Assembly: GCA_947453695.1 (NCBI GenBank) | Contig: CANGHW010000018.1 | Span: 1-64,000, forward strand | Length of the DNA: 64,000 bases | Source of the DNA: Opitutia bacterium | GTDB taxonomy: Bacteria > Verrucomicrobiota > Verrucomicrobiia > Opitutales > Opitutaceae | Direction: 5' to 3' | In this document: positions 1-64,000 of the stretch, piece after piece | Layout of the letters: each line of letters starts with the position of its first letter | How positions within the stretch are numbered: position 1 is the stretch's first letter | Position numbers and translations under genes: made by a program | The notes under the pieces: generated by a model | What the model saw: the letters and a program-made list of their open reading frames with translations, nothing else | The model's database searches: none | What the model was told of the DNA's origin: nothing

Positions 1-1
1 C

Positions 2-511
2 AAGCGCATCGACCTGCTCCTCGAGGCGGCCTCGCGGGTGCGCCCGGCGGATTCGTTCAAGCTCGTGATTCTTGCCGGCGGCGACTTCGCGCCCTTTGAG
101 GAAGACGTGCGGCGCCTCGGTCTTACGGGCCGCGTGATCGTGCGGTCGAATGTGAGCGACATCGAAGACTACCTGCAGGCGGCGGACCTGGGTCTGTTTA
201 CCTCGGAGTCGGAGAGTTTTTGCCTGAGTATCTTGGAGGCGATGAACTTTGGATGTCCGAGCGTAGCGACGGCGGTCGGCGGAATTCCGGAAGTGGTGGA
301 AAACGGCAAATCCGGACTACTCGTGCCGTTCGGCGATGCCGATGGTCTGGCGCGGGCAGTCGAGTCGCTCATCGCGCATCCGACGCGACGCAAGGCGATG
401 GGCCAGGCGGCGAAACGCCGCGCGCGCACGATGTTCACCGCGGCGAAGATCGTGCCCCGCTACGAAGCGCTCTACCGCCGCGTGTGCGCGGCGCGGTGCG
501 GGTGCGAGTAA
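2..511 (+). CDS. Glycosyltransferase family 4 (BshA-like), C-terminal part, truncated by window start
   Basis: Frame open from base 2; KRIDLLLEAASRVR..., ADLGLFTSESESFCLSILEAMNFGCPSVATAVGGIPEVVENGKSGLLVPFGD is a typical GT4 C-terminal signature. Confidence 0.85.
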   Translation, partial: KRIDLLLEAASRVRPADSFKLVILAGGDFAPFEEDVRRLGLTGRVIVRSNVSDIEDYLQAADLGLFTSESESFCLSILEAMNFGCPSVATAVGGIPEVVENGKSGLLVPFGDADGLARAVESLIAHPTRRKAMGQAAKRRARTMFTAAKIVPRYEALYRRVCAARCGCE

Positions 512-566
512 GGTTCCTGACCGCGCGCTCGACATGGGGCGCGGGGGTTCGCAAGGCTCGGCGGCG

Positions 567-1217
567 ATGAAAACCCGTATTGCTTTCTTATTCGCGGCGG
601 CGGCCCTCTTTCTCGCCGGCTGCCAGACGACTGAAAAAACGCCCGCTTGGACCTCGATGTTCAACGGCAAGGACCTCTCCGGCTGGAAGTCCAATAACGA
701 AGTGCCCGGTGTCTTCACGGTCGCCAATGGCGAACTCAAGGTGAGCGGCGGTCGCGCCCATCTGTTCTACGGCGCCAACGGCGATGCGTCGTTCACGAGC
801 TTCGAGTTCAAGGCCAAGGTGAAGACCACCAAGGGCTCCAATTCCGGCATCTACATCCACACAGCGTTCGAGCCGAAGGGCTGGCCGTCGAAGGGCTATG
901 AGTGCCAGGTGAATTCAACCCACACCGACATCAAGAAGACCGGTGGGCTCTACGCGGTGAAAGACGTGCTCAACAATGCTCCAAGCACCGACGACGTGTG
1001 GTTCGACTACTACATCAAGGTCGACGGCAAACGCATCGTTATCCAGATCGACGGCAAGACGACGGTCGATTGGACGGAGCCGGCCGATTGGGACCCGAAG
1101 AAGTCCCTCAAGAATATGGATGGCCGCAAGCTCAGCGCCGGCACGATCGCGATTCAGGGGCACGACCCGAAGAGCATCACCTACTACAAGGATTTGTTCA
1201 TCCGCGCGCTGCCATAA
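567..1217 (+). CDS. DUF1080 (3-keto-disaccharide hydrolase-like) lipoprotein
   Basis: ATG at 567; lipobox MKTRIAFLFAAAALFLAGC; WTSMFNGKDLSGWK...SGIYIHTAFEP motifs. Confidence 0.85.
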   Translation: MKTRIAFLFAAAALFLAGCQTTEKTPAWTSMFNGKDLSGWKSNNEVPGVFTVANGELKVSGGRAHLFYGANGDASFTSFEFKAKVKTTKGSNSGIYIHTAFEPKGWPSKGYECQVNSTHTDIKKTGGLYAVKDVLNNAPSTDDVWFDYYIKVDGKRIVIQIDGKTTVDWTEPADWDPKKSLKNMDGRKLSAGTIAIQGHDPKSITYYKDLFIRALP

Positions 1218-1266
1218 GCGCTGTTGCGGTGCGGCAGCGCGGCTGAGCGTTGAGCGCCCGAACCGG

Positions 1267-1292
1267 GGCCGGTCGAAAGACCGGCCTTTTTT
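1267..1292 (+). terminator. Intrinsic terminator
   Basis: ggccggtc-gaaa-gaccggcc followed by tttttt, downstream of the DUF1080 gene. Confidence 0.85.
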
Positions 1293-1337
1293 GCGGGCTG
1301 AGCCGACGAGTGGAAGCCCTGCAGGATTCAGTCGAAC

Positions 1338-4300
1338 TCAGTGCGAGGCGGCGGCGCCGGTGGGGCCGGGGCCGGTGACTTCGATCTTCGGGGGGAGGAG
1401 CGAATACATCACGGGTGTCACGACACGGGAGAGGAGTAGCGAGCTGACGAGGCCGCCCATGATTACGATGGCGAGGGGCGAGTAGAGTCCGCTGCCTTGG
1501 AGTGCGAGGGGCAGGAGGGCGCCGAGGGCGGTGGCGGTGGTGAGCACGATGGGGAGGAAGCGCGTTTCGCCGGCGCGTTCGATGGCTTCGTGGAGCGGCA
1601 CGCCCTCCGCGCGAAGCTGGTTGGTGAAGTCCACGAGGAGGATGGAGTTCTTGATTTCCATGCCGATGAGGGCGATGAAGCCGATGGCGCCGGTGAACGA
1701 CAGGGAGTAGCCGGTGATCCAAAGGGCGGTCACGCCGCCGATGAGGCCGAGCGGGACGACCGAGGCGACGATCAAGGTGCCGCGGAAGCTGCCGAATTCG
1801 AGGACGAGAATGGCGAAGATGCCGAAGGCGGCGATGAGGAGGATCTTCCCCATGCCGCCGAAGCTTTCCTCCTGGTTTTCGACTTCGCCGGAAAACGCCC
1901 AGCGGATGCCGGGGGGCCAGTCGAGCTTGGCAATTTCCTCGCCGACCGCGGCGGTGACCTTGCCGACATTGTAGCCGGCACGCACCTGCGAGCGCACCAG
2001 CCCGGAGCGCTCACGGTTGAAGCGTTCGATGGACGGAAGCACGGAGGAAAATTCGAGGCGCGCCACCTGGTCAATGGGCACATACGCGCCGCTGGCGGCC
2101 GGCACGGAAATTTTTTGCCAGTTATCAAGCGTGGCGCGTTCGCCGCGGGGCAGGGAGATCTGGAGATTGAATTCTTCGCCGTTGGTGTCGCGGAAGCGGG
2201 CGACGTTCAAGCCGGCGAAGGCGAGACGCACGGTGCGATCAATGTTGAGGCGGCTGACGCCGAGGAGGGCGGCGGCGTCTTCGTTGACCACGACCTTGAA
2301 GTCCATGCGCAGGGCGGCGAGAGGGTTGGCGATGCCGTCGGTGCCTGGGTGGCGTTTGAGGACTTCGGTGACCTTGGCGGCCATGGCGGTCATCTGGTCG
2401 AGGTCTTCGCCGATGAGACGGATTGCGATCGGGGCATCGGCGCCCGGGCCGTTCTCAAACTCGATCAGGTCGATGCGGGCTCCGGTGATCTGGGCGAAGG
2501 CCTGCCGGAGTTTCTCGATGACGACCGGACTGGTCTTGCCATCGAATTTCTTGAGGGAAACGAGCACGGCGGCGACGTTGGATTTTTGGCGGGCGCCGTT
2601 CCAGTTGTAGTAAACCTGCGGATTGCCGCGGCCGACGTTGGCCGCGTAATTCTCGATTTCGGGAGTGACGGCGAGGATGGCTTCGACTTTGCGCGTGATG
2701 GCGTCGGTGGCGGCGAGGCTCGAGCCTTCTTCGGCTTCGATTTCGACGAGGAACTGGGGGATGCCGGCCTTCGGAAAGAGGCTGAAGCCGATTTGCTTCA
2801 CGACGAAGGGCGCGAGGGCGGTGAGTGCAACGGCGAGAACGAGGGTGAGCACACGGTGCTGCATGCAGAAATGGAGCAGCGGGCGGTAGGAAACGTGAAT
2901 GGCGCGGTCAAGAAAGCGGAGGACGGCGTTGCCGTGTTCCGGTTCGTCGCCCTTGAGCAGGCGGCTGGCGAGGAGCGGGATGATCGTCAGCGAAACAAAC
3001 ATGGACGCCAACACCGTGGAAACGACGGCGAGGGGCATCGGGAAGATGAACTGGCCGGGGCCACCGGGAAGTTTGAGCAGCGGGAAGAACGCGAAGATGA
3101 GGGCGGCGGTGGTTCCGACGACGGCGACCGCAATCTGGTTGGTGGCGGCAAGGGCGGCGGCCTCCGGGGCGTAACCCATGCGGCGGAAACGGGCGATGTT
3201 CTCGACCACGACGATGGAGTCGTCGACGAGGAGGCCGAGGGCGATGACGAAGCCGACGATGGAAAGCTGGTTGAGGCTGTGTCCCATGAGGTGCAGCGCG
3301 AGGACCCCCATGGCTAGCGAAAGCGGGATGGAGATTAGCACGAGCAGGGACGCGCGGAAACCGAGCGGGAAAACCGTCACGAGCACGAGGGCGAAGGCGA
3401 TGAGAAAATCGATTTCGAGCTGGCGGAGACGGTTGCGGATATTGTTGGTCTGGTCGAAGGCGGTTTCGATCTTCACATCGGCCGGGAGCGTGGCGCCGAT
3501 GCGGTCGACTTCGGCCATGACGCGGTCGCGAACGTCGAAGAGGTTGACGGTGCCGCTGGAGGCGACGGAGACGAAGACGGCGCGCCGGCCGTTGTAGCGG
3601 CCGAAGTATTCGTTGGCTTCGTTTTCCCAAGTGACGTCCGCGATGTCGCCGAGTCGGACGACGGCGGTGCCGGAGCCGGCGACGGGGGTGCGGCGAATCT
3701 CGTCAAGGGAGCGATAGGCGCCGCTCGTTTCGATGTTGAAGCGGCGGCCACCGACCTCGGCGGTGCCGCCCGGGATACTCGCGCTGCCGGCGTCGATGGC
3801 ACCGATGATCTGGAGGGGCGGGATGCGGAGGGCGGAGCTGCGGTCGGCGTTGAGGGTGACGCGCACCTGGCGGCTGGGCAGGGCGTGGCGCTCGGTGGTG
3901 CGGACGCCATGGACGGTTTCGATACGGCGGCGGAGGTTTTCGGCGATGTCTTCGAGGCGGGCGTTGGAGGCGTCGGCGGAGACGATGGCAAACTGCATCG
4001 TCGAGGTGTTGAGCGTGGTCTGGCGCCGGACGTCGATGCTGGCGATGCCGGGAGGAAGGGAACCACGCGTCTTGTTTACCTGGCGGAGAACGTCGTCGTA
4101 GACCTTGTCGGGATGGACACTCCAGTCGAAGTCGGCGTAGACGACGACGACACCGTCTTTGATGACGGAGCGCATCTTGAGGACATCATCGAGTTCCTTG
4201 ATGGAGTCCTCGACGGGGCGGACGACAAGACGTTCGATTTCGATTGCGCTGGCACCTGGGAAAACGACGACCACGAAGGCTCCGGGGAGATTGAGAAGCG

Positions 4301-4412
4301 GATCCTCGCGGCGGGGGATGTCGAGAAAGGAACTGAGGCCGAGGGCGACAATACAGGCGAAGATGACGAACGTGAAGCGCGTGTTCCTGAGCGAAAAGGA
4401 AGTAAGATTCAT
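1338..4412 (-). CDS. RND efflux transporter permease (AcrB/hydrophobe-amphiphile type)
   Basis: 1024 aa; MNLTSFSLRNTRFTF..., GLLVDDSIVVVENIARF proton-relay motif, GMEIKNSILLVDF. Confidence 0.93.
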   Translation of the reverse strand: MNLTSFSLRNTRFTFVIFACIVALGLSSFLDIPRREDPLLNLPGAFVVVVFPGASAIEIERLVVRPVEDSIKELDDVLKMRSVIKDGVVVVYADFDWSVHPDKVYDDVLRQVNKTRGSLPPGIASIDVRRQTTLNTSTMQFAIVSADASNARLEDIAENLRRRIETVHGVRTTERHALPSRQVRVTLNADRSSALRIPPLQIIGAIDAGSASIPGGTAEVGGRRFNIETSGAYRSLDEIRRTPVAGSGTAVVRLGDIADVTWENEANEYFGRYNGRRAVFVSVASSGTVNLFDVRDRVMAEVDRIGATLPADVKIETAFDQTNNIRNRLRQLEIDFLIAFALVLVTVFPLGFRASLLVLISIPLSLAMGVLALHLMGHSLNQLSIVGFVIALGLLVDDSIVVVENIARFRRMGYAPEAAALAATNQIAVAVVGTTAALIFAFFPLLKLPGGPGQFIFPMPLAVVSTVLASMFVSLTIIPLLASRLLKGDEPEHGNAVLRFLDRAIHVSYRPLLHFCMQHRVLTLVLAVALTALAPFVVKQIGFSLFPKAGIPQFLVEIEAEEGSSLAATDAITRKVEAILAVTPEIENYAANVGRGNPQVYYNWNGARQKSNVAAVLVSLKKFDGKTSPVVIEKLRQAFAQITGARIDLIEFENGPGADAPIAIRLIGEDLDQMTAMAAKVTEVLKRHPGTDGIANPLAALRMDFKVVVNEDAAALLGVSRLNIDRTVRLAFAGLNVARFRDTNGEEFNLQISLPRGERATLDNWQKISVPAASGAYVPIDQVARLEFSSVLPSIERFNRERSGLVRSQVRAGYNVGKVTAAVGEEIAKLDWPPGIRWAFSGEVENQEESFGGMGKILLIAAFGIFAILVLEFGSFRGTLIVASVVPLGLIGGVTALWITGYSLSFTGAIGFIALIGMEIKNSILLVDFTNQLRAEGVPLHEAIERAGETRFLPIVLTTATALGALLPLALQGSGLYSPLAIVIMGGLVSSLLLSRVVTPVMYSLLPPKIEVTGPGPTGAAASH

Positions 4413-4431
4413 CGGTTGGGGCGCAGGCGGC

Positions 4432-5478
4432 TCAGTTGGTTAGCTTTACCGGCGTGCCGTCGTTGAGATACTGTCCGCCAGCGATCACGACCTGTTGGGT
4501 GGCGGGGAGGGGCGTGCGGAGGTAGGCGCGCTCGCCGTCGACCAGTTCGATCTCGACCGAGATGCGTTTGGCGGTGGCGGCGCCGGACTCGATGACGAAG
4601 AGGAAGGCGTGGCCACCATTGCCATCGCGCAGGGCGGCGAGTGGCACGGCGCTGCGGGCGGGCACGGGTGCGGGCGTGATCGAGAGCGAGACGATGAGGC
4701 CGGAGCGGGCGGCCGTGGGCGGGGTGTCGAGTTGCACGTCGACCGGCACGGTGCGGGTGAGGGGATCGGCGGCGCCGGCGATGCGAATGACTTTGCCGCG
4801 GGCCTGGCCGCCGTTGCCATCCTCGAGGGTGGTGGCGGAGCCGACGCTGATGCGGGCGGCGTCGCGGGGGGCGAGACTGGCTTTGGCGATCCAGCCATCG
4901 CCCTCGCTGGCAAAGGCGACGATGGGGCGGCCGGCGGCGACGATCTCGTTGGGTTCGGCCGTGCGGCGGAGGATGAGTCCATCGGCCGGGGCGGTGATGA
5001 CGGCGTGGCGCCGGGCGAATTCGGCGGAGGAGAGCACGGCCTCGGCTTGGGCGAGGGCGGTGCGAGTATCCTGGAGGTTCTCGAGGGTGGCGACGCGTTC
5101 GGCCTGGAGTTTTTCGACGCGGGTGAGATCGCGTTTGACTTTCTCCACGGCGGCGCGGGCCTGCGTGAGCTGGGCTTCGATCGGGTCGAGCTGGAGGCGG
5201 GCGAGTTCGTGGCCGGCTTTGACGCGGTCACCGGCACGCACCGCGACGGAGGCGAGGAGACCGGACTGAGGGAACGAGAGGTCGGCCTCGGTCTGGCGCG
5301 CGAGGAGGCCGGGCACACGCACGACCGGCGTGGCGGTCGAGGACTCAACCGGGGCGACGCGGACGTTGACTACCCGGGGGGCAACAGGAGCGGCGGGCGC
5401 AGTGGGCTCGGCGCGTTTGCAGCCGGCGGCGAGCGCGAGGCTCGCGAGCGCGAGCAGAGTAAGCGAGGAGTGGCGCAT
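4432..5478 (-). CDS. RND efflux membrane-fusion protein (HlyD/AcrA-like lipoprotein)
   Basis: Lipobox LALAAGC; GDRVKAGHELARL...; adjacent to RND permease. Confidence 0.88.
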   Translation of the reverse strand: MRHSSLTLLALASLALAAGCKRAEPTAPAAPVAPRVVNVRVAPVESSTATPVVRVPGLLARQTEADLSFPQSGLLASVAVRAGDRVKAGHELARLQLDPIEAQLTQARAAVEKVKRDLTRVEKLQAERVATLENLQDTRTALAQAEAVLSSAEFARRHAVITAPADGLILRRTAEPNEIVAAGRPIVAFASEGDGWIAKASLAPRDAARISVGSATTLEDGNGGQARGKVIRIAGAADPLTRTVPVDVQLDTPPTAARSGLIVSLSITPAPVPARSAVPLAALRDGNGGHAFLFVIESGAATAKRISVEIELVDGERAYLRTPLPATQQVVIAGGQYLNDGTPVKLTN

Positions 5479-5527
5479 GGAGGGCGGAGGTCGGACGTAG
5501 CGGAGCGGAGGCGAAGAGGAGAGGAGT

Positions 5528-6925
5528 TTACTCGAGCGGGGTGGCGGCGAGGGCGCGGTCGAGCCGGGCGGCGGCGATCCAGAGCCGCATGCGGGTGATC
5601 TCGAGGTTGAGCCGCGCGGTGGTCAGGGTCTGGCGCGCATCGAGGAAGGCGAGTTGGTTGGCGAGGCCTTCCCGGTCGCGGGCGGAGACGATCTCGAAAG
5701 CGCGGGCGGCGGCGGCGGTGCGGCGGTCGGCGGCGGGGAAGGCGGCGCGGGCGGCGGCGAGTTCGCCGGTGGCGGTGCGGAGCTCGACGGCGAGTTGTTC
5801 GCGCACGGTTTCGAGGCGGAGCTCGACTTTGCGGCGCAGGGAGCGGGCGGCGTCGATCTCGTTGTTGCGTTGGCGACCATCCCAGAGATTGAACTCACCG
5901 ACGAGTGAGGCCTGGGCGTAGTTGAAGCCGTGGCCGGTGCGGTATTGCCCGCCCTGAATGCCGCCATCGGCGACGAAGGAAACGGTGGGGCGTTTGCGGG
6001 CGCGGACGGCGGCCTCGGCCTCGGAGGCTTCGTTCGCGGCGGCACGGAGAGCGGCGAGTTCCTCGCGGGACTCGGGGACGGAAATGGGGCCCACGTCGGA
6101 GGCCAGGAGGGTGGCGGTGAGCGCGGCGAGTTCGTCGGCGGTCGGGGTGTCGACCGCGGTGTCGAGCGGGCGATGCAGGAGGGCGTTAAACGTGGCGAGG
6201 GCGGCGATACGGTCGCGGGTGGCGTCGGCGAGCTGTTGTTTCACCGCGAGGTCGTCGGCCTCGGCGCGGAGAACGCGGTCTTCGGTGGCCTTGTCGGCGG
6301 AGAAGAGGGCGCGCGAGGTGCGCAGCGCCTCGGCGGTCAGCTCGGTGGCGCCGTTAAGGATCTGCTCGGCGGATTGCGCCCGCAGCGTGGTGTAGTAGGA
6401 GGTGAGAACACCTAGGCGAAGCTCGCGCCGGGCGGCGGCGTGCTGGGCGCTCGCGGATTCGACGGCGGAGCGGCGGGAGGCAGTCCAGCGCGAGAGCTCG
6501 GCGTTGAAGAGCGGGGCGCTGACGCGGAGTTTGGTCTCCTGCTCGCGTTCGCGCAGGAGCGGGATGGACAGGTTGTCGACGTGGGGGAAGCTGGCGGGTT
6601 TGCCGGCGGCGGTGAGGAGGGAATTGAGCGCGCCGTAAGCGGGATTGATGAGGTCACCGGAGGGGACGTCGATGGTGCGGCCGCCTTCGGCGCGCGAGTA
6701 GCGGGCAAGGAGGTCGACCCGGGGGAGGCGGGCGCCGGTGGTGGCGCCGAGGCGCGCACGTGCGGAGGAGACATCGAGGGCTTGCGACTGGAGGGCGAGG
6801 TTGTCGGCGAAAGCCTGGCGGACGTAACGCTCGGCGGCCGCCGGAGCGGGCAAGACTGGAGCGGCGAACGCGGCTGGCGCGCAGACGAAGAGTGATACGG
6901 CGAATAGCCGGAGGACGCGGCGCAT
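5528..6925 (-). CDS. TolC-family outer membrane efflux protein
   Basis: Signal peptide start MRRVLRLFAVSLFVCAPAAFA at about 6925; two helical TolC-like repeats; upstream of MFP and RND genes. Confidence 0.85.
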   Translation of the reverse strand: MRRVLRLFAVSLFVCAPAAFAAPVLPAPAAAERYVRQAFADNLALQSQALDVSSARARLGATTGARLPRVDLLARYSRAEGGRTIDVPSGDLINPAYGALNSLLTAAGKPASFPHVDNLSIPLLREREQETKLRVSAPLFNAELSRWTASRRSAVESASAQHAAARRELRLGVLTSYYTTLRAQSAEQILNGATELTAEALRTSRALFSADKATEDRVLRAEADDLAVKQQLADATRDRIAALATFNALLHRPLDTAVDTPTADELAALTATLLASDVGPISVPESREELAALRAAANEASEAEAAVRARKRPTVSFVADGGIQGGQYRTGHGFNYAQASLVGEFNLWDGRQRNNEIDAARSLRRKVELRLETVREQLAVELRTATGELAAARAAFPAADRRTAAAARAFEIVSARDREGLANQLAFLDARQTLTTARLNLEITRMRLWIAAARLDRALAATPLE

Positions 6926-7049
6926 GGTAGTGGGTGCGTCTAGGCGATGGGGCGTGTCAAATAATTTGTCGGCGCTTAGGGTAATTACCACGGCGGGAGC
7001 GTTAAATTATGTTGAGCGCGATGCGGCGAGATCGCTTTGTTACGGCGCT

Positions 7050-8180
7050 GTGGCTTCTCCGAAATTCGATGTGTTCCGTAGTCTGCCTGACGAGGCCGTG
7101 GAGAATTTGATCTCTGCGTTGCCTTCGCGCGCCTATGCCACGGGAGAGGTGCTGCTGCGCGAGAACCAGGCGAACAGCCGGGTATTCCTCATCGAGAGCG
7201 GTGAGCTGGACGTTTGGAAGGGTGAGCCCAAGACTCCGGGTGGAGTGAAATTAGTGACGCTGAAGCCGGGCAGTTGCTTCGGCGAGATGTCGGCGATCAA
7301 CGGGTCGGCGGCGACGGCCAACATCGTGGCGGCTTCGCCGGCGACTGTGCGGACGATGGGTTTGGACGACCTGCCGGCGGACGGTGCGGTGCAAAAACAG
7401 GTGACACTCAATCTGGCGCGGATGCTGGTGGACCGTCTCTCGAATGCGACGACTTCGCTGAAGTCGAAGCACGAGTCGGAGTTGGCGGCGATGAAGGTGG
7501 TGGCCTCGGCCTCCTCGTTCCTGACGCGCATTTTGACGGCGCTGTCGTGCTACATGTTTTCGCTGCCGCTGATCGAGGTCATCACACCGCTGGTGCCCTC
7601 GATCAACCTGATCTCCTTCTTCATCATAATGGTTTTTCTGTGGGTCGTGATCGACTTCATGAAGCGGAGTCAGATCCAGGACGAATTTTTCCACATGCAT
7701 TGGGATAACTGGCCGAAGCAGGCGTTGACCGGGGTCCTGTGGGCGGCGCCGTTCATGTTGCTGTTTCTCCTCGTGAAAGTTTGGTTGGTGCGGCGCGGCT
7801 CGGGCGAGATGCAAGTCTTCGAACCCATGCTCGAGTTTATTACCCGGCCGGGGACGACTTTCGTGTATTGGGGGGCGATCGCGGCTTCATATGCGACGCT
7901 GAGTTTCGCGCAGGAGTTCATCCGTTGTGCCGTGCAGGGCACGCTCGACATGGTGTCGATTCCGGCGACCAACAAGACGCATTGGAAGTCGATCTTGGTG
8001 TCGGACGTCGTGTTCGCCTCGATTCACATGTATCTCGGCAGCAAGTTTGCGTTCCTGGCGTTCATTGCCGGTCTGGCGTTCGGTTTTATGTTCTGGAAGG
8101 CGCGATCCTATCTGGCGGTGGCGACGGCGCACGCGCTGTTCGGCGTGTGGGCGATTTTCATTGTGGGGATTCCGCGCTGA
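7050..8180 (+). CDS. Cyclic-nucleotide-binding-like domain fused to CPBP (CAAX protease-like) membrane domain
   Basis: N-terminal FRSLPDEAVENLISALPSRAYATGEVLLRENQ...GSCFGEMSAINGSAATANIVA (CRP/cNMP fold); C-terminal QEFIRCAVQG / FASIH / HALFG resembling CPBP motifs. Start uncertain (GTG 7050 or upstream; ORF track start 6924). Confidence 0.7.
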   Translation: MASPKFDVFRSLPDEAVENLISALPSRAYATGEVLLRENQANSRVFLIESGELDVWKGEPKTPGGVKLVTLKPGSCFGEMSAINGSAATANIVAASPATVRTMGLDDLPADGAVQKQVTLNLARMLVDRLSNATTSLKSKHESELAAMKVVASASSFLTRILTALSCYMFSLPLIEVITPLVPSINLISFFIIMVFLWVVIDFMKRSQIQDEFFHMHWDNWPKQALTGVLWAAPFMLLFLLVKVWLVRRGSGEMQVFEPMLEFITRPGTTFVYWGAIAASYATLSFAQEFIRCAVQGTLDMVSIPATNKTHWKSILVSDVVFASIHMYLGSKFAFLAFIAGLAFGFMFWKARSYLAVATAHALFGVWAIFIVGIPR

Positions 8181-8934
8181 CCGTGCGCGGCTTCTGATCT
8201 GACGGGAGGGCGGCCGCGAACTGGGCGTGCACATCGGCGACGTGGCGGTCGAGGTTTTCGACGGTCCAGTCGGTCGTGGGGATGGGCGGGAGAATGCGCA
8301 CAGAGACGGCGGCGGGGCGGGTGTAGGCGCGACCGCGGGGCCAGCAGCGGTGGGCATTGCTCACGACGATGGGCACAACCGGAAGCCGCGTCGCTAGGGC
8401 GAGATGGGCGAAGCCGCGCTTAAACGCGAGCAGGCGGCCGTCGAAGGACCGGGTGCCCTCGGGCCATATCCAGACGGAGGTGCGAAAGCGCTGCATGAGG
8501 TCGATGGTCTCACGCAGGGCGGCAGCCGCATCGCGTTTATTGGTGCGGTTAATGAGAACGTTGCCGGAGAGCGCGTAGAGTTGGCCGAGAAACGGCACGA
8601 AGGCGGTCTCGCGTTTCGCGGTGGCGAGGGTGCCGGTGGGGGCCGCCCAGATGCCAAAATAGATGTCGAGGTAGGAGGTGTGGTTGGAGATGAAAATTGC
8701 GGGCTGGGTGCGGGCGAGTTGCGCGCGGATGCCGGGTGGGAGCTTCGCGCCGGAGAGAAAAATCATGACGCGGCCGGTGAGCTGGCCGTAAACGTTGGAG
8801 GCGAGAATACGGCGGCGGCGGCTGGGGAGCAGGACGAGGAAGACCGGAAAGAAGCAGGCGGAGATGAGGCCGAGGTAGGTCCAGCAAATGACGAAGCGCA
8901 GGGGAAGGACGAAAAAATCGAGGAGGCGGGCCAT
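8158..8934 (-). CDS. 1-acyl-sn-glycerol-3-phosphate acyltransferase (PlsC family)
   Basis: SNHTSYLDIYFG (NHxxxxD), WPEGTRSFDGRLLAFKRGFAHLA. Confidence 0.85.
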   Translation of the reverse strand: MARLLDFFVLPLRFVICWTYLGLISACFFPVFLVLLPSRRRRILASNVYGQLTGRVMIFLSGAKLPPGIRAQLARTQPAIFISNHTSYLDIYFGIWAAPTGTLATAKRETAFVPFLGQLYALSGNVLINRTNKRDAAAALRETIDLMQRFRTSVWIWPEGTRSFDGRLLAFKRGFAHLALATRLPVVPIVVSNAHRCWPRGRAYTRPAAVSVRILPPIPTTDWTVENLDRHVADVHAQFAAALPSDQKPRTVSAESPQ

Positions 8935-8972
8935 GCGGTGTCGCGCGGATAGGATTGAGCGGCGCGGGGGCG

Positions 8973-9461
8973 TCAAGCGGCGCCGGCGGGAGTGGAAATC
9001 AAAGCGTGAGTAAGCCACGCCACCGTCACTCCGAGCAGGGCACCGACGAAGACTTCCGTGCGAGTGTGGCCGAGGGATTCGGTGAGTTTGGCGGGCGGCG
9101 CCTCGTGTTTCCCGCGAGATTCCTCGGCGAGGCGGTTGAGGAGGCGGGCCTGGGCGCCGACGGACCGGCGCAGGCTTTGGGCGTCGATCATGACGAGGCT
9201 TACGAGGCCGAAGGCCACGGCAAAAACCGGCGAATCGAAGCCGGTGCGCAGGCCGACGGAGAGCGCACAGGCGGCCGCGGTGGAAGTATGGGAACTCGGC
9301 ATGCCGCCGTGTCGGTTGAGGAAATCGGCGTCGAAGCGTTTCTCGCGCACGGCGACGGTGAGGAGCTTGATCAGTTGGGCGGTCAAGTAAGCGGCGAAGG
9401 CGGCGATGATGGTGACGTTGTGGAGAAAGGCGGTGAGCATGAGGCGAAGAGGGAAAGGCAA
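8973..9461 (-). CDS. Divergent PAP2 family (DUF212) membrane protein
   Basis: RHGGMPSSHTSTAAACALSVGL...VMIDAQSLRRSVGAQARLLNRL. Confidence 0.85.
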   Translation of the reverse strand: MPFPLRLMLTAFLHNVTIIAAFAAYLTAQLIKLLTVAVREKRFDADFLNRHGGMPSSHTSTAAACALSVGLRTGFDSPVFAVAFGLVSLVMIDAQSLRRSVGAQARLLNRLAEESRGKHEAPPAKLTESLGHTRTEVFVGALLGVTVAWLTHALISTPAGAA

Positions 9462-9482
9462 AGAAGCAACGCGGGCGCGAGG

Positions 9483-9960
9483 TCAGGTCTTTCCGATCCG
9501 GTGCAGTGGCAGGAGTTGGCGATGGTTGTTGGTTACGACGAATTGCCCGAGTGCACTGTCGGAATACCTCGTGGCAGTGACGCTGCCGGCCAGATAGATT
9601 TCCCGCGTGCGTTGGAAACGTGCGTCGTAGCGGACGGAGTCGAGGGTGTGATGATTGGCGCGGTCGTCCTTCGGCCAGTGCACGGTGGCGGGGTCGGAGT
9701 GGCGAGCCATGTTTTCGACGACGATAATCGGGCGGTTTCGCGCGGGATTGGCGGTCGAGGTCGGCAGGGGGGAAGGTCGCGGTGAACTCATCGCCGGATG
9801 GGCGGAAGCGGAAGGCGGGTTGCTCGCCAAGGGTGACGGTGCGGGAATGGAGAAGAGTGGGCCAGTTTGCGAAAGCGGAGGACGAGGGAGAGCGGAATTT
9901 CGGCGGCAGAGACAGGGATTTGCCACGCGCGGGTTAAAGAGGCTGAGACGGATGCTGTAA
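9483..9960 (-). pseudogene. Possible degraded or frameshifted gene (unknown function)
   Basis: Plausible protein sequence jumps among three minus frames (RAWQIPVSAAEIPLSLVLRFRKLAHS / RTVTLGEQPAFRFRPSGDEFTATFP / NPARNRPIIVVENMARHSDPATVHW...), consistent with two single-base indels, one at a C6 run. Confidence 0.4.
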
Positions 9961-10392
9961 AGCATCGCGGGTGAGTTGGCGCGTTACTTGGTGCGTTTGG
10001 GCGCGTGGGCTGAGGAGATGCCCTCAGTTGTGAATGGTTCGGACTCTCGAATACGGCGCGTGCGCAGGAGGATGTGGTCAGACATCGGACCGACAGTGGC
10101 GCTCGAGATAGCGTGCGGAGGCGGTGGAGCCGGCAAATGGCCAGGGCTCGACGCGGGCACGGTGGCGATGGCAGCGGCGCCGTGAGCCCTGCGTGAAATG
10201 CGGCGCGGAAGGTGGTGAACGGTTTACCACTTGCGTTCAAAAAGTCGGAGCGTTTGCTCCCGCTCGATCAATGACGTTCCCGAGTTTTGCACGCCTTCTC
10301 CCGCATCTGCCGTCCGTGGTGTCGCCGCGCAACCGAAGGCAGAGAACCGGGGAAAAACTCCGGAACGAGTGTGCGTGGAACGACGATAACCG

Positions 10393-11157
10393 ATGAAGTT
10401 CACTTCTCCTCCGACCTCGGCGGTGATTCTTGCCGCAGGCATGGGCGTCCGCCTCCGGGCCCTACAATCTGAACTGCCGAAAGGCCTGATCACGCTTGGT
10501 GGCGTCTCGTTGGTGCCTCGATCAATCGAGCTACTGCTGGCGGAAGGGGTGACGGACCTGGTGCTGGTGACGGGGTGGCGGGCGGAGGCCTATGAGAAAT
10601 TCCTCGCGGCGCATTTTCCCCGGGTGCGATGCGTGCACAATCCGGACTTCGCGACCACCGGTTCGATGCACTCGCTCTACCTCGCGCGGGAAGCGGGCAT
10701 CGCGGGAGATTTTTTGCTGCTGGAGTCGGACCTGCTCTACGAGCCGCGGGCTCTGCGGGAGCTCCGGGCGGCGCCACGGGGTGACTACGTGCTGCTCTCC
10801 GGCACGACAGGCCAGGGTGACGAAGTGTTTGCCTACGCGCGCGACGGCCGGTTGGCGGCGCTTTCGAAGCAGCGGCGGGCGGACGAGCCAGCCGCGGGCG
10901 AATTTACGGGAATCGGCCGCGTGACGGCGGATTTTTTTACAAAGTTGTGCACGCATTTCGAGGCGCGCGGGACGCTGGCGGCGGGCAACTACCACTACGA
11001 CGATGCCTTCACGGCGCTGGCGGCCACGCATCCGATTCAACTTCTGACCATCGAGGATCTCGTCTGGTGCGAGATTGACGATCCGGCGCATCACGCGCGC
11101 GCGTTGCAACGCGTGCTGCCGCAGTTGAGCAAGATTTCCCATGACGGTGCCGCGTAA
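10393..11157 (+). CDS. Nucleotidyltransferase, PntC/LicC-like (putative CTP:phosphonate cytidylyltransferase)
   Basis: AVILAAGMGVRLRALQSELPKGLITLGG and NPDFATTGSMHSLYLAR; followed with a 17-nt overlap by phnW. Confidence 0.75.
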   Translation: MKFTSPPTSAVILAAGMGVRLRALQSELPKGLITLGGVSLVPRSIELLLAEGVTDLVLVTGWRAEAYEKFLAAHFPRVRCVHNPDFATTGSMHSLYLAREAGIAGDFLLLESDLLYEPRALRELRAAPRGDYVLLSGTTGQGDEVFAYARDGRLAALSKQRRADEPAAGEFTGIGRVTADFFTKLCTHFEARGTLAAGNYHYDDAFTALAATHPIQLLTIEDLVWCEIDDPAHHARALQRVLPQLSKISHDGAA

Positions 11158-12271
11158 GATCCTCCTCAATCCGGGACCGTGCACGACGACCGAGCGCGTA
11201 AAGGCCGCGCTCGTGATGTCGGATCTTTGTCCGCGGGAGAAAGAGTTCGGTGCGCTGCTCGCGCGTGTGCGCCGCGACCTTGTGCGCGTGGCGCATGCGG
11301 AGGCCACGCACACGGCGGTCCTGATCGGCGGATCGGGCACGGCGGCAGTGGAGGCGGTGCTCGCGTCGTGCGTGGGACCAGCGGACCGCGTCTTGATCGT
11401 GGACAACGGGGCCTACGGCCGTCGTGCGGCGCAGATCGCGCAGGTGCACGGCCTCGCGCACCGCACGCTGGCGTTGGGTTGGGCCGAATATCCTGCGCTG
11501 GAGCGCATCGCGGCGGCGCTCGCGGAGACGCCTGGCTGCACGCACTGTTTTCTGGTCCATCACGAGACGACGACCGGGATGCTCAACCCGCTCGCCGAAG
11601 TCGCGGCGCTGTGCCGCGCGCGTGGAATATCGCTGATCGTGGACGCGATGTCGTCCCTCGGCGGCGTGCCGCTCGATGTGCGCGCGACACCGGCGGACTA
11701 CGTGATCAGCTCGGCAAACAAGTGCCTGCAAGGGATGCCGGGGCTGGCCTTTGTGATCGCCGACCGGACGGCGCTCGCCCGCACGGCGGCGGTGCCGCGG
11801 CGCTGCGTCTACCTCGACCTGCACGGGCAGGCCCGGGCGCAGGACGAAGAAGAGCAGTTTTGGTTTACGCCGCCGGTGCAGGTGTTGAATGCGCTCGCCG
11901 TGGCGCTGGAGGAGTATTTTGCCGAGGGAGAGCGGGCGCGGTTTGCGCGCTACGCGGCGTGTCACGGACGGCTCGTCGCAGGCTTGGAGGCACTGGGCTT
12001 CGTGCCGCTCGTGCCGCCGCCGTGGCGTTCGGGTCTGCTGACCGCGTTGCACGAGCCGACCGACCCGGCGTGGAGTTTCGATGCGCTGCACGATTGGCTC
12101 TACGCTCGCGGCGTCACGATCTACCCGGGAAAAATCGCGGCGACGCGGACGTTTCGCGTGGCGACGATCGGCGATCTTCAGCCCGCCGACATCGACACGG
12201 TGCTGGAGCACGTGCGGGAATTTTGTGCGGTGCGCGGTCTGCTGCTCCGCACTCCGGGGAAAAATCTATGA
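11141..12271 (+). CDS. phnW: 2-aminoethylphosphonate-pyruvate transaminase
   Basis: ILLNPGPCTTTERVKAALVMSDLCPREKEFG..., SANKCLQGMPGLAFVIA; located in a phosphonate gene set. Confidence 0.88.
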   Translation: MTVPRKILLNPGPCTTTERVKAALVMSDLCPREKEFGALLARVRRDLVRVAHAEATHTAVLIGGSGTAAVEAVLASCVGPADRVLIVDNGAYGRRAAQIAQVHGLAHRTLALGWAEYPALERIAAALAETPGCTHCFLVHHETTTGMLNPLAEVAALCRARGISLIVDAMSSLGGVPLDVRATPADYVISSANKCLQGMPGLAFVIADRTALARTAAVPRRCVYLDLHGQARAQDEEEQFWFTPPVQVLNALAVALEEYFAEGERARFARYAACHGRLVAGLEALGFVPLVPPPWRSGLLTALHEPTDPAWSFDALHDWLYARGVTIYPGKIAATRTFRVATIGDLQPADIDTVLEHVREFCAVRGLLLRTPGKNL

Positions 12272-13272
12272 GCACCGAACCTTTGCCGCCCTACGTTTAC
12301 CGCTGCGAAGATCGGTCCGTTTTGCTGGAGCCCTACAAGCGATGGGTGGTCCCGCTCTGGCGGTGGTGGGTGCCGCGTTGGCTGCCGGCCAACCTGATCA
12401 CCCTTGGTTCGAGTGCGTGCATGTGGGTGGTGTTTGGACTCTCGTTCAACGTCTCGGCTTTCAGCGTAACGACGCTGGTGGTGGCGATTCTCGCGCTCAC
12501 GCAGGCGTTCCTCGCCTATGACCACATCGACGGCATGCAGGCGAAAGCGACCGGCACGAGTTCGGCATTGGGAGAATATTTGGATCATTCGCTCGACACC
12601 TATCATGGGGCGATCCTCACCCTGTCCACGGTCGTGCTGATCGGCTCCGTGCCAGTGTCGGCCGCGATGATTTCGCTGTCGGCCGGATTCGTGGCGTTTG
12701 CCGCGACGATGGTGGAGGAGAAGGAGCGCGGGCAGTTGTTCTTCGGCTGGTTTGGCGCGGTCGAGTCGATGTTCCTGTTCATCTGTTTCTACGGATCGTG
12801 GCTGTTTCCGCCGGTGCGGGCATGGTGGGTCGCTCCGCTCTTCGGCGACTGGCCGGCCTACTGGATTCTGATCGGAATGGGCGTCTTCGGCTGCATCGGC
12901 GTGACGCTGGATTGTCTGCGCCGCATCGGGCGGCTGCCGCTGCAACTGGCGGTTTTCATCGGGCTCAACCTCTCGCTGGCGGTGGCGCTGGGGAAATTGA
13001 ATGCTCCGTTCTGGTGTCTGGTCGTGGCGATCTTCCTGCATGGCGGTGACTATGTGGGCCGCGTAATCGGCTCCCACTTGTTGCGCCGGCCGCACGTCTG
13101 GCCGGATTTCATCGCGCCGCTCCTCGCGGTGGCGCTCCTCTTCGGACCGTCTTGGCTCATGGTGTTGCTGCTCGGCTGGCTCGCGCTGCGCACGGCCTGG
13201 GGCGTCTGGAATGTAGTCTATCCCCTGCGTGGCAATTGGCGTTGGAAGAACCCGCCGCCGAAGCCCGCCTAA
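12268..13272 (+). CDS. CDP-alcohol phosphotransferase family protein
   Basis: ATG at 12268; DGMQAKATGTSSALGEYLDHSLD matches DGx2A[R/K]x8Gx3Dx3D; multiple TM segments. Confidence 0.85.
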   Translation: MSTEPLPPYVYRCEDRSVLLEPYKRWVVPLWRWWVPRWLPANLITLGSSACMWVVFGLSFNVSAFSVTTLVVAILALTQAFLAYDHIDGMQAKATGTSSALGEYLDHSLDTYHGAILTLSTVVLIGSVPVSAAMISLSAGFVAFAATMVEEKERGQLFFGWFGAVESMFLFICFYGSWLFPPVRAWWVAPLFGDWPAYWILIGMGVFGCIGVTLDCLRRIGRLPLQLAVFIGLNLSLAVALGKLNAPFWCLVVAIFLHGGDYVGRVIGSHLLRRPHVWPDFIAPLLAVALLFGPSWLMVLLLGWLALRTAWGVWNVVYPLRGNWRWKNPPPKPA

Positions 13273-13282
13273 TTTTTCCCGC

Positions 13283-14902
13283 ATGTCTTCTCCCCGCAAA
13301 ACCACGGCGCTCCGACGCCTCATCGAAAGTCCCGAGCTGACGTTTGTCATCGAGGCTCACAACGGCCTTTCGGCCAAGATCGCGACGGAGGCCGGGTTCC
13401 CGGCGCTGTGGGCGTCGAGCCTCACGCTCTCGGCCGCGCTCGGCGTGCGCGACAATAACGAAATCTCCTGGACGCAGGTGGCGGAGCAGGTGGAGCTGAT
13501 GTGCGACGCGACGAGCGTCCCCATCCTCGTCGACGGCGACAGCGGTCACGGCGATTTCAATATTGTGCGCCGGCTCGTCGCGAAGCTCGGCCAGCGCGGG
13601 GCCGCGGGCATTTGCCTCGAAGACAAACTGTTTCCCAAGACCAACAGCTTTCTGCGCAGCGAGCAGCAGCCGCTGGCGGAGGCGGAGGAGTTTGCCGGCA
13701 AGCTCAAGGCGGCCATCGATGCGCGCCCGGATGGTGACTTCGTGGTGATTGCGCGCACGGAAGCGCTGATCGCGGGCCGCGGCATGGCCGAGGCGCTGCG
13801 TCGCGCCGAGATCTACCGCCAGGCGGGCGTGCACGCGGTGGTGATCCACAGCAAATCGGCGAAACCGGACGAAGTGTTTGCCTTCATGCGCGAGTGGGGC
13901 GGCCGGTTGCCCGTCGTGCTCATCCCGACGAAATATCATGCGACGCCGGCGGCGGCGTTTCGCGCCAACCACGTGTCGATGGTGATCTGGGCCAATCAAC
14001 TCATGCGCGGTGCGACGACCCGCATGCAGGAACTCGCGGCCCAGATTCGCCGCGAAGAATCCATCGTGAGCGTCGAGGACACCATCGCGCCGATGGCGGA
14101 GATTTTCCGCCTGCAAGGCGACGCGGAGCTCGCCGAGGCCGAGCAGCGGTATTTGCGCGGCGGGTCCGGTGGCCACCGCGGGATCATCCTGGCGGCGACG
14201 CGCGGCGACCTGCCGGAGGCGCTCACCGGCGGCGCGCCCAAGGCGCTGCTTAAGGTCGGGCACGCGAGCATCCTCGAGCGGCTGGTGACGACGTTGCGCG
14301 CGCATGAAGTGCGCGATCTCACAGTCGTCGCAGGCTACAAAAAGGAGATGATCGCGCTCCCGGGTGTTAACCGGATCGACAACGACGCCTACGCGACCAC
14401 CGGCGAACTCGCCTCGCTTGCAGCCGCACTGGCGTCGGCCACCGGGGAGACGATCGTGGCTTTTGGCGACATTTTGTTTCGCGGCTACATCGCGGGGCTG
14501 CTGCTGCACGACGGGGCCGATGCGGCGATCGCCGTGGACACCCGTTTCCGCGAAAGGGGAGGCGCCGGGCGCAGTTCGGATTTCGTGCGCCTCAAGCGTC
14601 CTCCCGGGGCGCGCGACTACCTTGACGACGAAGAGGCCTGGCTCGAGCGCGTGGAGTTTGCCGCGCCGAGCGAAGAGTTTCATGGCGAGTGGATCGGGCT
14701 GCTCAAGCTCTCGGCGCGTGGCGTCGAGCTGGCGCGCGAGTTTGTCGCCGCACGTCGCGCCGACGGCACGCTCGCGCAACTTCAGCTCGTCGACCTGCTC
14801 AACCACTTCGCCGGCGTCGTCGGCGTGAAGGTTCACTGCATCCAGGGGCACTGGACGGACGTGGATTCGTTGGTTGATCTCGACCGGGCGCAGCAGTTCT
14901 AA
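13283..14902 (+). CDS. Phosphoenolpyruvate mutase fused to a C-terminal nucleotidyltransferase-like domain
   Basis: N-terminal LEDKLFPKTNSF (EDKxxxxxNS PEP mutase motif); C-terminal RGIILAATRGDLPEALTGGAPKALLKVG...NDAYATTGELASL. Confidence 0.88.
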   Translation: MSSPRKTTALRRLIESPELTFVIEAHNGLSAKIATEAGFPALWASSLTLSAALGVRDNNEISWTQVAEQVELMCDATSVPILVDGDSGHGDFNIVRRLVAKLGQRGAAGICLEDKLFPKTNSFLRSEQQPLAEAEEFAGKLKAAIDARPDGDFVVIARTEALIAGRGMAEALRRAEIYRQAGVHAVVIHSKSAKPDEVFAFMREWGGRLPVVLIPTKYHATPAAAFRANHVSMVIWANQLMRGATTRMQELAAQIRREESIVSVEDTIAPMAEIFRLQGDAELAEAEQRYLRGGSGGHRGIILAATRGDLPEALTGGAPKALLKVGHASILERLVTTLRAHEVRDLTVVAGYKKEMIALPGVNRIDNDAYATTGELASLAAALASATGETIVAFGDILFRGYIAGLLLHDGADAAIAVDTRFRERGGAGRSSDFVRLKRPPGARDYLDDEEAWLERVEFAAPSEEFHGEWIGLLKLSARGVELAREFVAARRADGTLAQLQLVDLLNHFAGVVGVKVHCIQGHWTDVDSLVDLDRAQQF

Positions 14903-14911
14903 GTCTCCGCC

Positions 14912-16075
14912 GTGATCACCGCCTCCGAATTTCTTCGCGCCTGTCATGCGCGCGGGCTGCGCTCTTTCACCGGCACCCCCTGTTCGTATCTCAAGCCCCT
15001 GATCAACGGTGCGCTCAACGACGGGACCCTCGGGTTTCGCGACGCAGTGAATGAGGGTGACGCGGTGGCACTCGCGGCCGGTGCCACGATCGCGACCGGA
15101 GCGCCGGGCGTCGTAATGTTTCAAAATTCAGGTCTCGGCAATGCGGTGAACGCGCTGACGTCGTTGAACTGGCCCGGCAAAATCCCGGTGCTGCTCATCG
15201 TGACGCATCGCGGCGAGCCCGGCGGTCCGGCCGACGAGCCCCAACACGAGTTGATGGGGGCAATCACTACCACGCTGCTCGACACCATGCGCGTGCCGTG
15301 GATCCCGTTTCCCGCCAGCGCCGCCGAGATCGAGCCGGCACTCGCGCGGGCGCAGGCGCATTTCGCAGCGCACTCGCTGCCGTTTGCGCTCGTGATGCCG
15401 CACGGTGCGGTGGCGGAGACGCCGCTGACGACCGCGCGTCCGACTGCGCCGCTCGGCGCGCGCGCCTTTGCGTTTGAAGAGAACTTGCCGCTCCCGACGA
15501 CCGCGCGCGCGACCCGGGCCGAAGCTTTGACGGCGCTGCTCGCGGCGAAGCGTCCCGACGATGTGGTGGTGGCGACGACGGGCTACACCGGCCGCGAACT
15601 GTTCACGCTCGGCGACGCGTCGAACCACCTCTACCTCGTCGGCGCGATGGGCGGTGCGAGTGCGCTCGGCCTCGGCCTTGCCTTGAATCTGCCCGAGCGC
15701 CGTGTGTGGGTGGCCGATGGTGACGGCGCGGTGCTCATGCGCATGGGCAATCTCGCGATGGTGGGTGCCCACGCGCCGCGCAACCTATTCCACCTCGTGA
15801 TCGACAACGAGGCGCACGATTCCACCGGCGGACAGGCGACCTTGAGTCGCGGCGCGGCGTTCGGCGCAATTGCACAGGCGTGTGGATATTCGCGCGCGGT
15901 GGGCACCGACGACACCGCGCGACTGACCGAGGAACTCGCGGCCCACACACCGCAGCGCGGCCCGACGCTCGTGCATTTTCGTGCGCGCACCGGCACGCTG
16001 GCGAAGTTGGGCCGGCCGACGATTTCGCCCGTTGAAGTGAAGCTCCGTCTGATGCGCCAACTCGGCTCCGCGTAG
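14912..16075 (+). CDS. Phosphonopyruvate decarboxylase
   Basis: TPP-enzyme fold: FTGTPCSYLKPLINGAL, NEGDAVALAAGA, FQNSGLGNAVNALTSL, VWVADGDGAVLMRMGNLAMVG, NEAHDSTGGQ. Confidence 0.88.
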   Translation: MITASEFLRACHARGLRSFTGTPCSYLKPLINGALNDGTLGFRDAVNEGDAVALAAGATIATGAPGVVMFQNSGLGNAVNALTSLNWPGKIPVLLIVTHRGEPGGPADEPQHELMGAITTTLLDTMRVPWIPFPASAAEIEPALARAQAHFAAHSLPFALVMPHGAVAETPLTTARPTAPLGARAFAFEENLPLPTTARATRAEALTALLAAKRPDDVVVATTGYTGRELFTLGDASNHLYLVGAMGGASALGLGLALNLPERRVWVADGDGAVLMRMGNLAMVGAHAPRNLFHLVIDNEAHDSTGGQATLSRGAAFGAIAQACGYSRAVGTDDTARLTEELAAHTPQRGPTLVHFRARTGTLAKLGRPTISPVEVKLRLMRQLGSA

Positions 16076-16153
16076 GCCGAGCGCGCGAGTCGACCAGCGC
16101 CGAGACTACGCCTCCCCGGGATATTTTTTGCCGAACGAGCGACGCGGAGGGCG

Positions 16154-18021
16154 TTATCTCTTCCGCTCGAGGATGACGGCGCCGCGTTGATCGGTCGCGA
16201 GGGGGTCACCACCAAAGTGGTGGGTGACGCGGTATTTTCGCCGATCCAGAGGAGAATCTGGCGACCGGCGCCGTCGCGTTCGCCATAACGCATGATATTG
16301 AAATCGCCCAAGCCGAAGCGGGAGAGGATCACAACCCGATCGGGGGGACGCAGACGCAGCTGTTCAACGAGGGCCGCTTCTTTTCCGTTCTCGGTGGTGA
16401 ACGAGTAGTATTGGAAAGGTGGGAGCGGGCTGCGGAGGCGGGCGAGGTAGTTGACCATGCCACCTTCAGGAAGGGCGAGCAGCGTGGAATCGGGGGCGGC
16501 GCCGCGGAGTGCGCCGACGACATCGTTGAGCAGTTGACCGCTCGCTTCGATCTCGGGCGGGTAATAGTAAAAGCGGTCGCGGCCGCCGGCGACCGGAAGG
16601 GTGTGCGACTGCACGTAGAATTGGTAGGTGCGATGACCGGCCCAGCCGAAGCCGGGCAGGAGCAAAGCCAGACTGAGCAGTGCCGGAGAGAGGCGGCGCC
16701 CGTCATGACTGGGAATCCACTCGGAGATTTCCGCACAGATCACGGCGGTCACCACCAGCGCGGCGAGGGCAGCCTGAAAGAATCCGAACTGAAAAATGCG
16801 GCCGTTCAGGATCATACGCGCCAGCATGGCGAGGGCGGTGAGCGTGAGCAGAAAGCGCCAGTGGCGGTGCGGGGCCGGTAGTGCGGCCGGCGGCGAAAGG
16901 CGGCGGTGGTGCCGCCAGACCGAAACGGCAAGGTAGAGGAGAATGAGCCCGAGCAAACTGCGCCCGATGGTCTGCCAATCAGTGATCCACCCAATCAGCC
17001 CGGCGCTGGCGAACGCAGCGATTGAAAATCCGTAGCGCGCGAGCGATCGCCGGCTGCGCGCGGCGAGCGCGTAGAGACCGAAGATGAGAGCAAGGCAGCC
17101 TGCGGCTTGAGCGGCATGGAAAACGTGCGCTTTGAAATTGATCCACGGATGATCGAAGCCAAGGAACGACAGCTGATACTGTTTCGAGGTGATCGAGGGG
17201 AGGACGAGCAGGCTGCTCCAGGCGCGCGTCGCCGCGACCAGTGCGTCGAGCAGCGGAACGTAACAGGAAAAATAGACGAAAAACCCGAGGGTCGGTGCCA
17301 ACGCAGCCAGCGTGAAGAGGGCGAGGCTCCGGCCGGGGTGGGCGATAGAGCCGGGCCGGCGGAGGATCACGGTCGCTGGCACGATCACGGCCGCGGCCAA
17401 CATAAACTCCGGCTTCAGCACGAGGGTGAGCCCGGTGAGGAAGCCGACCGTCGCGTTGGCGCGCGGCGTGGGCCCCTCGATCCAGTTTCCTGCAGCCAGA
17501 ACGAGCGCGAGCAAAACGAGCATGCCGTGCGTGGCCTCGTGCGCATAGGGAAGTCCGTAGTTGAACGTGCCGTAGTCGAGGAACGGAGAAAACGAGAAGA
17601 CAAAGACAAATACCAAACCGGCGGAGACGGCCCCGACGGGGCCCCATGCCCGGCGGAAAAGGCGGTAGACCAACCAGAGGATCGCGGAAAAAATGACGAG
17701 GTTGGCAATCGCCAGCACGATCAGTCCGGGGCCGAAGAGACGGAAGAGACCGGCGTTGAAATATTGCGAAAGCGGACCGTAGACGTCGTCGACGTCGCGA
17801 TAGAGCACGGCTCCCTCGGAGAGACGCCAGGGCGTGTAGAGTTCGCGACCGGAGTCGATGGTCGGATGGCACCATTTTCGCCAAGAGATGGTGACGAACC
17901 ACGCAGCGGCGGAGACGAGGGCGGCGACCCCGCCGCGTTCAAGCCAAGGATGAGCGAGGAAACCCTTCCGGTGAAGGGCGTCGTCGGGTGCAAATGCGGT
18001 GGTGGGACGAAGTGGCGTCAT
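16154..18021 (-). CDS. Polytopic membrane glycosyltransferase-like protein (apparent frameshift near its 3' end)
   Basis: Start MTPLRPTTAFAP at 18021; multiple TM helices. Track ORF runs antisense through ppd to 15631; adding one base in the tttt run at 16235-16238 restores a C-terminus GEKYRVTHHFGGDPLATDQRGAVILERKR* ending at 16154. Confidence 0.65.
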
Positions 18022-18455
18022 CGCGCGGCGAGTGCGCCGAAGTCCGCCGCTAGTGCCGGGTGGAAAACGCGGGTGGTTCGGTTGATGGACGCGAGGTGAA
18101 GCACAGAACCAAGAAGGTGCCAATCTGGCCCGGTAACGGAAGGCGTTTTCCTCGAAGTTTCGGCAGAAAGGGGTGGTCGAACGCCGCGGGGCGATTTTAG
18201 GGGTGCGCAGTATGGAGCCGTTAGAGCGCGGCGCTGGCTCCGGTGTGGATGGGTTTCGGGTGCGGCTCCATTTTGATTGCGAGCGCGATGAGCGATAACG
18301 CGGTCGCCGCCAATCCGAGATAGTGATTCCGCCGCCTAAGCCAGGTTTCGCCAAACGAGACCGCGGCAAGACCGAGCAGCGGCCGGACAGCTACTCCGCT
18401 GCCATCGTTGGGCGGTGAGAACACCTCGGACAGGTGCGAAAGAGGGTGGAGACGC

Positions 18456-18489
18456 AAAAACGCCGGCCCTGTGAAGGGCCGGCGTTTTT
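18456..18489. terminator. Bidirectional-looking hairpin terminator downstream of tmRNA
   Basis: aaaaacgccggccc-tgtgaa-gggccggcgttttt. Confidence 0.8.
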
Positions 18490-18506
18490 GTTTTCCGCTT
18501 CTGAAA

Positions 18507-18860
18507 TGGTGGAGGTGGTGGGATTTGAACCCACGTGCCCCTGACCTTTGCGCACCGCATCTACGTGCATAGCGTGATATTAATCTCGCCGACACCAAGC
18601 GATCACACGCGCTAAGATGTCAGCCAGTCCCCGGATGAAGATACAACGCGCCGTCCGCGGACGGCTCCGCGCGCTATGCCTGCTATCGTCGTTGATTCTA
18701 ACTAGCAGGTGTCGCTAGATCAACGTGACCGCACTTAGGCGGCCAGGGGCATTTCTTCAGTGTTGCCTATTATTTTTTTCGCAGGGGATTTAACGAGAGA
18801 CCCACGACTCTCGGCAGGCAGCGGCGCACTCCAACCAAGGGTAGAATCCAGAACACCCCC
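18507..18860 (-). ncRNA. ssrA: Transfer-messenger RNA (tmRNA)
   Basis: 5' GGGGGTGTTCTGGATTCTAC and 3' GTGGGTTCAAATCCCACCACCTCCACCA; the 7-bp acceptor stem GGGGGTG/CACCTCC pairs; internal tag ORF ending LAA-type (PLAA*). Confidence 0.93.
18735..18767 (-). other. tmRNA tag-peptide reading frame, inferred tag GNTEEMPLAA*
   Basis: ggc aac act gaa gaa atg ccc ctg gcc gcc taa inside the tmRNA; resume codon inferred by position. Confidence 0.7.
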
Positions 18861-19054
18861 GAAAGGGATTGTGGAAATACACGGTGGCTCGGGAGCGAGC
18901 GAACGTTGACCAATCAAAGAACGGGAGCGGGAACATGCGCCGCACTCGGCGGATTGCAAGCGAGGGTTGCGAGAGGAGGACACGTGACATCCGCACGTTG
19001 ATACGTGCGGCGACTGGCTCCAGTCGGCGGGCTGGGACGCCCGCCGTTGCGCGG

Positions 19055-21763
19055 TCAGGTTGAGACGCCGAGTTCGCCGCGGGTGAGTTGGAAATCGACG
19101 AAGCCAGCGGCGTTCGCGGCGGGGAGGCGGGTGCGCTCGACGACGGCGACGAGCAATGATTCGAGGGCGGCGAGGTTCGTGGCGGGGTCTTCTGTGAGGA
19201 AGAGATCGAGATCGTCGGGCGCGATGCGACTGCGTTGGGAAGACTCGGCAATTTGGATCACGGGGACGAGCGGGTGGCCTTGGCGCGCGTGGTCGCACAC
19301 GACGGTGAGGGCGAGGTGCGCGCCGCAGCCGCCGAAGCCGGTGAGGTTTTCGACCCAGTGCTCGGTCTCGCTCGCGATCACGTGGAGGCCGGCATGCGTG
19401 ATGGGTTGGCCATAGGCGAGGGTGGCGTGTGGCACGGTCGCGCCGAGGAGGGCAGTGCGGAAGGCGGGGTTGGCCAGGAGGGCGTCGCTCTCGGGAAGTA
19501 GGATCGAGCCGCCCGCGGCAAGGATCGTGTGCGCAAGCGTGGCGAGCGTGGTGGCGGTGGCGGCGGTCACGGGAGCTGCCGTAAGGAAGGCGAGGGTGAG
19601 CGCGCCGAGACTCGCGGGCACGGTGGGGGCGGGCGGGAGCGAAGCGAACTTTTCGGCGAACCACGCTTCGATCTTACCGAGGGAATTTTGGATGCCGCCG
19701 TCGAGTTGGACGCTGGCCCAGCCGAAGCGCGTGAGAGGGACTCCGGCGTTTTCGAGTTGGCGGCGCATGACGTCGTTCGGGACTTTTTCGCAGCCGTGCT
19801 CAAGGAAGAGGGCGGCGGCGACATTCGGGTGAGTGACGTAGCCGCGGTAGGTGCGGTGGAGGAGTTGGTGCATGGTCTCGCCGCCGAAGCCGCAGCCCTC
19901 GGTATGCGTGAGCGCGACGAAGCGCGTGATGCCGTAGGGGTGGCCGAGTTGTTTTTCGTTGAGTCGGTCGGCGGCGAGGCGGGCGATCTGCGCGGCGCAA
20001 AGGCTGGTGGGCAGGACGAGGGCGACGCGTTCGGTGGCGGGGCCGGAGTCAGTGGCAAAGAGCGTGAGTGCGGCGGGGGCGGCGGAGATGGCGGGCGCGA
20101 GGGAAAGCGGCGCGCCATCGGGCGCGGGGCGGGCGCGGAGCGTGGCGAGGCGCGAGGTGTCAGTTTGGCGCCAATTGCGCCAGAGGGAGACTTGGGAGTG
20201 GCCGGCGTGTTCGCCTTTGGTGCGGCGGCCGCCGGCGGTGGCGAGGAGGAGCTCGAAGTTTTCCGTGACAAGAGATTCGAAGGACTCGCCGTCGAGGTAG
20301 CGGCCGGCGTTGATGTCCATCTCGTGGATGAGGAGTTGGTGACGGCGAGAGGTGGTGGTGACCTTCAGTGTGGGGACGAAGGGGAAGTTGGTGATGGAGC
20401 CGTTGCCGGTGACGAAGAGGAAGAGGTTGCACCCGGCGGCGACCTGACCGGCGATGCCCTCCAGGTCGTTGCCCGGGCTGTTCATAAAGTGAAAGCCGGG
20501 CTGGGTCATGGGCTCGGCGTAGTCGATCACGTGATCGATGCGTGTGCGTGGGTCCTTCTTGTGCGCGGCGCCGAGGGATTTGAGGACGATGTTGTAGAGG
20601 CCGCGGAATTTGTTGCCGGCCGAGGGATTGGCCTCTGGGGTGACGCCGTGCCAGGCCAGGCGGGTTTTGAACGAATCGATCTTGGCAAGGAGGGCGCGGG
20701 CGGTGGCGACGTCGCGCGTGCTGCGGAGAATGTAGGACTCGGCGCCGACGATCTCGTCGGTTTCACAAAGATTCCCGGCGCCGCCATGGCGGATGACCTC
20801 ATGGACGAGGGCACCGGCGAGTGGATTGCCGGATACGCCGGAAAATGCATCGGAGCCGCCGCACTGGAGGGCAATACGGAGGGCGCTGATCGGTTCGGCG
20901 GTGCGCACGAGCGCATGCGCAGCGGGGAGCCAGCCGCGGACGAGACGCTCACCCTCGGCGAGGCCGGCGGCGAGTCCGCCGCTGAGCGTGAGGAAATGAT
21001 GCGGGACGTCGGCGAGCGGGTCGCCGCGCTGCTGCATGAAGTCGCGGAGCAGGGCGTTAGTGATGGGCTCGACGCCGTAGTCGACGGCGAGGACGGCGGC
21101 GACGTTGGGGTGGGTGATGAAGCCGGCGAGGCAGCGGAGGACCTCGGTAGTGTTGTTGGGCTGGTCGGGACCGCCGCCTTCGGTGTGGGCAATCGCGACG
21201 ATGCCATCGATGCCGGGATGGACGCGGGCGAGGGGCTGGAGGCGGGCGGCGAGTTGACGCGCGTAGCTGGCAGTGCGCGAAGTGGTGCCGAGGATGACGA
21301 TGAAGTTGCGCGTGCCGACACCGCGGCGGCCGGGGCGGCGGTAGCCCTGAAATGTGCGGGGCGTGGCGTAGAGCGGGACGGGCGGAGCGGGGACGAAGGT
21401 GGCTTCGTTCAGCGCAAAGGCGTCGAGCACGTCGACGAAGTTGGGGGCGGCGGGGAGCACGAGGCCGTCGACGCGGCGGACGGCGAGGGCGGCGAGCATC
21501 GAGGCGTTGGAGACGTAATCGCCGGGCGCGATGGGTGCGAGGGCGGTGCCAAATGGCAGGCCCCACGAGAGAAGCACGGCGCCGGTGGCGATGGGTGCGA
21601 CGGCGAAGCGGTGGCCCTCGAGGACGGTGTGAGTGAGGGCGCGCGGACCGGACGGGAGCGCAAGCACGGTGCCGACATCAAGGCGCCGGGTGGCAATAGC
21701 GACATTGTCGCCGGGAGCGGGCAGGCGGCTGACGGTTGCGAGATCAAGAGGGGCGTTCGCCAT
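19055..21763 (-). CDS. UxaA-family (altronate dehydratase-like) protein with a second UxaA-like segment appended
   Basis: 902 aa; QCGGSDAFSGVSGNP, NSPGNDLEGIAGQVAAGCNL; HTEGGGPD...THPNVAAVLAVDYGVE repeated later as HTEGCGFG...THPNVAAALFLEHGCEK. Confidence 0.8.
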   Translation of the reverse strand: MANAPLDLATVSRLPAPGDNVAIATRRLDVGTVLALPSGPRALTHTVLEGHRFAVAPIATGAVLLSWGLPFGTALAPIAPGDYVSNASMLAALAVRRVDGLVLPAAPNFVDVLDAFALNEATFVPAPPVPLYATPRTFQGYRRPGRRGVGTRNFIVILGTTSRTASYARQLAARLQPLARVHPGIDGIVAIAHTEGGGPDQPNNTTEVLRCLAGFITHPNVAAVLAVDYGVEPITNALLRDFMQQRGDPLADVPHHFLTLSGGLAAGLAEGERLVRGWLPAAHALVRTAEPISALRIALQCGGSDAFSGVSGNPLAGALVHEVIRHGGAGNLCETDEIVGAESYILRSTRDVATARALLAKIDSFKTRLAWHGVTPEANPSAGNKFRGLYNIVLKSLGAAHKKDPRTRIDHVIDYAEPMTQPGFHFMNSPGNDLEGIAGQVAAGCNLFLFVTGNGSITNFPFVPTLKVTTTSRRHQLLIHEMDINAGRYLDGESFESLVTENFELLLATAGGRRTKGEHAGHSQVSLWRNWRQTDTSRLATLRARPAPDGAPLSLAPAISAAPAALTLFATDSGPATERVALVLPTSLCAAQIARLAADRLNEKQLGHPYGITRFVALTHTEGCGFGGETMHQLLHRTYRGYVTHPNVAAALFLEHGCEKVPNDVMRRQLENAGVPLTRFGWASVQLDGGIQNSLGKIEAWFAEKFASLPPAPTVPASLGALTLAFLTAAPVTAATATTLATLAHTILAAGGSILLPESDALLANPAFRTALLGATVPHATLAYGQPITHAGLHVIASETEHWVENLTGFGGCGAHLALTVVCDHARQGHPLVPVIQIAESSQRSRIAPDDLDLFLTEDPATNLAALESLLVAVVERTRLPAANAAGFVDFQLTRGELGVST

Positions 21764-21880
21764 GGGAGGTGCGGGGAGCGAACCACGAAATGGGCGAAAG
21801 ACACGAAAAAGAAGAGCCGAGGTCGCCAGTGGAAACCGGGATGGGGGCCGGGCCGGATGGGTCGTCTGCGATAATGGCCG

Positions 21881-23792
<1,912 letters not shown>

Positions 23793-23852
23793 ATACCGGC
23801 CCGGTCAGCGGAGTGGCGGGAGGGTCGACCGCAACGGGAAGAAAAGGGAGTC

Positions 23853-26255
23853 TTAGTTGCGCAGACTGCCGACGCCGAAGGTGTAGCTCACGTAGACGGC
23901 GCGACGGTCGCCCTTTTGTTTGCCGACCTTGAGGTAGTCGCGGTCGAGGACGTTGTTCACGTTGAGGGCGATCTGCTGGTTGGTGGTCTTGGTGGCGCGG
24001 GTGGTGTAGCGGAGGCCGGCGTTCCAGAGATGAAAAGATGGGACGGTGAGAGCCCATTGGCGGGTGGTGCGGGAGAGCACCCGCGCGCCGGTGGCGGTGG
24101 TGGTGTAGGTGTCGCCCGCGTTGGGTGCCTCGGTGGGGGTGCGGGCGACGTAGGTGACGCCGAGGTTGCCGGACCAGCCGCGAAGCCAAGTGGCGCGGGG
24201 GGAGTAGCGGACGGAGAGACTGCCGTTTTCCGGCGAGACGTTGTTGACGGAGCGGCCGACGGAGAGCGGGAACGCGGAGCCGAAATCGGTGTAGATGGAA
24301 TGCACATGGCCCCAGCTGCCGTTGAAGCTGAGTGCCTGATTGAGACGCCAGTTGAGGTCGATCTCGCAGCCGCGGACGAGTTGGTTGCCATCGCGGCGGG
24401 TGGCCGTGGTGAAACGGCCGGAGCCGATGGGGGATTCGATGACCTCGGTGACGCCGACGTTTTTGCGGGTAGCGTAGAAGCCGGAGACGGTGAACGTGAG
24501 ACGCTCGTCGAGCAGGGCGCCCTTGAAACCATAGTCGTAGCCGGCGGCCTCCTCGGGCGCGTAGTTGGGCTCGGCGATGAGGGCGGGGCCGTCGCCCTGG
24601 TTGACGAAGTAGCTCTGGCTGTAGTTGGCGAAGACGCGGAAGTTGGAGACGAGGCGATAGTTGATACCAACGTTGGGCTTGAGGGCGGTTTCGAGACGGC
24701 GGATCTGGTCGCCGCGCTGGTAGTTGGTGTAGCCGGGAAACGTGTTGAACGACGTGACGGCGGTAAGGAAATCGCGGTGGCGGAAACGCACGGCGTCGAA
24801 GCGGGCGCCGGCGAAGGCGAGGAGGCGGCCCTGGAAAAAGCCGGCTTGCTGACGCAGAAGTCCGCCGGCGACGGAAATGCGGCCCTTGCGGGTCTGGCCG
24901 GGAATTTCGTGACCCCAGACCCAGTCGTTGGGGAAGTAGGTGAGTGGCGCGAGCGGCTCGAGCGTGGTGGGGTTGAGCGTGACGACGCGGCCGGAGTTGG
25001 TGGCATTCCAGGCGGCGATCGTCGGGTCGTTGGCGGTGGAGCCGTAAGTCCAGTTGGGGTCCCAGCGGTAGTAGTCGTTGAGGTCGAGGGTGAGGAGCGT
25101 GCGGCTCTCGACCTGTTTCTTGAAGAGCCAGGTGTGCGCGAGGAAGTCGGCCTGGAAGCAACCACCGTCCTCGGAGTAGATCTGTTTCACGGGATTGCCG
25201 CGCGTGGTGGTGATGAGCGTGGCGGCGTTGGGCGGGTTGATATTGATGGCGCCGAAGGCGGTGTTGTCGTTGGCCTTCCAAGAGCGGGCGCGGTAATAGT
25301 TGGCGCCTAGGCGGAGACTCCAGACGGAGCTTAGCTTCTTGTCGTAGATGGCGGTGAAGGACGGATTGCCGCGGGTGGATTCGCTGTGAGGACCGTAGGG
25401 ATTGTAGTTGGCGAGTTTGTCGGCGTAGCCGACGGCGACGTCGTCGTTGGCGGTCGTGGTGCGATTCTGGTCGATGACGAGCGGAGCAGTGCCGGGAGGA
25501 CTATGGATGACCTGAAGAAAATACTCGGCGGAAAGAACGAGGGCGGAGCCGTCGTTGAACTGGTGGCGCAGGGCGAGGTAGTGCTCTTGGTTGCGGGTGC
25601 GGGCGAAGGCGGTGTCGTAGGCGCGGTTGCCCTCGCTGGAGGCGAGGAGGAACGACGTTTTGCCGAGGGAAGTGGCGAGGACGGGCCCGGTGGCTTCGAC
25701 GGTGCCGCGGAGGGTGGCGTAGCTGCCGGCGTTGACGGTGACGCGGTAGCCGGGCTGGGCACGCGGCTGCTTGGAGATCATGTTGATCATGCCGCCGGGC
25801 GAGGTGCGGCCGTAGATGGCGGCGTTGGAGCCCTTGATCACTTCGATACGGTCGACGTTGCTCGTGCCGAAGCGGCCGATACGGTAGAACCCGTCGCGGA
25901 GTTGCGAGGAGGAGGAGAAGCCGCGGAGGGTGAAGCCGCCGCCACCGCTGAGCCCGGTAAAACTGCCGATCTGCGTGAGCGTGTCGTTGAGATCGAAGAT
26001 GGCGAAGTCGGTGAAGAATTCGCTGGTGAGCACGTTTACCGTGTAGGGGAGATCGATGATCTTAGTGGCGACGCGGCTGCCGGAAAGCGTCTCGGAGGCA
26101 GCGTAGCCGCGATCATCGTCGGCGGTGACATTGAAGTCGGAGAGCCGCACCATGTCCTCGGGTGATTTGGCGGGGGTGTGGGGAGTCGCGGAGGTATCGG
26201 CGGCGAATACGGCAGGTGTAAACGCCAGACACAGCAGCAGCGGAGAAGGTTTCAT
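23853..26255 (-). CDS. TonB-dependent receptor (siderophore-receptor-like)
   Basis: Signal peptide MKPSPLLLCLAFTPAVFA; plug RVEVIKGSNAAIYGRTSPGGMINMISKQP; C-terminal YVSYTFGVGSLRN. Confidence 0.85.
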   Translation of the reverse strand: MKPSPLLLCLAFTPAVFAADTSATPHTPAKSPEDMVRLSDFNVTADDDRGYAASETLSGSRVATKIIDLPYTVNVLTSEFFTDFAIFDLNDTLTQIGSFTGLSGGGGFTLRGFSSSSQLRDGFYRIGRFGTSNVDRIEVIKGSNAAIYGRTSPGGMINMISKQPRAQPGYRVTVNAGSYATLRGTVEATGPVLATSLGKTSFLLASSEGNRAYDTAFARTRNQEHYLALRHQFNDGSALVLSAEYFLQVIHSPPGTAPLVIDQNRTTTANDDVAVGYADKLANYNPYGPHSESTRGNPSFTAIYDKKLSSVWSLRLGANYYRARSWKANDNTAFGAININPPNAATLITTTRGNPVKQIYSEDGGCFQADFLAHTWLFKKQVESRTLLTLDLNDYYRWDPNWTYGSTANDPTIAAWNATNSGRVVTLNPTTLEPLAPLTYFPNDWVWGHEIPGQTRKGRISVAGGLLRQQAGFFQGRLLAFAGARFDAVRFRHRDFLTAVTSFNTFPGYTNYQRGDQIRRLETALKPNVGINYRLVSNFRVFANYSQSYFVNQGDGPALIAEPNYAPEEAAGYDYGFKGALLDERLTFTVSGFYATRKNVGVTEVIESPIGSGRFTTATRRDGNQLVRGCEIDLNWRLNQALSFNGSWGHVHSIYTDFGSAFPLSVGRSVNNVSPENGSLSVRYSPRATWLRGWSGNLGVTYVARTPTEAPNAGDTYTTTATGARVLSRTTRQWALTVPSFHLWNAGLRYTTRATKTTNQQIALNVNNVLDRDYLKVGKQKGDRRAVYVSYTFGVGSLRN

Positions 26256-26422
26256 GGGGTGGGCGCCCATCCGCTGGGAAGACGGAACAAGCGTGGGGTG
26301 CGCCGAGGGAAGATCGCCGAGCGGTGAGCCGCAATCCCCAAAGCGGCAGGGCGCACGTGAAGTCGCTACGACGGGTCCACGGCGGTGAGGCCACGGTGCG
26401 GACCACGCGGGAAGTGATCCCG

Positions 26423-27058
26423 CTAGGGTCGCGACGGTTGGGCCGTTGGCTTGGCCCGCGGTGCGCGGGCTCGCTCGGCACCAAGGCGCGTCAATTCGGC
26501 GGCGATCTCGACGGGGGAAAGGAGCTGGTCGACACAGCCGGTGGCGACGGCGCTGCACGGCATCGAGGGCTCCTTGGCCGTCTGGGGCTTCTGGGCGATG
26601 ACCAAGCCACCCGCTTCTTTGATCGAACGCAGGGCGGCGGCGCCATCGGAGTCGAAGCCGGACAGAATGACGGCGATCGCCCGCTTGCGGCGATGCGCGG
26701 CGAGCGACTCAAGAAAGACGGAAATATTTTTGGGCCAGCCCGGACTCCGCTCCAACGGAGAAAGGCGAAAACTATTTCGCTCCAAGGTGATTTGCCGGCC
26801 GGCGGGCACCACGTAGACATGGTTGGCCTTGACGGTTTCGCCGTCGGCCACGAGCACGACGGGCATCTTGGTCTTTCCGGGCAGAATCTCGACGAGGAGC
26901 GATTTGCCGGTGGCGGGTTGGTGATGCACGATCACAAACGCGAAACCGGTGTCGGTGGGCAGCAGCGACAGGATGGTGCAATACGCCTCGAAGCCGCCGG
27001 CCGAGGCGCCGAAGCAGACGATCGAAGGCAGAGTGGTGGAAGTCGGCCGGGAAGCCAT
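26423..27058 (-). CDS. Stand-alone CheB-type methylesterase domain protein
   Basis: CFGASAGGFEAY, FVIVHHQP, AVILSGFDSDGAAALRSIKEAGG: Ser/His/Asp triad positions preserved; no receiver domain. Confidence 0.82.
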   Translation of the reverse strand: MASRPTSTTLPSIVCFGASAGGFEAYCTILSLLPTDTGFAFVIVHHQPATGKSLLVEILPGKTKMPVVLVADGETVKANHVYVVPAGRQITLERNSFRLSPLERSPGWPKNISVFLESLAAHRRKRAIAVILSGFDSDGAAALRSIKEAGGLVIAQKPQTAKEPSMPCSAVATGCVDQLLSPVEIAAELTRLGAERARAPRAKPTAQPSRP

Positions 27059-27065
27059 GGCGGGC

Positions 27066-27395
27066 CTATTTGACGATCAGGTTGTTTTTCACGTCACGCG
27101 CGCCCGGCACGGCGGCGGCCACGGCACCGGCGGCCGTCTTCTGCGCCGCATTGTCCACGAAACCGCTGAGCTGCACGACGCCCTTGAGGGTTTCGACGCT
27201 GATCGCGAACGACTTCACGGATTCGTCGGCGAGCAGCGCACTCTTCACCTTGGTGGTGACGACGGAGTCGTCGACCAATTGACCGGTGCTTTCCGTGGTC
27301 GGGCTGGGACCACAGCCGACGGAGAAGCCGGTCCCGGTGATGACGAGGAGTGCGATGACGAGGACAGGGAGTGGATTTTGGCGGGTAGTTTTCAT
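27066..27395 (-). CDS. BON-domain lipoprotein
   Basis: DDSVVTTKVKSALLADESVKSFAISVETLKGVVQLSGFVDN...AVPGARDVKNNLIV. Confidence 0.88.
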   Translation of the reverse strand: MKTTRQNPLPVLVIALLVITGTGFSVGCGPSPTTESTGQLVDDSVVTTKVKSALLADESVKSFAISVETLKGVVQLSGFVDNAAQKTAAGAVAAAVPGARDVKNNLIVK

Positions 27396-27410
27396 GGATA
27401 GGGGAGGAGC

Positions 27411-27590
27411 TCAGGAACCAAGCACGCGTTGGATCTCGCCGACTTTTTGTTGGACCTTACCTTCGAGCTGCTCGGCTCGACCGGTGGCGGTAAGACGAGT
27501 GTTGCCGACAGCCTGGCCGGCGACGGCTTTTACCTGCCCGACGATTTTCTTGGCGGTGCCGACGGCCTGATTACGGGTGCTTGATTTCAT
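27411..27590 (-). CDS. CsbD-family small protein
   Basis: MKSSTRNQAVGTAKKIVGQVKAVAGQAVGNTRLTATGRAEQLEGKVQQKVGEIQRVLGS. Confidence 0.8.
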   Translation of the reverse strand: MKSSTRNQAVGTAKKIVGQVKAVAGQAVGNTRLTATGRAEQLEGKVQQKVGEIQRVLGS

Positions 27591-27779
27591 AGAGGGAACC
27601 GGCGGTAGGCGTCGGCGTGATGTCACCTTAGGTCATGGGCGCGGGCCGGCCTATGGGGTCTAGACCCACGTCGCGCCGAGCGGACGAGTCCGCCGGTGAG
27701 ACTTGAACATAGCGAACGGGCCGGATTCAGAGCGCAGCGCTGCCAATCCGCCATGGTGCGGATCGAGGCGGTGGCCTGA

Positions 27780-27971
27780 CTAGCGGGCTGTAACCGTGGC
27801 GCGGACGCGCTCGGGCGGCGCCGAGGCAGACCGCCACGACGTCCAATAGGCCACCGCCGTCGCGCCGAGCAGAAAGAGCACGACGCCAACAATCATCCAG
27901 AGATTCACCTGCGTGGATTTGTGCTGCAGGTTGATTCCGGGAAGGCCGTTGCTGTTTTGGTCGATCGACAT
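27780..27971 (-). CDS. Small single-TM protein
   Basis: MSIDQNSNGLPGINLQHKSTQVNLWMIVGVVLFLLGATAVAYWTSW...; between CsbD and a helical protein on the same strand. Confidence 0.55.
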   Translation of the reverse strand: MSIDQNSNGLPGINLQHKSTQVNLWMIVGVVLFLLGATAVAYWTSWRSASAPPERVRATVTAR

Positions 27972-28068
27972 GGGAGAGGTGACCGCGGATGAGGCGGTGG
28001 GTTGCCGGAGTGGGTGCGGGGAGAAAATCAGGGGCGGTTTGGCACGTGGGCCAAAGGTGAAGGCGGAG

Positions 28069-28530
28069 TCAGGAGGTCGTGCTGCGCAGCACCTTGTCGC
28101 GGGCATCCTGGGCGCTGACCCAGGCGCGGCCGACTTTGTCCTTGTCCTGATCCCACGTCTCGCGCGACGACCTCGTCAGCTCCGAGCCGACGGACTGCAG
28201 ATAGGAGCGGGCGGAGATGAGTCCCTTCATGGCAAAATCCCATTCGCGGGTATCGGTGAAGTCCTTCATCGCGGCGCGACGGGCGACGAGGGCGGCGATC
28301 TGTTGATCGAGCTTCGCCTCCAGGCGCTCGAGGCCGATAAAAAACACTGCGCGCATTTCGTGGGTGGTGTCCTTGATGTCGCTCCACCGGGCGGAGGAAA
28401 CGTCGTCTGGCGTCGCTGGCGCGGCAGGGGATGGCTCGGCCGGCGCGGGCGCCGCGAGCGGAGCGGGGCTGGACCACAACACGACGGAAACTAGGGCCGC
28501 GACGAAAGACGGGTGACGCGAAGTCTGCAT
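28069..28530 (-). CDS. Secreted helical protein of unknown function
   Basis: Signal peptide MQTSRHPSFVAALVSVVLWSSPAPLA followed by charged helical region. Confidence 0.6.
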   Translation of the reverse strand: MQTSRHPSFVAALVSVVLWSSPAPLAAPAPAEPSPAAPATPDDVSSARWSDIKDTTHEMRAVFFIGLERLEAKLDQQIAALVARRAAMKDFTDTREWDFAMKGLISARSYLQSVGSELTRSSRETWDQDKDKVGRAWVSAQDARDKVLRSTTS

Positions 28531-28614
28531 ATTATCTGGTTGAGGTGAAGTGACGCGGGCCATTTGACGCCACGCCGAGCGGGACACGCTGAGCGCCGGA
28601 GTGGTGGCGACGGC

Positions 28615-28821
28615 TCAGTTCCAACCGCAGCCAGCGTGGGCGTTCTTAATCGCGCGCTTGATGGCGCCGCGCGTTTCACCGGTGCGCTGCTGAATCCGGC
28701 TGTAGAGTTCCTCCCACTGGCCGGTGACGAAGTAGAGGTCGGCGTCCGTGAGCCGTCGCCACCGCAGTTTCAATTGCCCCCGGGAAATGGTCCACGCGCC
28801 CTGAAGTTCGAGTGTCGTCAT
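28615..28821 (-). CDS. YjbJ/CsbD-like small protein
   Basis: LQGAWTISRGQLKLRWRRLTDADLYFVTGQWEELYSRIQQRTGETRGAIKRAI resembles the YjbJ pattern WNxxKGxLKxxxGxLTDDDLxxxxGxxDxLxGxIQ. Confidence 0.7.
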   Translation of the reverse strand: MTTLELQGAWTISRGQLKLRWRRLTDADLYFVTGQWEELYSRIQQRTGETRGAIKRAIKNAHAGCGWN

Positions 28822-29078
28822 GAAGTGTCGTTTTTTTCGTGCGCCAAGGAAGGGGTGGCCGAAGAGGATCGGCGGGTATTCCTTCGCACGCAGACTATGG
28901 CCCCATAACCGATGCGCGACGATGGGGTCTCCAACCCAGGGAGGTCGAAAACGGTGCGACCTTCCGGCGTCTGGTCAGCGAGGAATGCCGGTCCCAGCGC
29001 GCAAATTCCTGCCGCGTGTAGGCCTGCTCACTCAGCCGGGCATTTCCTGCGCGGCGACGACCTTGACGGTTAAAACGC

Positions 29079-29108
29079 AAAAAACCGCGGGGCGTGGACG
29101 CCCCGCGG
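29079..29108 (-). terminator. Intrinsic terminator
   Basis: Minus-strand ccgcggggcg-tcca-cgccccgcgg followed by tttttt. Confidence 0.85.
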
Positions 29109-29138
29109 AGTTACGGTCGAAGAATAGTGCGTTCGAGC

Positions 29139-29702
29139 TTAGTTGCCAGAGGCGATGACGTTGCCGAAGGCGTCGCAGATCGTGATGCTAGTGATGACAG
29201 TGCCGGGCGTGACGTAGGCGCTGTAGGTGCTGAGACCGTAGCCGCCGATCACATAGATCGAGTTGGAGGTGAACGGATAGATCGTGCCACTCGTGCCGTT
29301 GATCTTGACGTAGAGGAAGGTGCCGTCCGGCGCGCTGACTGAGGAGGTTTCCACGTTCACGGTCATCAGCGACAGGGTCGGGTAGTAGGGATCGATGTGG
29401 TAGGAGCCGGTGCAGACGGGATCGACGCCGTTGACCTGACTCACGGCGGTGAAGGCCAGGGTCTTGGTCACAAACGGAGCTGGGGCCGGGGGCGGAGTAG
29501 GAGTCGGGGTGACGGTGACGACGGTGGTCGTCTTCTTGCCGCCACCACCGCCGCCGCCGGTGGACGTGCTGGAGTTGGAATTGCTGGTGCCGGGGATCGG
29601 GTCTGTGGCGCCGGCTTTGGCCTGGGCCGATGTGGCGCAAGCAAGGGCAGCGAGGAGCGAAGTGGAGACCGAGAGGATTTGGACGATTTTCGACAGTTTC
29701 AT
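29139..29702 (-). CDS. Small secreted protein with Gly/Ser and Thr-Pro linker
   Basis: Signal peptide MKLSKIVQILSVSTSLLAALACATSAQA; STSTGGGGGGGKKTTTVVTVTPTPTPPPAPAP; followed by a strong terminator. Confidence 0.65.
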   Translation of the reverse strand: MKLSKIVQILSVSTSLLAALACATSAQAKAGATDPIPGTSNSNSSTSTGGGGGGGKKTTTVVTVTPTPTPPPAPAPFVTKTLAFTAVSQVNGVDPVCTGSYHIDPYYPTLSLMTVNVETSSVSAPDGTFLYVKINGTSGTIYPFTSNSIYVIGGYGLSTYSAYVTPGTVITSITICDAFGNVIASGN

Positions 29703-30282
29703 GGCGGAGTTGATTTTGGTGGGTTAGGGAGCCGACGGGATTGCCGGGCAGGAGCATGCCTAGCAGCTTCGGTCCGCGGTCGGAGTCGCGTCCGGTAACA
29801 AACTGGATACAAAGCGGACGGCGCGACCGGAGAAACGGTGATTTTCACTCGTAGAGGCCCAAGAGATTGCGCGGCCTCGCGACGAGGCGAGGTCGGTGAT
29901 TTAACCTTTGATTTACAAGGTGAGATTGGCGCCGAAGCGAGAGTGGTGACGCGAGCGGAGAGGCCAGGCGAAGTAGTGGCGGGGCCTGCTTCGCACAGTG
30001 AGTGAGGCGACGGGGCGAGGCCCTGGGTGGTGGCAAGTGGGTCGGCAGACTCGAGGCGAGTTTGCTTCCGATTCGCGAGGGATTTAATCCTCTCAGTTCT
30101 CGGTGTTGTCCTTTAACCCCGGGGACAAGTTGTGGCGGTCACCCGTGGTTTCACTCGATCGCTTCGTGCGGGGTATAGCTGTAACCCTCCTGAGGTGGGC
30201 AACGGCGGCGGCAAGGACAGACTGGAAGTTTTCCCGCGGCGGCGTGGCACCGGGGTGATGTGGCAGTGGCCAAGGAGTATTC

Positions 30283-30408
30283 GTGCACGACAAGACCCGG
30301 GGGTTTACCGAGAAAGAGTGGGCGTTGCTTCGGAAAGCGGATTGGCTGGAGCTAGCTCCGCCGCAGATGAAGCAGTATCTGGCGACGCTGCTGGCGGCGA
30401 AGCCGTAG
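30283..30408 (+). CDS. Candidate small protein, 41 aa
   Basis: GTG start preceded by aaggag; (M)HDKTRGFTEKEWALLRKADWLELAPPQMKQYLATLLAAKP*. Below the track length cut-off. Confidence 0.35.
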   Translation: MHDKTRGFTEKEWALLRKADWLELAPPQMKQYLATLLAAKP

Positions 30409-30653
30409 TCGCGGCCGGCGCCGGGTGGGCCGGCTCTGCTGCCTGCCCCGGCTCATCGCGTTTTCCCCCTGACGGAGAGTGGCTTTGATCTCGCGTGGGC
30501 GGGAGGCACCTGTGGTGATATGTGCGGTCTCACCCTGATCAACCGCACGCCCTGCATCGGCGGAGGATGACTTGGGAAAGCAACGCCGCCCGTTAGCCGG
30601 GCGCATCCGACGCCGGGCCATGTCTCCTCTCCCGCGACGGCGCTAACGAAACC

Positions 30654-31157
30654 ATGACGACCAAATCACGAAATCCCGATCAGGCCGGCTTCACCCTCGT
30701 CGAGGTGATGATCGTGGTGCTGATCATCGCCATTCTTGCGCTGATGGGGCGGGCCGCGGTGCAGCAGGCCAACCTGCGCGCGCAGGCATCGGCATTTTGG
30801 AATGACTGCCGCGTGTTTTCGACGGCGTTTCAGCAATATGCGCAGGAGAAGGGCGACTTCCCAGCCGATCAAAACGGAGCGGGCCAGTTTCCGCCCAATA
30901 TGGACGGTTACCTCAATCGCACGCAATGGCTCCGCACGACTCCCCTGGGCGGAACCTATGATTGGGACAACAAGACCGCCTCCAATAGCACCGGGGTGAG
31001 GTTCAATGGCGTGATCCGCGTGAACAATTGCACCTGGAGCACCGCGAAACTCCTGAAAATCGACCAGTGGTATGACGACGGCAATCTCGCCACGGGGAAT
31101 TTCCGCGTGACCGATACCGGCGCCACGGTCCTCTACATCATGGAGCCCTTCAAATGA
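30654..31157 (+). CDS. Type II secretion/type IV pilin-like prepilin
   Basis: QAGFTLVEVMIVVLIIAILALMGRAAVQQANLRAQ N-methylation motif and hydrophobic helix. Confidence 0.85.
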   Translation: MTTKSRNPDQAGFTLVEVMIVVLIIAILALMGRAAVQQANLRAQASAFWNDCRVFSTAFQQYAQEKGDFPADQNGAGQFPPNMDGYLNRTQWLRTTPLGGTYDWDNKTASNSTGVRFNGVIRVNNCTWSTAKLLKIDQWYDDGNLATGNFRVTDTGATVLYIMEPFK

Positions 31158-31924
31158 ACACGCCCGCTCCGGACACGCTGAAAATCACCACCGTCAACCT
31201 CAGCCCGGACGGCTCCCGCGTCGTGCCCGAGAGTGGCAAGGCCAATGTGCCCGTGACGGACGCCGACGCGCTCGCGGTGTTGCGGGCGTTTGGACGCCTG
31301 TCGCCCATGGATCTCGTGGAGGTGGACGCCAAGCTCTACCTCGCGGGACCGCACGGAAAAATAGCGGTAAAAAACCATGCGGGAAAATTGTTTGGTGCCG
31401 TTCTGCCCGATGCGGTCAGCACCGCGACCGAGCGCACCCCGGAAGAAATCATCGCGTGGTTGACCGGGCGTGAACCCGCCCCAACTCCGGTGCCGCCGGA
31501 GCCGGCCCGCAGCCCGGCCGCCGCGCGGCCCGCACGGCGCTGGAGTGGAGTGTTGCGCTCGAAGTGGACGGCCGGGGTGCTGGGCGTCGTCACTGCAATC
31601 GCGGCTTACGTCACTTTGGCCGCCGCCAAGCCGGACGGCGTTGAACTCGTGCACGATACCGGGCGGATTGCCCGCCTGCACACGGAGTTCAACGGTGGCT
31701 ATGGTGCGCCCGGAGCGACGACCTTGTGGTTGGACAACGGGCGCCTCGTGGGGAAAGACAGCACCGCCGCGCAGACTGCGCCGCCGCTCTTCACGAAGGA
31801 CTACACGTTTGGACTGCGCGGTCAGCAGGTCGTCCTCGTGGTGGATGGCGATGCGCTGCTCGAACCGCAGCCCGATGGGGGCCTGAAATTCATGGACAGC
31901 ACCTATCCGCGGCAAGGCCGGTAG
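31154..31924 (+). CDS. Hypothetical single-TM protein translationally coupled to the prepilin gene
   Basis: ATGA overlap at 31154-31157; one TM (TAGVLGVVTAIAAYVTLAAA). Confidence 0.6.
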   Translation: MNTPAPDTLKITTVNLSPDGSRVVPESGKANVPVTDADALAVLRAFGRLSPMDLVEVDAKLYLAGPHGKIAVKNHAGKLFGAVLPDAVSTATERTPEEIIAWLTGREPAPTPVPPEPARSPAAARPARRWSGVLRSKWTAGVLGVVTAIAAYVTLAAAKPDGVELVHDTGRIARLHTEFNGGYGAPGATTLWLDNGRLVGKDSTAAQTAPPLFTKDYTFGLRGQQVVLVVDGDALLEPQPDGGLKFMDSTYPRQGR

Positions 31925-32033
31925 GCGAGGGCTCGACGCTGAAGGAAACCGCGGAGCTGCCGGAGAAGTGAGGGTCTCGTGATGAACGAGGTTACGGTAT
32001 TATTTGCGCGGTAGAAGGCGCCGGCGCCGATGG

Positions 32034-32750
32034 TCACGGCGCGCGGTTCTGCAAGGCGGCTTTGATGCTGGCTGCCACGTGTCTGGCCAGCACGGCCGAG
32101 CCTTCCTTGGTAAAATGGACATTCGCTGGCTGTTGGATCCCGGGCTGGTGAGAAAGCGCCGCGGCGTGGAGGTCGTTAATCGTGACCCCGTTTTCGAGCA
32201 TCACTTTTCGGGCGATCTGATTGTAGATTAACTCGTCGCCCGGGCGGCGCGGCGGATCGAGTTTTCCCTGGGGGATGGGGGTGGTTGAGCACCAAATAAG
32301 CGTGGCCCCTGTCGGCTTCAATTGGGCGACGATCTGACGCAGGTTGCGCTCGTAGTCATCCGCGGCCACCTGGTGCCCGTCCGCGGTCGGATACGGTTGG
32401 TTGTCTTTGCCGCCGGTCCCGAGCTTCACGTCGTGCAGCCCGAAATTGAAGTGAATCACGTCCCAGCGGCCGGTGCCGGAGGCGATCCATTTATCGACCT
32501 GCTGGACGCCACTGCTACTGGGCCCGGCGTTGCCCTGGACGCGGTAGACATTCGCCTTCCCGGCGAGCTCCGCGCGCACGCCGTCGGTGTATCCCACGCT
32601 GATCGAGTCGCCAATGATCATGACGCGCGGCAGGAGGGGATTGTCAGAGTCGGGTTTTTGACGGGCGTCCGCCGTCGCCCCTGGTTCGGCGGCAACGAGG
32701 GCGGCTCCCCAGATAAGAAAGAGGGTCCACAGGAGTTTCATAGGCGTCAT
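32034..32750 (-). CDS. SGNH/GDSL hydrolase
   Basis: VMIIGDSISVGYTDGVRAEL, FNFGLHDVK; C-terminal VHFTKEGSAVLARHVA. Confidence 0.85.
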   Translation of the reverse strand: MTPMKLLWTLFLIWGAALVAAEPGATADARQKPDSDNPLLPRVMIIGDSISVGYTDGVRAELAGKANVYRVQGNAGPSSSGVQQVDKWIASGTGRWDVIHFNFGLHDVKLGTGGKDNQPYPTADGHQVAADDYERNLRQIVAQLKPTGATLIWCSTTPIPQGKLDPPRRPGDELIYNQIARKVMLENGVTINDLHAAALSHQPGIQQPANVHFTKEGSAVLARHVAASIKAALQNRAP

Positions 32751-32922
32751 GGCTCGGGGCGGCCGGGATACCGGTGGCGCTGGAGCATGGTGCGACTCTT
32801 GCCGCGGACGAGAGGATGTCGAGGAGGACGGCGGTGGCGCTGAGTGGGAAGGGTCCTGCGGGCGCTTTGGCGGAGGATTTTCTTGGTGCGTTGGCGGGAG
32901 GGCGGGGTTTCGTAGGCGGGCG

Positions 32923-33076
32923 ATGGCGATGGCGATGGACACGATCCAGGTATCCCGGGAGGCGGCGCGGCGGTTTCACCGGCGGGCGGTGTTGCTGGAT
33001 GCACCGGTGGCGGACATCGGCGCGGCGCTGGACCACCTCGGTTACGTGCAGTTTGATCCGATCAATGTGTGCGGCC
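32923..33076 (+). pseudogene. YcaQ-like (HTH_42) winged-helix protein, 5' fragment
   Basis: DTIQVSREAARRFHRRAVLLDAPVADIGAALDHLGYVQFDPINVCGR, then family-like sequence stops and an AT-richer stop-containing sequence follows. Confidence 0.75.
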
Positions 33077-33248
33077 GCAAGCTCGACTCGATCTTATGTA
33101 GCAATTGTAGCGTATATTTAATTCGATACGAACTTTGATGTGTTGGCGATGGCGGAGTCTTCAAGAGTTACGTCGGACTGATGGTGTCATCGGGCTCAGC
33201 GGCATTTTCTTCGAACGAAAATACTCTGTTTCAAGCTGACAGAAACTG

Positions 33249-35459
33249 GTGCACGATTGTTGCGCCCATTGTGAAATACGCTCGCCTGCCATGGCAGCTT
33301 GGACTTCAGATGCGAAAACGTTGATTGCTAAAAGATACAACGCGTGGGCGGCGGCCCTGCTGATTGGTGCGGGGATCACCGCATATTCAGGAAGCCTCGC
33401 GGGGCCCTTCGTTTTTGACGATCCCTCTTCGATCACGGCGAACGCGACGATCCGCCATTTATGGCCGCTGTGGGACGTCCTCGCGACGCCGCAAGCCAAT
33501 GTCACGGTGCAGGGGCGGCCGCTGCTCAATCTTTCGTTTGCCATCAACTATGCGGTCAGCGGAGCGGATGTCTGGAGCTACCATGTTTTGAATCTGGCCA
33601 TCCATCTCGCGGCCGGCCTGACGCTCTTTGGCATCGTCCGACGGACGCTGACGGGCTCGCCGGGTGGCGCGCACTCCCCCACGTTTAGGCCCCAGTTAGG
33701 TGAACGATCGGTGCGAGAGCCCGTGGCCACGATGCTGGGGTTCATCGTGGCGCTCTGGTGGACACTTCATCCGTTGCAGACGGAGTCGGTGACCTACGTC
33801 GTGCAGCGAGCCGAATCCCTCATGGGGTTGTTCTATCTGCTGACGATTTATTGTTTCGTCAGATATGTGGAGTCTCCCGATGGGGAAGGTGCGAAGCGCA
33901 GGCGATGGGCGGTGTTCTCCATTCTGGCCTGTCTCGCCGGGATGGGGACCAAAGAGGTGATGGTATCGGCACCCGTGATGGTGCTGCTGTTTGACCGGAC
34001 TTTTGTGGCCGGGAATTTTCGACAGGCTTGGCGACAGCGGCGCACCTACTACGGAGCTCTGGCTGCGACGTGGATCTTGCTCGGTCTGTGTCTGCTGCGG
34101 GGAGGTGGCACCCGGGGAGGTGCCATCGGCTTCGGAATCGGCGGAACGTGGTGGACTTATAGTCTGACGCAATTTGAAGCGATCGGGCGATATCTTCTCC
34201 TGTGCGTTTGGCCGCACCCGCTCGTGTTTGAATACGGAGCGTTCAAGGTTCAGTCGTTGAGCGAGGTTCTGCCGTGGGCGATCGTCGTGATGCCGCTATT
34301 GGCCGGGACCGTGTGGGCCCTTTGGCGACGACCGGTCCTCGGTTTTTTGGGGGCGTGGTTTTTTGCAATCCTTGCGCCCACCAGCTTGGTGCCGGGAACC
34401 AGCCAGATGATCGTCGAACACCGCCTCTATCTGTCGTTGGCGGCCATGCTCGTCGTGATCGTTTGCGGAGGGTTCTCAATACTCATGGCGCGCGGGGTGG
34501 GCGCCCAAGCGAGCGCGCCAGGGCAACGGACCGAGCGCTCGCCCCTTGGTCCGCTATTAACCCAGACGCGGGGGTTTTTATTGGCCGGATTCATCGTGGC
34601 AGTGGCGTGCGGTGGTGTGACGGCAGCGCGCAACGTTACCTACGGCAGCGAACTGGAGTTGTGGACGGACACGGTGGCAAAACGTCCGGCCAACCCGGTG
34701 GCGCGTGCCATGTTGGCCGAGGCACTGTTTTCGTCGGGACGACTCGGTCCTGCTCTCGCAGAGTATGAAGCCGCCGTGAAATTGGATCCGACTTTTTTTG
34801 TCGCGCAGGAGCGATTAGGCGAACTGTTGCTCCGGCTGGGGCGTCCGGCGGAGGCGGCGGAGCACTTTTCGGCAGCCTTGCGCCTGCGCCCGGATTTTGC
34901 CGATGCGCACAACAATCTTGGGATATTGTTGGCGGAGAACGGTCGTGCCGCCGAGGCGCTTCGCTACGTCGAGCGGGCAATTGAGCTGAAGCCGGAATAC
35001 CCGGAGGCCCATCTCGCTCGGGCGAACGTGCTCGCTGACTTGGGTCGAAATCCCGAAGCGATTCACTCCTACGAAGTGGCACTTCGGCTAAAACCGGAGA
35101 TGGCCGGGGCCGAATACAATTTGGCCAACGCGCTGAGCGCCGTGGGCCGAAGTGAGGAGGCGGTCGGGCACTATCGGGCGGCACTTCGAATCAGGCCGAA
35201 TCATCCCGCCGCCGCTTTCAATCTGGCCAACAATTTGGCTGGTCTCCGGCGGATGGAGGAGGCCGTCGTCCAGTATCGTGAAGCGATTCGCTTGAATCCC
35301 GCTTTTGCCGAGGCGGAAATGAATCTCGGCAGTGCGCTCTTTGAGCTGGGCCGCTTGGACGAAGCGGAAGCGCACTACCTGACGGCGATGCGGCTTGATC
35401 CCAGGATGGAGGACATACGCGAAAGCCTCGCGCGGCTACGGGCTCGCCGGCGCCGTTGA
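33249..35459 (+). CDS. TMTC-like polytopic membrane protein with C-terminal TPR repeats
   Basis: GPFVFDDPSSITANATI, GRPLLNLSFAINYAVSG, WWTLHPLQTESVTYVVQRAESLMGLFYL; tandem TPRs such as FADAHNNLGILLAENGRAAEALRYVERAIELKPEYPEAH. Confidence 0.85.
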   Translation: MHDCCAHCEIRSPAMAAWTSDAKTLIAKRYNAWAAALLIGAGITAYSGSLAGPFVFDDPSSITANATIRHLWPLWDVLATPQANVTVQGRPLLNLSFAINYAVSGADVWSYHVLNLAIHLAAGLTLFGIVRRTLTGSPGGAHSPTFRPQLGERSVREPVATMLGFIVALWWTLHPLQTESVTYVVQRAESLMGLFYLLTIYCFVRYVESPDGEGAKRRRWAVFSILACLAGMGTKEVMVSAPVMVLLFDRTFVAGNFRQAWRQRRTYYGALAATWILLGLCLLRGGGTRGGAIGFGIGGTWWTYSLTQFEAIGRYLLLCVWPHPLVFEYGAFKVQSLSEVLPWAIVVMPLLAGTVWALWRRPVLGFLGAWFFAILAPTSLVPGTSQMIVEHRLYLSLAAMLVVIVCGGFSILMARGVGAQASAPGQRTERSPLGPLLTQTRGFLLAGFIVAVACGGVTAARNVTYGSELELWTDTVAKRPANPVARAMLAEALFSSGRLGPALAEYEAAVKLDPTFFVAQERLGELLLRLGRPAEAAEHFSAALRLRPDFADAHNNLGILLAENGRAAEALRYVERAIELKPEYPEAHLARANVLADLGRNPEAIHSYEVALRLKPEMAGAEYNLANALSAVGRSEEAVGHYRAALRIRPNHPAAAFNLANNLAGLRRMEEAVVQYREAIRLNPAFAEAEMNLGSALFELGRLDEAEAHYLTAMRLDPRMEDIRESLARLRARRRR

Positions 35460-35603
35460 TTGACTCCGGCTATCGCCAAGCGGTGGAGCGATGCGGGCGC
35501 GATTTCTGGATTTTTGCAGACGAACCACCGGTCGAAATCCCGCGCACTATCTTTGTTTTTTCCGGCCGCTACTTTGGGTTGATTCCGGCGGCTGCGCGCA
35601 ATT

Positions 35604-36176
35604 TTGTCGTCTCATCGTTTGGCCATGCCCCCTGAAAATTCCGAGGAGGTTCGTTGGTTTTCGGAGGAAGTCCGACCGCACGAATCGTCGTTACGCGCGT
35701 ATTTGACGAAAGCTTTTCCGTCGATTCGAGACGTCGACGACGTCGTCCAAGAGTCGTATCTGCGGATTTTACGCGCGCGTTTGGTGCACCCGATCACGTC
35801 CGCCAAGGCGTTCCTGTTTAAGGTTGCCCGGCACGTGGCGATCGACGGCGTCCGACGTGATGGAATTTCCCCGATTGATCGCACGAGGGATTTGGCGCGG
35901 CTAAACGTCTTAGAAGAGGGCCCCGGTATTGCCGAACGGCTCAATCGAAATGAAAAAATTGCCCTGCTGGCGGAAGCCATATTTTCGCTGCCAAGCCCAT
36001 GCCAAGAGGTGGTGATATTGCGCAAATTGAAGGGGCTGTCGCAGCGGGAGGTCGCGGCGCGTTTGGGCGTGACCGAAAAGGCCGTCGAGGCGCAGGTATG
36101 GCGCGGCCTGAAGCGTTGCGAAAAATTCCTGCGCAAGCGGGGGGTGGGCAGCCTCTACGACGATGAGCGGAAATAA
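35604..36176 (+). CDS. ECF sigma-70 family RNA polymerase sigma factor (FecI-like)
   Basis: DVDDVVQESYLRILRAR, SLPSPCQEVVILRKLKGLSQREVAARLGVTEKAVEAQVWRGLKRC. Confidence 0.88.
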   Translation: MSSHRLAMPPENSEEVRWFSEEVRPHESSLRAYLTKAFPSIRDVDDVVQESYLRILRARLVHPITSAKAFLFKVARHVAIDGVRRDGISPIDRTRDLARLNVLEEGPGIAERLNRNEKIALLAEAIFSLPSPCQEVVILRKLKGLSQREVAARLGVTEKAVEAQVWRGLKRCEKFLRKRGVGSLYDDERK

Positions 36177-37032
36177 GAATCAAGAGTCAGGGCGGTCCCC
36201 ATTGGACTGGCCGCTGGAAACGGGCGGAGCAGATGAGGTGCTGGGGGAGATCGAGCGCTTGCGCGGTCTCCGAAAAAAGCGGCGCCGACGCATTGCCCTG
36301 CTGACGAGCGTTGCCGCCTGCCTGGTAGCTGGCGGTTGGTTCCGATGGCAGGTCGGAGAAACCAAGGCGGCTTGGTCCATGGCTGACTCGCCATTGCGAC
36401 GGGAATTGCCGGACGGTTCAGTGGCCGAATTGAAAGCGGAAGCCGAAATCGCGGTAGATTACAGCGGCGCGCACCGAAAGATTTCGCTGCTCCGTGGCGC
36501 GGCGCACTTCAAGGTGGCGAAAAACGCGAGTCGGCCCTTCGTGGTCAATGCCGGTGGCATTCAGGTTCGGGCCGTCGGGACGGCTTTTGAGGTCGTGCTG
36601 AGCCAAACGTCGATCGCGGTGGTGGTGGATGAGGGGCGGGTGGCGGTAGAAGAGGCCGGAGCGGGTGAGCATGCGGTGCGGACCTACGTCAGCGCAGGCA
36701 ACCAAGTGGTGGTTGATCTGCCGTCGTCGTCGACGCCGGCCGACTACGCCCCTGTGGCCCTGACCGGGGCGGGTGCAAAGTCGGGTAAAGCCGCCCTGGC
36801 GCAGGTTCCGCGCATGGACCTCGCCGCGACACCGCTCTCAGAGGTCGTAGCGGTATTTAATCGGTATAGCGACAGACAGCTTGTTCTGGCGGACCCTGCG
36901 CTGGGCGCAGTGCAATTAAGCGGTGTCCTACGGGCGGATAACGTGGACGCGTTGTTGAAGCTCTTGGCGACCAACTATGGGATCAAGCCGGAGATCCGCG
37001 GGAACGAAATTGTTCTGGGTCGGGCGCCCTGA
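36163..37032 (+). CDS. FecR-family anti-sigma/regulatory protein
   Basis: RRELPDGSVAELKAEAEIAVDYS...ISLLRGAAHFKVAKNASRPFVVNAGGIQVRAVGTAFEV; overlaps the sigma gene. Confidence 0.87.
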   Translation: MSGNKNQESGRSPLDWPLETGGADEVLGEIERLRGLRKKRRRRIALLTSVAACLVAGGWFRWQVGETKAAWSMADSPLRRELPDGSVAELKAEAEIAVDYSGAHRKISLLRGAAHFKVAKNASRPFVVNAGGIQVRAVGTAFEVVLSQTSIAVVVDEGRVAVEEAGAGEHAVRTYVSAGNQVVVDLPSSSTPADYAPVALTGAGAKSGKAALAQVPRMDLAATPLSEVVAVFNRYSDRQLVLADPALGAVQLSGVLRADNVDALLKLLATNYGIKPEIRGNEIVLGRAP

Positions 37033-37164
37033 GTTTGTCGCGCAGTGGCGCACCAGACTGGTGGATCGTTTCCGTGTGATTTTTTGCGAGGGATCGGCCG
37101 CCGTGGATCGTCTCAGGTGGGTGGCAGCGCTGTTGCTTTCTATCCAATTACCCTACTTCAGATC

Positions 37165-40100
37165 ATGAATATCCGCCTTAGTGACCTCGTAATCTTCTTC
37201 GGACTCGTTTTTTGCGCCGCGCTCGGAGAGGCCGCCGAGCCGAATTTCCGCAAGATCGATATCCCCGGTGGCGAGGCGGTGCAGACGCTCAAACAGCTCT
37301 CCGTGCAATCGGGTGCCGAGGTGGTGTTCGCCACCAATGCGGCCAAAAATGTCACGACTAACCCGGTGCAGGGGAGTTATTCGGCCTTGCAGGCGGCGAC
37401 GAACATGCTCGTCGGGACAAATCTCTCGGCCTCACAAGATGAGAAAACAGGCGCTATCATCATCGGGCGGCCGGTCGGGGGAGCGCAGGCAGTCCCAAAC
37501 GCGGCGCAGACCGACCGCGACGTGCTCCAGTTGAATCCTTTCGAGGTATCGGTGGGCAAAGATAATAGCTATGGCGCGCTCAATTCCAATTCTATCACAT
37601 CGTTCACCACCGAGCTGAATAAGTTGCCGGTGAGCGCCGATATCTTCGACCAGACTTTCATGAACGATCTGGGGGTCATGAGCGTGGAGGAGATGGTGCA
37701 GGGCTTCGCAGCTGGAGCGGCGGTTGCCTCCACGAGCCCGGCCACGAGCGCATCCGCCCAGCAGCAATATGACCGCAACGGTTCGGCCCTGTCGCTGCGC
37801 GGACTCGCCGCCACGTCGATTCTGCGCAACGGCTTTTATCCCGCCGCTCTCACCGGAGTGGGCTATACCACCAATTTTGACCTCCAGCAGGTTGAGGTGA
37901 TCTCTGGACCGCAATCGCTGCTATATGGAGCCGGCGGGGGTGGCGGTGTCGTGAACTACATTTCGAAGCAGGCGAAGTTCAATTCCGCATCGTCCGGAGA
38001 AGTTAAATTTCAGGTCGACCAGTATGGCAAAAAAATGGGCACGGTGGACTACAACCTCGGCGGAAAATCGCTCGCGGTGCGCATGGCGCTCATCAACCAA
38101 CAGGTGGGCGGCCGGCGCTTGTATATCGGCGGTCCGCTGGTGGGCGGCTATGTGCAAGTGGCGGCCCGCCCGCTGAAGAACACGACCGTGCGGGTAGAAT
38201 ACGAGAAGACTTCATGGAGCCGCATCAACAACACCGACAATACCCTGACCGCGCTCAGCACGGCCAATGACGCTCGCAACGGTCAGTCACTGCACTACCT
38301 GCTCGCGACCAATCAAATCAACGCCGCCGCCAACGGTGCACCCAGCGGAGCCGGAGTGATCGCCAACGGTAAAATCGATTGGGACAACGTGGACTCTTTC
38401 GGCAGTGCGATGGTCGGAGAATTAACGCGCAGCCAGTTTGCCACGGCGCAGGTTGAGACGGTCTGGACGCGTTGGCTGTCGACGCGGATCGCGGGTGGCT
38501 ACACCACCCGCTTCAACAAAAAGCTGGGCAACGCTGGCGTCGATTTTCTCGCGCCCAACGCTGCCGGCAATCCGCTCGGAGTGTGGGCGATGGATTACAA
38601 GAGCTCGCTGACCACCGCGTCGGCGCTCTGGCAGGGCTCGCAGGCGAAGAACATCCGGGTCTCTGCGCTGTTGAGCAACGATTTGTTTGGCCGCCGCGCG
38701 AAGAGCCAGACGGTGTTTGGTGGAGACTTTACGAGCAATTCGTTTGCCGCATCCGGGCTTTATTATGTCGCCGCGGATGCGGACTTCAAACCGGTCAGCA
38801 CGGGGCTGCCTGCCAACAACGGGTTCACGAACATCCCCGTGGTCTATTGGCCGATCACGAATGGCCCGGTGAAGTATCCTTTGGTCGGTTATGACGGGAG
38901 CCGGATCACGATTGGCGGTAAGAATTACGTGCAGGTGCCGACCAACGCACCCGTTGACGGTTTGGTCTCGCCCAGCAATCCCCTGGGGCTGACGGGTAAC
39001 TCCACCGGTTCCTGGCGTCCCACCCACGGCAACCAAAAGGGCATCTATCTGGCCAACTTTACCACGTGGCTGGATGGTCGTCTAACGACGCTGGTGGGGG
39101 CGCGAATTAGCAGCGTCTACAGTCTGCTTTCGACCGAGAATAATTCGAGGACGCAACCCAGTCTGAATTCGATTAGTCAGGAAACCGGGAAGGACTTCAG
39201 TGCCGGGGTGAACTTCCGCTTGTTATCGTGGCTTCGGCCCTATGCGCAAATCTCGGATTCGTTCAGCCCGCCGGCCGCACTCAATCGTGACCCCTATGGA
39301 GCGGCCCAGCTGCCGTCCAAGGCCATCGGCACGGAGGCCGGCGTTAAGATCACCAATCAGGATGGCACGGTGTCAGGCTCGATTGGCTTTTACCGGACGA
39401 ATGCCAAGAATGAACAAACCTCGTTTTCGGTGAACATCACCGGATTCATCAATCCGGTGGGTTTGAATGGCCGCCTCGGCGGATCACCCAGTAACTGGAT
39501 CAATGTTGATCGAAAGTCGGAAGGAATGCAGGCGACCTTCACGGCCAACCCGAAACCCAATTGGCGCATGCGTCTTTCGGGCAGCTGGCAATACGCCACC
39601 AATCAAAGCAACAACAGCTTCGCTCAACTTTATAACGACCAGTTTTACGCGAACAGTCTCGGTCAGGTGACCTACAAGGACGGGACGGTGGTCTACGTCA
39701 ATTCGACCGCGACGCGCGCAACCGTTTCCACCGCGGCGGCGGCCGGCGCCGTGCCTCTGACCATTACGATGATGGGCACCCCCGGGAATCTTTATTACGC
39801 CAATCAAGGCGCCGTGCACGGTGCGATCAATGCATCTTCGGGAGCCGCGACTATTCTCAATGCTCTCAGTGACCCTCAGGTTGCACTCCATGGTCCAATC
39901 CTGACCGGAGCGGTAGGCCTGCCCATTTCACAAATGCAAATAAAGCCGAACTTCACGCCGGTGGGAACGATTCCGATCATGACCAGCGGGGACCAAGTGC
40001 AGGGATATCCGCAGATTTCAGTGAATTATGAGTCGGTCTATACTTTCGATCAGGGGTTTCTCAAGGGACTCCGCGCGGGTGGTGCGTTCCAAGGCACGTG

Positions 40101-40383
40101 GAAGTATTCGGCCTTCTATTACTATCCGGTGGGACTCAGTAACAACCCGACGAACCGGTCGCTGTATTCCTGGCCAACGCGCACGCTGTTCACGGGAATA
40201 TTGGGGTATGATTGGTCTTACCGGCGCTACCGGATTTCACATCAGTTGAATGTGAACAATGCCTTCAATCACTACCACATCGTGATTATTCCGAATTACA
40301 TCAACGGCTGGGCCGGGCCGAACAACGCAACGTTCGATACGCAGCCCCGCAGCTACGTGTTCACGACCCGGGTTAGTTTCTAA
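37165..40383 (+). CDS. TonB-dependent receptor with N-terminal STN signalling domain
   Basis: FRKIDIPGGEAVQTLKQLSVQSGAEVVFATNAAK (STN); plug QQVEVISGPQSLLYGAGGGGGVVNYISKQ; C-terminal SYVFTTRVSF. Confidence 0.88.
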   Translation: MNIRLSDLVIFFGLVFCAALGEAAEPNFRKIDIPGGEAVQTLKQLSVQSGAEVVFATNAAKNVTTNPVQGSYSALQAATNMLVGTNLSASQDEKTGAIIIGRPVGGAQAVPNAAQTDRDVLQLNPFEVSVGKDNSYGALNSNSITSFTTELNKLPVSADIFDQTFMNDLGVMSVEEMVQGFAAGAAVASTSPATSASAQQQYDRNGSALSLRGLAATSILRNGFYPAALTGVGYTTNFDLQQVEVISGPQSLLYGAGGGGGVVNYISKQAKFNSASSGEVKFQVDQYGKKMGTVDYNLGGKSLAVRMALINQQVGGRRLYIGGPLVGGYVQVAARPLKNTTVRVEYEKTSWSRINNTDNTLTALSTANDARNGQSLHYLLATNQINAAANGAPSGAGVIANGKIDWDNVDSFGSAMVGELTRSQFATAQVETVWTRWLSTRIAGGYTTRFNKKLGNAGVDFLAPNAAGNPLGVWAMDYKSSLTTASALWQGSQAKNIRVSALLSNDLFGRRAKSQTVFGGDFTSNSFAASGLYYVAADADFKPVSTGLPANNGFTNIPVVYWPITNGPVKYPLVGYDGSRITIGGKNYVQVPTNAPVDGLVSPSNPLGLTGNSTGSWRPTHGNQKGIYLANFTTWLDGRLTTLVGARISSVYSLLSTENNSRTQPSLNSISQETGKDFSAGVNFRLLSWLRPYAQISDSFSPPAALNRDPYGAAQLPSKAIGTEAGVKITNQDGTVSGSIGFYRTNAKNEQTSFSVNITGFINPVGLNGRLGGSPSNWINVDRKSEGMQATFTANPKPNWRMRLSGSWQYATNQSNNSFAQLYNDQFYANSLGQVTYKDGTVVYVNSTATRATVSTAAAAGAVPLTITMMGTPGNLYYANQGAVHGAINASSGAATILNALSDPQVALHGPILTGAVGLPISQMQIKPNFTPVGTIPIMTSGDQVQGYPQISVNYESVYTFDQGFLKGLRAGGAFQGTWKYSAFYYYPVGLSNNPTNRSLYSWPTRTLFTGILGYDWSYRRYRISHQLNVNNAFNHYHIVIIPNYINGWAGPNNATFDTQPRSYVFTTRVSF

Positions 40384-40466
40384 ATTCGGATGCTCGTGCT
40401 GCCTGCCAACTACTTTTCCCGGATGATGGCCAGGATGTGTTGCAATGCGTTGAACGCACGCAGGGC

Positions 40467-41711
40467 ATGAGCGTTACCACAAACTCAGGTGCGATCGCCG
40501 GCGACGCGGAGCCACGCGCCCCCTCAGGTCGAATACTCTCCGTCGATGCTTTACGCGGCTTTGATATGTTCTGGATCATCGGGGGAGAGGAGGTCGCAAA
40601 AGCGCTGCAGCCAATGAGCGACGGCCCGGTGGTTACGGCCGTCGTGACCCAACTTAAGCACGTTGAGTGGGAAGGTTTCCGCTTCTTCGACGCGATCTTC
40701 CCGCTGTTCCTGTTTCTCGTGGGCGTGTCCATCGTGCTTTCGCTTGATCGCATGCGAGCGACGGAGGGACGAGGGGTGGCTTTCGGCCGCATCGCGCGCC
40801 GTAGCCTGCTGCTTTTCGCCGTGGGCATTTTCTACTACGGCGGTGTCGCCCGGACATGGCCGGACGTGCAGATCTTGGGGGTTCTTCCGCGGATCGCGCT
40901 CTGCTATTTCTTCGCGGCTACGCTGTATGTGTTCGTGCCGAGGAAAGGCATCGTCGTGGCGGCGGCGCTTTGTCTGGTGGGTTACTGGGCGATGATGATG
41001 TTTGTGCCGTTCCCCGACGTGAATCTGGCGCACGGCACGATTGGCAAGCGCGGCACCCAGGCGGAGGCTAAGCCGGCCGCGGAATTGCTCGCGGGAGCGA
41101 CGAGCACCGTCCACGGCATTTTTGCCGAGGGGCGAAACCTCGCTCACTACGCCGACTATCGCCTGCTCCCGGGCAAAAAGCGCAATCTTTACTACACCAA
41201 CGAGGGTCTGCTCAGCACAGTTTCGGCGGTCGCCACCACGTTGTTCGGCATCATGGCCGGGTGGTTGCTGACGAGCCCGCGTTGGACGGAAAGACAGAAG
41301 GTCGTGTGGTTACTCGGTGCGGGCGCGGCCGGTGTGGCGCTGGGCGTGCTGTGGGGACTGCAATTCCCCATCATCAAACGGATCTGGACCTCGTCCTTTT
41401 GTTTGGTGGCGAGCGGTTGTGCCGCGATGCTATTGGGCGGTTTCTATCTCATCGTGGATGTGTGGCGGTGGCAGAAATGGTGCGTGCCGTTTCTGTGGAT
41501 CGGTTCGAATGCCTTGGCCATTTATCTGGCCGTGAATCTGGTCGATTTCGAGGCGATCGCGGCCCGTTTGGTCGGCGGTGATGTGAAGGAGTATTTCGAC
41601 CTGCATCTCGCCAAGGGTTGCGGGAACCTGCTGGTCGCGCTCGTCGGACTGCTATTGCCGGTGTTGCTGGTGCGTTTTCTCTACCAGCGGAAGATCTTTA
41701 TCCGGTTATGA
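40467..41711 (+). CDS. Heparan-alpha-glucosaminide N-acetyltransferase-like (NagX/DUF5009) membrane protein
   Basis: RILSVDALRGFDMFWIIGGEEVAKAL...FFDAIFPLFLFLVGVSIVLSL; multiple TM helices. Confidence 0.82.
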   Translation: MSVTTNSGAIAGDAEPRAPSGRILSVDALRGFDMFWIIGGEEVAKALQPMSDGPVVTAVVTQLKHVEWEGFRFFDAIFPLFLFLVGVSIVLSLDRMRATEGRGVAFGRIARRSLLLFAVGIFYYGGVARTWPDVQILGVLPRIALCYFFAATLYVFVPRKGIVVAAALCLVGYWAMMMFVPFPDVNLAHGTIGKRGTQAEAKPAAELLAGATSTVHGIFAEGRNLAHYADYRLLPGKKRNLYYTNEGLLSTVSAVATTLFGIMAGWLLTSPRWTERQKVVWLLGAGAAGVALGVLWGLQFPIIKRIWTSSFCLVASGCAAMLLGGFYLIVDVWRWQKWCVPFLWIGSNALAIYLAVNLVDFEAIAARLVGGDVKEYFDLHLAKGCGNLLVALVGLLLPVLLVRFLYQRKIFIRL

Positions 41712-43207
41712 ACAAACGCTTCACCGCGCACTGTCGTCGGCTCCTGGTCAGCGCGGGATGCGCCGCACTTTTTTTGGCGGGCCGGTCGCACGGCGCCGGG
41801 ATATTGGCGCCACAAACTGCGATCGTTACCGTCTATCCGGAAAAACCTGGAATGAAAATCCCGGCGGACTTTCTCGGCTTCAGCTGTGAGAAGAAGATTC
41901 TGTCGCGGGATTGTTTTCAGCCGCAGAACACGGCGCTGATCCGCTTGTTTCAGTATCTCGGACCCGGGGTCTTGCGGATTGGCGGCCATGCGGTGGAGTC
42001 CACGTTCTGGTCCGCGGGTGATTCGGGCCCGCTCAAGGCGATGGCGAATGGCAAAGGCTACGAACCGGAGGAGCCGGTGACTCTAGGTCCGCGGTCGATC
42101 GATGGTTTGTTTGGTTTCGCCAAGGAAAGCGGTTGGCGGGTGATCTATGGATTGAACCTCGGGGCCAATCGTCCGGACATGGCAGCGGAGGAGGCGGCTT
42201 ACGCCCTGCAGGCAGGTGGGGCTGCGGTGTTGGCCCTAGAAGTCGGAAATGAGCCGAATCTCTTCAGCAGGAATGGCAAGAGCGCGAAGAACGATGCTCG
42301 GGACCTCAAGTTGCTCGTCTTGCGCGACGGTAAATACACCTACGAGAGATTTCGCGCCGAGTTTGAAGCCTACTACCGCGCGATCGTCGCCAAGTCGCCC
42401 CACGCACCGTTTGCCGGTCCGGGAACTACGAAGACCTGTGACTGGGTGCCGGGCTTTGCGCGTGATTTCAAGGGGCGGGTCGCACTCATCACTTCCCACA
42501 CCTATCCGCTTTCCGCCAAGGAGGAAGATCCGAAGTCGCCACGATTCGCGTCGATCGAAAACCTGCTGAGCACCAACATCGAGGAAGATTGGTTGCCGAA
42601 ACTCAAGGCAGCGACGGCGGCAGGTCTCCCTTGGCGTCTCGGGGAGTGCAATACGGCCTCAGGCGGAGGAAAACCCGGCGTCAGCAACGTGTTTGTCGCA
42701 GCGCTCTGGTGCGCCGACTTTTTGTTCAAAGTGGCCGAACGTGGCGGAGCGGGGGTAAATCTGCACGGCGGTTTTACGCCGGGCCGCTATTCGCCGATCT
42801 ATTTTCTCAACGGGGAATACCATCCGGCTCCGATCTACTACGGAATGCTGCTGTTTCGTCAGGCGGCGCAAGGGCGGGTCTTGCCCGTGGACTGCCAAAC
42901 ATTGGCCAAACTCACCGCCCACGCCGTATTGGGCGACGATCACAAGTTGCGTGTGGTGCTCATCAACAAAGACCTGACGCAACCGGTAAGGGCGACGATC
43001 GTGGCAGGTCCACTGCACACCAAAGCCCACGTTGTCAGACTTTGCGCGCCGTCTCCCACGTCTGCGGAGGGCGTGACACTCGCGGGCAGTGCTATCGCGA
43101 AGGATGGAACTTGGTCCCCGCAACCGGCCGAGGTAGTGCTGTGCGCGAACGGACACTATGATGTGACGTTACCACTCTCGAGTGCGGCAATGGTAACTAT
43201 CGAATGA
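41708..43207 (+). CDS. Secreted glycoside hydrolase, GH79-like (beta-glucuronidase/heparanase clan)
   Basis: Signal peptide; LGFSCEKK, VLALEVGNEPNLF, GECNTASGGGKPGVSNVFVAALWCADFLF, GVNLHGG. Confidence 0.75.
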   Translation: MNKRFTAHCRRLLVSAGCAALFLAGRSHGAGILAPQTAIVTVYPEKPGMKIPADFLGFSCEKKILSRDCFQPQNTALIRLFQYLGPGVLRIGGHAVESTFWSAGDSGPLKAMANGKGYEPEEPVTLGPRSIDGLFGFAKESGWRVIYGLNLGANRPDMAAEEAAYALQAGGAAVLALEVGNEPNLFSRNGKSAKNDARDLKLLVLRDGKYTYERFRAEFEAYYRAIVAKSPHAPFAGPGTTKTCDWVPGFARDFKGRVALITSHTYPLSAKEEDPKSPRFASIENLLSTNIEEDWLPKLKAATAAGLPWRLGECNTASGGGKPGVSNVFVAALWCADFLFKVAERGGAGVNLHGGFTPGRYSPIYFLNGEYHPAPIYYGMLLFRQAAQGRVLPVDCQTLAKLTAHAVLGDDHKLRVVLINKDLTQPVRATIVAGPLHTKAHVVRLCAPSPTSAEGVTLAGSAIAKDGTWSPQPAEVVLCANGHYDVTLPLSSAAMVTIE

Positions 43208-43297
43208 AAGGCGATCCGCGGTGGAGTTCGCACCTTCACTAGCCGCGTATGCAGAATCGGATGGCGAACTCATTTTTTGTGCGCCCGGCGAGCATAG

Positions 43298-43318
43298 TGG
43301 CAGAAGGGCAACACATGG
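43298..43318. repeat. 21-bp direct repeat, left copy
   Basis: tggcagaagggcaacacatgg; 19/21 identical to 43600-43620. Confidence 0.8.
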
Positions 43319-43319
43319 G

Positions 43320-43532
43320 TCATGTGTTGACTTTGCTTTTTTCGGTCCGCGGATCATAGCCGAGGAAGGCGATGATCGGGATCATGGCCTGCTTGGTCGG
43401 ACGGCATACGCCCCGTTCCCAGTTGCTCACGCTCAGCCAGGTATAGCCCGTCGCTTCAGCGACTTGTTGTTGCCCCCAGCCGAGTTCCAGGCGGCGCTTC
43501 TTGATGTGCTCGCCGATGGTCTTCGGGTGCAT
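43320..43532 (-). CDS. XRE-family small HTH regulator
   Basis: MHPKTIGEHIKKRRLELGWGQQQVAEATGYTWLSVSNWERGVCRPTKQAMIPIIAFLGYDP. Confidence 0.8.
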   Translation of the reverse strand: MHPKTIGEHIKKRRLELGWGQQQVAEATGYTWLSVSNWERGVCRPTKQAMIPIIAFLGYDPRTEKSKVNT

Positions 43533-43599
43533 CTTCACGCCGCCTTTCAGTGCCCACCAGTGCGGTGAAACTAGGCTGCGTTTAGCGCGTATTTCGAAC

Positions 43600-43620
43600 T
43601 GGTAGAAGGGCAATACATGG
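43600..43620. repeat. 21-bp direct repeat, right copy
   Basis: tggtagaagggcaatacatgg; abuts the right junction of the inserted block. Confidence 0.8.
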
Positions 43621-43621
43621 A

Positions 43622-44605
43622 TGCGGCCACATGCAGGAGCATATCCTGCGGCATCGCGTGGTCGGTTATCGCGAGGGGGATTTGCAGCGTCGGCTGCATG
43701 GCGAGGGCGCGCCGCTCCCGGCGGAGCAGCGCACGGCCTTTGAGCATCACTTGCCGGATTCGGCGGTCCTGGTGGCGTTTCCGCACGAGGCCTGGCCGCA
43801 TCTGCTCGGCGCGATGCGCGCCCGCACGCGGCGAAGCGGGGCGTGGTCGGGTCGGCTCACGCCGCGCGAGCGCGACTTGGCGGAGCGAATCATGGGCGAG
43901 ATCGGCGAGCGCGGGGCGCTGTCGTCCGAACAGATCGAGGATGATGGCCGCCGCGGCCGGCAGGTGTGGGGCAAGGCGACCCTCGCGAAGTCCACGCTGC
44001 AGAAGTTGTTTTTTCACGGCCGAGTCTTGATCGCGCGGCGCGAAAACAACCGGCGGTATTACGATCTGCCCGAGCGGGTGCTGCCGGCTGCGGTGCTGGC
44101 CCGACCCGAACCCACGGCGGAAGAGACCGCACGCTGGCTCGTGCATCTCAAGCTGCGGCAGCGGCGCCTCGTGCAGCTGAAGCGCGGCGAGCTGCCGCTC
44201 GTGGAGGACGCGGTGGTGCGGGTGCAGGTCGAGGGGTGTCCGCCGCTGTATGTGCGACGGGAGGACGCGCGGGAATTCGACGCGGCGGAGCAGCGCTGGC
44301 AAGAGACGACGGCAGAGCGGCCGGTGCTGCTGCTGGCGCCGCTCGATCCGCTCATCTACGACCGGCGGGTGACGGAGCGGTTGTGGGATTTCGACTACAC
44401 GTGGGAGGTCTACACGCCCCCGACGAAACGCGTGCGCGGTTACTATGCGCTGCCGGTGCTGGCGGGCACGGAAATCGTGGGGCACGTCGATCCGAAGGCA
44501 GAGCGGGACGCGGGGCGGCTGCGCGTGGTGTCGCGGCGCGTGCGACGCGGGCACCGGGTGATGCCGGCGGTGGCGGACTTGGCGGGGTTCTTGGGGTTGC
44601 GGTAG
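43622..44605 (+). pseudogene. YcaQ-like (HTH_42) winged-helix protein, 3' fragment
   Basis: CGHMQEHILRHRVVGYREGDLQRRLHGEG...LLLAPLDPLIYDRRVTERLWDFDYTWEVYTPPTKRVRGYYALPVLAGTEIVGHVDPKAERDAGRLRV is the family's C-terminal region. Confidence 0.82.
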
Positions 44606-44624
44606 GGGAAGCCGAAGGCTGAGG

Positions 44625-44935
44625 GGGGGAATGACTAATGACCAATGGTAGTGACTAATGTCTAGTGATGGAGGGTGGCCTGCGAATGGGGCGAGTGGGA
44701 TGGGGAAAGGACCAATGACCAAGGCGGAGGGGCCCGCGAATCATGCGAAGGGGGGCGAATTGCGGGGGGGCCTACGGAACACTCGGAAGACACGGAAACG
44801 GAGGAAGTGACCACGAAACACACGAAATACACGAAAGTGGAGGGGCGGGAAAGGGGCCAAGGACCAATGTCTAATAACGGAACGGCCCGCGAATGAGGCG
44901 AATGACAGAAGGGGCCATGGAATCCGCGGAGACGG
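44625..44935. repeat. Interspersed intergenic repeat cluster 1
   Basis: aatgactaatgaccaatg..., ccgcgaatgaggcgaatg, acacgaaatacacgaaa motif families. Confidence 0.7.
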
Positions 44936-45033
44936 AGCTGGTGACCACTAGTCACCTGAGAGGCGGCGGGGGAGGGGCGCAAAAAAGGCGGCACGCGCGA
45001 GGCGGGCCGCCGGGAAGGGGATGCTAGGAAACG

Positions 45034-45336
45034 TTATTTGTTCTTCTTTACCTTGGCCTTCTTGGCGCCGGCGTTGAGGGAGGTGATCTCCGTGTCGCTC
45101 AACTTGCCGTCGTGGTCTTTGTCGAGGGCCTTGAGGGATTCGTCGGTCGTGTCCGTGAAGGCTTTGCGGACGCCTTCCATCTCGTCGGCGTCGATTTTGC
45201 CGTTGGCGTTGGTGTCGAACTTCTTGAGGAGGGCCGAGTTGGTCTCGGTGGCTTTCTTGCGGTCGCCCTTGGCGGCGTGGGCGGCGGGAGCAAGAACGAG
45301 GGAGGCGGCGGCAAGCGCGAGGAGGAGGCGTTTCAT
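45034..45336 (-). CDS. Secreted EF-hand protein
   Basis: Signal peptide; two EF-hand loops DTNANGKIDADE and DKDHDGKLSDTE. Confidence 0.88.
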   Translation of the reverse strand: MKRLLLALAAASLVLAPAAHAAKGDRKKATETNSALLKKFDTNANGKIDADEMEGVRKAFTDTTDESLKALDKDHDGKLSDTEITSLNAGAKKAKVKKNK

Positions 45337-45424
45337 GGGAGTGGTGGGATTGGGTTAACGAACGGGGGTAAGACGGGCGGGGACGGGAGAGGTTACGGGG
45401 GAGGAGGGGGAGCGGGGTAGGGCG

Positions 45425-45610
45425 GGAGGGAAGGACCAAGGGCTGAGGGGGAATGACCAATGACCAATGTCTAATGACTAATGACGGAACGGCGGTGGTG
45501 TCAGGACATACCGGACCGGCCCGCGAATGGGAGACGGGGGGAAGGACCAAGGACCAATGACCATGGCTGAAGGGGCCGCGCCATACGCGAAAGACACGAA
45601 AGTCGGAGCG
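45425..45610. repeat. Interspersed intergenic repeat cluster 2
   Basis: gaccaatgaccaatgtctaatgactaatgacggaacgg, cccgcgaatggg, gcgaaagacacgaaag. Confidence 0.7.
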
Positions 45611-45713
45611 CTTTGGCGTCGCCTGGAGTTTCATGGGGCGGTCGGTTGGCCGCGAAGGAGCGCCCGAGTCCTTCGGCGTGGTGACAGCTCCCGCCAGATC
45701 TCCGCCCGGATGC

Positions 45714-46028
45714 GACAGCGCGCCGCCGGTTCATGACAGACGCCCGCCGGGCCACGACAGCGTGCCGCCAGCTCACGACGGCGTGCCGCCGGGTGATGAC
45801 AGACGCGCGCCAGCTCATGTCACCGCGCCGCCGGTTCGCGACAGAAGGCCGCCAGCTCACGACAGCGCTCCGCCAGCTCACGACAACACACTGCCGGGTC
45901 CCGACAGCGTTCCGCCAGCTCGCGACAGCAAGCCGCCAGCTCACGCCAGCGAGCCGCCGGGTCGTGACAGAAGGCCGCCGGGTCACGACAGCGCGCCGCC
46001 AGCTCATGACAGCAAGCCGCCGGGTCGC
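45714..46028. repeat. 21-bp minisatellite, 15 good units with exact period
   Basis: Unit starts at 45714, 45735, 45756, 45777, 45798, 45819, 45840, 45861, 45882, 45903, 45924, 45945, 45966, 45987, 46008; consensus about gacagcgcgccgccagctcac. Confidence 0.93.
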
Positions 46029-46477
46029 GACAGATCGGTATCTGGCTGCGATTCAAGGCGATCTGCGCCGAGTGAATTTGGGTGGTTAAGGCGTGTGATG
46101 TCCGGGCCGGGAGGAGATCGGCCGCAGACATGCAGATTTTTTCACTTTTTTCGGAGAAATCGGCGAATCCGCGAATCTCGCCGGTAAAGAGTAGTATGAA
46201 CATCACTCTTATTCGAAGCGGCCGCGGATGCGGCGATGGCCCGGAGTTCCCGGCGAGGCTCCGCGGGCTAGGTCATAAATCTGCAGAAAAATGCCGGCAA
46301 AACGGCGGGAGCACCTTTCTCCGGTCTCGGGCCGGACTCACGCAGTCGATCGGGTCGGATCGAGGCGATCGGCCGGCACCTTTCCGCCTGCGTCAGCCGC
46401 GCCCGTTCGAACCCGGGCCGGGGGCGAAACGGTCGGCCCCGGGGCGGAAACCACTTTGTCAGTAAAACCTAGATACA

Positions 46478-47236
46478 ATGAACACCACGCAAAAGAACGA
46501 ACTCAGTATGATTACCGCGGTCCAGGCTGTCCTGGACTCGATTATGGCAACGGGCGCTCCCCCTCTCCTGGGGGAGAAGAACGCCGCGTTGAAAACCGCC
46601 CGCAGTCGCATCCTCCTCTTGAACGCCGCGCAGGAATTTCCCGCGCAGGCCACGATGCGGATGCGCGAGCAGGCCTTGCACGAGGCGAGCGATCTCGTGG
46701 CGCGGGTGTCCGCAATGGTGGTGGGCCATGCCCGCACCGAGGGACTCCTGGACCTCGAGACGATCGCGAAGCTCACGCGGAGCGAGCTCCATTCGATGCG
46801 CCGGGCGGAACGCATGACCCGGGCGCGGCGCGTGCTGGAAGCGGTGCGGGCGGTGGCGCCGGCCGTCGCTCCCTACGGGGTGACGTCCGACCTGCTGGAC
46901 GGACTGGAGGTCTCGATCGAGACGGCTTCGGGGGCGGTGGAGAGCATGGCGAAAACCATGCTCAACAAGACCACCTCCACGGAGATGCTCGCCGAGGCGT
47001 TTCAGGAGGTGCGCGAGCTCCTCCGCAACCAGATCGATCCCATCATGGGGTTGATGGAGCGCACCCGCCCGGAGGCGGTCCTGCGCTACAAGCGCGCTCG
47101 TCGAGTCTTCAACTTCGGCGGGACCCGCGGTGGGGCGGAGGACGAGGAGACGCCGGCGACGACGCCGACGACTCCCGCCAGGGAGGTTGTGACCACGCCG
47201 GTGGAAAAGCTGCCGGTGGAAAAGCAGGCGGCGTAA
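46478..47236 (+). CDS. Conserved-looking helical protein of unknown function
   Basis: MNTTQKNELSMITAVQAVLDSIMATGAPPLLGEKNAALKTARSR...; followed by an intrinsic terminator. Confidence 0.65.
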   Translation: MNTTQKNELSMITAVQAVLDSIMATGAPPLLGEKNAALKTARSRILLLNAAQEFPAQATMRMREQALHEASDLVARVSAMVVGHARTEGLLDLETIAKLTRSELHSMRRAERMTRARRVLEAVRAVAPAVAPYGVTSDLLDGLEVSIETASGAVESMAKTMLNKTTSTEMLAEAFQEVRELLRNQIDPIMGLMERTRPEAVLRYKRARRVFNFGGTRGGAEDEETPATTPTTPAREVVTTPVEKLPVEKQAA

Positions 47237-47290
47237 GCTGCCGGGGAGTCACGTCCACGGCCACGGGGCTGGGGCGGTTGGGGTAAGGCG

Positions 47291-47322
47291 AAGCGCCGCA
47301 CGAGTATGTGCGGCGCTTTTTT
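47291..47322 (+). terminator. Intrinsic terminator
   Basis: aagcgccgcac-gagtat-gtgcggcgctt followed by ttt. Confidence 0.85.
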
Positions 47323-47329
47323 GTGGAGG

Positions 47330-47580
47330 CGCGGGGCGAGGGCGAGGGGCGATGGGCGCGGGGCGATGGGAGATGGGCGAGGGAGGAAAGGACCAATGAC
47401 CAATGTCTAATGTCGGACGTGTGCCCGCGAATGATGCGAATGGGACGCGAATGGCGGATGGCACGGAGGCGGAAACACGAAATACACGAAACCGATGAGC
47501 CCACGGAACACGCGGAAAAGGGACGGGCCGAAGGCGAAGGGGGGAAGGATCAAGGGCCAATGATCAAGGTCCAATCCCGA
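47330..47580. repeat. Interspersed intergenic repeat cluster 3
   Basis: gaccaatgaccaatgtctaatgtcgg, cccgcgaatgatgcgaatgggacgcgaatgg, aaacacgaaatacacgaaacc. Confidence 0.7.
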
Positions 47581-47913
47581 GATTGGGGCGGCCTGGCCAA
47601 AACGGGCGGCTCCTGGACGTCGCGTTACAATGGTCGACACTCACTTCGCCGCAGTTGGATTCTGTGCTGCCGCAAACGGTCCCGGTTGGTGCCAGTCCTT
47701 GACGGCTCGAAACCGGCTTTCGTCGTCCACCCTCGCTCGACTTCGGCGTTCGGGTTAAGCGACACCAGCGAGTTTGGGTTGCGCATGTCACGTCCCATTC
47801 CGGCGCACTGGCGTTCCTTGGGCCTTGGTTTGGCACACAGGTTCGCTTCCGGAATTTGTGGTGTGGATCATTCGGTGGTTTGCCATCGGCGGATCTGCGC
47901 CGCACTCTGGTTT

Positions 47914-48675
47914 ATGCATCGAGATGCCGGCTTGGACGCGATTGGTTGGACTCCGCTGACGGCGGCTTCTGCATTCACGCTGCCGCCCGACGAATTGCAT
48001 GTGTGGCGGGTGTCAGTTGATCGAGTGGGAGTGAAACTAGAGGAATGGAAAGCGCTTTTGACCGCGCGTGAGCAGGCGCGGCTGGAGCGGTTTCATTTCG
48101 CTAAGGACGCGCGGCGTGAGTTGGTGAGTCGTGGGGCCTTGCGCTGGCTTTTGCAGAGCTACTTGGGCCGTTCGTTGGCGGGAGAGGAGTTTGCGATCGA
48201 AGGAAAAGGTAAGCCGGTCTTGCGGGTAGGCTCGTCCGACGACCGCTTGGAGTTCAATAGTTCGCATTCAGGAGATTGGGTCCTTTTGGGGTTCTCGCAC
48301 GGACGGTCATTGGGGGTCGATCTTGAGCGTTGGCGCGAGATCGACGGTGAATCGATCGTGCGCGACTATTTCTCGCCGGCGGAATTCGCGGCGTGGAAGA
48401 ACGTTCCGACGTCGTCTCAAACCCGTTTTTTCTTTGACGGATGGACGCGCAAAGAAGCCTACCTCAAAGCGCTGGGCGTGGGATTGGCCAAGCCACTGGC
48501 CAGTTTTGAGGTAGCTCTCTCCGGGGAGGCTTCGTCATCGCTGATCACCGACAGCGAAGATGAACTCGCGAGCGAGCGGTGGCAGTGGTGCGATCTCGCC
48601 GTGGCAGCAGGTTACTCCGCTGCTGCGGTGGTGCGGCGGGGAATTACCCGTGTGCGCCAGTTTGAGCTGGTCTGA
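47914..48675 (+). CDS. 4'-phosphopantetheinyl transferase (Sfp-type)
   Basis: FNSSHSGDWVLLGFSHGRSLGVDLERWREID...YFSPAEFAAWKN...FFDGWTRKEAYLKALGVGL. Confidence 0.88.
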   Translation: MHRDAGLDAIGWTPLTAASAFTLPPDELHVWRVSVDRVGVKLEEWKALLTAREQARLERFHFAKDARRELVSRGALRWLLQSYLGRSLAGEEFAIEGKGKPVLRVGSSDDRLEFNSSHSGDWVLLGFSHGRSLGVDLERWREIDGESIVRDYFSPAEFAAWKNVPTSSQTRFFFDGWTRKEAYLKALGVGLAKPLASFEVALSGEASSSLITDSEDELASERWQWCDLAVAAGYSAAAVVRRGITRVRQFELV

Positions 48676-48709
48676 TCCGCGGCGCGGGAAGCGCGGCGCG
48701 GACGAATGA

Positions 48710-49276
48710 TCATCGCCCAACGCCGTTCGTCGGCACCGTCGTGGCTACAATGTCGATCACGGGACTGGGACGAGGGGACCCAAAACCGAGTTTGGCCGTG
48801 AGTTCCTGGCGGAAGGCGCTCCAGTCGAAGTTCAGATACGAACCGCCCTTTTCCGAGTGCCGGACGAAGGACTGGCCGAGCAGGGTGGTGTATCCGGCCA
48901 TCAACAACGGACCGGTGAACAGGCGAAGCGGTAGTGCGAGCCACGGCACGGTGGCATTAAGAAAGTCTCGCACGGCACGGGTGATGGGATTCTGCGACAA
49001 ATAGTAGTTGAGTAAGCCGCCCGCCGCCGAGGCGAGCAGCGCCCGTCCGGCGTCGTGGGAGAAGGGCACCCCGTAGAGGCGGGAAATATCGCTCAGCATG
49101 TCGAGCTGCACGCTGGTGACGGCGATGCTGCCGGCCACGGGCAGGGGAATCATGCTGGCAGCGGCGCAAAGTGCCGCGTGGTGCCGGATAATCTTCTGGG
49201 CCTGACGGGAAAGCTCAGGGGTGGGGAGCCTCACGGAAGGTTGGGCCGAGGCGGGCGGCGCGGATGCGGCGGTCAT
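48710..49276 (-). CDS. DUF697-like membrane protein
   Basis: HHAALCAAASMIPLPVAGSIAVTSVQLDMLSDISRLYGVPFSHDAGRALLASAAGG, parallel to the two paralogues nearby. Confidence 0.65.
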   Translation of the reverse strand: MTAASAPPASAQPSVRLPTPELSRQAQKIIRHHAALCAAASMIPLPVAGSIAVTSVQLDMLSDISRLYGVPFSHDAGRALLASAAGGLLNYYLSQNPITRAVRDFLNATVPWLALPLRLFTGPLLMAGYTTLLGQSFVRHSEKGGSYLNFDWSAFRQELTAKLGFGSPRPSPVIDIVATTVPTNGVGR

Positions 49277-49295
49277 CGGTTCGTAACAGGGCGGT

Positions 49296-49961
49296 TTACA
49301 ACGACCGAACGAAAGCCTTGCCCTCTTCGACTTTGGCGAAAAACGCCTGGCGCATGGCGGGGGCGTCAAAATTCAGGAGATTTCCTCCCGATTCGAAATG
49401 AGAAATGAGGATGCGACCAGTCGCATAGGTGACTGCGCCGGCCATCAAAGGTATAGTCGTGGCGCCGAAAAACGTGCCGACACCCGGAATGGCTTTGGCT
49501 GCGCTGCCGAGTGCTCCGGCGGCCATGGTCCACGAGCCAACTCCGCCGACCAGTGCGACGACAATATTGCGCGCAAGGTGATGGGAAAAATCGACGCCGT
49601 ATAACTGCGAAAGTTCGGAGATCAGCTTAAGTTGGACTCCGGAGATGGCGGCGACATCGAAAAAAGGCAGAGGGACCATGCCGGCGCCGAGTGCATACGG
49701 GATATGGCGCTTCAGGATTTCGTCGGCGGCGGCCGCGCGTCCCGCCGTGTCGAGAGGGACGTGCGCGCTGACGGGGGGAACGGGTTGCGCCATGAAACTC
49801 GGTTCGCCGGGCGTGCTGTCGGGCTCAGCCGGCTTCGCGGCGGACGAAATCGTCGGTTCGGTGGGGGCAGGACCTGTTTCGGGCGGCGTTTCGACCGTGT
49901 GCTGGTCGAGGGATTGACTGAGCTTGTTGAGCAGCTTGTCGCTCTTTTTGATCCGTGGCAT
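49296..49961 (-). CDS. DUF697-like membrane protein
   Basis: IPYALGAGMVPLPFFDVAAISGVQLKLISELSQLYGVDFSHHLARNIVVALVGGVGSW. Confidence 0.7.
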   Translation of the reverse strand: MPRIKKSDKLLNKLSQSLDQHTVETPPETGPAPTEPTISSAAKPAEPDSTPGEPSFMAQPVPPVSAHVPLDTAGRAAAADEILKRHIPYALGAGMVPLPFFDVAAISGVQLKLISELSQLYGVDFSHHLARNIVVALVGGVGSWTMAAGALGSAAKAIPGVGTFFGATTIPLMAGAVTYATGRILISHFESGGNLLNFDAPAMRQAFFAKVEEGKAFVRSL

Positions 49962-49964
49962 AAA

Positions 49965-50534
49965 TTAGGACTGAAGTGCGGCGAGTTCGAGAGCGACGTG
50001 CAAGAGTTCTTCACGACTCTCGCTGTCAAGTGCGCGCCAACCGAGGAGGGCGGCGTGTTGAAAGGCTTGTCGTCGGCTCACGTGGGTCGCGAGTGGGGTC
50101 AGGCCGATGCGTTGCGCGAGCGATGCGAGGTCTTTCCCGAGGACCGTGCGCGATTGGACCTGATTGAACAGCACACGGGCGTGGCATCCCGGTCGGAGAT
50201 GAGCCCGGATCACCGCAACGCTGTCTTGAGAGGTCCAGAGGTCCGCCGGTGAAGGCGAACTCACGAGAAGCGCGCAATCGGCTTCGGCCAGCGATTGGAG
50301 CAGGAGGGGGGAATCCAGCTGCGGCGGTGTATCGATAACTTGAAGGCGGTAGTCGCCTCCGGGCTGCGCCAGTTCCACGTCGTGCGTCTCACTAATCCAG
50401 CGCGTCGCAGTGCCCTGGGGGTCGCGATCCAATAGAGCGACGCGGTGCCCGGCTTTTTGAAAGGCGACCGCGAGCAGCACAGCCAAAGTGGTCTTGCCGG
50501 CGCCGCCTTTTCCATTGCAAACCGTGATTTTCAC
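49965..50534 (-). CDS. ParA/MinD-family ATPase
   Basis: MKITVCNGKGGAGKTTLAVLLAVAFQKAGHRVALLDRDPQGTATRW...VIDTPPQLDSP (deviant Walker A). Confidence 0.9.
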   Translation of the reverse strand: MKITVCNGKGGAGKTTLAVLLAVAFQKAGHRVALLDRDPQGTATRWISETHDVELAQPGGDYRLQVIDTPPQLDSPLLLQSLAEADCALLVSSPSPADLWTSQDSVAVIRAHLRPGCHARVLFNQVQSRTVLGKDLASLAQRIGLTPLATHVSRRQAFQHAALLGWRALDSESREELLHVALELAALQS

Positions 50535-50564
50535 AGGGAACGGTCAGAACAGAAGAGAGGGCAC

Positions 50565-50592
50565 AAAAAAACTCCCGGGATTTCCCGGGAGT
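50565..50592 (-). terminator. Intrinsic terminator
   Basis: Minus strand actcccggga-aa-tcccgggagt followed by tttttt. Confidence 0.85.
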
Positions 50593-50610
50593 TTGAGGAG
50601 AGTAGGCGAT

Positions 50611-50814
50611 TTAGACGACGGCTGCAGTGCCGCTGGCCGTGGAGCCGGAGGCGAGCGTTGCACGTTTGTCGGAGGCGAAAACAATCACGAGTCCGACGAC
50701 CGGCGTGAAGATGAGGGAGCAGAAGAAATTGCCCCAGAAGCCGAATTTGCGATCCTTGCCAATGTAGGCAACGAGGGCGACCAAGATCAGGTAGGGAAGC
50801 AGTTTAACGAGCAT
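50611..50814 (-). CDS. Small membrane protein
   Basis: MLVKLLPYLILVALVAYIGKDRKFGFWGNFFCSLIFTPVVGLVIVFAS. Confidence 0.65.
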   Translation of the reverse strand: MLVKLLPYLILVALVAYIGKDRKFGFWGNFFCSLIFTPVVGLVIVFASDKRATLASGSTASGTAAVV

Positions 50815-50858
50815 GGGTGGGATGGATTGACGGTTGGTTTATGTGATCTGAGGGATAA

Positions 50859-51371
50859 TTAGAAATCGACCGCTTTGGAGACCTTGGCGTCGAGATTGCG
50901 GGCCAACGTTGCGACGCGGGTCTTTCCTTCGGCGAACTTCTCATCGAACACCTTTTTGGCCTCGACCGAATTAAAGGTGAGGAAGGTGCCGCCGGATTCG
51001 AAATGTTGCGTAAAGACTTTGCCGATCGCATACGTCGTGGCGCCAGCGATCAAAGGCAGTGTGGTGGCGCCCAATATCGCACCGAAACCGGGGATGCCTT
51101 TGATCACGCTACCCAGTGTGCCTGCTGCGACCGCCGTAGAGCCCACTCCGCCGAGCAGGGAGGCAATGACAGACCTGCCTGCATTTTCGGAAAACTCCAC
51201 GCCGTAGACCTGTGAGATCTCGGAGAGCATCTTGACTTGGATGCCGCCAATTAGTGCAGCATCGGCGATCGGAATCGGAACGAGACCGGCGCCCAGTGAC
51301 CACGGCAGGTATTTATTAATGATGGCCTCGGCACGGACTTGTTTGCTCGGCTCGGTTTGGGTCTCAGTCAT
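50859..51371 (-). CDS. DUF697-like membrane protein
   Basis: LPWSLGAGLVPIPIADAALIGGIQVKMLSEISQVYGVEFSENAGRSVIASLLGGVGS. Confidence 0.7.
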   Translation of the reverse strand: MTETQTEPSKQVRAEAIINKYLPWSLGAGLVPIPIADAALIGGIQVKMLSEISQVYGVEFSENAGRSVIASLLGGVGSTAVAAGTLGSVIKGIPGFGAILGATTLPLIAGATTYAIGKVFTQHFESGGTFLTFNSVEAKKVFDEKFAEGKTRVATLARNLDAKVSKAVDF

Positions 51372-51459
51372 GTTGGTGGACTCCGATTATTTTAGACGAA
51401 TAGTTCGGATAGTAAGGATTTGGGTGTTCTGATCCCAGGCAAGAAAAAACTTATACCGC

Positions 51460-52233
51460 TCAGTCACTTTCCTGTTTAAGCAATCTCAAGAATTTCGCTA
51501 CGCACGCGACTACATCCGGTGCCTGGGTTTGCAGAAAAAAGTGGCCGCCGGGGAAAAACTCCGAAGTGAAGCCGCCGGTGGCGTGCAATTGCCATGCGAG
51601 CAATTCGGCGCGCAGAACGTGGCGATCGTCTTCGCCGCCGAGAGCGAGCAGGGGGAGTGAGAGCTTTGGCTCCTCAGTGGGGCGATAGGTTTCGTAGGCC
51701 GTCAGGTCTGCGCGTAAGGCCGGCAGAAACAAGGCCAGGAACTCGGGGTTCGCGCGCACGGCTGCCGGAATCCCGCCGTAACGTTGATCGACTTCAGCGA
51801 CGAGTTGGTCGTCCGCGAGTCGGTGAAGATCGGTTTCGCGACGCGGGGTTCCGGGCGCCCGCGCACCGCTGACGATCAGACCGGCCGGTCCGGGCAAGCC
51901 CCGAGCGCGGAGCGCACGAGCGACTTCGAAGGCCAGTAGAGCGCCAAAGCTGTGGCCGCAGAATACGAAGGTCTGGTCGGGATACGGTGCCAGCTCGTCG
52001 GCGAGTGCCGAGGTCAAGTGATGCACCGCGCTGAGCGGAGTTTCGGCGAGCCGGTTCTCGCGACCCGGCAGCCGAACCGCCACCACCTCAGCCGCGGTGG
52101 CAAGGTGAGCAGACCAGTTGTGCCACGCGGCGGCTCCACCGCCCGCGAACGGGAAGCACCAAAGCCGCACAGGCACGGCGCTGTTGGGGCGTGGGCAACT
52201 GAGCCACTTGCTGGGGGCGAGAGGAAGTAGCAT
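51460..52233 (-). CDS. Type II thioesterase (NRPS/PKS-associated)
   Basis: RLWCFPFAGGGAAAWHNW, FVFCGHSFGALLAFEVARAL, FFPGGHFFLQ. Confidence 0.9.
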   Translation of the reverse strand: MLLPLAPSKWLSCPRPNSAVPVRLWCFPFAGGGAAAWHNWSAHLATAAEVVAVRLPGRENRLAETPLSAVHHLTSALADELAPYPDQTFVFCGHSFGALLAFEVARALRARGLPGPAGLIVSGARAPGTPRRETDLHRLADDQLVAEVDQRYGGIPAAVRANPEFLALFLPALRADLTAYETYRPTEEPKLSLPLLALGGEDDRHVLRAELLAWQLHATGGFTSEFFPGGHFFLQTQAPDVVACVAKFLRLLKQESD

Positions 52234-52247
52234 TGAGCCCGAGACGA

Positions 52248-52466
52248 CTACCGACGTGCGTCGGCTGCCATTTTTTGGCGCAGGCTAAGGGGGCGCATGT
52301 CCGTCCATACTTCCTTGATGTAGGCGAGGCACTCCTCCTTCGAACCAGATTTTCCAGCGTCACGCCAGCCCGGCGGATTGTCGCGATAGGACGGCCAGAT
52401 TGAGTATTGCTCTTCGTGATTGAGGACGACTTTGAAAATCTCGGGCGTGATTTCGGTAGGGTTCAT
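52248..52466 (-). CDS. MbtH-like protein
   Basis: [53 protein letters not shown]. Confidence 0.92.
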
Positions 52467-52614
52467 GGAGGACGGCCTAGGGCGGCGGGCAATTTCGAGG
52501 GTGTCGATATGCGGCGCGGGACTGAGGTGGCCAGCACAAACTGTCGCCGCCTTGACATGGTTTGGCCGCTGTCGGCATATCACTGCAAACGAGCGGAGGG
52601 ATCCTTCGCTATTC

Positions 52615-53952
52615 ATGAAAACAGCCACCCGCCATCTTCTCGAGTTTCTGTTGGTCATCGCGTTGGCGGTGTCGCTATGTTTTGCTTGGTGGCACTGGTC
52701 GCGTCCGGTGCTGAGGTTATATATCTGGAATGATTATATTTACCCCGACGTGATCGCCGATTTCGAAAATGAATTTAATGTGCGAGTTGAGGTTAAGAAC
52801 TACCGCAGCAACGAGGAAATGTTGGCTCGGGTGAAGGTAAGTTGGAACGAATTCGATGTGATTATGCCATCGAATCACCTTGTGCGGGGGATGCGGCGGC
52901 AAGGTTTGCTGGCCAGGCTCTCAGGCAGCGTGCTGGAGAACAGGAGCCGGATCGATCCGAGGTATTTTGACGGGCCCAAGCAAGCCGCGCAGGCCGTGAA
53001 AGACGCGAAAGCGGCGAAAGCCGCAGCCGCGAAAGCCGCGAAAGGCCAGAAGGCTTCGTTGCTGCAGGCCGCCATGGAACCGGGTGCGAATTCCGAAGCA
53101 CCGCAGGAGAGTGCGGTTGATCTCGGGCGCGACGAAGATTATGCCCTGCCCTATCTTTGGAATTGTTTGGGGATTGGATATTCGAAAACGGAGTTTCCGG
53201 GGACGAAAACGGACGATAAGCCTCTGCCGCCCCAGACTTGGAGAGATTTTTTTTCCAACGAGGTAGGGTCGAAGTTCGGTCAACGCCGAATGTTGACAGC
53301 GGAGAAACGCGAGTTGGTTGGACTCGCTTTGATTGCGTCGGGAAAGTCGCCCAATTCGATCGACCGAGCGGAGATCAGGGAGGCCGGTCGCCTTTTGAAA
53401 CCGCAAGTGCTAGCGGACAAGCCGCGCCTCGTATGGGATGACGGTGGCCAGCAACTGCAAAACGGCTCGGGAGTTTTGTTGCAGACCTGGGCTCCCGAGA
53501 TTACGCGGCTGATCGCAGACGTTCCTGCAGGCGTAGCAGGTGACCGGTCGTGGGTGGCCAAGAATTGGCAGCGAGCCGAGAATTGGGTGTCACGCTTGTT
53601 TGTCTCCGCGGAACAGGAAGCGATTCTGCACCCCGAGATTGGCTACAAGCTGCCGGAAGATGGGTCGATCATCACGATCGATACGTTGGCTATTCCGGCC
53701 TCGTCCGGCAATCAGGTGCTCGCACAGGAGTTCATTAATTTCCTGCTGAGGAAAGAGATCGCAAAACGGGTCACAAGGGATAGCTTCTACGGCAATACGC
53801 TTCTGGCCGGGGTGGATGAATCATTGAAAAACACGCCTTCCTATATGGTGCCGGCGAAGACAAACTACCTCGTCGATGTAGACGATGCGCAGCTCTACTA
53901 TGACGGAGTTTGGGCGGAATTTACGCGGATAATGAACGATAGTAACCGCTAG
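52615..53952 (+). CDS. PotD/PotF-like extracellular solute-binding protein
   Basis: [41 protein letters not shown]...[15 protein letters not shown]-terminal membrane anchor. Confidence 0.83.
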
Positions 53953-53989
53953 CTCCGGGTGCGGCAATCCAGTGCTGGTCCGATGGGGT

Positions 53990-54931
53990 TCATTTTGGGC
54001 TCGCCCCTTCGGCATTCAAGATCAGCGGCAAACCGTCCTTGCCGGAACCCACCACTACGACCTTTGAATTGGGAGATTTGGCGAGTTCGAGGGTGGCTTC
54101 GATTCCCTTGTAACGGAGTAACTCCGGGGTGAGGCTGCCGGAAATCGTCGTGTTGTATTTATTGATACCTTCGGCTTCGGTCTCAAGACGGGTTTTTTCG
54201 GCTGCGGCCCGCTGTTGGCGGAATAAGTATTCTTCGGCCATTTGCTCCTGCATCAGCTTACTCTCGATCGCGTTGGTCACGAGATTCGGGAGGCGGATGT
54301 TGATGATATTAATGTCGTCGAGCTGGATGAACTTCTGGCTGAGGCTGCGCGTGGCGGCCTCGATGATCTGGTCGGAAATCTCGGTGGTATTCAGGGTGTA
54401 GAGTTGGGCAGGTTCAAATTTCCCGACGACTTCACGCACGCCGGTCATCACCTCCGGCACGACAATGCGATCGGCATAGTCGGGCCCAATTCTTTGGTGC
54501 AACCACGGGAGGTTTTTCTCTTCCGGAAAATAACGCATGGAGACGGTCACACGGACGGTGAGACCGTTCTTGCTGAGCGCTTCCACGAGCTGGGTGCGCT
54601 CCTGCACGCGCATGGTGTAAATGAACATCGTGTTCCAAGGCGCGATGATCACCAAGCCCTCCTTGTAAGCGTGCGACGTTTCGGTGCCGTCGGTGAGCCG
54701 GCGAAACAGCACCCCTTCTTCGCCGGGGCCGATGAGAATGAAGATTCGGTTGGCGAGATAGACGACGAGAAAGGAAAAGATAAGGCCGCCGAGGCACAGA
54801 GGCACGATATTCTCGCGGGCCTTGAGGCGGAGACGCTCGATCCAAGCATCCAGATTTTGCCGCCAGACGGGCGGCGCGGAAGGGGCCGGGGAAGCAGGGG
54901 CCGGGGTGCCGGCAGGAGGAACGGGGCTCAT
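53990..54931 (-). CDS. SPFH/prohibitin-like membrane protein
   Basis: IGPGEEGVLFRRLTDGTETSHAYKEGLVIIAPWNTMFIYTMRVQERTQLVEALSKNGLTVRVTVSMRY. Confidence 0.85.
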   Translation of the reverse strand: MSPVPPAGTPAPASPAPSAPPVWRQNLDAWIERLRLKARENIVPLCLGGLIFSFLVVYLANRIFILIGPGEEGVLFRRLTDGTETSHAYKEGLVIIAPWNTMFIYTMRVQERTQLVEALSKNGLTVRVTVSMRYFPEEKNLPWLHQRIGPDYADRIVVPEVMTGVREVVGKFEPAQLYTLNTTEISDQIIEAATRSLSQKFIQLDDINIINIRLPNLVTNAIESKLMQEQMAEEYLFRQQRAAAEKTRLETEAEGINKYNTTISGSLTPELLRYKGIEATLELAKSPNSKVVVVGSGKDGLPLILNAEGASPK

Positions 54932-54934
54932 AGG

Positions 54935-56584
54935 TCAGTTGGTGTTGGCGGCAGGGGCGGTGGGCTGGACTTGGCCATACTCCATCTTGATCACACGGTC
55001 TGCGCAGTGAAAATACCGGTCGTCGTGGGTGATGGCGATGACGGTCTTGCCCGCCGCCTTCAGTTCGGGCAAAAGGGTCTCGTAAAAGAAACGGCGGAAT
55101 TCCGGATCTTGGTCGGCGGCGAATTCGTCCAAAGCGATCACGGGGCGGTCTTCGAGGAAGGCGACAATGAGAGCCAGACGTTTCTTCTGGCCGGTCGAGA
55201 GACTTAAATGCGTGAAGCGCCCGTTGGTGTAAGCAGTTTTCTCGTCGAGTTCCATGCGGGTGAGAAGCTGTGCGAGCCGCTTCTCGTCGACGTTGGTTTG
55301 CCCGTAGAGTCGGTCAAACAGGTGAAAATCGGTGAAGACGATGGAAAAAAGTTCGCGATAGCCGGCATAGTGCGAGGCCTGGAGGCGGACGCCGTCGACG
55401 AGCAGGGCACCACTCTGTGGCGCGTAGAGCCCGGTGAGCAGTTTCATCAGCGTGGACTTGCCGGAGCCGTTTCCGCCGACGATGAAGACCGTCTCGCCCG
55501 CAGCGAACGAGAGCCGAAACGGGCCAACCGAAAAGGCGGGCCGGCCTGTCATCTCGTCGAGATAGGAAAACGTCGCATCCTCGATCACGATTTCCTTGAA
55601 GCCGGTGAAATCGATGCGGGCCGGGGCGACCATGCGCTCGGCGGCCGCGATGGGCGAATCGAGGAATTCCTCCAACTTCGTGAGGTTGCCGAGCGCGACG
55701 CTGGCGCGGGCGTAGATTGGGATGGAGCTGACCAACGAGGTGAGCGGGCCAATGATGAAGAGAACCACGGCGGTCGTTTTCACGATCACATCTGCGTAGC
55801 CCTCGTTCAGGGCGGGCAGGAGAAAGACGAGCACGGCGATCAGGATGTAGAAAAAAGTTTGGGAGAAGATGAAGTTGCGGACGTATTCGAGCCCCGTGCG
55901 GATTTTTACCCGTTCGGCGTCTGCGCAGATGCGCTTGAAATGGTTCTCAAAGAGATCGTCGGACTTGGCCTGGTTGACCTTCAGCTCCTTGAAGCCGTCC
56001 ATGAGATGACCGAGCGAGACGAAGAACTCGGTTTCCTTCTCGGTGGCCTGCTGGAGTTCGCGGTTGATGAGGCGTTGATTGCGCAGATAAATGGCGATGC
56101 CGCCCATGATCATGGCGGCAGTCAGCATGAACGCGACCTTGGAGAGGACGGCGAGGTAAGCGACGCAGACAACGATCATCACGGCGGACTGGGCGGCGTT
56201 GGCGATTTCGCCGGCGGCCTGCGATAGAGTGAGGGTGTCCTGGGAAAGTCGCGTCTCGACGTTGGCTTTGCCGATCCGCTCGACGACCGCAAGGTTGGAG
56301 CGGCGGAGTTTGTCGGCAATACGCACGCGTAATTTGGCGATTACTTCCTCGGCCAAAACAAAGGACCTTTCGAGGGCGACGCGTTTGGCGAGGATGAAGA
56401 TCGTGATCGCGATCACGAAGAGTAGCAGATTCCGAAAATTGAGATCCGCGAACGCGGCGGTGGCGGCGGCGTTGTTGATGATCGACAACAGCAAGCCCTG
56501 CGCGACGCCTGAAACAACGGTGAGGACGAGCAATGTCTGGAGCGACGTGGTGCTCTCTTTTTTGATAAGTTTGAGAAGTTGCAT
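54935..56584 (-). CDS. Cyclic-peptide/siderophore export-type ABC transporter (SyrD/PvdE-like fused TMD-NBD)
   Basis: VFIVGGNGSGKSTLMKLLTGLY Walker A; LSTGQKKRLALIVAFLEDRPVIALDEFAADQDPEFR. Confidence 0.88.
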   Translation of the reverse strand: MQLLKLIKKESTTSLQTLLVLTVVSGVAQGLLLSIINNAAATAAFADLNFRNLLLFVIAITIFILAKRVALERSFVLAEEVIAKLRVRIADKLRRSNLAVVERIGKANVETRLSQDTLTLSQAAGEIANAAQSAVMIVVCVAYLAVLSKVAFMLTAAMIMGGIAIYLRNQRLINRELQQATEKETEFFVSLGHLMDGFKELKVNQAKSDDLFENHFKRICADAERVKIRTGLEYVRNFIFSQTFFYILIAVLVFLLPALNEGYADVIVKTTAVVLFIIGPLTSLVSSIPIYARASVALGNLTKLEEFLDSPIAAAERMVAPARIDFTGFKEIVIEDATFSYLDEMTGRPAFSVGPFRLSFAAGETVFIVGGNGSGKSTLMKLLTGLYAPQSGALLVDGVRLQASHYAGYRELFSIVFTDFHLFDRLYGQTNVDEKRLAQLLTRMELDEKTAYTNGRFTHLSLSTGQKKRLALIVAFLEDRPVIALDEFAADQDPEFRRFFYETLLPELKAAGKTVIAITHDDRYFHCADRVIKMEYGQVQPTAPAANTN

Positions 56585-56757
56585 GGCGCGCCGCCGATCA
56601 AATCAAGGTCGGCGAGCGAGCAAGCCGAGGGCCGTCGGGTTAATCAAGTGCCGAGTTTGCGGACGGCGAGGGGTGTGAGCAGGCGGCTCGGGACGACGGT
56701 TTCTACGCTGCAAAGAACGCTAGACAGCGATTCGCCGGGTTGGCTGAATCTTACGCC

Positions 56758-57615
56758 ATGACAGCTGCCACCGGCTTCCCATCCATCACAGGACGAGTCT
56801 ATTCTGCGGAGTATTTCCGCATTGGCGAATTCACCCGCCTCGACCCGCGCGAGATTGTCCGAGTGATGCGCGGCGAGGTAGCAGGCTGTATTTTCCGCCA
56901 GGCGATGGACTCGGCGTTGTGCCAACGCATTTGCGACAATTTCTGGAAACACCCGCAGAAACGGCAGCGGGGAGATGCGGTGCCCGCCTACTACCTGGGC
57001 ACCTATCACTATGCGAAAGATCTTTCGCTCTATCTCGACGAAGCGGCGGCGACGAGTGCGGCGGTGCACGACGTGTTTGACGGTGGACGCAATGTGTTCG
57101 ACGAGTTGATGGCGGAGGTTCGCGCCGAACTCGCGAGCAGTGGAGTGGGCCTGCGGGTCGCGCGGCACCAGGGACGCGATGCCGGCGAGTTTGTCATCCG
57201 GTCTTGGAGCGGTGGCGGTAAATTCGCGCTCGCGGCGCACGACGATGCGGCGCAGCTCAGCGCCAAGCAACAGGCTGGTTTCGAGATTCAGGACGTCGCG
57301 CGGAATCCGTTGGCGGCGGTCAATATGTGCCTGCAAAACGGCGCGGCCGGCGGCAACTTGGTGTATTGGAACATCGAGCCGGACTCGAACACGCGGCGCG
57401 CCCTCGGGCTGGAGGAAACCGGTTATCCCTACCAAGCGGAGTGGCTCGACAAGTTTGACCGCATCGATTTGCCGGTTCACGCGGGCGACATTTATTTCTT
57501 CAACGGCAAGCTGATCCATGCCGTGCAGGCCCAGGCCAATCCGGGCGAGTATCGCTCGACGATTTCGTTTCTGATGGGGTTTAGAGATCCGCAGACGGCG
57601 ATCTACTGGACCTGA
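56758..57615 (+). CDS. Putative Fe(II)/2-oxoglutarate-dependent oxygenase-like protein
   Basis: KFALAAHDDAAQL (HxD) and distal FFNGKLIHAVQAQANPGEYRSTISFLMGF (H...R). Start uncertain (56740 or 56758). Confidence 0.65.
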   Translation: MTAATGFPSITGRVYSAEYFRIGEFTRLDPREIVRVMRGEVAGCIFRQAMDSALCQRICDNFWKHPQKRQRGDAVPAYYLGTYHYAKDLSLYLDEAAATSAAVHDVFDGGRNVFDELMAEVRAELASSGVGLRVARHQGRDAGEFVIRSWSGGGKFALAAHDDAAQLSAKQQAGFEIQDVARNPLAAVNMCLQNGAAGGNLVYWNIEPDSNTRRALGLEETGYPYQAEWLDKFDRIDLPVHAGDIYFFNGKLIHAVQAQANPGEYRSTISFLMGFRDPQTAIYWT

Positions 57616-57619
57616 GCAG

Positions 57620-60600
57620 TTACGCGCGTTTCGCTGCGAGGAGGCGCTGGACGTCGGCGGCTGACATGCGGCTGACGCGCAGGTGCACGCGGGCCATCGC
57701 CTCGGCACGGCCGGGTTTGTCCGCGCCTTGATCGATCAACGCCCCGAGGGCGGCGGAAAACTTCGCGACGGTTGGCGCCTCGAAGAGCAACCGCAGTGGC
57801 GGCTCCACCCGGAAAACTTCCGAGACGCGCCACATCACCTGGGTGGCGAGCAGGGAGTGGCCGCCCAGGTCGAAAAAATCGTCCTCTGCGCCGATGCGGC
57901 CATTTTTCAAGACGGCGCCCCAGAGGCCGGCGATGGTTTCTTCCAGCGGCGTGCGGGGCGAGATGTGCCGGCGGGCGGCGGCGGTGCCAGTGCCGAGTGA
58001 GCGGAGGGCGGCGCGGTCGACTTTGTTGTGGGCCGTCAGCGGGAACTCCGGTACCAGCACGATACCGGCGGGGACCATAAAGTCGGGGAGGCGTTCGCGC
58101 ACGTGTTCGCGCAGAGCGTCGTCGGTCGGAGCCGTCAGGCCGGGCCGCGGCTGCACGTAGGCCACCAGCCGTTTGTCTCCCGGGCGCGTTTCGTGGACCA
58201 GTATCAGGGTTTCCTTCACGCCCGGGTGGGCGGCGAGACAGCTCTCGATCTCGCCTAGTTCGATGCGGAACCCCCGGACTTTGACCTGGAAGTCGCGCCG
58301 ACCGAGGAATTCCACCGTGCCGTCGGGCATCCAGCGGGCGAGATCGCCGGTCTTGTAAACGCGTTCACCCGGCATAACGGGAAACGGGTGGGGGACGAAG
58401 CATTCGGCGGTAAGGCCGGGGAGCAACAGGTAGCCGCGCGCGTTGCCGTCACCGCCGATATAGAGATCGCCCGGCACACCGATCGGCACGGGTTGCATTT
58501 CCCGGTCGAGGATCAGCAGGGTGGTGTTCGAGATGGGCGGCCCGATCGTGACGGTGTAGCCGACGTCTTCGGGCCGGCGCAACAGGCCGCAACTCGCAAA
58601 CGTCGTAGTCTCGGTGGGGCCGTAGCCGTTGATGAGCGTAAGCCCGGGGTGCGCCGCGAGCACGCTGCGGGCGTGGGGCACGGAAATGATGTCCCCGCCC
58701 ACGAGGAGGTGGCGCACGCCGTGAAACGCTTCGATGCGTTCATCGACCATCAGGTTGAACAACGCCGAAGTCAGATAGAGTGAAGTGATGCGGTGTCGCT
58801 GGATTTCCTCGCCGAGCTCGCGGAGCGAAGGTGCGCCGGCGCGGAGCACGACGAGGAGTGCGCCGTTGCAGAGCGCACCCCATAGTTCAAATGTCGAGGC
58901 ATCGAACGAGACGGGCGCGAGTTCGAGGATGCGGAGGTCCGGGCCGTAAGGGAGATAGTTGGTGTCGCGCACGAGGCGCACGACGCCGCGGTGCGGAATG
59001 CAGATGCCCTTGGGCCGGCCGGTCGATCCCGACGTGTAAGTCGTGTAAGCGAGGTTGTCGGGCACGGTGACGTTCGGCAGATTCTCGGGCGACTCCGCCA
59101 GCAGGTCGGGGGCATCGAGGACCACCGCGAGAAACGGCACGTTGGTCGCCGGCATGCGGGCCGCGGCGTCAGCCGGGGCGAGGAGCAGGCGGGCCTGCAC
59201 CTGATCGAAGAGAAAATTAAGCCGCTCGGCCGGATCGGCCGGATCGAAGGGGAGGTAGTGTCCGCCTGCCTTCAACACAGCTACGAGCGCCACGACCATT
59301 TCGAGGGTGCGTTCGGCGCAGACGGCGACACCGACATCGGCGCCGACGCCGCGCGCCCGCAGCAGGCGCGCGAGCCGATTGGAGGCGGAATTCAATGCGG
59401 CGTAAGTGAGCGTGCGTTCGCCGGCGGTGACGGCAGGCGCTTCCGGGTTCGCGGCCGCACAGGCTTCAAATAATTCGTGAACGCACCGATCACGCGGGTA
59501 GGCCGTCGTCGTGGCGTTCCACTCGCGGAGGAGTTGGTGGCGTTCTGCCGCGTCGAGCAAGGGGAGGAGTGCAATACGCGTCGTGGGTGCCGCGGCGGCG
59601 TGAGTGAGCAGCGCGCGGAAATTCCCCATCATGCGTCCGATGGTCGCCGACTCGAACAGATCGCGGCTGTATTCGACGCCGACCAGCAGGCCTTCGCGGG
59701 TGTCCTCAATGAAGACGGTCAGATCAAACCGGGCCGTGAACCCGGGGACGTTGAGTTGTTCGAGGGTGAGGCCGGCGCCGAGCTGCAGCGCTTCGCGGTG
59801 AGTTTGCAGGAGGGAGAAACAGACCTGGAAGAGCGGGTTTTGGCTCATCGTGCGGTCGGGCCGCACAGCTTCGATGATGCGTTCGAGCGGGGTCTCAGCG
59901 TGGGCGTAGGCGGCGGTGGCGGTGGCGCGGGTGCGACGGAGGACTTCGGCAAACGTCGGATCGCCGCCGAGCGGCGTGCGCAACGCGAGCGTGTTGGTCA
60001 GGAAGCCCACGAGCGGTTCCAGGCTGGGATGCGCGCGGTTGGCAATCGAGGTGCCGACGGCAAAATCCGTCTGGCCCGTGTAGCGGAACAAAAGACTGTT
60101 CCACCCGGCGAGCAGCACTTGGAAGAGCGTTGCACCCTCGCGGCGGGCGACGTCGCCCAAGGCGCGGGTGAGGTCGGGCGGAAAGGTGAAATATTCCGTG
60201 GCTCCTGAGTAGGTCATCGCGGGCGGACGGGGATGATCGGTCGCCAGGTTGAGGACGGGTGCGTCGGCCAGCGTGCGTTGCCAAAAAGCCAAACTTTCTG
60301 CCGCCGAAGGAGCGGCCAGTCGCTCGGATTGCCACGCGACATAATCGGCAAACTGCACGGGCATGTCGGGCAATCCGGCTGCATGGCCGGTGGTCTCAGC
60401 GCGGTAGAGTGCGGCGAGGTCGCGCACGATTACGCCCGAAGACCAACCGTCGGAGACGAGGTGGTGGATCGTGAAAACAAACACGGCCTCGCCGGGCTCA
60501 GTCACGAGTAAAGTGGTGCGCAGCAGAGGAGCGCGGGTGAGATCGAAGGCCTTCGTCGCCTCGGCACCGAGGCGGTCACGGAGCGCCTGTTCGCGGGCTG

Positions 60601-61111
60601 CCGGCGCGAGTGCACGCAGATCGGCGCGCTCCGTCGGCACGACGACGTGGTCGGCGATGACTTGCTGTGGCTGCCCGGCTGCGGCGATGAAACTGGTGCG
60701 GAGGACCTCGTGGCGCGCAACGAGCGCACCGACCGCGCGCTCCAGCGCGTCGGCATCCAGTGGTCCGCGAATCCTGACGGCGGCGACGATGTTGTAGGCC
60801 GCATTGCTGGCAGGGTCGAGTTGGGTGAGGAACCACAGGCGCGCCTGCGCCGAGGAGAGCGCGGCCGGACCGGAGGCAGTGCGGCGCGGGATCGCGGCGT
60901 TGGCCGGCGCGCTGGATTGCCGCGAATGCAGAAGCGCAATGAGTGCGGGCTTATGCTCCTTGAGCCGGGCTTGCAATTCCTGGGTAAGAGCTCCTTCCGG
61001 TGCCCGCACTTTCAACGCTCCGGTCGCGGTGATTTCGAGCCCGACACCGCGGGCGGCGCAGACATCGAGGAGCGCGATGAGATCGGAAGCGGGTGCAGAC
61101 GGAGTGACCAT
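57620..61111 (-). CDS. Single-module NRPS: TubC-type docking, condensation, adenylation, PCP
   Basis: DLIALLDVCAARGVGLEI...(TubC-like), HHLVSDGWS, YTSGSTGRPKGI, FDASTFELWG, INGYGPTETT, DDFFDLGGHSLLATQ. Confidence 0.93.
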   Translation of the reverse strand: MVTPSAPASDLIALLDVCAARGVGLEITATGALKVRAPEGALTQELQARLKEHKPALIALLHSRQSSAPANAAIPRRTASGPAALSSAQARLWFLTQLDPASNAAYNIVAAVRIRGPLDADALERAVGALVARHEVLRTSFIAAAGQPQQVIADHVVVPTERADLRALAPAAREQALRDRLGAEATKAFDLTRAPLLRTTLLVTEPGEAVFVFTIHHLVSDGWSSGVIVRDLAALYRAETTGHAAGLPDMPVQFADYVAWQSERLAAPSAAESLAFWQRTLADAPVLNLATDHPRPPAMTYSGATEYFTFPPDLTRALGDVARREGATLFQVLLAGWNSLLFRYTGQTDFAVGTSIANRAHPSLEPLVGFLTNTLALRTPLGGDPTFAEVLRRTRATATAAYAHAETPLERIIEAVRPDRTMSQNPLFQVCFSLLQTHREALQLGAGLTLEQLNVPGFTARFDLTVFIEDTREGLLVGVEYSRDLFESATIGRMMGNFRALLTHAAAAPTTRIALLPLLDAAERHQLLREWNATTTAYPRDRCVHELFEACAAANPEAPAVTAGERTLTYAALNSASNRLARLLRARGVGADVGVAVCAERTLEMVVALVAVLKAGGHYLPFDPADPAERLNFLFDQVQARLLLAPADAAARMPATNVPFLAVVLDAPDLLAESPENLPNVTVPDNLAYTTYTSGSTGRPKGICIPHRGVVRLVRDTNYLPYGPDLRILELAPVSFDASTFELWGALCNGALLVVLRAGAPSLRELGEEIQRHRITSLYLTSALFNLMVDERIEAFHGVRHLLVGGDIISVPHARSVLAAHPGLTLINGYGPTETTTFASCGLLRRPEDVGYTVTIGPPISNTTLLILDREMQPVPIGVPGDLYIGGDGNARGYLLLPGLTAECFVPHPFPVMPGERVYKTGDLARWMPDGTVEFLGRRDFQVKVRGFRIELGEIESCLAAHPGVKETLILVHETRPGDKRLVAYVQPRPGLTAPTDDALREHVRERLPDFMVPAGIVLVPEFPLTAHNKVDRAALRSLGTGTAAARRHISPRTPLEETIAGLWGAVLKNGRIGAEDDFFDLGGHSLLATQVMWRVSEVFRVEPPLRLLFEAPTVAKFSAALGALIDQGADKPGRAEAMARVHLRVSRMSAADVQRLLAAKRA

Positions 61112-61953
61112 GGCGGGGCAGTTACGCAGCCACGCGCGCGGGATGTGTCAATGGCATTGGCGCCGCGTCGCGACGCGACCCACGGGTGCGATCTATTTTT
61201 GAGTAACCGGGCGAGTGTGGCCCCCGAAGAGGCCGCGGGTTCGAGTTGGACAGGCTGGCTGGTCGTGGGCGGGGAACCGCGATGCTGGGCTGCGTCCGAC
61301 ACGGCGTGGGTAGCGCAGCGCTCAGCCTGCCCTCTTCAGGTGATCCTCGAGTGATTTGTCTCAGCCGCCGATGAAACTGGTCCAGCGCAGTCCGACCTTG
61401 CCGCAAGGTATGCGTCGTCAAACGGCTGAACGCCTGTTGGCGGCGCGAGCAGTTGCCGGATGGAGGATCCTGGCCACGGCGAGCATCAAAGCATGACTTG
61501 GATCCTTCGAGAATACTCAGCCAAATATAAATGAGCTGGGTGGTAATTCGTTCGCATCCCGCAAGCTCGCGGCACGCCTATTCTTTTTTTTCGGAAAACT
61601 TTCGGTGGTCTGCTCAGGAAGTCGCCCGTGATTACGGTTGAACGGTGGAGGGAACGCCATGAGCCGACGACATTTGCTAGGTTGGACGCTGGGACGACTT
61701 GCGGCACCGGCATGCGACGAACGGGAATATCTCTGCGGTTTGGGCATCCCTGAGAGCGCCGCTGAGGCAGGCCACGGGCCGAGCCTGGAGCGCGGGCGAC
61801 GGGGTGATCGGATGGTCGGTGCTTCACGGCACCAGCGCCAGCGCCACCACTGCGTTCAACTTCCTGCCGTGCAGTGCGCGCTTTGCAGGCGGAGGCCAGG
61901 TTGATCTGGTGGCCGCTTTCTTCGCGGCTGCAATCATTTGTCTGTTGCGCGCT

Positions 61954-64000
61954 ATGCCGTCGCTCTTTTCTGATCGTGGGACTGTGCCTAAAAAAGTGCC
62001 TATCAACGCTCCGGCGTGGAGCCATGCTTGCACGTCGACCTTGGTCGATGTTTTGCAATGGCGAGCGGCGGCACAGGCGGACCGCACAGCGTTCATTTTC
62101 CTGCCCGATGCCGGCGACGTCGAGCCAAGTCTAGCCTATGCGCAGCTCGATGCTCGGGCCCGCGCCATCGCGGGCGCGCTCGGCCAACGTTGCGCGCCCG
62201 GCGATCGTGTAGCGCTGCTCTATCCGCCCGGACTCGATTTTCTGGAAGCCTTCTTTGGCTGCCTCTATGCCGGGGTCATTGCTGTGCCCGCCTATCCTCC
62301 GAGGAACCAAGGGCACCTCCCGCGGCTGCGTGCGGTCGTCACCGACAGCGGAGCGGGGTGGGCGCTGACCAACGCGAAGACGCTTGGCAACGTCCAGGGG
62401 TTCATTGCCGGCGATGCGGGGTGGACCGCGCTGAATTGGCTGGCGACCGATACGGTCCCCGCGGGTGCCGCAGATGCGTGGCTGGCACCGGAAGTCCGGG
62501 CCGAGTCCGTGGCGTTTCTCCAGTATACCTCAGGTTCTACAGGCACGCCGCGCGGCGTGATGGTCACGCACGCCAATCTCCTCTACAACACGCACTACAT
62601 CCAGGAGTCGGCCCGACTTCACGCCGACACTGTCTCGGCAACGTGGTTGCCGAGCTTTCACGACATGGGGCTGATCGACGGCCTGTTGAGCCCACTCTAC
62701 ACGGGTTACCTCGGCGTTGTGATGTCGCCGGTGAGTTTCATCCAGCGTCCGGCGCGCTGGCTCGAAGCGATCACACGGTTTCGTGTGACGCACTGCGGTG
62801 GACCCAATTTCGGCTACGCGCTCTGCGCGCAGAAAATCCCGCCCGAGGTGCGAGCCACCCTTGACCTTTCCAGCTGGGAAAGCGCCTACAACGGCGCGGA
62901 GCCCCTGCGCGCATCGACGTTACGCGAGTTTACGGCCGCGTTTGCGCCGTGCGGTTTCCGCGCGCGCACGCACTACCCGTGTTTCGGCATGGCCGAGGCC
63001 ACGCTGTTGGTGACGGGATGCGATATCCACCGCGAGCCCGTCGTGCGCCGCGTCGAGCGCGTCGCGCTGGAGCAGGGGAAATTTGTTCTCGCCGCGGACA
63101 GCGCCTCTGACGACACGACGTTTGAAATCGTCAGCTCAGGCCGGGTTGTCCTCGAAACCCGCGTCGTGATTGTGGACCTAGCGACGGGCCGTCCCGCCAC
63201 CGACGGCACCATCGGTGAACTCTGGATCGCGGGACCTACCGTGTGCGCCGGCTACTGGCAGCGGCCGGCAGAAACCGCGGAGACGTTTTTCGCACATCTG
63301 CCCGGTGATGATACGCCGTGGTTGCGCACCGGCGACCTCGGTCACCTCGATGCCGAAGGGGAGCTCTACATCTGCGGACGAGCGAAAGATCTCATCATCA
63401 TTCGCGGCCGAAACCACTACCCACAGGATCTGGAGCTGACGGCCGAGCGCGCGCATCCAGCCTTGCGCGCCGGTTGCGGGGCGGCGTTTTCCATCGCCAT
63501 CGACGGGGAGGAACACCTCGTGGTCGTGCAGGAACTTGAGCGCACCGCCCTGCGCAAGGCAAACGTCCCCGAGATTGCGGCCGCGCTCGCCGCCGCCCTC
63601 GCGGCCCAGCACGAACTCCAGCCGCACACCGTAGTTCTGTTGAAAACCGGCACGGTGCCGAAAACCTCTTCCGGTAAAATTCAGCGTCGCAACGCCCGTG
63701 CCCAATTCCTCGCCGGCGAGCTCGACGAGGTCGGGCGTTGGGAGAACCCGGTCGCACGCGTGATCTCCTTCGCTCCCACACTCGCACCCGCGCCTGCCGT
63801 GACGGACATGCGCGCGGAATCCGGGCGCAGCACGGGTGGTGCGATCGCTGCTTGGTTGCGCGCGCGGCTGGCCCGCCAGATCGGAATCGATCCCGCCGCG
63901 GTCGATGTAACCAAAGCGTTTTCCGCCTACGGACTCGATTCGGCCACCGTCGTCGCGCTCTCGGGCGAGCTCCAAGAATTTCTCGGTCGGCCGGTTTCCC
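61954..64000 (+). CDS. Fatty acyl-AMP ligase (FAAL) followed by an acyl-carrier domain; truncated by window end
   Basis: QYTSGSTGTPRGVMVTHANLLYN, TWLPSFHDMGLIDGLLSPLYTGYLGVVMSPVSFIQRPARWLEAITRF, CGGPNFGYALC; then AYGLDSATVVALS carrier motif. Open frame absent from the ORF track because it has no stop in the window. Confidence 0.9.
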   Translation, partial: MPSLFSDRGTVPKKVPINAPAWSHACTSTLVDVLQWRAAAQADRTAFIFLPDAGDVEPSLAYAQLDARARAIAGALGQRCAPGDRVALLYPPGLDFLEAFFGCLYAGVIAVPAYPPRNQGHLPRLRAVVTDSGAGWALTNAKTLGNVQGFIAGDAGWTALNWLATDTVPAGAADAWLAPEVRAESVAFLQYTSGSTGTPRGVMVTHANLLYNTHYIQESARLHADTVSATWLPSFHDMGLIDGLLSPLYTGYLGVVMSPVSFIQRPARWLEAITRFRVTHCGGPNFGYALCAQKIPPEVRATLDLSSWESAYNGAEPLRASTLREFTAAFAPCGFRARTHYPCFGMAEATLLVTGCDIHREPVVRRVERVALEQGKFVLAADSASDDTTFEIVSSGRVVLETRVVIVDLATGRPATDGTIGELWIAGPTVCAGYWQRPAETAETFFAHLPGDDTPWLRTGDLGHLDAEGELYICGRAKDLIIIRGRNHYPQDLELTAERAHPALRAGCGAAFSIAIDGEEHLVVVQELERTALRKANVPEIAAALAAALAAQHELQPHTVVLLKTGTVPKTSSGKIQRRNARAQFLAGELDEVGRWENPVARVISFAPTLAPAPAVTDMRAESGRSTGGAIAAWLRARLARQIGIDPAAVDVTKAFSAYGLDSATVVALSGELQEFLGRPVS

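Follow-up and report, generated by a model that had tools for sequence, protein, structure and literature searches.

A five-gene 2-aminoethylphosphonate cluster with a CEPT1-like transferase in an Opitutaceae-like genome: a candidate phosphonolipid pathway

Analysis of a stretch of 64,000 nucleotides (hereafter the window) from an Opitutaceae-like (Verrucomicrobiota) genome led to five ORFs at 10393-16075, all on the + strand, which probably form a phosphonate counterpart of the Kennedy pathway, moving 2-aminoethylphosphonate (AEP) to a membrane lipid, most likely diacylglycerol. The ORFs encode a PntC-like cytidylyltransferase, the AEP transaminase PhnW, a CDP-alcohol phosphotransferase (CDP-AP), a PEP mutase (PEPM)-nucleotidyltransferase fusion and a phosphonopyruvate decarboxylase (Ppd), a complete candidate route within 5.7 kb (Table 1). 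According to the proposed scheme, PEPM would convert phosphoenolpyruvate to phosphonopyruvate, Ppd would decarboxylate it to phosphonoacetaldehyde and PhnW would aminate the latter to AEP. PntC would subsequently combine AEP with CTP to CMP-AEP, and CDP-AP would transfer the AEP group from CMP to the free hydroxyl of the lipid, giving a C-P analogue of phosphatidylethanolamine. In this scheme we infer the fluxes, the CMP-AEP donor and the diacylglycerol acceptor.

Table 1. Features of the phosphonate gene cluster (positions in the window).
Feature	Position	Strand	Basis or remark
PntC-like CTP:2-AEP cytidylyltransferase, 254 aa	10393..11157	+	PF12804; best PDB match 6PD1
PhnW/AepZ, 2-aminoethylphosphonate transaminase, 376 aa	11141..12271	+	TIGR03301; 17-nt overlap with PntC
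Class II (CEPT1/CHPT1-like) CDP-AP, 334 aa	12268..13272	+	PF01066; solved relatives; model
CDP-AP catalytic signature, residues 85-110, DHIDGMQAK...GEYLDHSLD	12520..12597	+	Eukaryotic CHPT1/CEPT1 pattern
PEP mutase (residues about 1-292) + MobA-like nucleotidyltransferase domain (about 299-539)	13283..14902	+	TIGR02320; 1M1B
PEP mutase motif EDKLFPKTNS	13619..13648	+	EDKxxxxxNS in translation
C-terminal fused nucleotidyltransferase domain, altered first motif	14177..14899	+	PF12804
Phosphonopyruvate decarboxylase (Ppd), 387 aa, GTG start	14912..16075	+	TIGR03297

The preliminary description of this DNA had reported a tightly spaced set of five genes on one strand, which agrees with the gene boundaries. 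PntC and PhnW overlap by 17 nt (11141-11157) and PhnW and CDP-AP by 4 nt (ATGA, 12268-12271), while gaps of 10 and 9 nt separate CDP-AP from PEPM and PEPM from Ppd, respectively. The start of CDP-AP was set at ATG 12268, a longer mechanical ORF (11179-13272) not being used, and that of PEPM at ATG 13283 and not at GTG 13229. The arrangement of the five genes, together with their family scores, is far beyond chance. Since a promoter and terminator scan gave nothing above shuffled expectation, the single-transcript reading draws on gene packing only. The earlier comparison with the fused PntC-AEPT of Treponema was correct concerning the 17-nt overlap, but the overlapping pair is PntC/PhnW and not PntC/CDP-AP; AEPT is the AEP transaminase, and thus PntC/PhnW is the pair that matches the Treponema fusion (PMC6697681). 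GT4, Stealth, LicD and exporter genes are absent from the adjoining DNA downstream and immediately upstream of the cluster, unlike in some relatives. Downstream, the opposite strand encodes a protein resembling membrane glycosyltransferases, with a PF13231 hit (E = 7e-4) that falls short of the curated cut-off. Further away, at 51-66 kb, lies an NRPS/acyl-AMP ligase cluster, its NRPS genes being 35 kb from the phosphonate cluster.

Synthesis of AEP by PEPM, Ppd and PhnW, as previously suggested, is well supported by family assignment. All three proteins score above the curated NCBIfam cut-offs, with 333.6 bits for PEPM (TIGR02320, cut-off 319.6), 385.7 for Ppd (TIGR03297, cut-off 312.5) and 420.5 for PhnW (TIGR03301, cut-off 360.8). 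The nearest solved protein to PEPM is the PEP mutase 1M1B (E = 9e-102), and its translation carries the EDKxxxxxNS motif defined for PEP mutases (PMC6697681). The fused C-terminal domain of PEPM (PF12804 score 45.8, cut-off 27) has LAATRGD in place of the LAAGxGxR motif, losing the Arg position and keeping the Lys of PK and the Asp, as in other verrucomicrobial PEP mutases. Formation of CMP-AEP by PntC is likewise well supported by sequence comparison, in line with the CTP activation of AEP proposed earlier. PntC (PF12804 score 49, cut-off 27) has as its best solved match the PntC-AEPT of Treponema denticola (6PD1, E = 2e-36, compared with 2e-12 for LicC) and contains the GxGxR...PK motif. Its R20, K30, the Lys in 'LSK' and E111 correspond to R15, K25, K153 and E104 of Tde-PntC (residue roles in PMC6697681), so that the catalytic Arg, Lys and Lys are conserved. 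Concerning the residues near the AEP amine, E104 of Tde-PntC is also Glu here, while E196 is Asp, as in LicC, a point against the scheme.

The CDP-AP (PF01066 score 31.4, cut-off 22) belongs by signature and predicted fold to class II, the CEPT1/CHPT1/EPT1 kind. Every significant sequence match among solved structures is a eukaryotic CEPT1 or CHPT1, and the signature of the window protein matches the D1xxD2GxxA(R)...G2ExxD3HxxD4 of these enzymes, with Lys in place of Arg. The GExxDHxxD part is highly conserved in eukaryotic CDP-APs, absent in most bacterial ones and assigned to the activation of the DAG hydroxyl (PMC10182977). The predicted model (pLDDT 91.5) aligns over the whole chain with human CEPT1 (TM 0.77; range of TM(query) for CEPT1/CHPT1 0.69-0.78), whereas class I enzymes reach only 0.35-0.40 over about 183-205 columns, about half of the length. 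Structure comparison indicates a second, dimerisation half beyond the catalytic six-TM half, as in CEPT1/CHPT1. Class II enzymes combine a polar CDP donor with a lipophilic acceptor (PMC10156783) and, because the eukaryotic CEPT1/CHPT1 type takes diacylglycerol, a phosphonolipid is the best reading of the cluster. Signature and fold thus lend support to the transfer to lipid that had been proposed before, the lipid product being inferred. Donor specificity cannot be read from the sequence; the family does not keep the choline-binding Glu of CEPT1, and a Glu in LLEP of the window protein is not shared by its relatives. Searching 72,556 plasmids for the CDP-AP gave no match.

Comparison of gene order in related genomes, proposed in the preliminary description as a check, revealed two modules, one for AEP and one of PntC and CDP-AP. 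All five genes are found in one cluster in G349. In G057, PntC (65%) and CDP-AP (60%) form an isolated pair with a 4-nt overlap and PhnW-PEPM-Ppd are located elsewhere, while in G058 PntC-PhnW-PEPM-Ppd are together and CDP-AP is on another contig. In a tree of ten CDP-APs the window protein groups with that of G057 (support 91/88), and the PEP mutase-positive members are not all in one clade. Strong PntC orthologues in a 335-genome sample of the class occur only beside PEP mutase/Ppd/PhnW genes (G000, G349, G165); relatives with CDP-AP but no PEP mutase lack them. Genomes found through CDP-AP alone carry the PEP mutase-NTP fusion in 3/3 cases, and co-occurrence of CDP-AP and PEP mutase in the 335-genome sample is modest (2/5; p about 0.005 including the own genome and 0.08 excluding it). 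The CDP-AP relatives of G099, G120 and G186 (about 40% identity) are in genomes without PntC and without PEP mutase over the cut-off; the subfamily is therefore not AEP-specific and was rejected as a reliable marker of AEP lipids. Hydroxylation of AEP, considered on account of a PhyH gene beside the G349 and G057 clusters, was not adopted, the own genome having only a weak match elsewhere (31%, E = 3e-5).

An AEP acceptor other than plain diacylglycerol, namely a glycan, glycolipid or lipid-linked sugar, with the CDP-AP acting like a surface-decorating phosphotransferase, is unlikely but deserves consideration. In G349, GT4, Stealth and exporter genes stand in one cluster with the five genes, and CDP-APs of the same subfamily in G099, G120, G186 and G130 are found in similar clusters, with LicD in G186; such company suggests a glycan or glycolipid route. 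Moreover, the CDP-AP of G058 adjoins a myo-inositol-1-phosphate synthase and a phosphatidylinositol-synthase-like CDP-AP, and the sub-cut-off glycosyltransferase-like protein downstream of the window cluster points the same way. Against these stand the match of the class II signature and fold to diacylglycerol-accepting enzymes and the neighbourhood of the window cluster itself, free of GT4, Stealth, LicD and ABC exporter genes, as is that of the PntC-CDP-AP pair in G057. The earlier preference for a phosphonolipid or other membrane conjugate over a diffusible antibiotic is supported, a glycan or glycolipid acceptor being less probable than diacylglycerol.

A CDP-AP that turns CDP-ethanolamine or CDP-choline into a common phospholipid and stands in a phosphonate operon by coincidence is improbable, even though relatives of the protein exist in genomes lacking both PEP mutase and PntC. 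Its gene overlaps PhnW and is directly coupled to PntC in G057, and a search of the genome for a second PntC/LicC-like cytidylyltransferase gave none at E<=1e-6, the PEPM-fused domain aside. In addition, the genome encodes PssA and Psd, which already provide for phosphatidylethanolamine without the CDP-AP and weaken this reading further. PEP mutase clusters also make antibiotics, and NRPS/acyl-AMP ligase genes are present at some distance; nevertheless, a diffusible small molecule is a very improbable product of a cluster that contains no tailoring or resistance genes and has an integral membrane transferase in its middle. PhnW also has a role in AEP catabolism, but degradation is hardly credible here, given that PEPM and Ppd form a biosynthetic route and the cluster has no phosphonatase gene.

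Among the closest known systems are the gene clusters of phosphonolipid type in lichen Nostoc and in Burkholderia (PMC5987646, after Yu et al. 2013). Clusters of this type, including those of Mycetohabitans rhizoxinica and Roseomonas marmotae, share with the window a core of PEP mutase, Ppd, AEP transaminase, a separate PntC/LicC-like cytidylyltransferase and a CDP-AP, and the PEP mutase with NTP fusion is alike in Mycetohabitans, Roseomonas and the window. However, the CDP-APs of Mycetohabitans and Roseomonas are of 200-231 aa, class I-like and without GExxDHxxD, whereas the window protein, of 334 aa, is CEPT1-like. Both clusters also have an LPG_synthase-domain (HpnL-like) protein and that of Mycetohabitans a 2OG oxygenase, neither of which is found beside the window cluster. 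The Pnt pathway of Treponema denticola and Atopobium rimae (PMC6697681) has PEP mutase, Ppd, AEP transaminase and PntC as in the window; in these oral anaerobes it is flanked by genes of LicD-like proteins or glycosyltransferases, and no CDP-AP is named in the searched text. Eukaryotic CEPT1, CHPT1 and EPT1 share with the window protein the full-length fold, the complete signature and the cytidine-binding Asn; the latter differs in being bacterial, in its 16-18% identity (structural alignment), in AK for AR and in its presumed donor, CMP-AEP. The CDP-choline pathway of T. denticola, as described in PMC6805115, is also a bacterial Kennedy-type route of CTP activation followed by CDP-AP transfer to diacylglycerol, although its 1,2-DAG cholinephosphotransferase handles phosphocholine and not a phosphonate.

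According to PMC6697681, next to nothing is known of how bacteria make phosphonylated glycans and lipids. The pathway logic had been proposed earlier, but a literature search returned no description of a CEPT1-like final transferase in a phosphonolipid pathway, nothing joining phosphonolipid, CDP-alcohol and phosphonate biosynthesis, and nothing on phosphonate biosynthesis in Opitutaceae. We lean slightly towards a true phosphono-Kennedy pathway in some Opitutaceae and relatives, in which a full-length CEPT1-type transferase would place AEP on diacylglycerol, its donor switched from CDP-alcohol to CMP-AEP through pairing with PntC. The final transferase of this candidate route is of a well-characterised mechanistic class and, as five genes and 5.7 kb suffice, the route can be tested in a single expression experiment. 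Bacterial full-length counterparts of CEPT1/CHPT1 bear on the origin of the eukaryotic Kennedy enzymes and on the determinants of head-group choice.

Translation of the window confirmed that the five ORFs of the preliminary description are real and all lie on the + strand. Consecutive genes are spaced, in gene order, by a 17 nt overlap, a 4 nt overlap (ATGA), a 10 nt gap and a 9 nt gap. The PEP mutase carries EDKLFPKTNS, corresponding to the EDKxxxxxNS motif which tells PEP mutases from their isocitrate lyase relatives (PMC6697681). The window takes up nearly all of a contig of 66,070 bases; the draft genome to which it belongs totals 6.38 Mb in 356 contigs, with completeness 93 and contamination 2.7. 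Both PssA and Psd are encoded in this genome, which thus has an ordinary route to phosphatidylethanolamine.

Features of the window discussed in the text
Feature	Position	Strand	Basis
cNMP-binding + Rce1-like protease protein	6924-8180	+	
PlsC-like acyltransferase + DUF212 divergent PAP2 protein	8158-9461	-	PlsC-like: TIGR00530, 100.3 bits, slightly below cut-off
PntC-like	10393-11157	+	reading frame
PhnW	11141-12271	+	reading frame; above curated NCBIfam cut-off
CDP-alcohol phosphotransferase (CDP-AP)	12268-13272	+	reading frame
PEP mutase + fused nucleotidyltransferase domain	13283-14902	+	reading frame; PEP mutase above curated NCBIfam cut-off
Fused nucleotidyltransferase domain	14177-14899		
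Ppd	14912-16075	+	reading frame; above curated NCBIfam cut-off
NRPS, thioesterase, ABC and acyl-AMP ligase (FAAL-like, DIP2-type) genes, running on into L016	51460-64000		

By sequence search, the nearest solved protein to PntC is the Treponema denticola PntC-AEPT fusion 6PD1 (E = 2e-36), followed by the phosphocholine enzyme LicC (E = 2e-12). Alignment showed that the counterparts of Tde-PntC R15, K25 and K153, whose change lowers activity (PMC6697681), are all kept. E104, close to the amine of AEP, is likewise conserved; the E196 position is Asp. PntC and the transaminase form one fused protein in Treponema, whereas their genes overlap by 17 nt in the window and by 4 nt in genome G165. There (L090:4592-8937), the PEP mutase carries a cytidylyltransferase-like fusion at its N-terminus and is followed by Ppd, PntC and PhnW, with no CDP-AP nearby. 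PntC orthologues (E<=1e-40) occur in 3 of 335 sampled genomes of the class, adjoined each time by PEP mutase, Ppd and PhnW, and PntC is a tighter marker than the CDP-AP subfamily. Judged from sequence, the case for AEP synthesis and CMP-AEP formation is strong; all steps past CMP-AEP are what we infer. The domain fused to the PEP mutase has LAATRGD instead of LAAGxGxR as first motif, losing Gly and Arg; its PK lysine and FGD-motif Asp are retained. A non-canonical AA[ST]RG is common to the verrucomicrobial PEP mutases compared, and in G279 the PK lysine is also lost; the domain may be specialised or inactive. The oral anaerobes of the Pnt pathway (Treponema denticola and Atopobium rimae) likewise combine a fused domain with a separate PntC (PMC6697681), a layout common to them and the window.

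The interpretation of the cluster turns on the CDP-AP. Its significant solved sequence relatives are in every case eukaryotic choline/ethanolamine phosphotransferases, and it bears their signature (D85xxD88GxxAK...G102 E103 xx D106 H107 xx D110). The extra Glu and His, to which activation of the diacylglycerol hydroxyl is assigned, are highly conserved in the eukaryotic enzymes and missing from most bacterial CDP-APs (PMC10182977). An AlphaFold2 model built from ten aligned relatives was confident (mean pLDDT 91.5, pTM 0.89), and just four PDB entries scored < 0.001 against it: human CHPT1 (query TM 0.78), human CEPT1 (0.77), Xenopus CHPT1 (0.74) and a cholinephosphotransferase with bound diacylglycerol (0.69), with alignments of 349-372 columns. 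For class I enzymes (AF2299, IPCT-DIPPS, PIP synthases, PgsA) the TM was 0.35-0.40, over about half of the chain. The predicted strands 12-15 and 156-159 are compatible with the CHPT1 two-stranded sheet, which class I enzymes lack (PMC10182977).

The phosphonolipid cluster reported for lichen Nostoc and Burkholderia comprises CDP-AP, NTP transferase, PEP mutase, Ppd, AEP transaminase and an HpnL-like protein (PMC5987646, citing Yu et al. 2013). Counterpart clusters read as control from annotated records encode CDP-APs of 231 aa in Mycetohabitans (GHFYDLAAD) and 200 aa in Roseomonas (GHRYDLVSD), both without the signature Glu and His. Within the window's own class, the PEP mutase of G088 neighbours a 373-aa protein whose C-terminal CDP-AP domain also lacks the signature. 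The window cluster therefore follows the same logic as the known type, but with a transferase of another, CEPT1-like subclass.

The nearest relatives of this CDP-AP come from entries titled 'Verrucomicrobia bacterium' and 'Opitutaceae bacterium', which suggests that the window's genome is Opitutaceae-like (Verrucomicrobiota). The CDP-AP was found in none of eight same-genus genomes (E<=0.001), so the gene is patchy. Searching genome contigs by CDP-AP alone gave three loci, all in genomes with the PEP mutase-NTP fusion on other contigs. In G057 (CDP-AP 60%), PntC and CDP-AP stand apart as two genes with a 4 nt overlap, and PhnW-PEPM-Ppd lie at another place. G058 (50%) groups PntC-PhnW-PEPM-Ppd and has its CDP-AP at a separate locus, next to genes for myo-inositol-1-phosphate synthase and a phosphatidylinositol-synthase-like protein; G349 holds all five genes plus GT4, Stealth and exporter genes in a single cluster. 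In these layouts the genes behave as two modules, one for AEP and one of PntC and CDP-AP, shuffled yet staying together. Among the 335 genomes (E<=1e-60 for both), CDP-AP occurs in five, the PEP mutase fusion in seven and both in two. For the co-occurrence statistic G165 was entered by hand, because its differently fused PEP mutase falls under that line. The p-values (about 0.005 with the own genome, 0.08 without) are rough, since other genomes of this sort may have been missed. Against a fixed AEP donor, G099, G120 and G186 (CDP-AP about 40%) lack both PntC and any PEP mutase scoring above the curated cut-off, which indicates that the subfamily can use another donor. In these genomes the CDP-AP belongs to a conserved gene cluster that also contains GT4, Stealth and TolC/HlyD/ABC-type export genes, the latter named by reading sequence (G186 also has LicD), and the acceptor there could be a glycan or a special lipid.

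Several neighbouring and related loci were also recorded. The lipid-related PlsC-like/DUF212 pair, divergent and just upstream of the cluster, was not found adjoining the relatives' clusters. The cNMP-binding/Rce1-like gene, about 2.2 kb upstream of PntC, has a 48% relative (L064:14625-15803) several kb from the G057 PntC-CDP-AP pair, either an old linkage or a coincidence. A 47% relative of the acyl-AMP ligase lies directly upstream of PntC in G058 (L033:1-4209). The window's genome has a second CEPT1-like paralogue (32%; contig C251, L014:701-1750), which forms a second, long-branched GExxDHxxD subfamily with L017:8215-9333 of G014, adjoining a ketoacyl synthase and an inositol-1-phosphate-synthase-like gene. 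L049, L050, L051 and L052 hold a conserved Opitutaceae cluster without PEP mutase (CEPT1-like CDP-AP, GT4, Stealth, a VTT-domain protein, TolC/HlyD/ABC-type export genes), possibly for an unexplained surface conjugate from a putative CDP-alcohol.

Overall, the transferase evidence makes a lipid acceptor, most likely diacylglycerol, the reading that we favour with some reserve. A system of such a kind has already been proposed; what differs here is the Kennedy-type, CEPT1-like transferase within it.

Follow-up and report, generated by a model that had tools for sequence, protein, structure and literature searches.

The window, a 64,000-nt stretch of an Opitutia bacterium genome, carries a DNA-repair gene of the AlkZ/YcaQ family that is split into two pieces on the same strand (Table 1). 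The codons of ycaQ stop at 33079 (...NVCGR) and the remainder of the gene restarts at 43622. The fragments are complementary, share an orientation and overlap by three codons, and intact relatives (66-70% identical) cross the joint without a break, reading ...QIDPINVCGRMHDLILRNRV. The AlkZ-like family model PF06224 had a single match in the whole assembly, at 43628-44542, and a full-length relative used as query also found the N-terminal piece (32944-33108). Because these searches gave the two fragments alone, they are the genome's only ycaQ pieces. The C-terminal part by itself matches PF06224 with E 2e-31 (110 bits against a cut-off of 25.9); the full protein is interrupted. TGCGGCC[G/A]CA is present at both junctions (33070-33079 and 43622-43631). 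The original prediction, that a block had been inserted in a YcaQ-family gene with a TGCGGCC repeat on either side, was therefore accurate in its description of the locus. In relatives the genes flanking ycaQ do not keep their order, and so no syntenic empty site was demonstrable.

Table 1. Features of the interrupted ycaQ locus (positions within the window).
Feature	Position	Strand	Basis or remark
ycaQ N-terminal part	32935..33079	+	about 48 codons, MDTIQVSREAARRFHRR...LGYVQFDPINVCGR
Left junction, TGCGGCCGCA	33070..33079	+	core TG + 8 bp of ycaQ B' side
Membrane/TPR protein, 736 aa	33249..35459	+	Pfam TPR
ECF sigma factor	35604..36176	+	PF08281, PF04542
FecR-type anti-sigma protein	36163..37032	+	PF04773
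TonB-dependent receptor	37045..40383	+	PF07715 (TonB plug)
HGSNAT_cat/DUF5009 membrane acetyltransferase-like protein	40437..41711	+	PF07786 above cut-off
Glycoside hydrolase with GH79 C-terminal domain (GH79C)	41618..43207	+	PF16862
Left edge of conserved XRE module, att-like palindrome TGGCAGAAGGGCAACACATGG-GT-CATGTGTTG	43298..43334		locus comparison
Orphan XRE/HTH domain	43323..43613	-	HTH_31/HTH_3; frame open to core at 43622
P' arm of attachment site, AGAAGGGCAATACATGGA	43604..43621	+	junction comparison
Putative attR core dinucleotide TG	43622..43623	+	first two bases of repeated TGCGGCCACA
ycaQ displaced C-terminal part	43622..44605	+	open frame, 324 codons from M

Pfam matches in the block are TPR, ECF sigma, FecR, TonB plug, HGSNAT_cat and GH79C, and the proposed carbohydrate-type cargo holds up; the true start of the glycoside hydrolase is probably downstream of 41711. 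GC content, which the original prediction had proposed to compare, is 0.595 in the block and 0.639 and 0.623 in the flanks. No integrase or transposase was found in the block by Pfam, and tblastn detected no trace of a cognate large serine recombinase (LSR) in the window. The bacterium's own genome likewise holds no cognate LSR, just LSRs that are 27% identical. Two further genomes from the family, G240 and G241, encode homologues of the GH79 protein, but without any of the other cargo genes beside them; for this reason the original left boundary of the cargo was not found.

A search of other genomes for the block's right end, an approach suggested with the original prediction, recovered XRE P' arm, TG and ycaQ arranged identically, down to the codon, in four assemblies (G005, G033, G110 and G125). 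This recurrence rules out an assembly artefact at the right junction. The bacterium's own genome has no second copy of this end. Because matching junctions exist elsewhere, together with an intact element that carries its own recombinase, the right junction (P' arm, core TG and ycaQ) can be identified by comparison as a genuine LSR attachment site. A single clade was rejected for the displaced ycaQ 3' parts (n=4, the window's included; AU p=5.6e-6). The interrupted copies tested are therefore not one lineage, and insertion was repeated and site-specific. To the left of the palindrome that edges the XRE module, the sequence was unrelated in 6/6 loci compared. A palindrome downstream of the XRE was rejected as a general trait, being restricted to the ycaQ-type group and absent from comM-type XREs.

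The intact element occupies 40 kb within ycaQ of an Opitutaceae MAG (G110). There the N-terminal part of ycaQ is followed directly by a 499-aa LSR with Resolvase and Recombinase domains (PF00239, E 6e-32; PF07508, E 3e-18), and the XRE lies 40 kb off, against the C-terminal part of ycaQ. Joining the ends of this element at their shared TG, from which we place the attR core in the window, yields one stop-free frame, LSR..EEQHML-IDVSPIYQ..XRE, and its attL and attR resolve to attB and attP at the 2-bp core TG. As the joined ends give an unbroken LSR-XRE frame, attP lies within the recombinase gene; after integration the LSR is found at attL and its XRE tail at attR. By the same comparison, the XRE ORF at the window's right end is assigned to a large serine recombinase, as its C-terminal tail now detached from the body.

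Unsplit genes of the predicted form occur naturally. Among 80 LSR homologues from many phyla, four (L222, L227, L264 and L279) are fused and read through the joint, for example as QRNVMAALPFGKLRL and QRNFTPALPFCDLTL. Nearly all the remaining homologues stop at the same joint and continue into host DNA, usually comM, although targets were classified by a comM-only host-motif screen that under-describes the 'other' class. Protein genes make up most of the targets (ycaQ, comM, yjbQ and a yicG-type gene), and the catalytic LSR body remains intact after splitting. An XRE match was present in 26 of the 29 LSR-bearing genomes, including the four with fused genes. Where LSR and XRE share a contig, the orphan XRE stands at the predicted end and strand in 14/15 pairs; in the exception (G299/L212) it is on the wrong strand. 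The comM elements, studied in five phylum- or class-level groups, have the core CA on the opposite strand. In these elements just one dinucleotide position, or one equivalent to it inside the 2-5 bp that are shared, restores ..FMLVAAMNPC joined to PCGY.., and the same position fuses LSR ..QRNF to IPALPFC..XRE. The XRE is likewise the in-frame missing tail of the LSR at the element's other end in G155 and G176. In four other joins (G287, G292, G293 and G294) the sites were not resolved, in most cases for want of an identified target. Plasmids and phages yielded just Firmicutes-element LSRs, about 27-33% identical, when searched for the same LSR. The in-frame reunions in G110 and the comM elements, together with the natural fusions, argue for self-splitting as the mechanism, and the arrangement occurs across many bacterial phyla. 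Integron cassette, group I intron and IS200/605-type origins, considered on account of the palindromes, were dropped upon recognition of the LSR fusion.

The left end of the block is different. It lacks the element's P arm CATGTGTTGCYCTTC and hence is not a normal attL, which in G110 reads AACGTCTG abutting AGCATGTGTTGCTCTTC; no normal attL was found at this end in the window. Simple LSR integration would not predict the core TG plus 8 bp of ycaQ seen there, and the repeat of 9-10 bp exceeds the LSR core in length, which points to a rearranged left end. This junction was seen in this assembly alone. The window therefore holds a remnant rather than a complete element, with attR alone intact.

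We propose, with a probability of about 0.86, that the window's right boundary is the attR of a ycaQ-inserted element whose LSR gene was split by its own integration and whose LSR half was then lost. The element would have inserted at codon CGR (attB ...GTC-TG-CGGGCGCATG...), its attP lying within the LSR coding sequence, where the recombinase body meets the C-terminal XRE/HTH domain. Crossover at TG, presumably catalysed by the LSR, would divide the gene: the LSR body would be kept at attL with a stop codon taken from host DNA, and the orphaned XRE tail would be left at attR, pointing away from ycaQ. What survives in the window is the orphan XRE together with the P' arm and, beyond them, the displaced 3' part of ycaQ; the half with the LSR, at the left, would have been lost or replaced. 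Given that loss, the carbohydrate-type cargo would be immobile unless a related intact LSR-XRE acted in trans. The statement that the block has no recognisable integrase or transposase holds for our Pfam and tblastn searches, but overlooks the recombinase fragment, the XRE ORF, at its right end. The original prediction was right that no autonomous machinery is left; its 'unrecognised mechanism' would be a serine recombinase gene split by its own integration.

Other origins were weighed. A DDE-type transposon with a 9-bp target duplication (TGCGGCCRC) would explain TGCGGCC[G/A]CA on both sides of the block, but there is no transposase, the block is without terminal inverted repeats, and its right end is an LSR attachment site that other genomes carry at the same codon. 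The short target duplication of the original prediction is thus not supported, and we consider such a transposon very improbable. Still harder to credit is an origin of the locus from a pair of gene fragments unrelated to each other, or through a false join in the assembly. The assembly is a draft of 356 contigs and the left junction is seen here alone, but the complementary, co-oriented fragments with their three-codon overlap speak against this, as does replication of the right junction in four other assemblies. A small mobile cassette, the 302-bp XRE unit (43298-43622), might instead target conserved genes, the 10 kb of cargo having arrived separately. In six loci the unit's left edge does mark the exact point where unrelated sequence sets in, near-direct repeats lie 302 bp apart, and G007 carries the unit outside ycaQ. 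We nonetheless judge this unlikely, as the XRE is the in-frame missing LSR tail in G110, G155, G176 and the comM elements, fused LSR-XRE genes exist in nature, and comM-type XREs have no downstream palindrome.

For the left end, it is possible, though we hold the idea tentatively, that an intact ycaQ was restored before the island by transformation or homologous recombination and then truncated by a core-adjacent deletion. Parallels exist: G005 has an intact comM and, 14 kb on, a displaced comM 3' copy (89% nt identical, ACCCCTGTAAGTGCGG to stop codon), G033 pairs an intact ycaQ with a displaced one, and the ycaQ N part of G113 ends about 20 bp beyond the core. Against it, a deletion endpoint just 8 bp past the core would be a coincidence, and no intermediate was found. 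Such a restoration complements the self-split LSR as an explanation and does not replace it.

'Suicidal' integrases have been described as exclusive to archaea. In the archaeal SSV-type tyrosine integrases, as here, attP lies inside the integrase gene, the two pieces stand at the element's ends, and the elements endure in split form as remnants; for the archaeal ones it has been proposed that an intact relative rescues them in trans (PMC8371274). The enzyme described here differs in being a large serine recombinase of mainly bacterial hosts, in losing only an extra HTH tail while its catalytic part stays intact, and in targeting mostly protein genes. Its serine recombinase domains place it outside the archaeal SSV/pTN3/pT26-2 tyrosine recombinase families; LSR-XRE works like a suicidal integrase but is not a member of the archaeal family. 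A bacterial near-precedent is int of Myxococcus phage Mx8, whose attP is within the integrase coding sequence and whose integration supplies the integrase with a new 3' end, altering its activity (PMC6070905). That is a different integrase from a single phage, which swaps a short C-terminus, whereas in the present case an entire XRE domain comes away and stays behind as an orphan gene. The LSRs studied here share the comM target with known comM-targeting LSRs (PMC10083194), and a word search of the main text of that paper turned up neither an attP located in the gene of the recombinase nor an XRE tail. Islander-type islands, which use tyrosine integrases in tRNA/tmRNA genes, restore their target gene (PMC4383910); in contrast, restoration here is seen solely in derivatives without the LSR, and the window's ycaQ is not restored.

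Any regulatory role of the splitting is more speculative. It might be a built-in directionality switch, bacterial serine integrases having evolved the 'suicidal integrase' logic independently of archaea, and we advance this only tentatively. The long LSR-XRE protein of the circular element would favour integration, which, by altering the gene covalently, would strip off its XRE tail and lock the element in. Release would have to await either the arrival of an intact LSR-XRE or the action of the orphan XRE in the role of a separate directionality factor.

The present case extends such self-splitting to a whole family of bacterial serine recombinases, targeting ycaQ, comM and other conserved genes. 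This would account for seemingly integrase-free islands in which a small XRE gene stands alone at one edge, and it offers a simple handle for finding them, namely the 3' half of comM or ycaQ with an orphan XRE immediately beside it. Serine integrases are in wide use as genome tools. The family offers recombinases in which a single gene may hold both attP and the control of directionality, and in which a tail, naturally detachable, might set the direction.

As the original prediction held, the block at 33079-43622 splits a ycaQ (AlkZ/YcaQ-family DNA glycosylase) gene: the two flanking pieces are complementary and share a strand, and the 6.38 Mb assembly contains no other piece of this family. 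Across the joint, uninterrupted relatives encode ..QIDPINVCGR|MHDLILRNRV.., and the repeat noted at both junctions reads TGCGGCC[G/A]CA at 33070 and 43622. The block, with a GC content (0.595) slightly below that of its flanks (0.639 and 0.623), encodes a TPR protein, an ECF sigma factor, FecR, a TonB receptor, an HGSNAT-like protein and a glycoside hydrolase with a GH79 C-terminal domain. Beyond the 3' part of ycaQ, an ORF of short-period repeats on both strands (DSVPPAHDSKPPAHD.. / RRQLTTACRRVMT.., ~45633-46187) is probably a variable tandem repeat.

The block's right end is an attachment site. Homologues of its small HTH gene (XRE) adjoin ycaQ at one identical codon in G033, G110 and G125, and in G005, a genome of the same genus, a contig opens on sequence matching the window's right end and passes into ycaQ at that codon. 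Forcing together the ycaQ 3' parts of the window, G005, G110 and G033 cost 168 log units (AU p=5.6e-6); the displaced parts are not one lineage, and therefore indicate repeated insertion at one site. Sequence left of the XRE module was wholly different among all six loci compared. The window (43245-43265) and L041 (~13219-13239) have a common motif there, GCGTAT(G/T)CAGAATCGGA(T/C)GG, in otherwise unrelated flanks. An att-like palindrome (GCAACACATG-N-CATGTGTTG) lies just 3' of the XRE stop codon in the ycaQ-type group and is absent from comM-type XREs; it is possibly an operator or a second attachment site, and it suggests that the XRE domain may bind arm sequence.

Features of the window and of compared loci
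Feature	Location	Remark
ycaQ N-terminal piece	window 32935-33078	AlkZ/YcaQ family (PF06224)
ycaQ C-terminal piece	window 43622-44605	AlkZ/YcaQ family (PF06224)
XRE-type HTH ORF, small	window 43323-43613, minus	right edge of block
Att-like palindrome	window 43298-43334; L041, L042, L081, L083, L084	exact left limit of conserved sequence, six ycaQ-type loci
Right end (P' arm-TG-ycaQ)	window	AGAAGGGCAATACATGGA-TG-CGGCCACATGCAGG
Right end	G005	AGATGGGCAATGCATCGA-TG-CGGGCGAATGCATG
Right end	G033	AGATGGGCAACACATGGA-TG-CGGGCGGATGCACG
Right end	G110	AGATGGGCGATACATCGA-TG-CGGGCGCATGCACG
Right end	G125	AGATGGACAACCCTTCGA-TG-CGGTCGGATGCAGG
G110 element	JAEUHC010000001.1	Opitutaceae MAG
Intact comM	L148 (G005:C28) 3619-5160	
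Second comM 3' part	L148 (G005:C28) 19070-19564	
XRE at predicted far end, same strand	G277, G284, G287, G274, G294, G286, G293, G292, G280	

In G110, the ycaQ N part is followed at once by CATGTGTTGCTCTTC, which is the P' arm's counterpart in inverted orientation, and then by a 499-aa large serine recombinase (LSR; Resolvase E 6e-32, Recombinase E 3e-18). The XRE gene lies 40 kb away, against the 3' part of ycaQ. Joining the element ends at TG yields a single frame, ..SSKKLTEEQHML-IDVSPIYQIEIRAKRSLVS..XRE..stop, which places attP, as read from sequence, inside the recombinase gene. In the integrated state the LSR frame stops a few codons past this join, in host DNA (..EEQHMLRR*).

A GTDB scan with the G110 LSR retained 80 loci from many phyla, the best matches of one query; nearly all genomes were MAGs, and mis-binned contigs may underlie some taxon labels (two archaeal ones). 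LSR and XRE form one open frame at four of these loci (L222, L227, L264, L279), the XRE match sitting in a frame of 648-739 aa; L267 is a fusion with a broken frame, and the L223 LSR is interrupted by a contig end. At the remainder, the LSR ends shortly past a conserved joint, ..SSxEMxxxQRN(L/F), or continues in host DNA. XRE was found in 26 of 29 LSR-bearing genomes. On nine of ten contigs, matched by length, that carry the two genes apart (the exception being G299), XRE occupied the predicted far end on the same strand; G110, three G155 contigs and G176, from the window's own family, likewise fit (14/15 in total).

By a heuristic motif screen, 45 non-fused LSR loci run antisense into comM (LPAxFMLVAAMNPC), a known frequent target (12.4% of site-specific LSRs; PMC10083194). 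Reciprocal joins in G277, G284, G274, G280 and G286 (112-204 frame-compatible joins each) singled out one dinucleotide position, or equivalents within 2-5 bp of identity, that both rebuilds comM (..MNPC|PCGY..) and fuses LSR to XRE. In L232 (an alphaproteobacterial MAG) the LSR frame enters comM in sense orientation (..ATNACRCGYLGDP..), which makes the junction, relative to the other comM cases, either one of opposite orientation or a hybrid. By eye, further targets are yjbQ (core TT; the join yields MHITTASVFINDD), a TIR-like gene and a yicG/UPF0126 gene. Some LSRs may target tRNA genes, since the frames of L243, L254 and L269 finish in peptides like KGWDSNPRLGYP, typical of tRNA gene read-through. 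SUMF1-like (formylglycine-generating enzyme-type) genes, adjoined by a related XRE group at L045, L046, L089 and L090 (G009, G076), are another candidate target.

The window retains the XRE tail, P' arm and ycaQ 3' part intact; it holds no trace of the LSR half, its genome has no close homologue, and its left boundary is not attL, ycaQ continuing 8 bp beyond the core. Other LSR-less derivatives also have target sequence at the left. At L148, 14 kb separate a complete comM from an XRE gene that adjoins a second 3' part of comM. Nucleotide identity between the copies is 89%, starting at ACCCCTGTAAGTGCGG and ending precisely with the stop codon, past which they are unrelated; the intervening cargo (sulfatases and a TonB receptor) contains no integrase. 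G033 has a complete and a displaced ycaQ, and in G113 the N part stops ~20 bp beyond the core. Tentatively, and with rather less than even confidence, incoming homologous DNA restored the target with loss of the LSR half, truncation following in the window. G076, where a comM N part adjoins an LSR, has several comM 3' fragments of differing lengths (C51:1515-1703, C51:6205-6465, C58:143767, C38:34291, C91:22629), as if successive elements reused comM after its restoration.

Self-disrupting recombinases have been termed exclusive to archaea, whose SSV-type integrases have the principle in common with LSR-XRE but are tyrosine recombinases (PMC8371274). Mx8 is a bacterial precedent: attP lies within int, and integration gives a new 3' end (PMC6070905). 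Word searches of the literature, with most subscription journals outside their coverage, turned up no publication describing a serine recombinase that splits itself, or an XRE tail.

The sequences show that the gene is split and can be rejoined in frame, that the core is shared, that the arrangement recurs and that fused genes occur naturally. Serine integrases are known to act on attP and attB, with crossover at a 2-bp core; the circular element would make a long LSR-XRE protein, and integration would trim the LSR tail and orphan XRE. We regard the window copy as a remnant of an LSR integration, a known type of event, in self-splitting-gene form.
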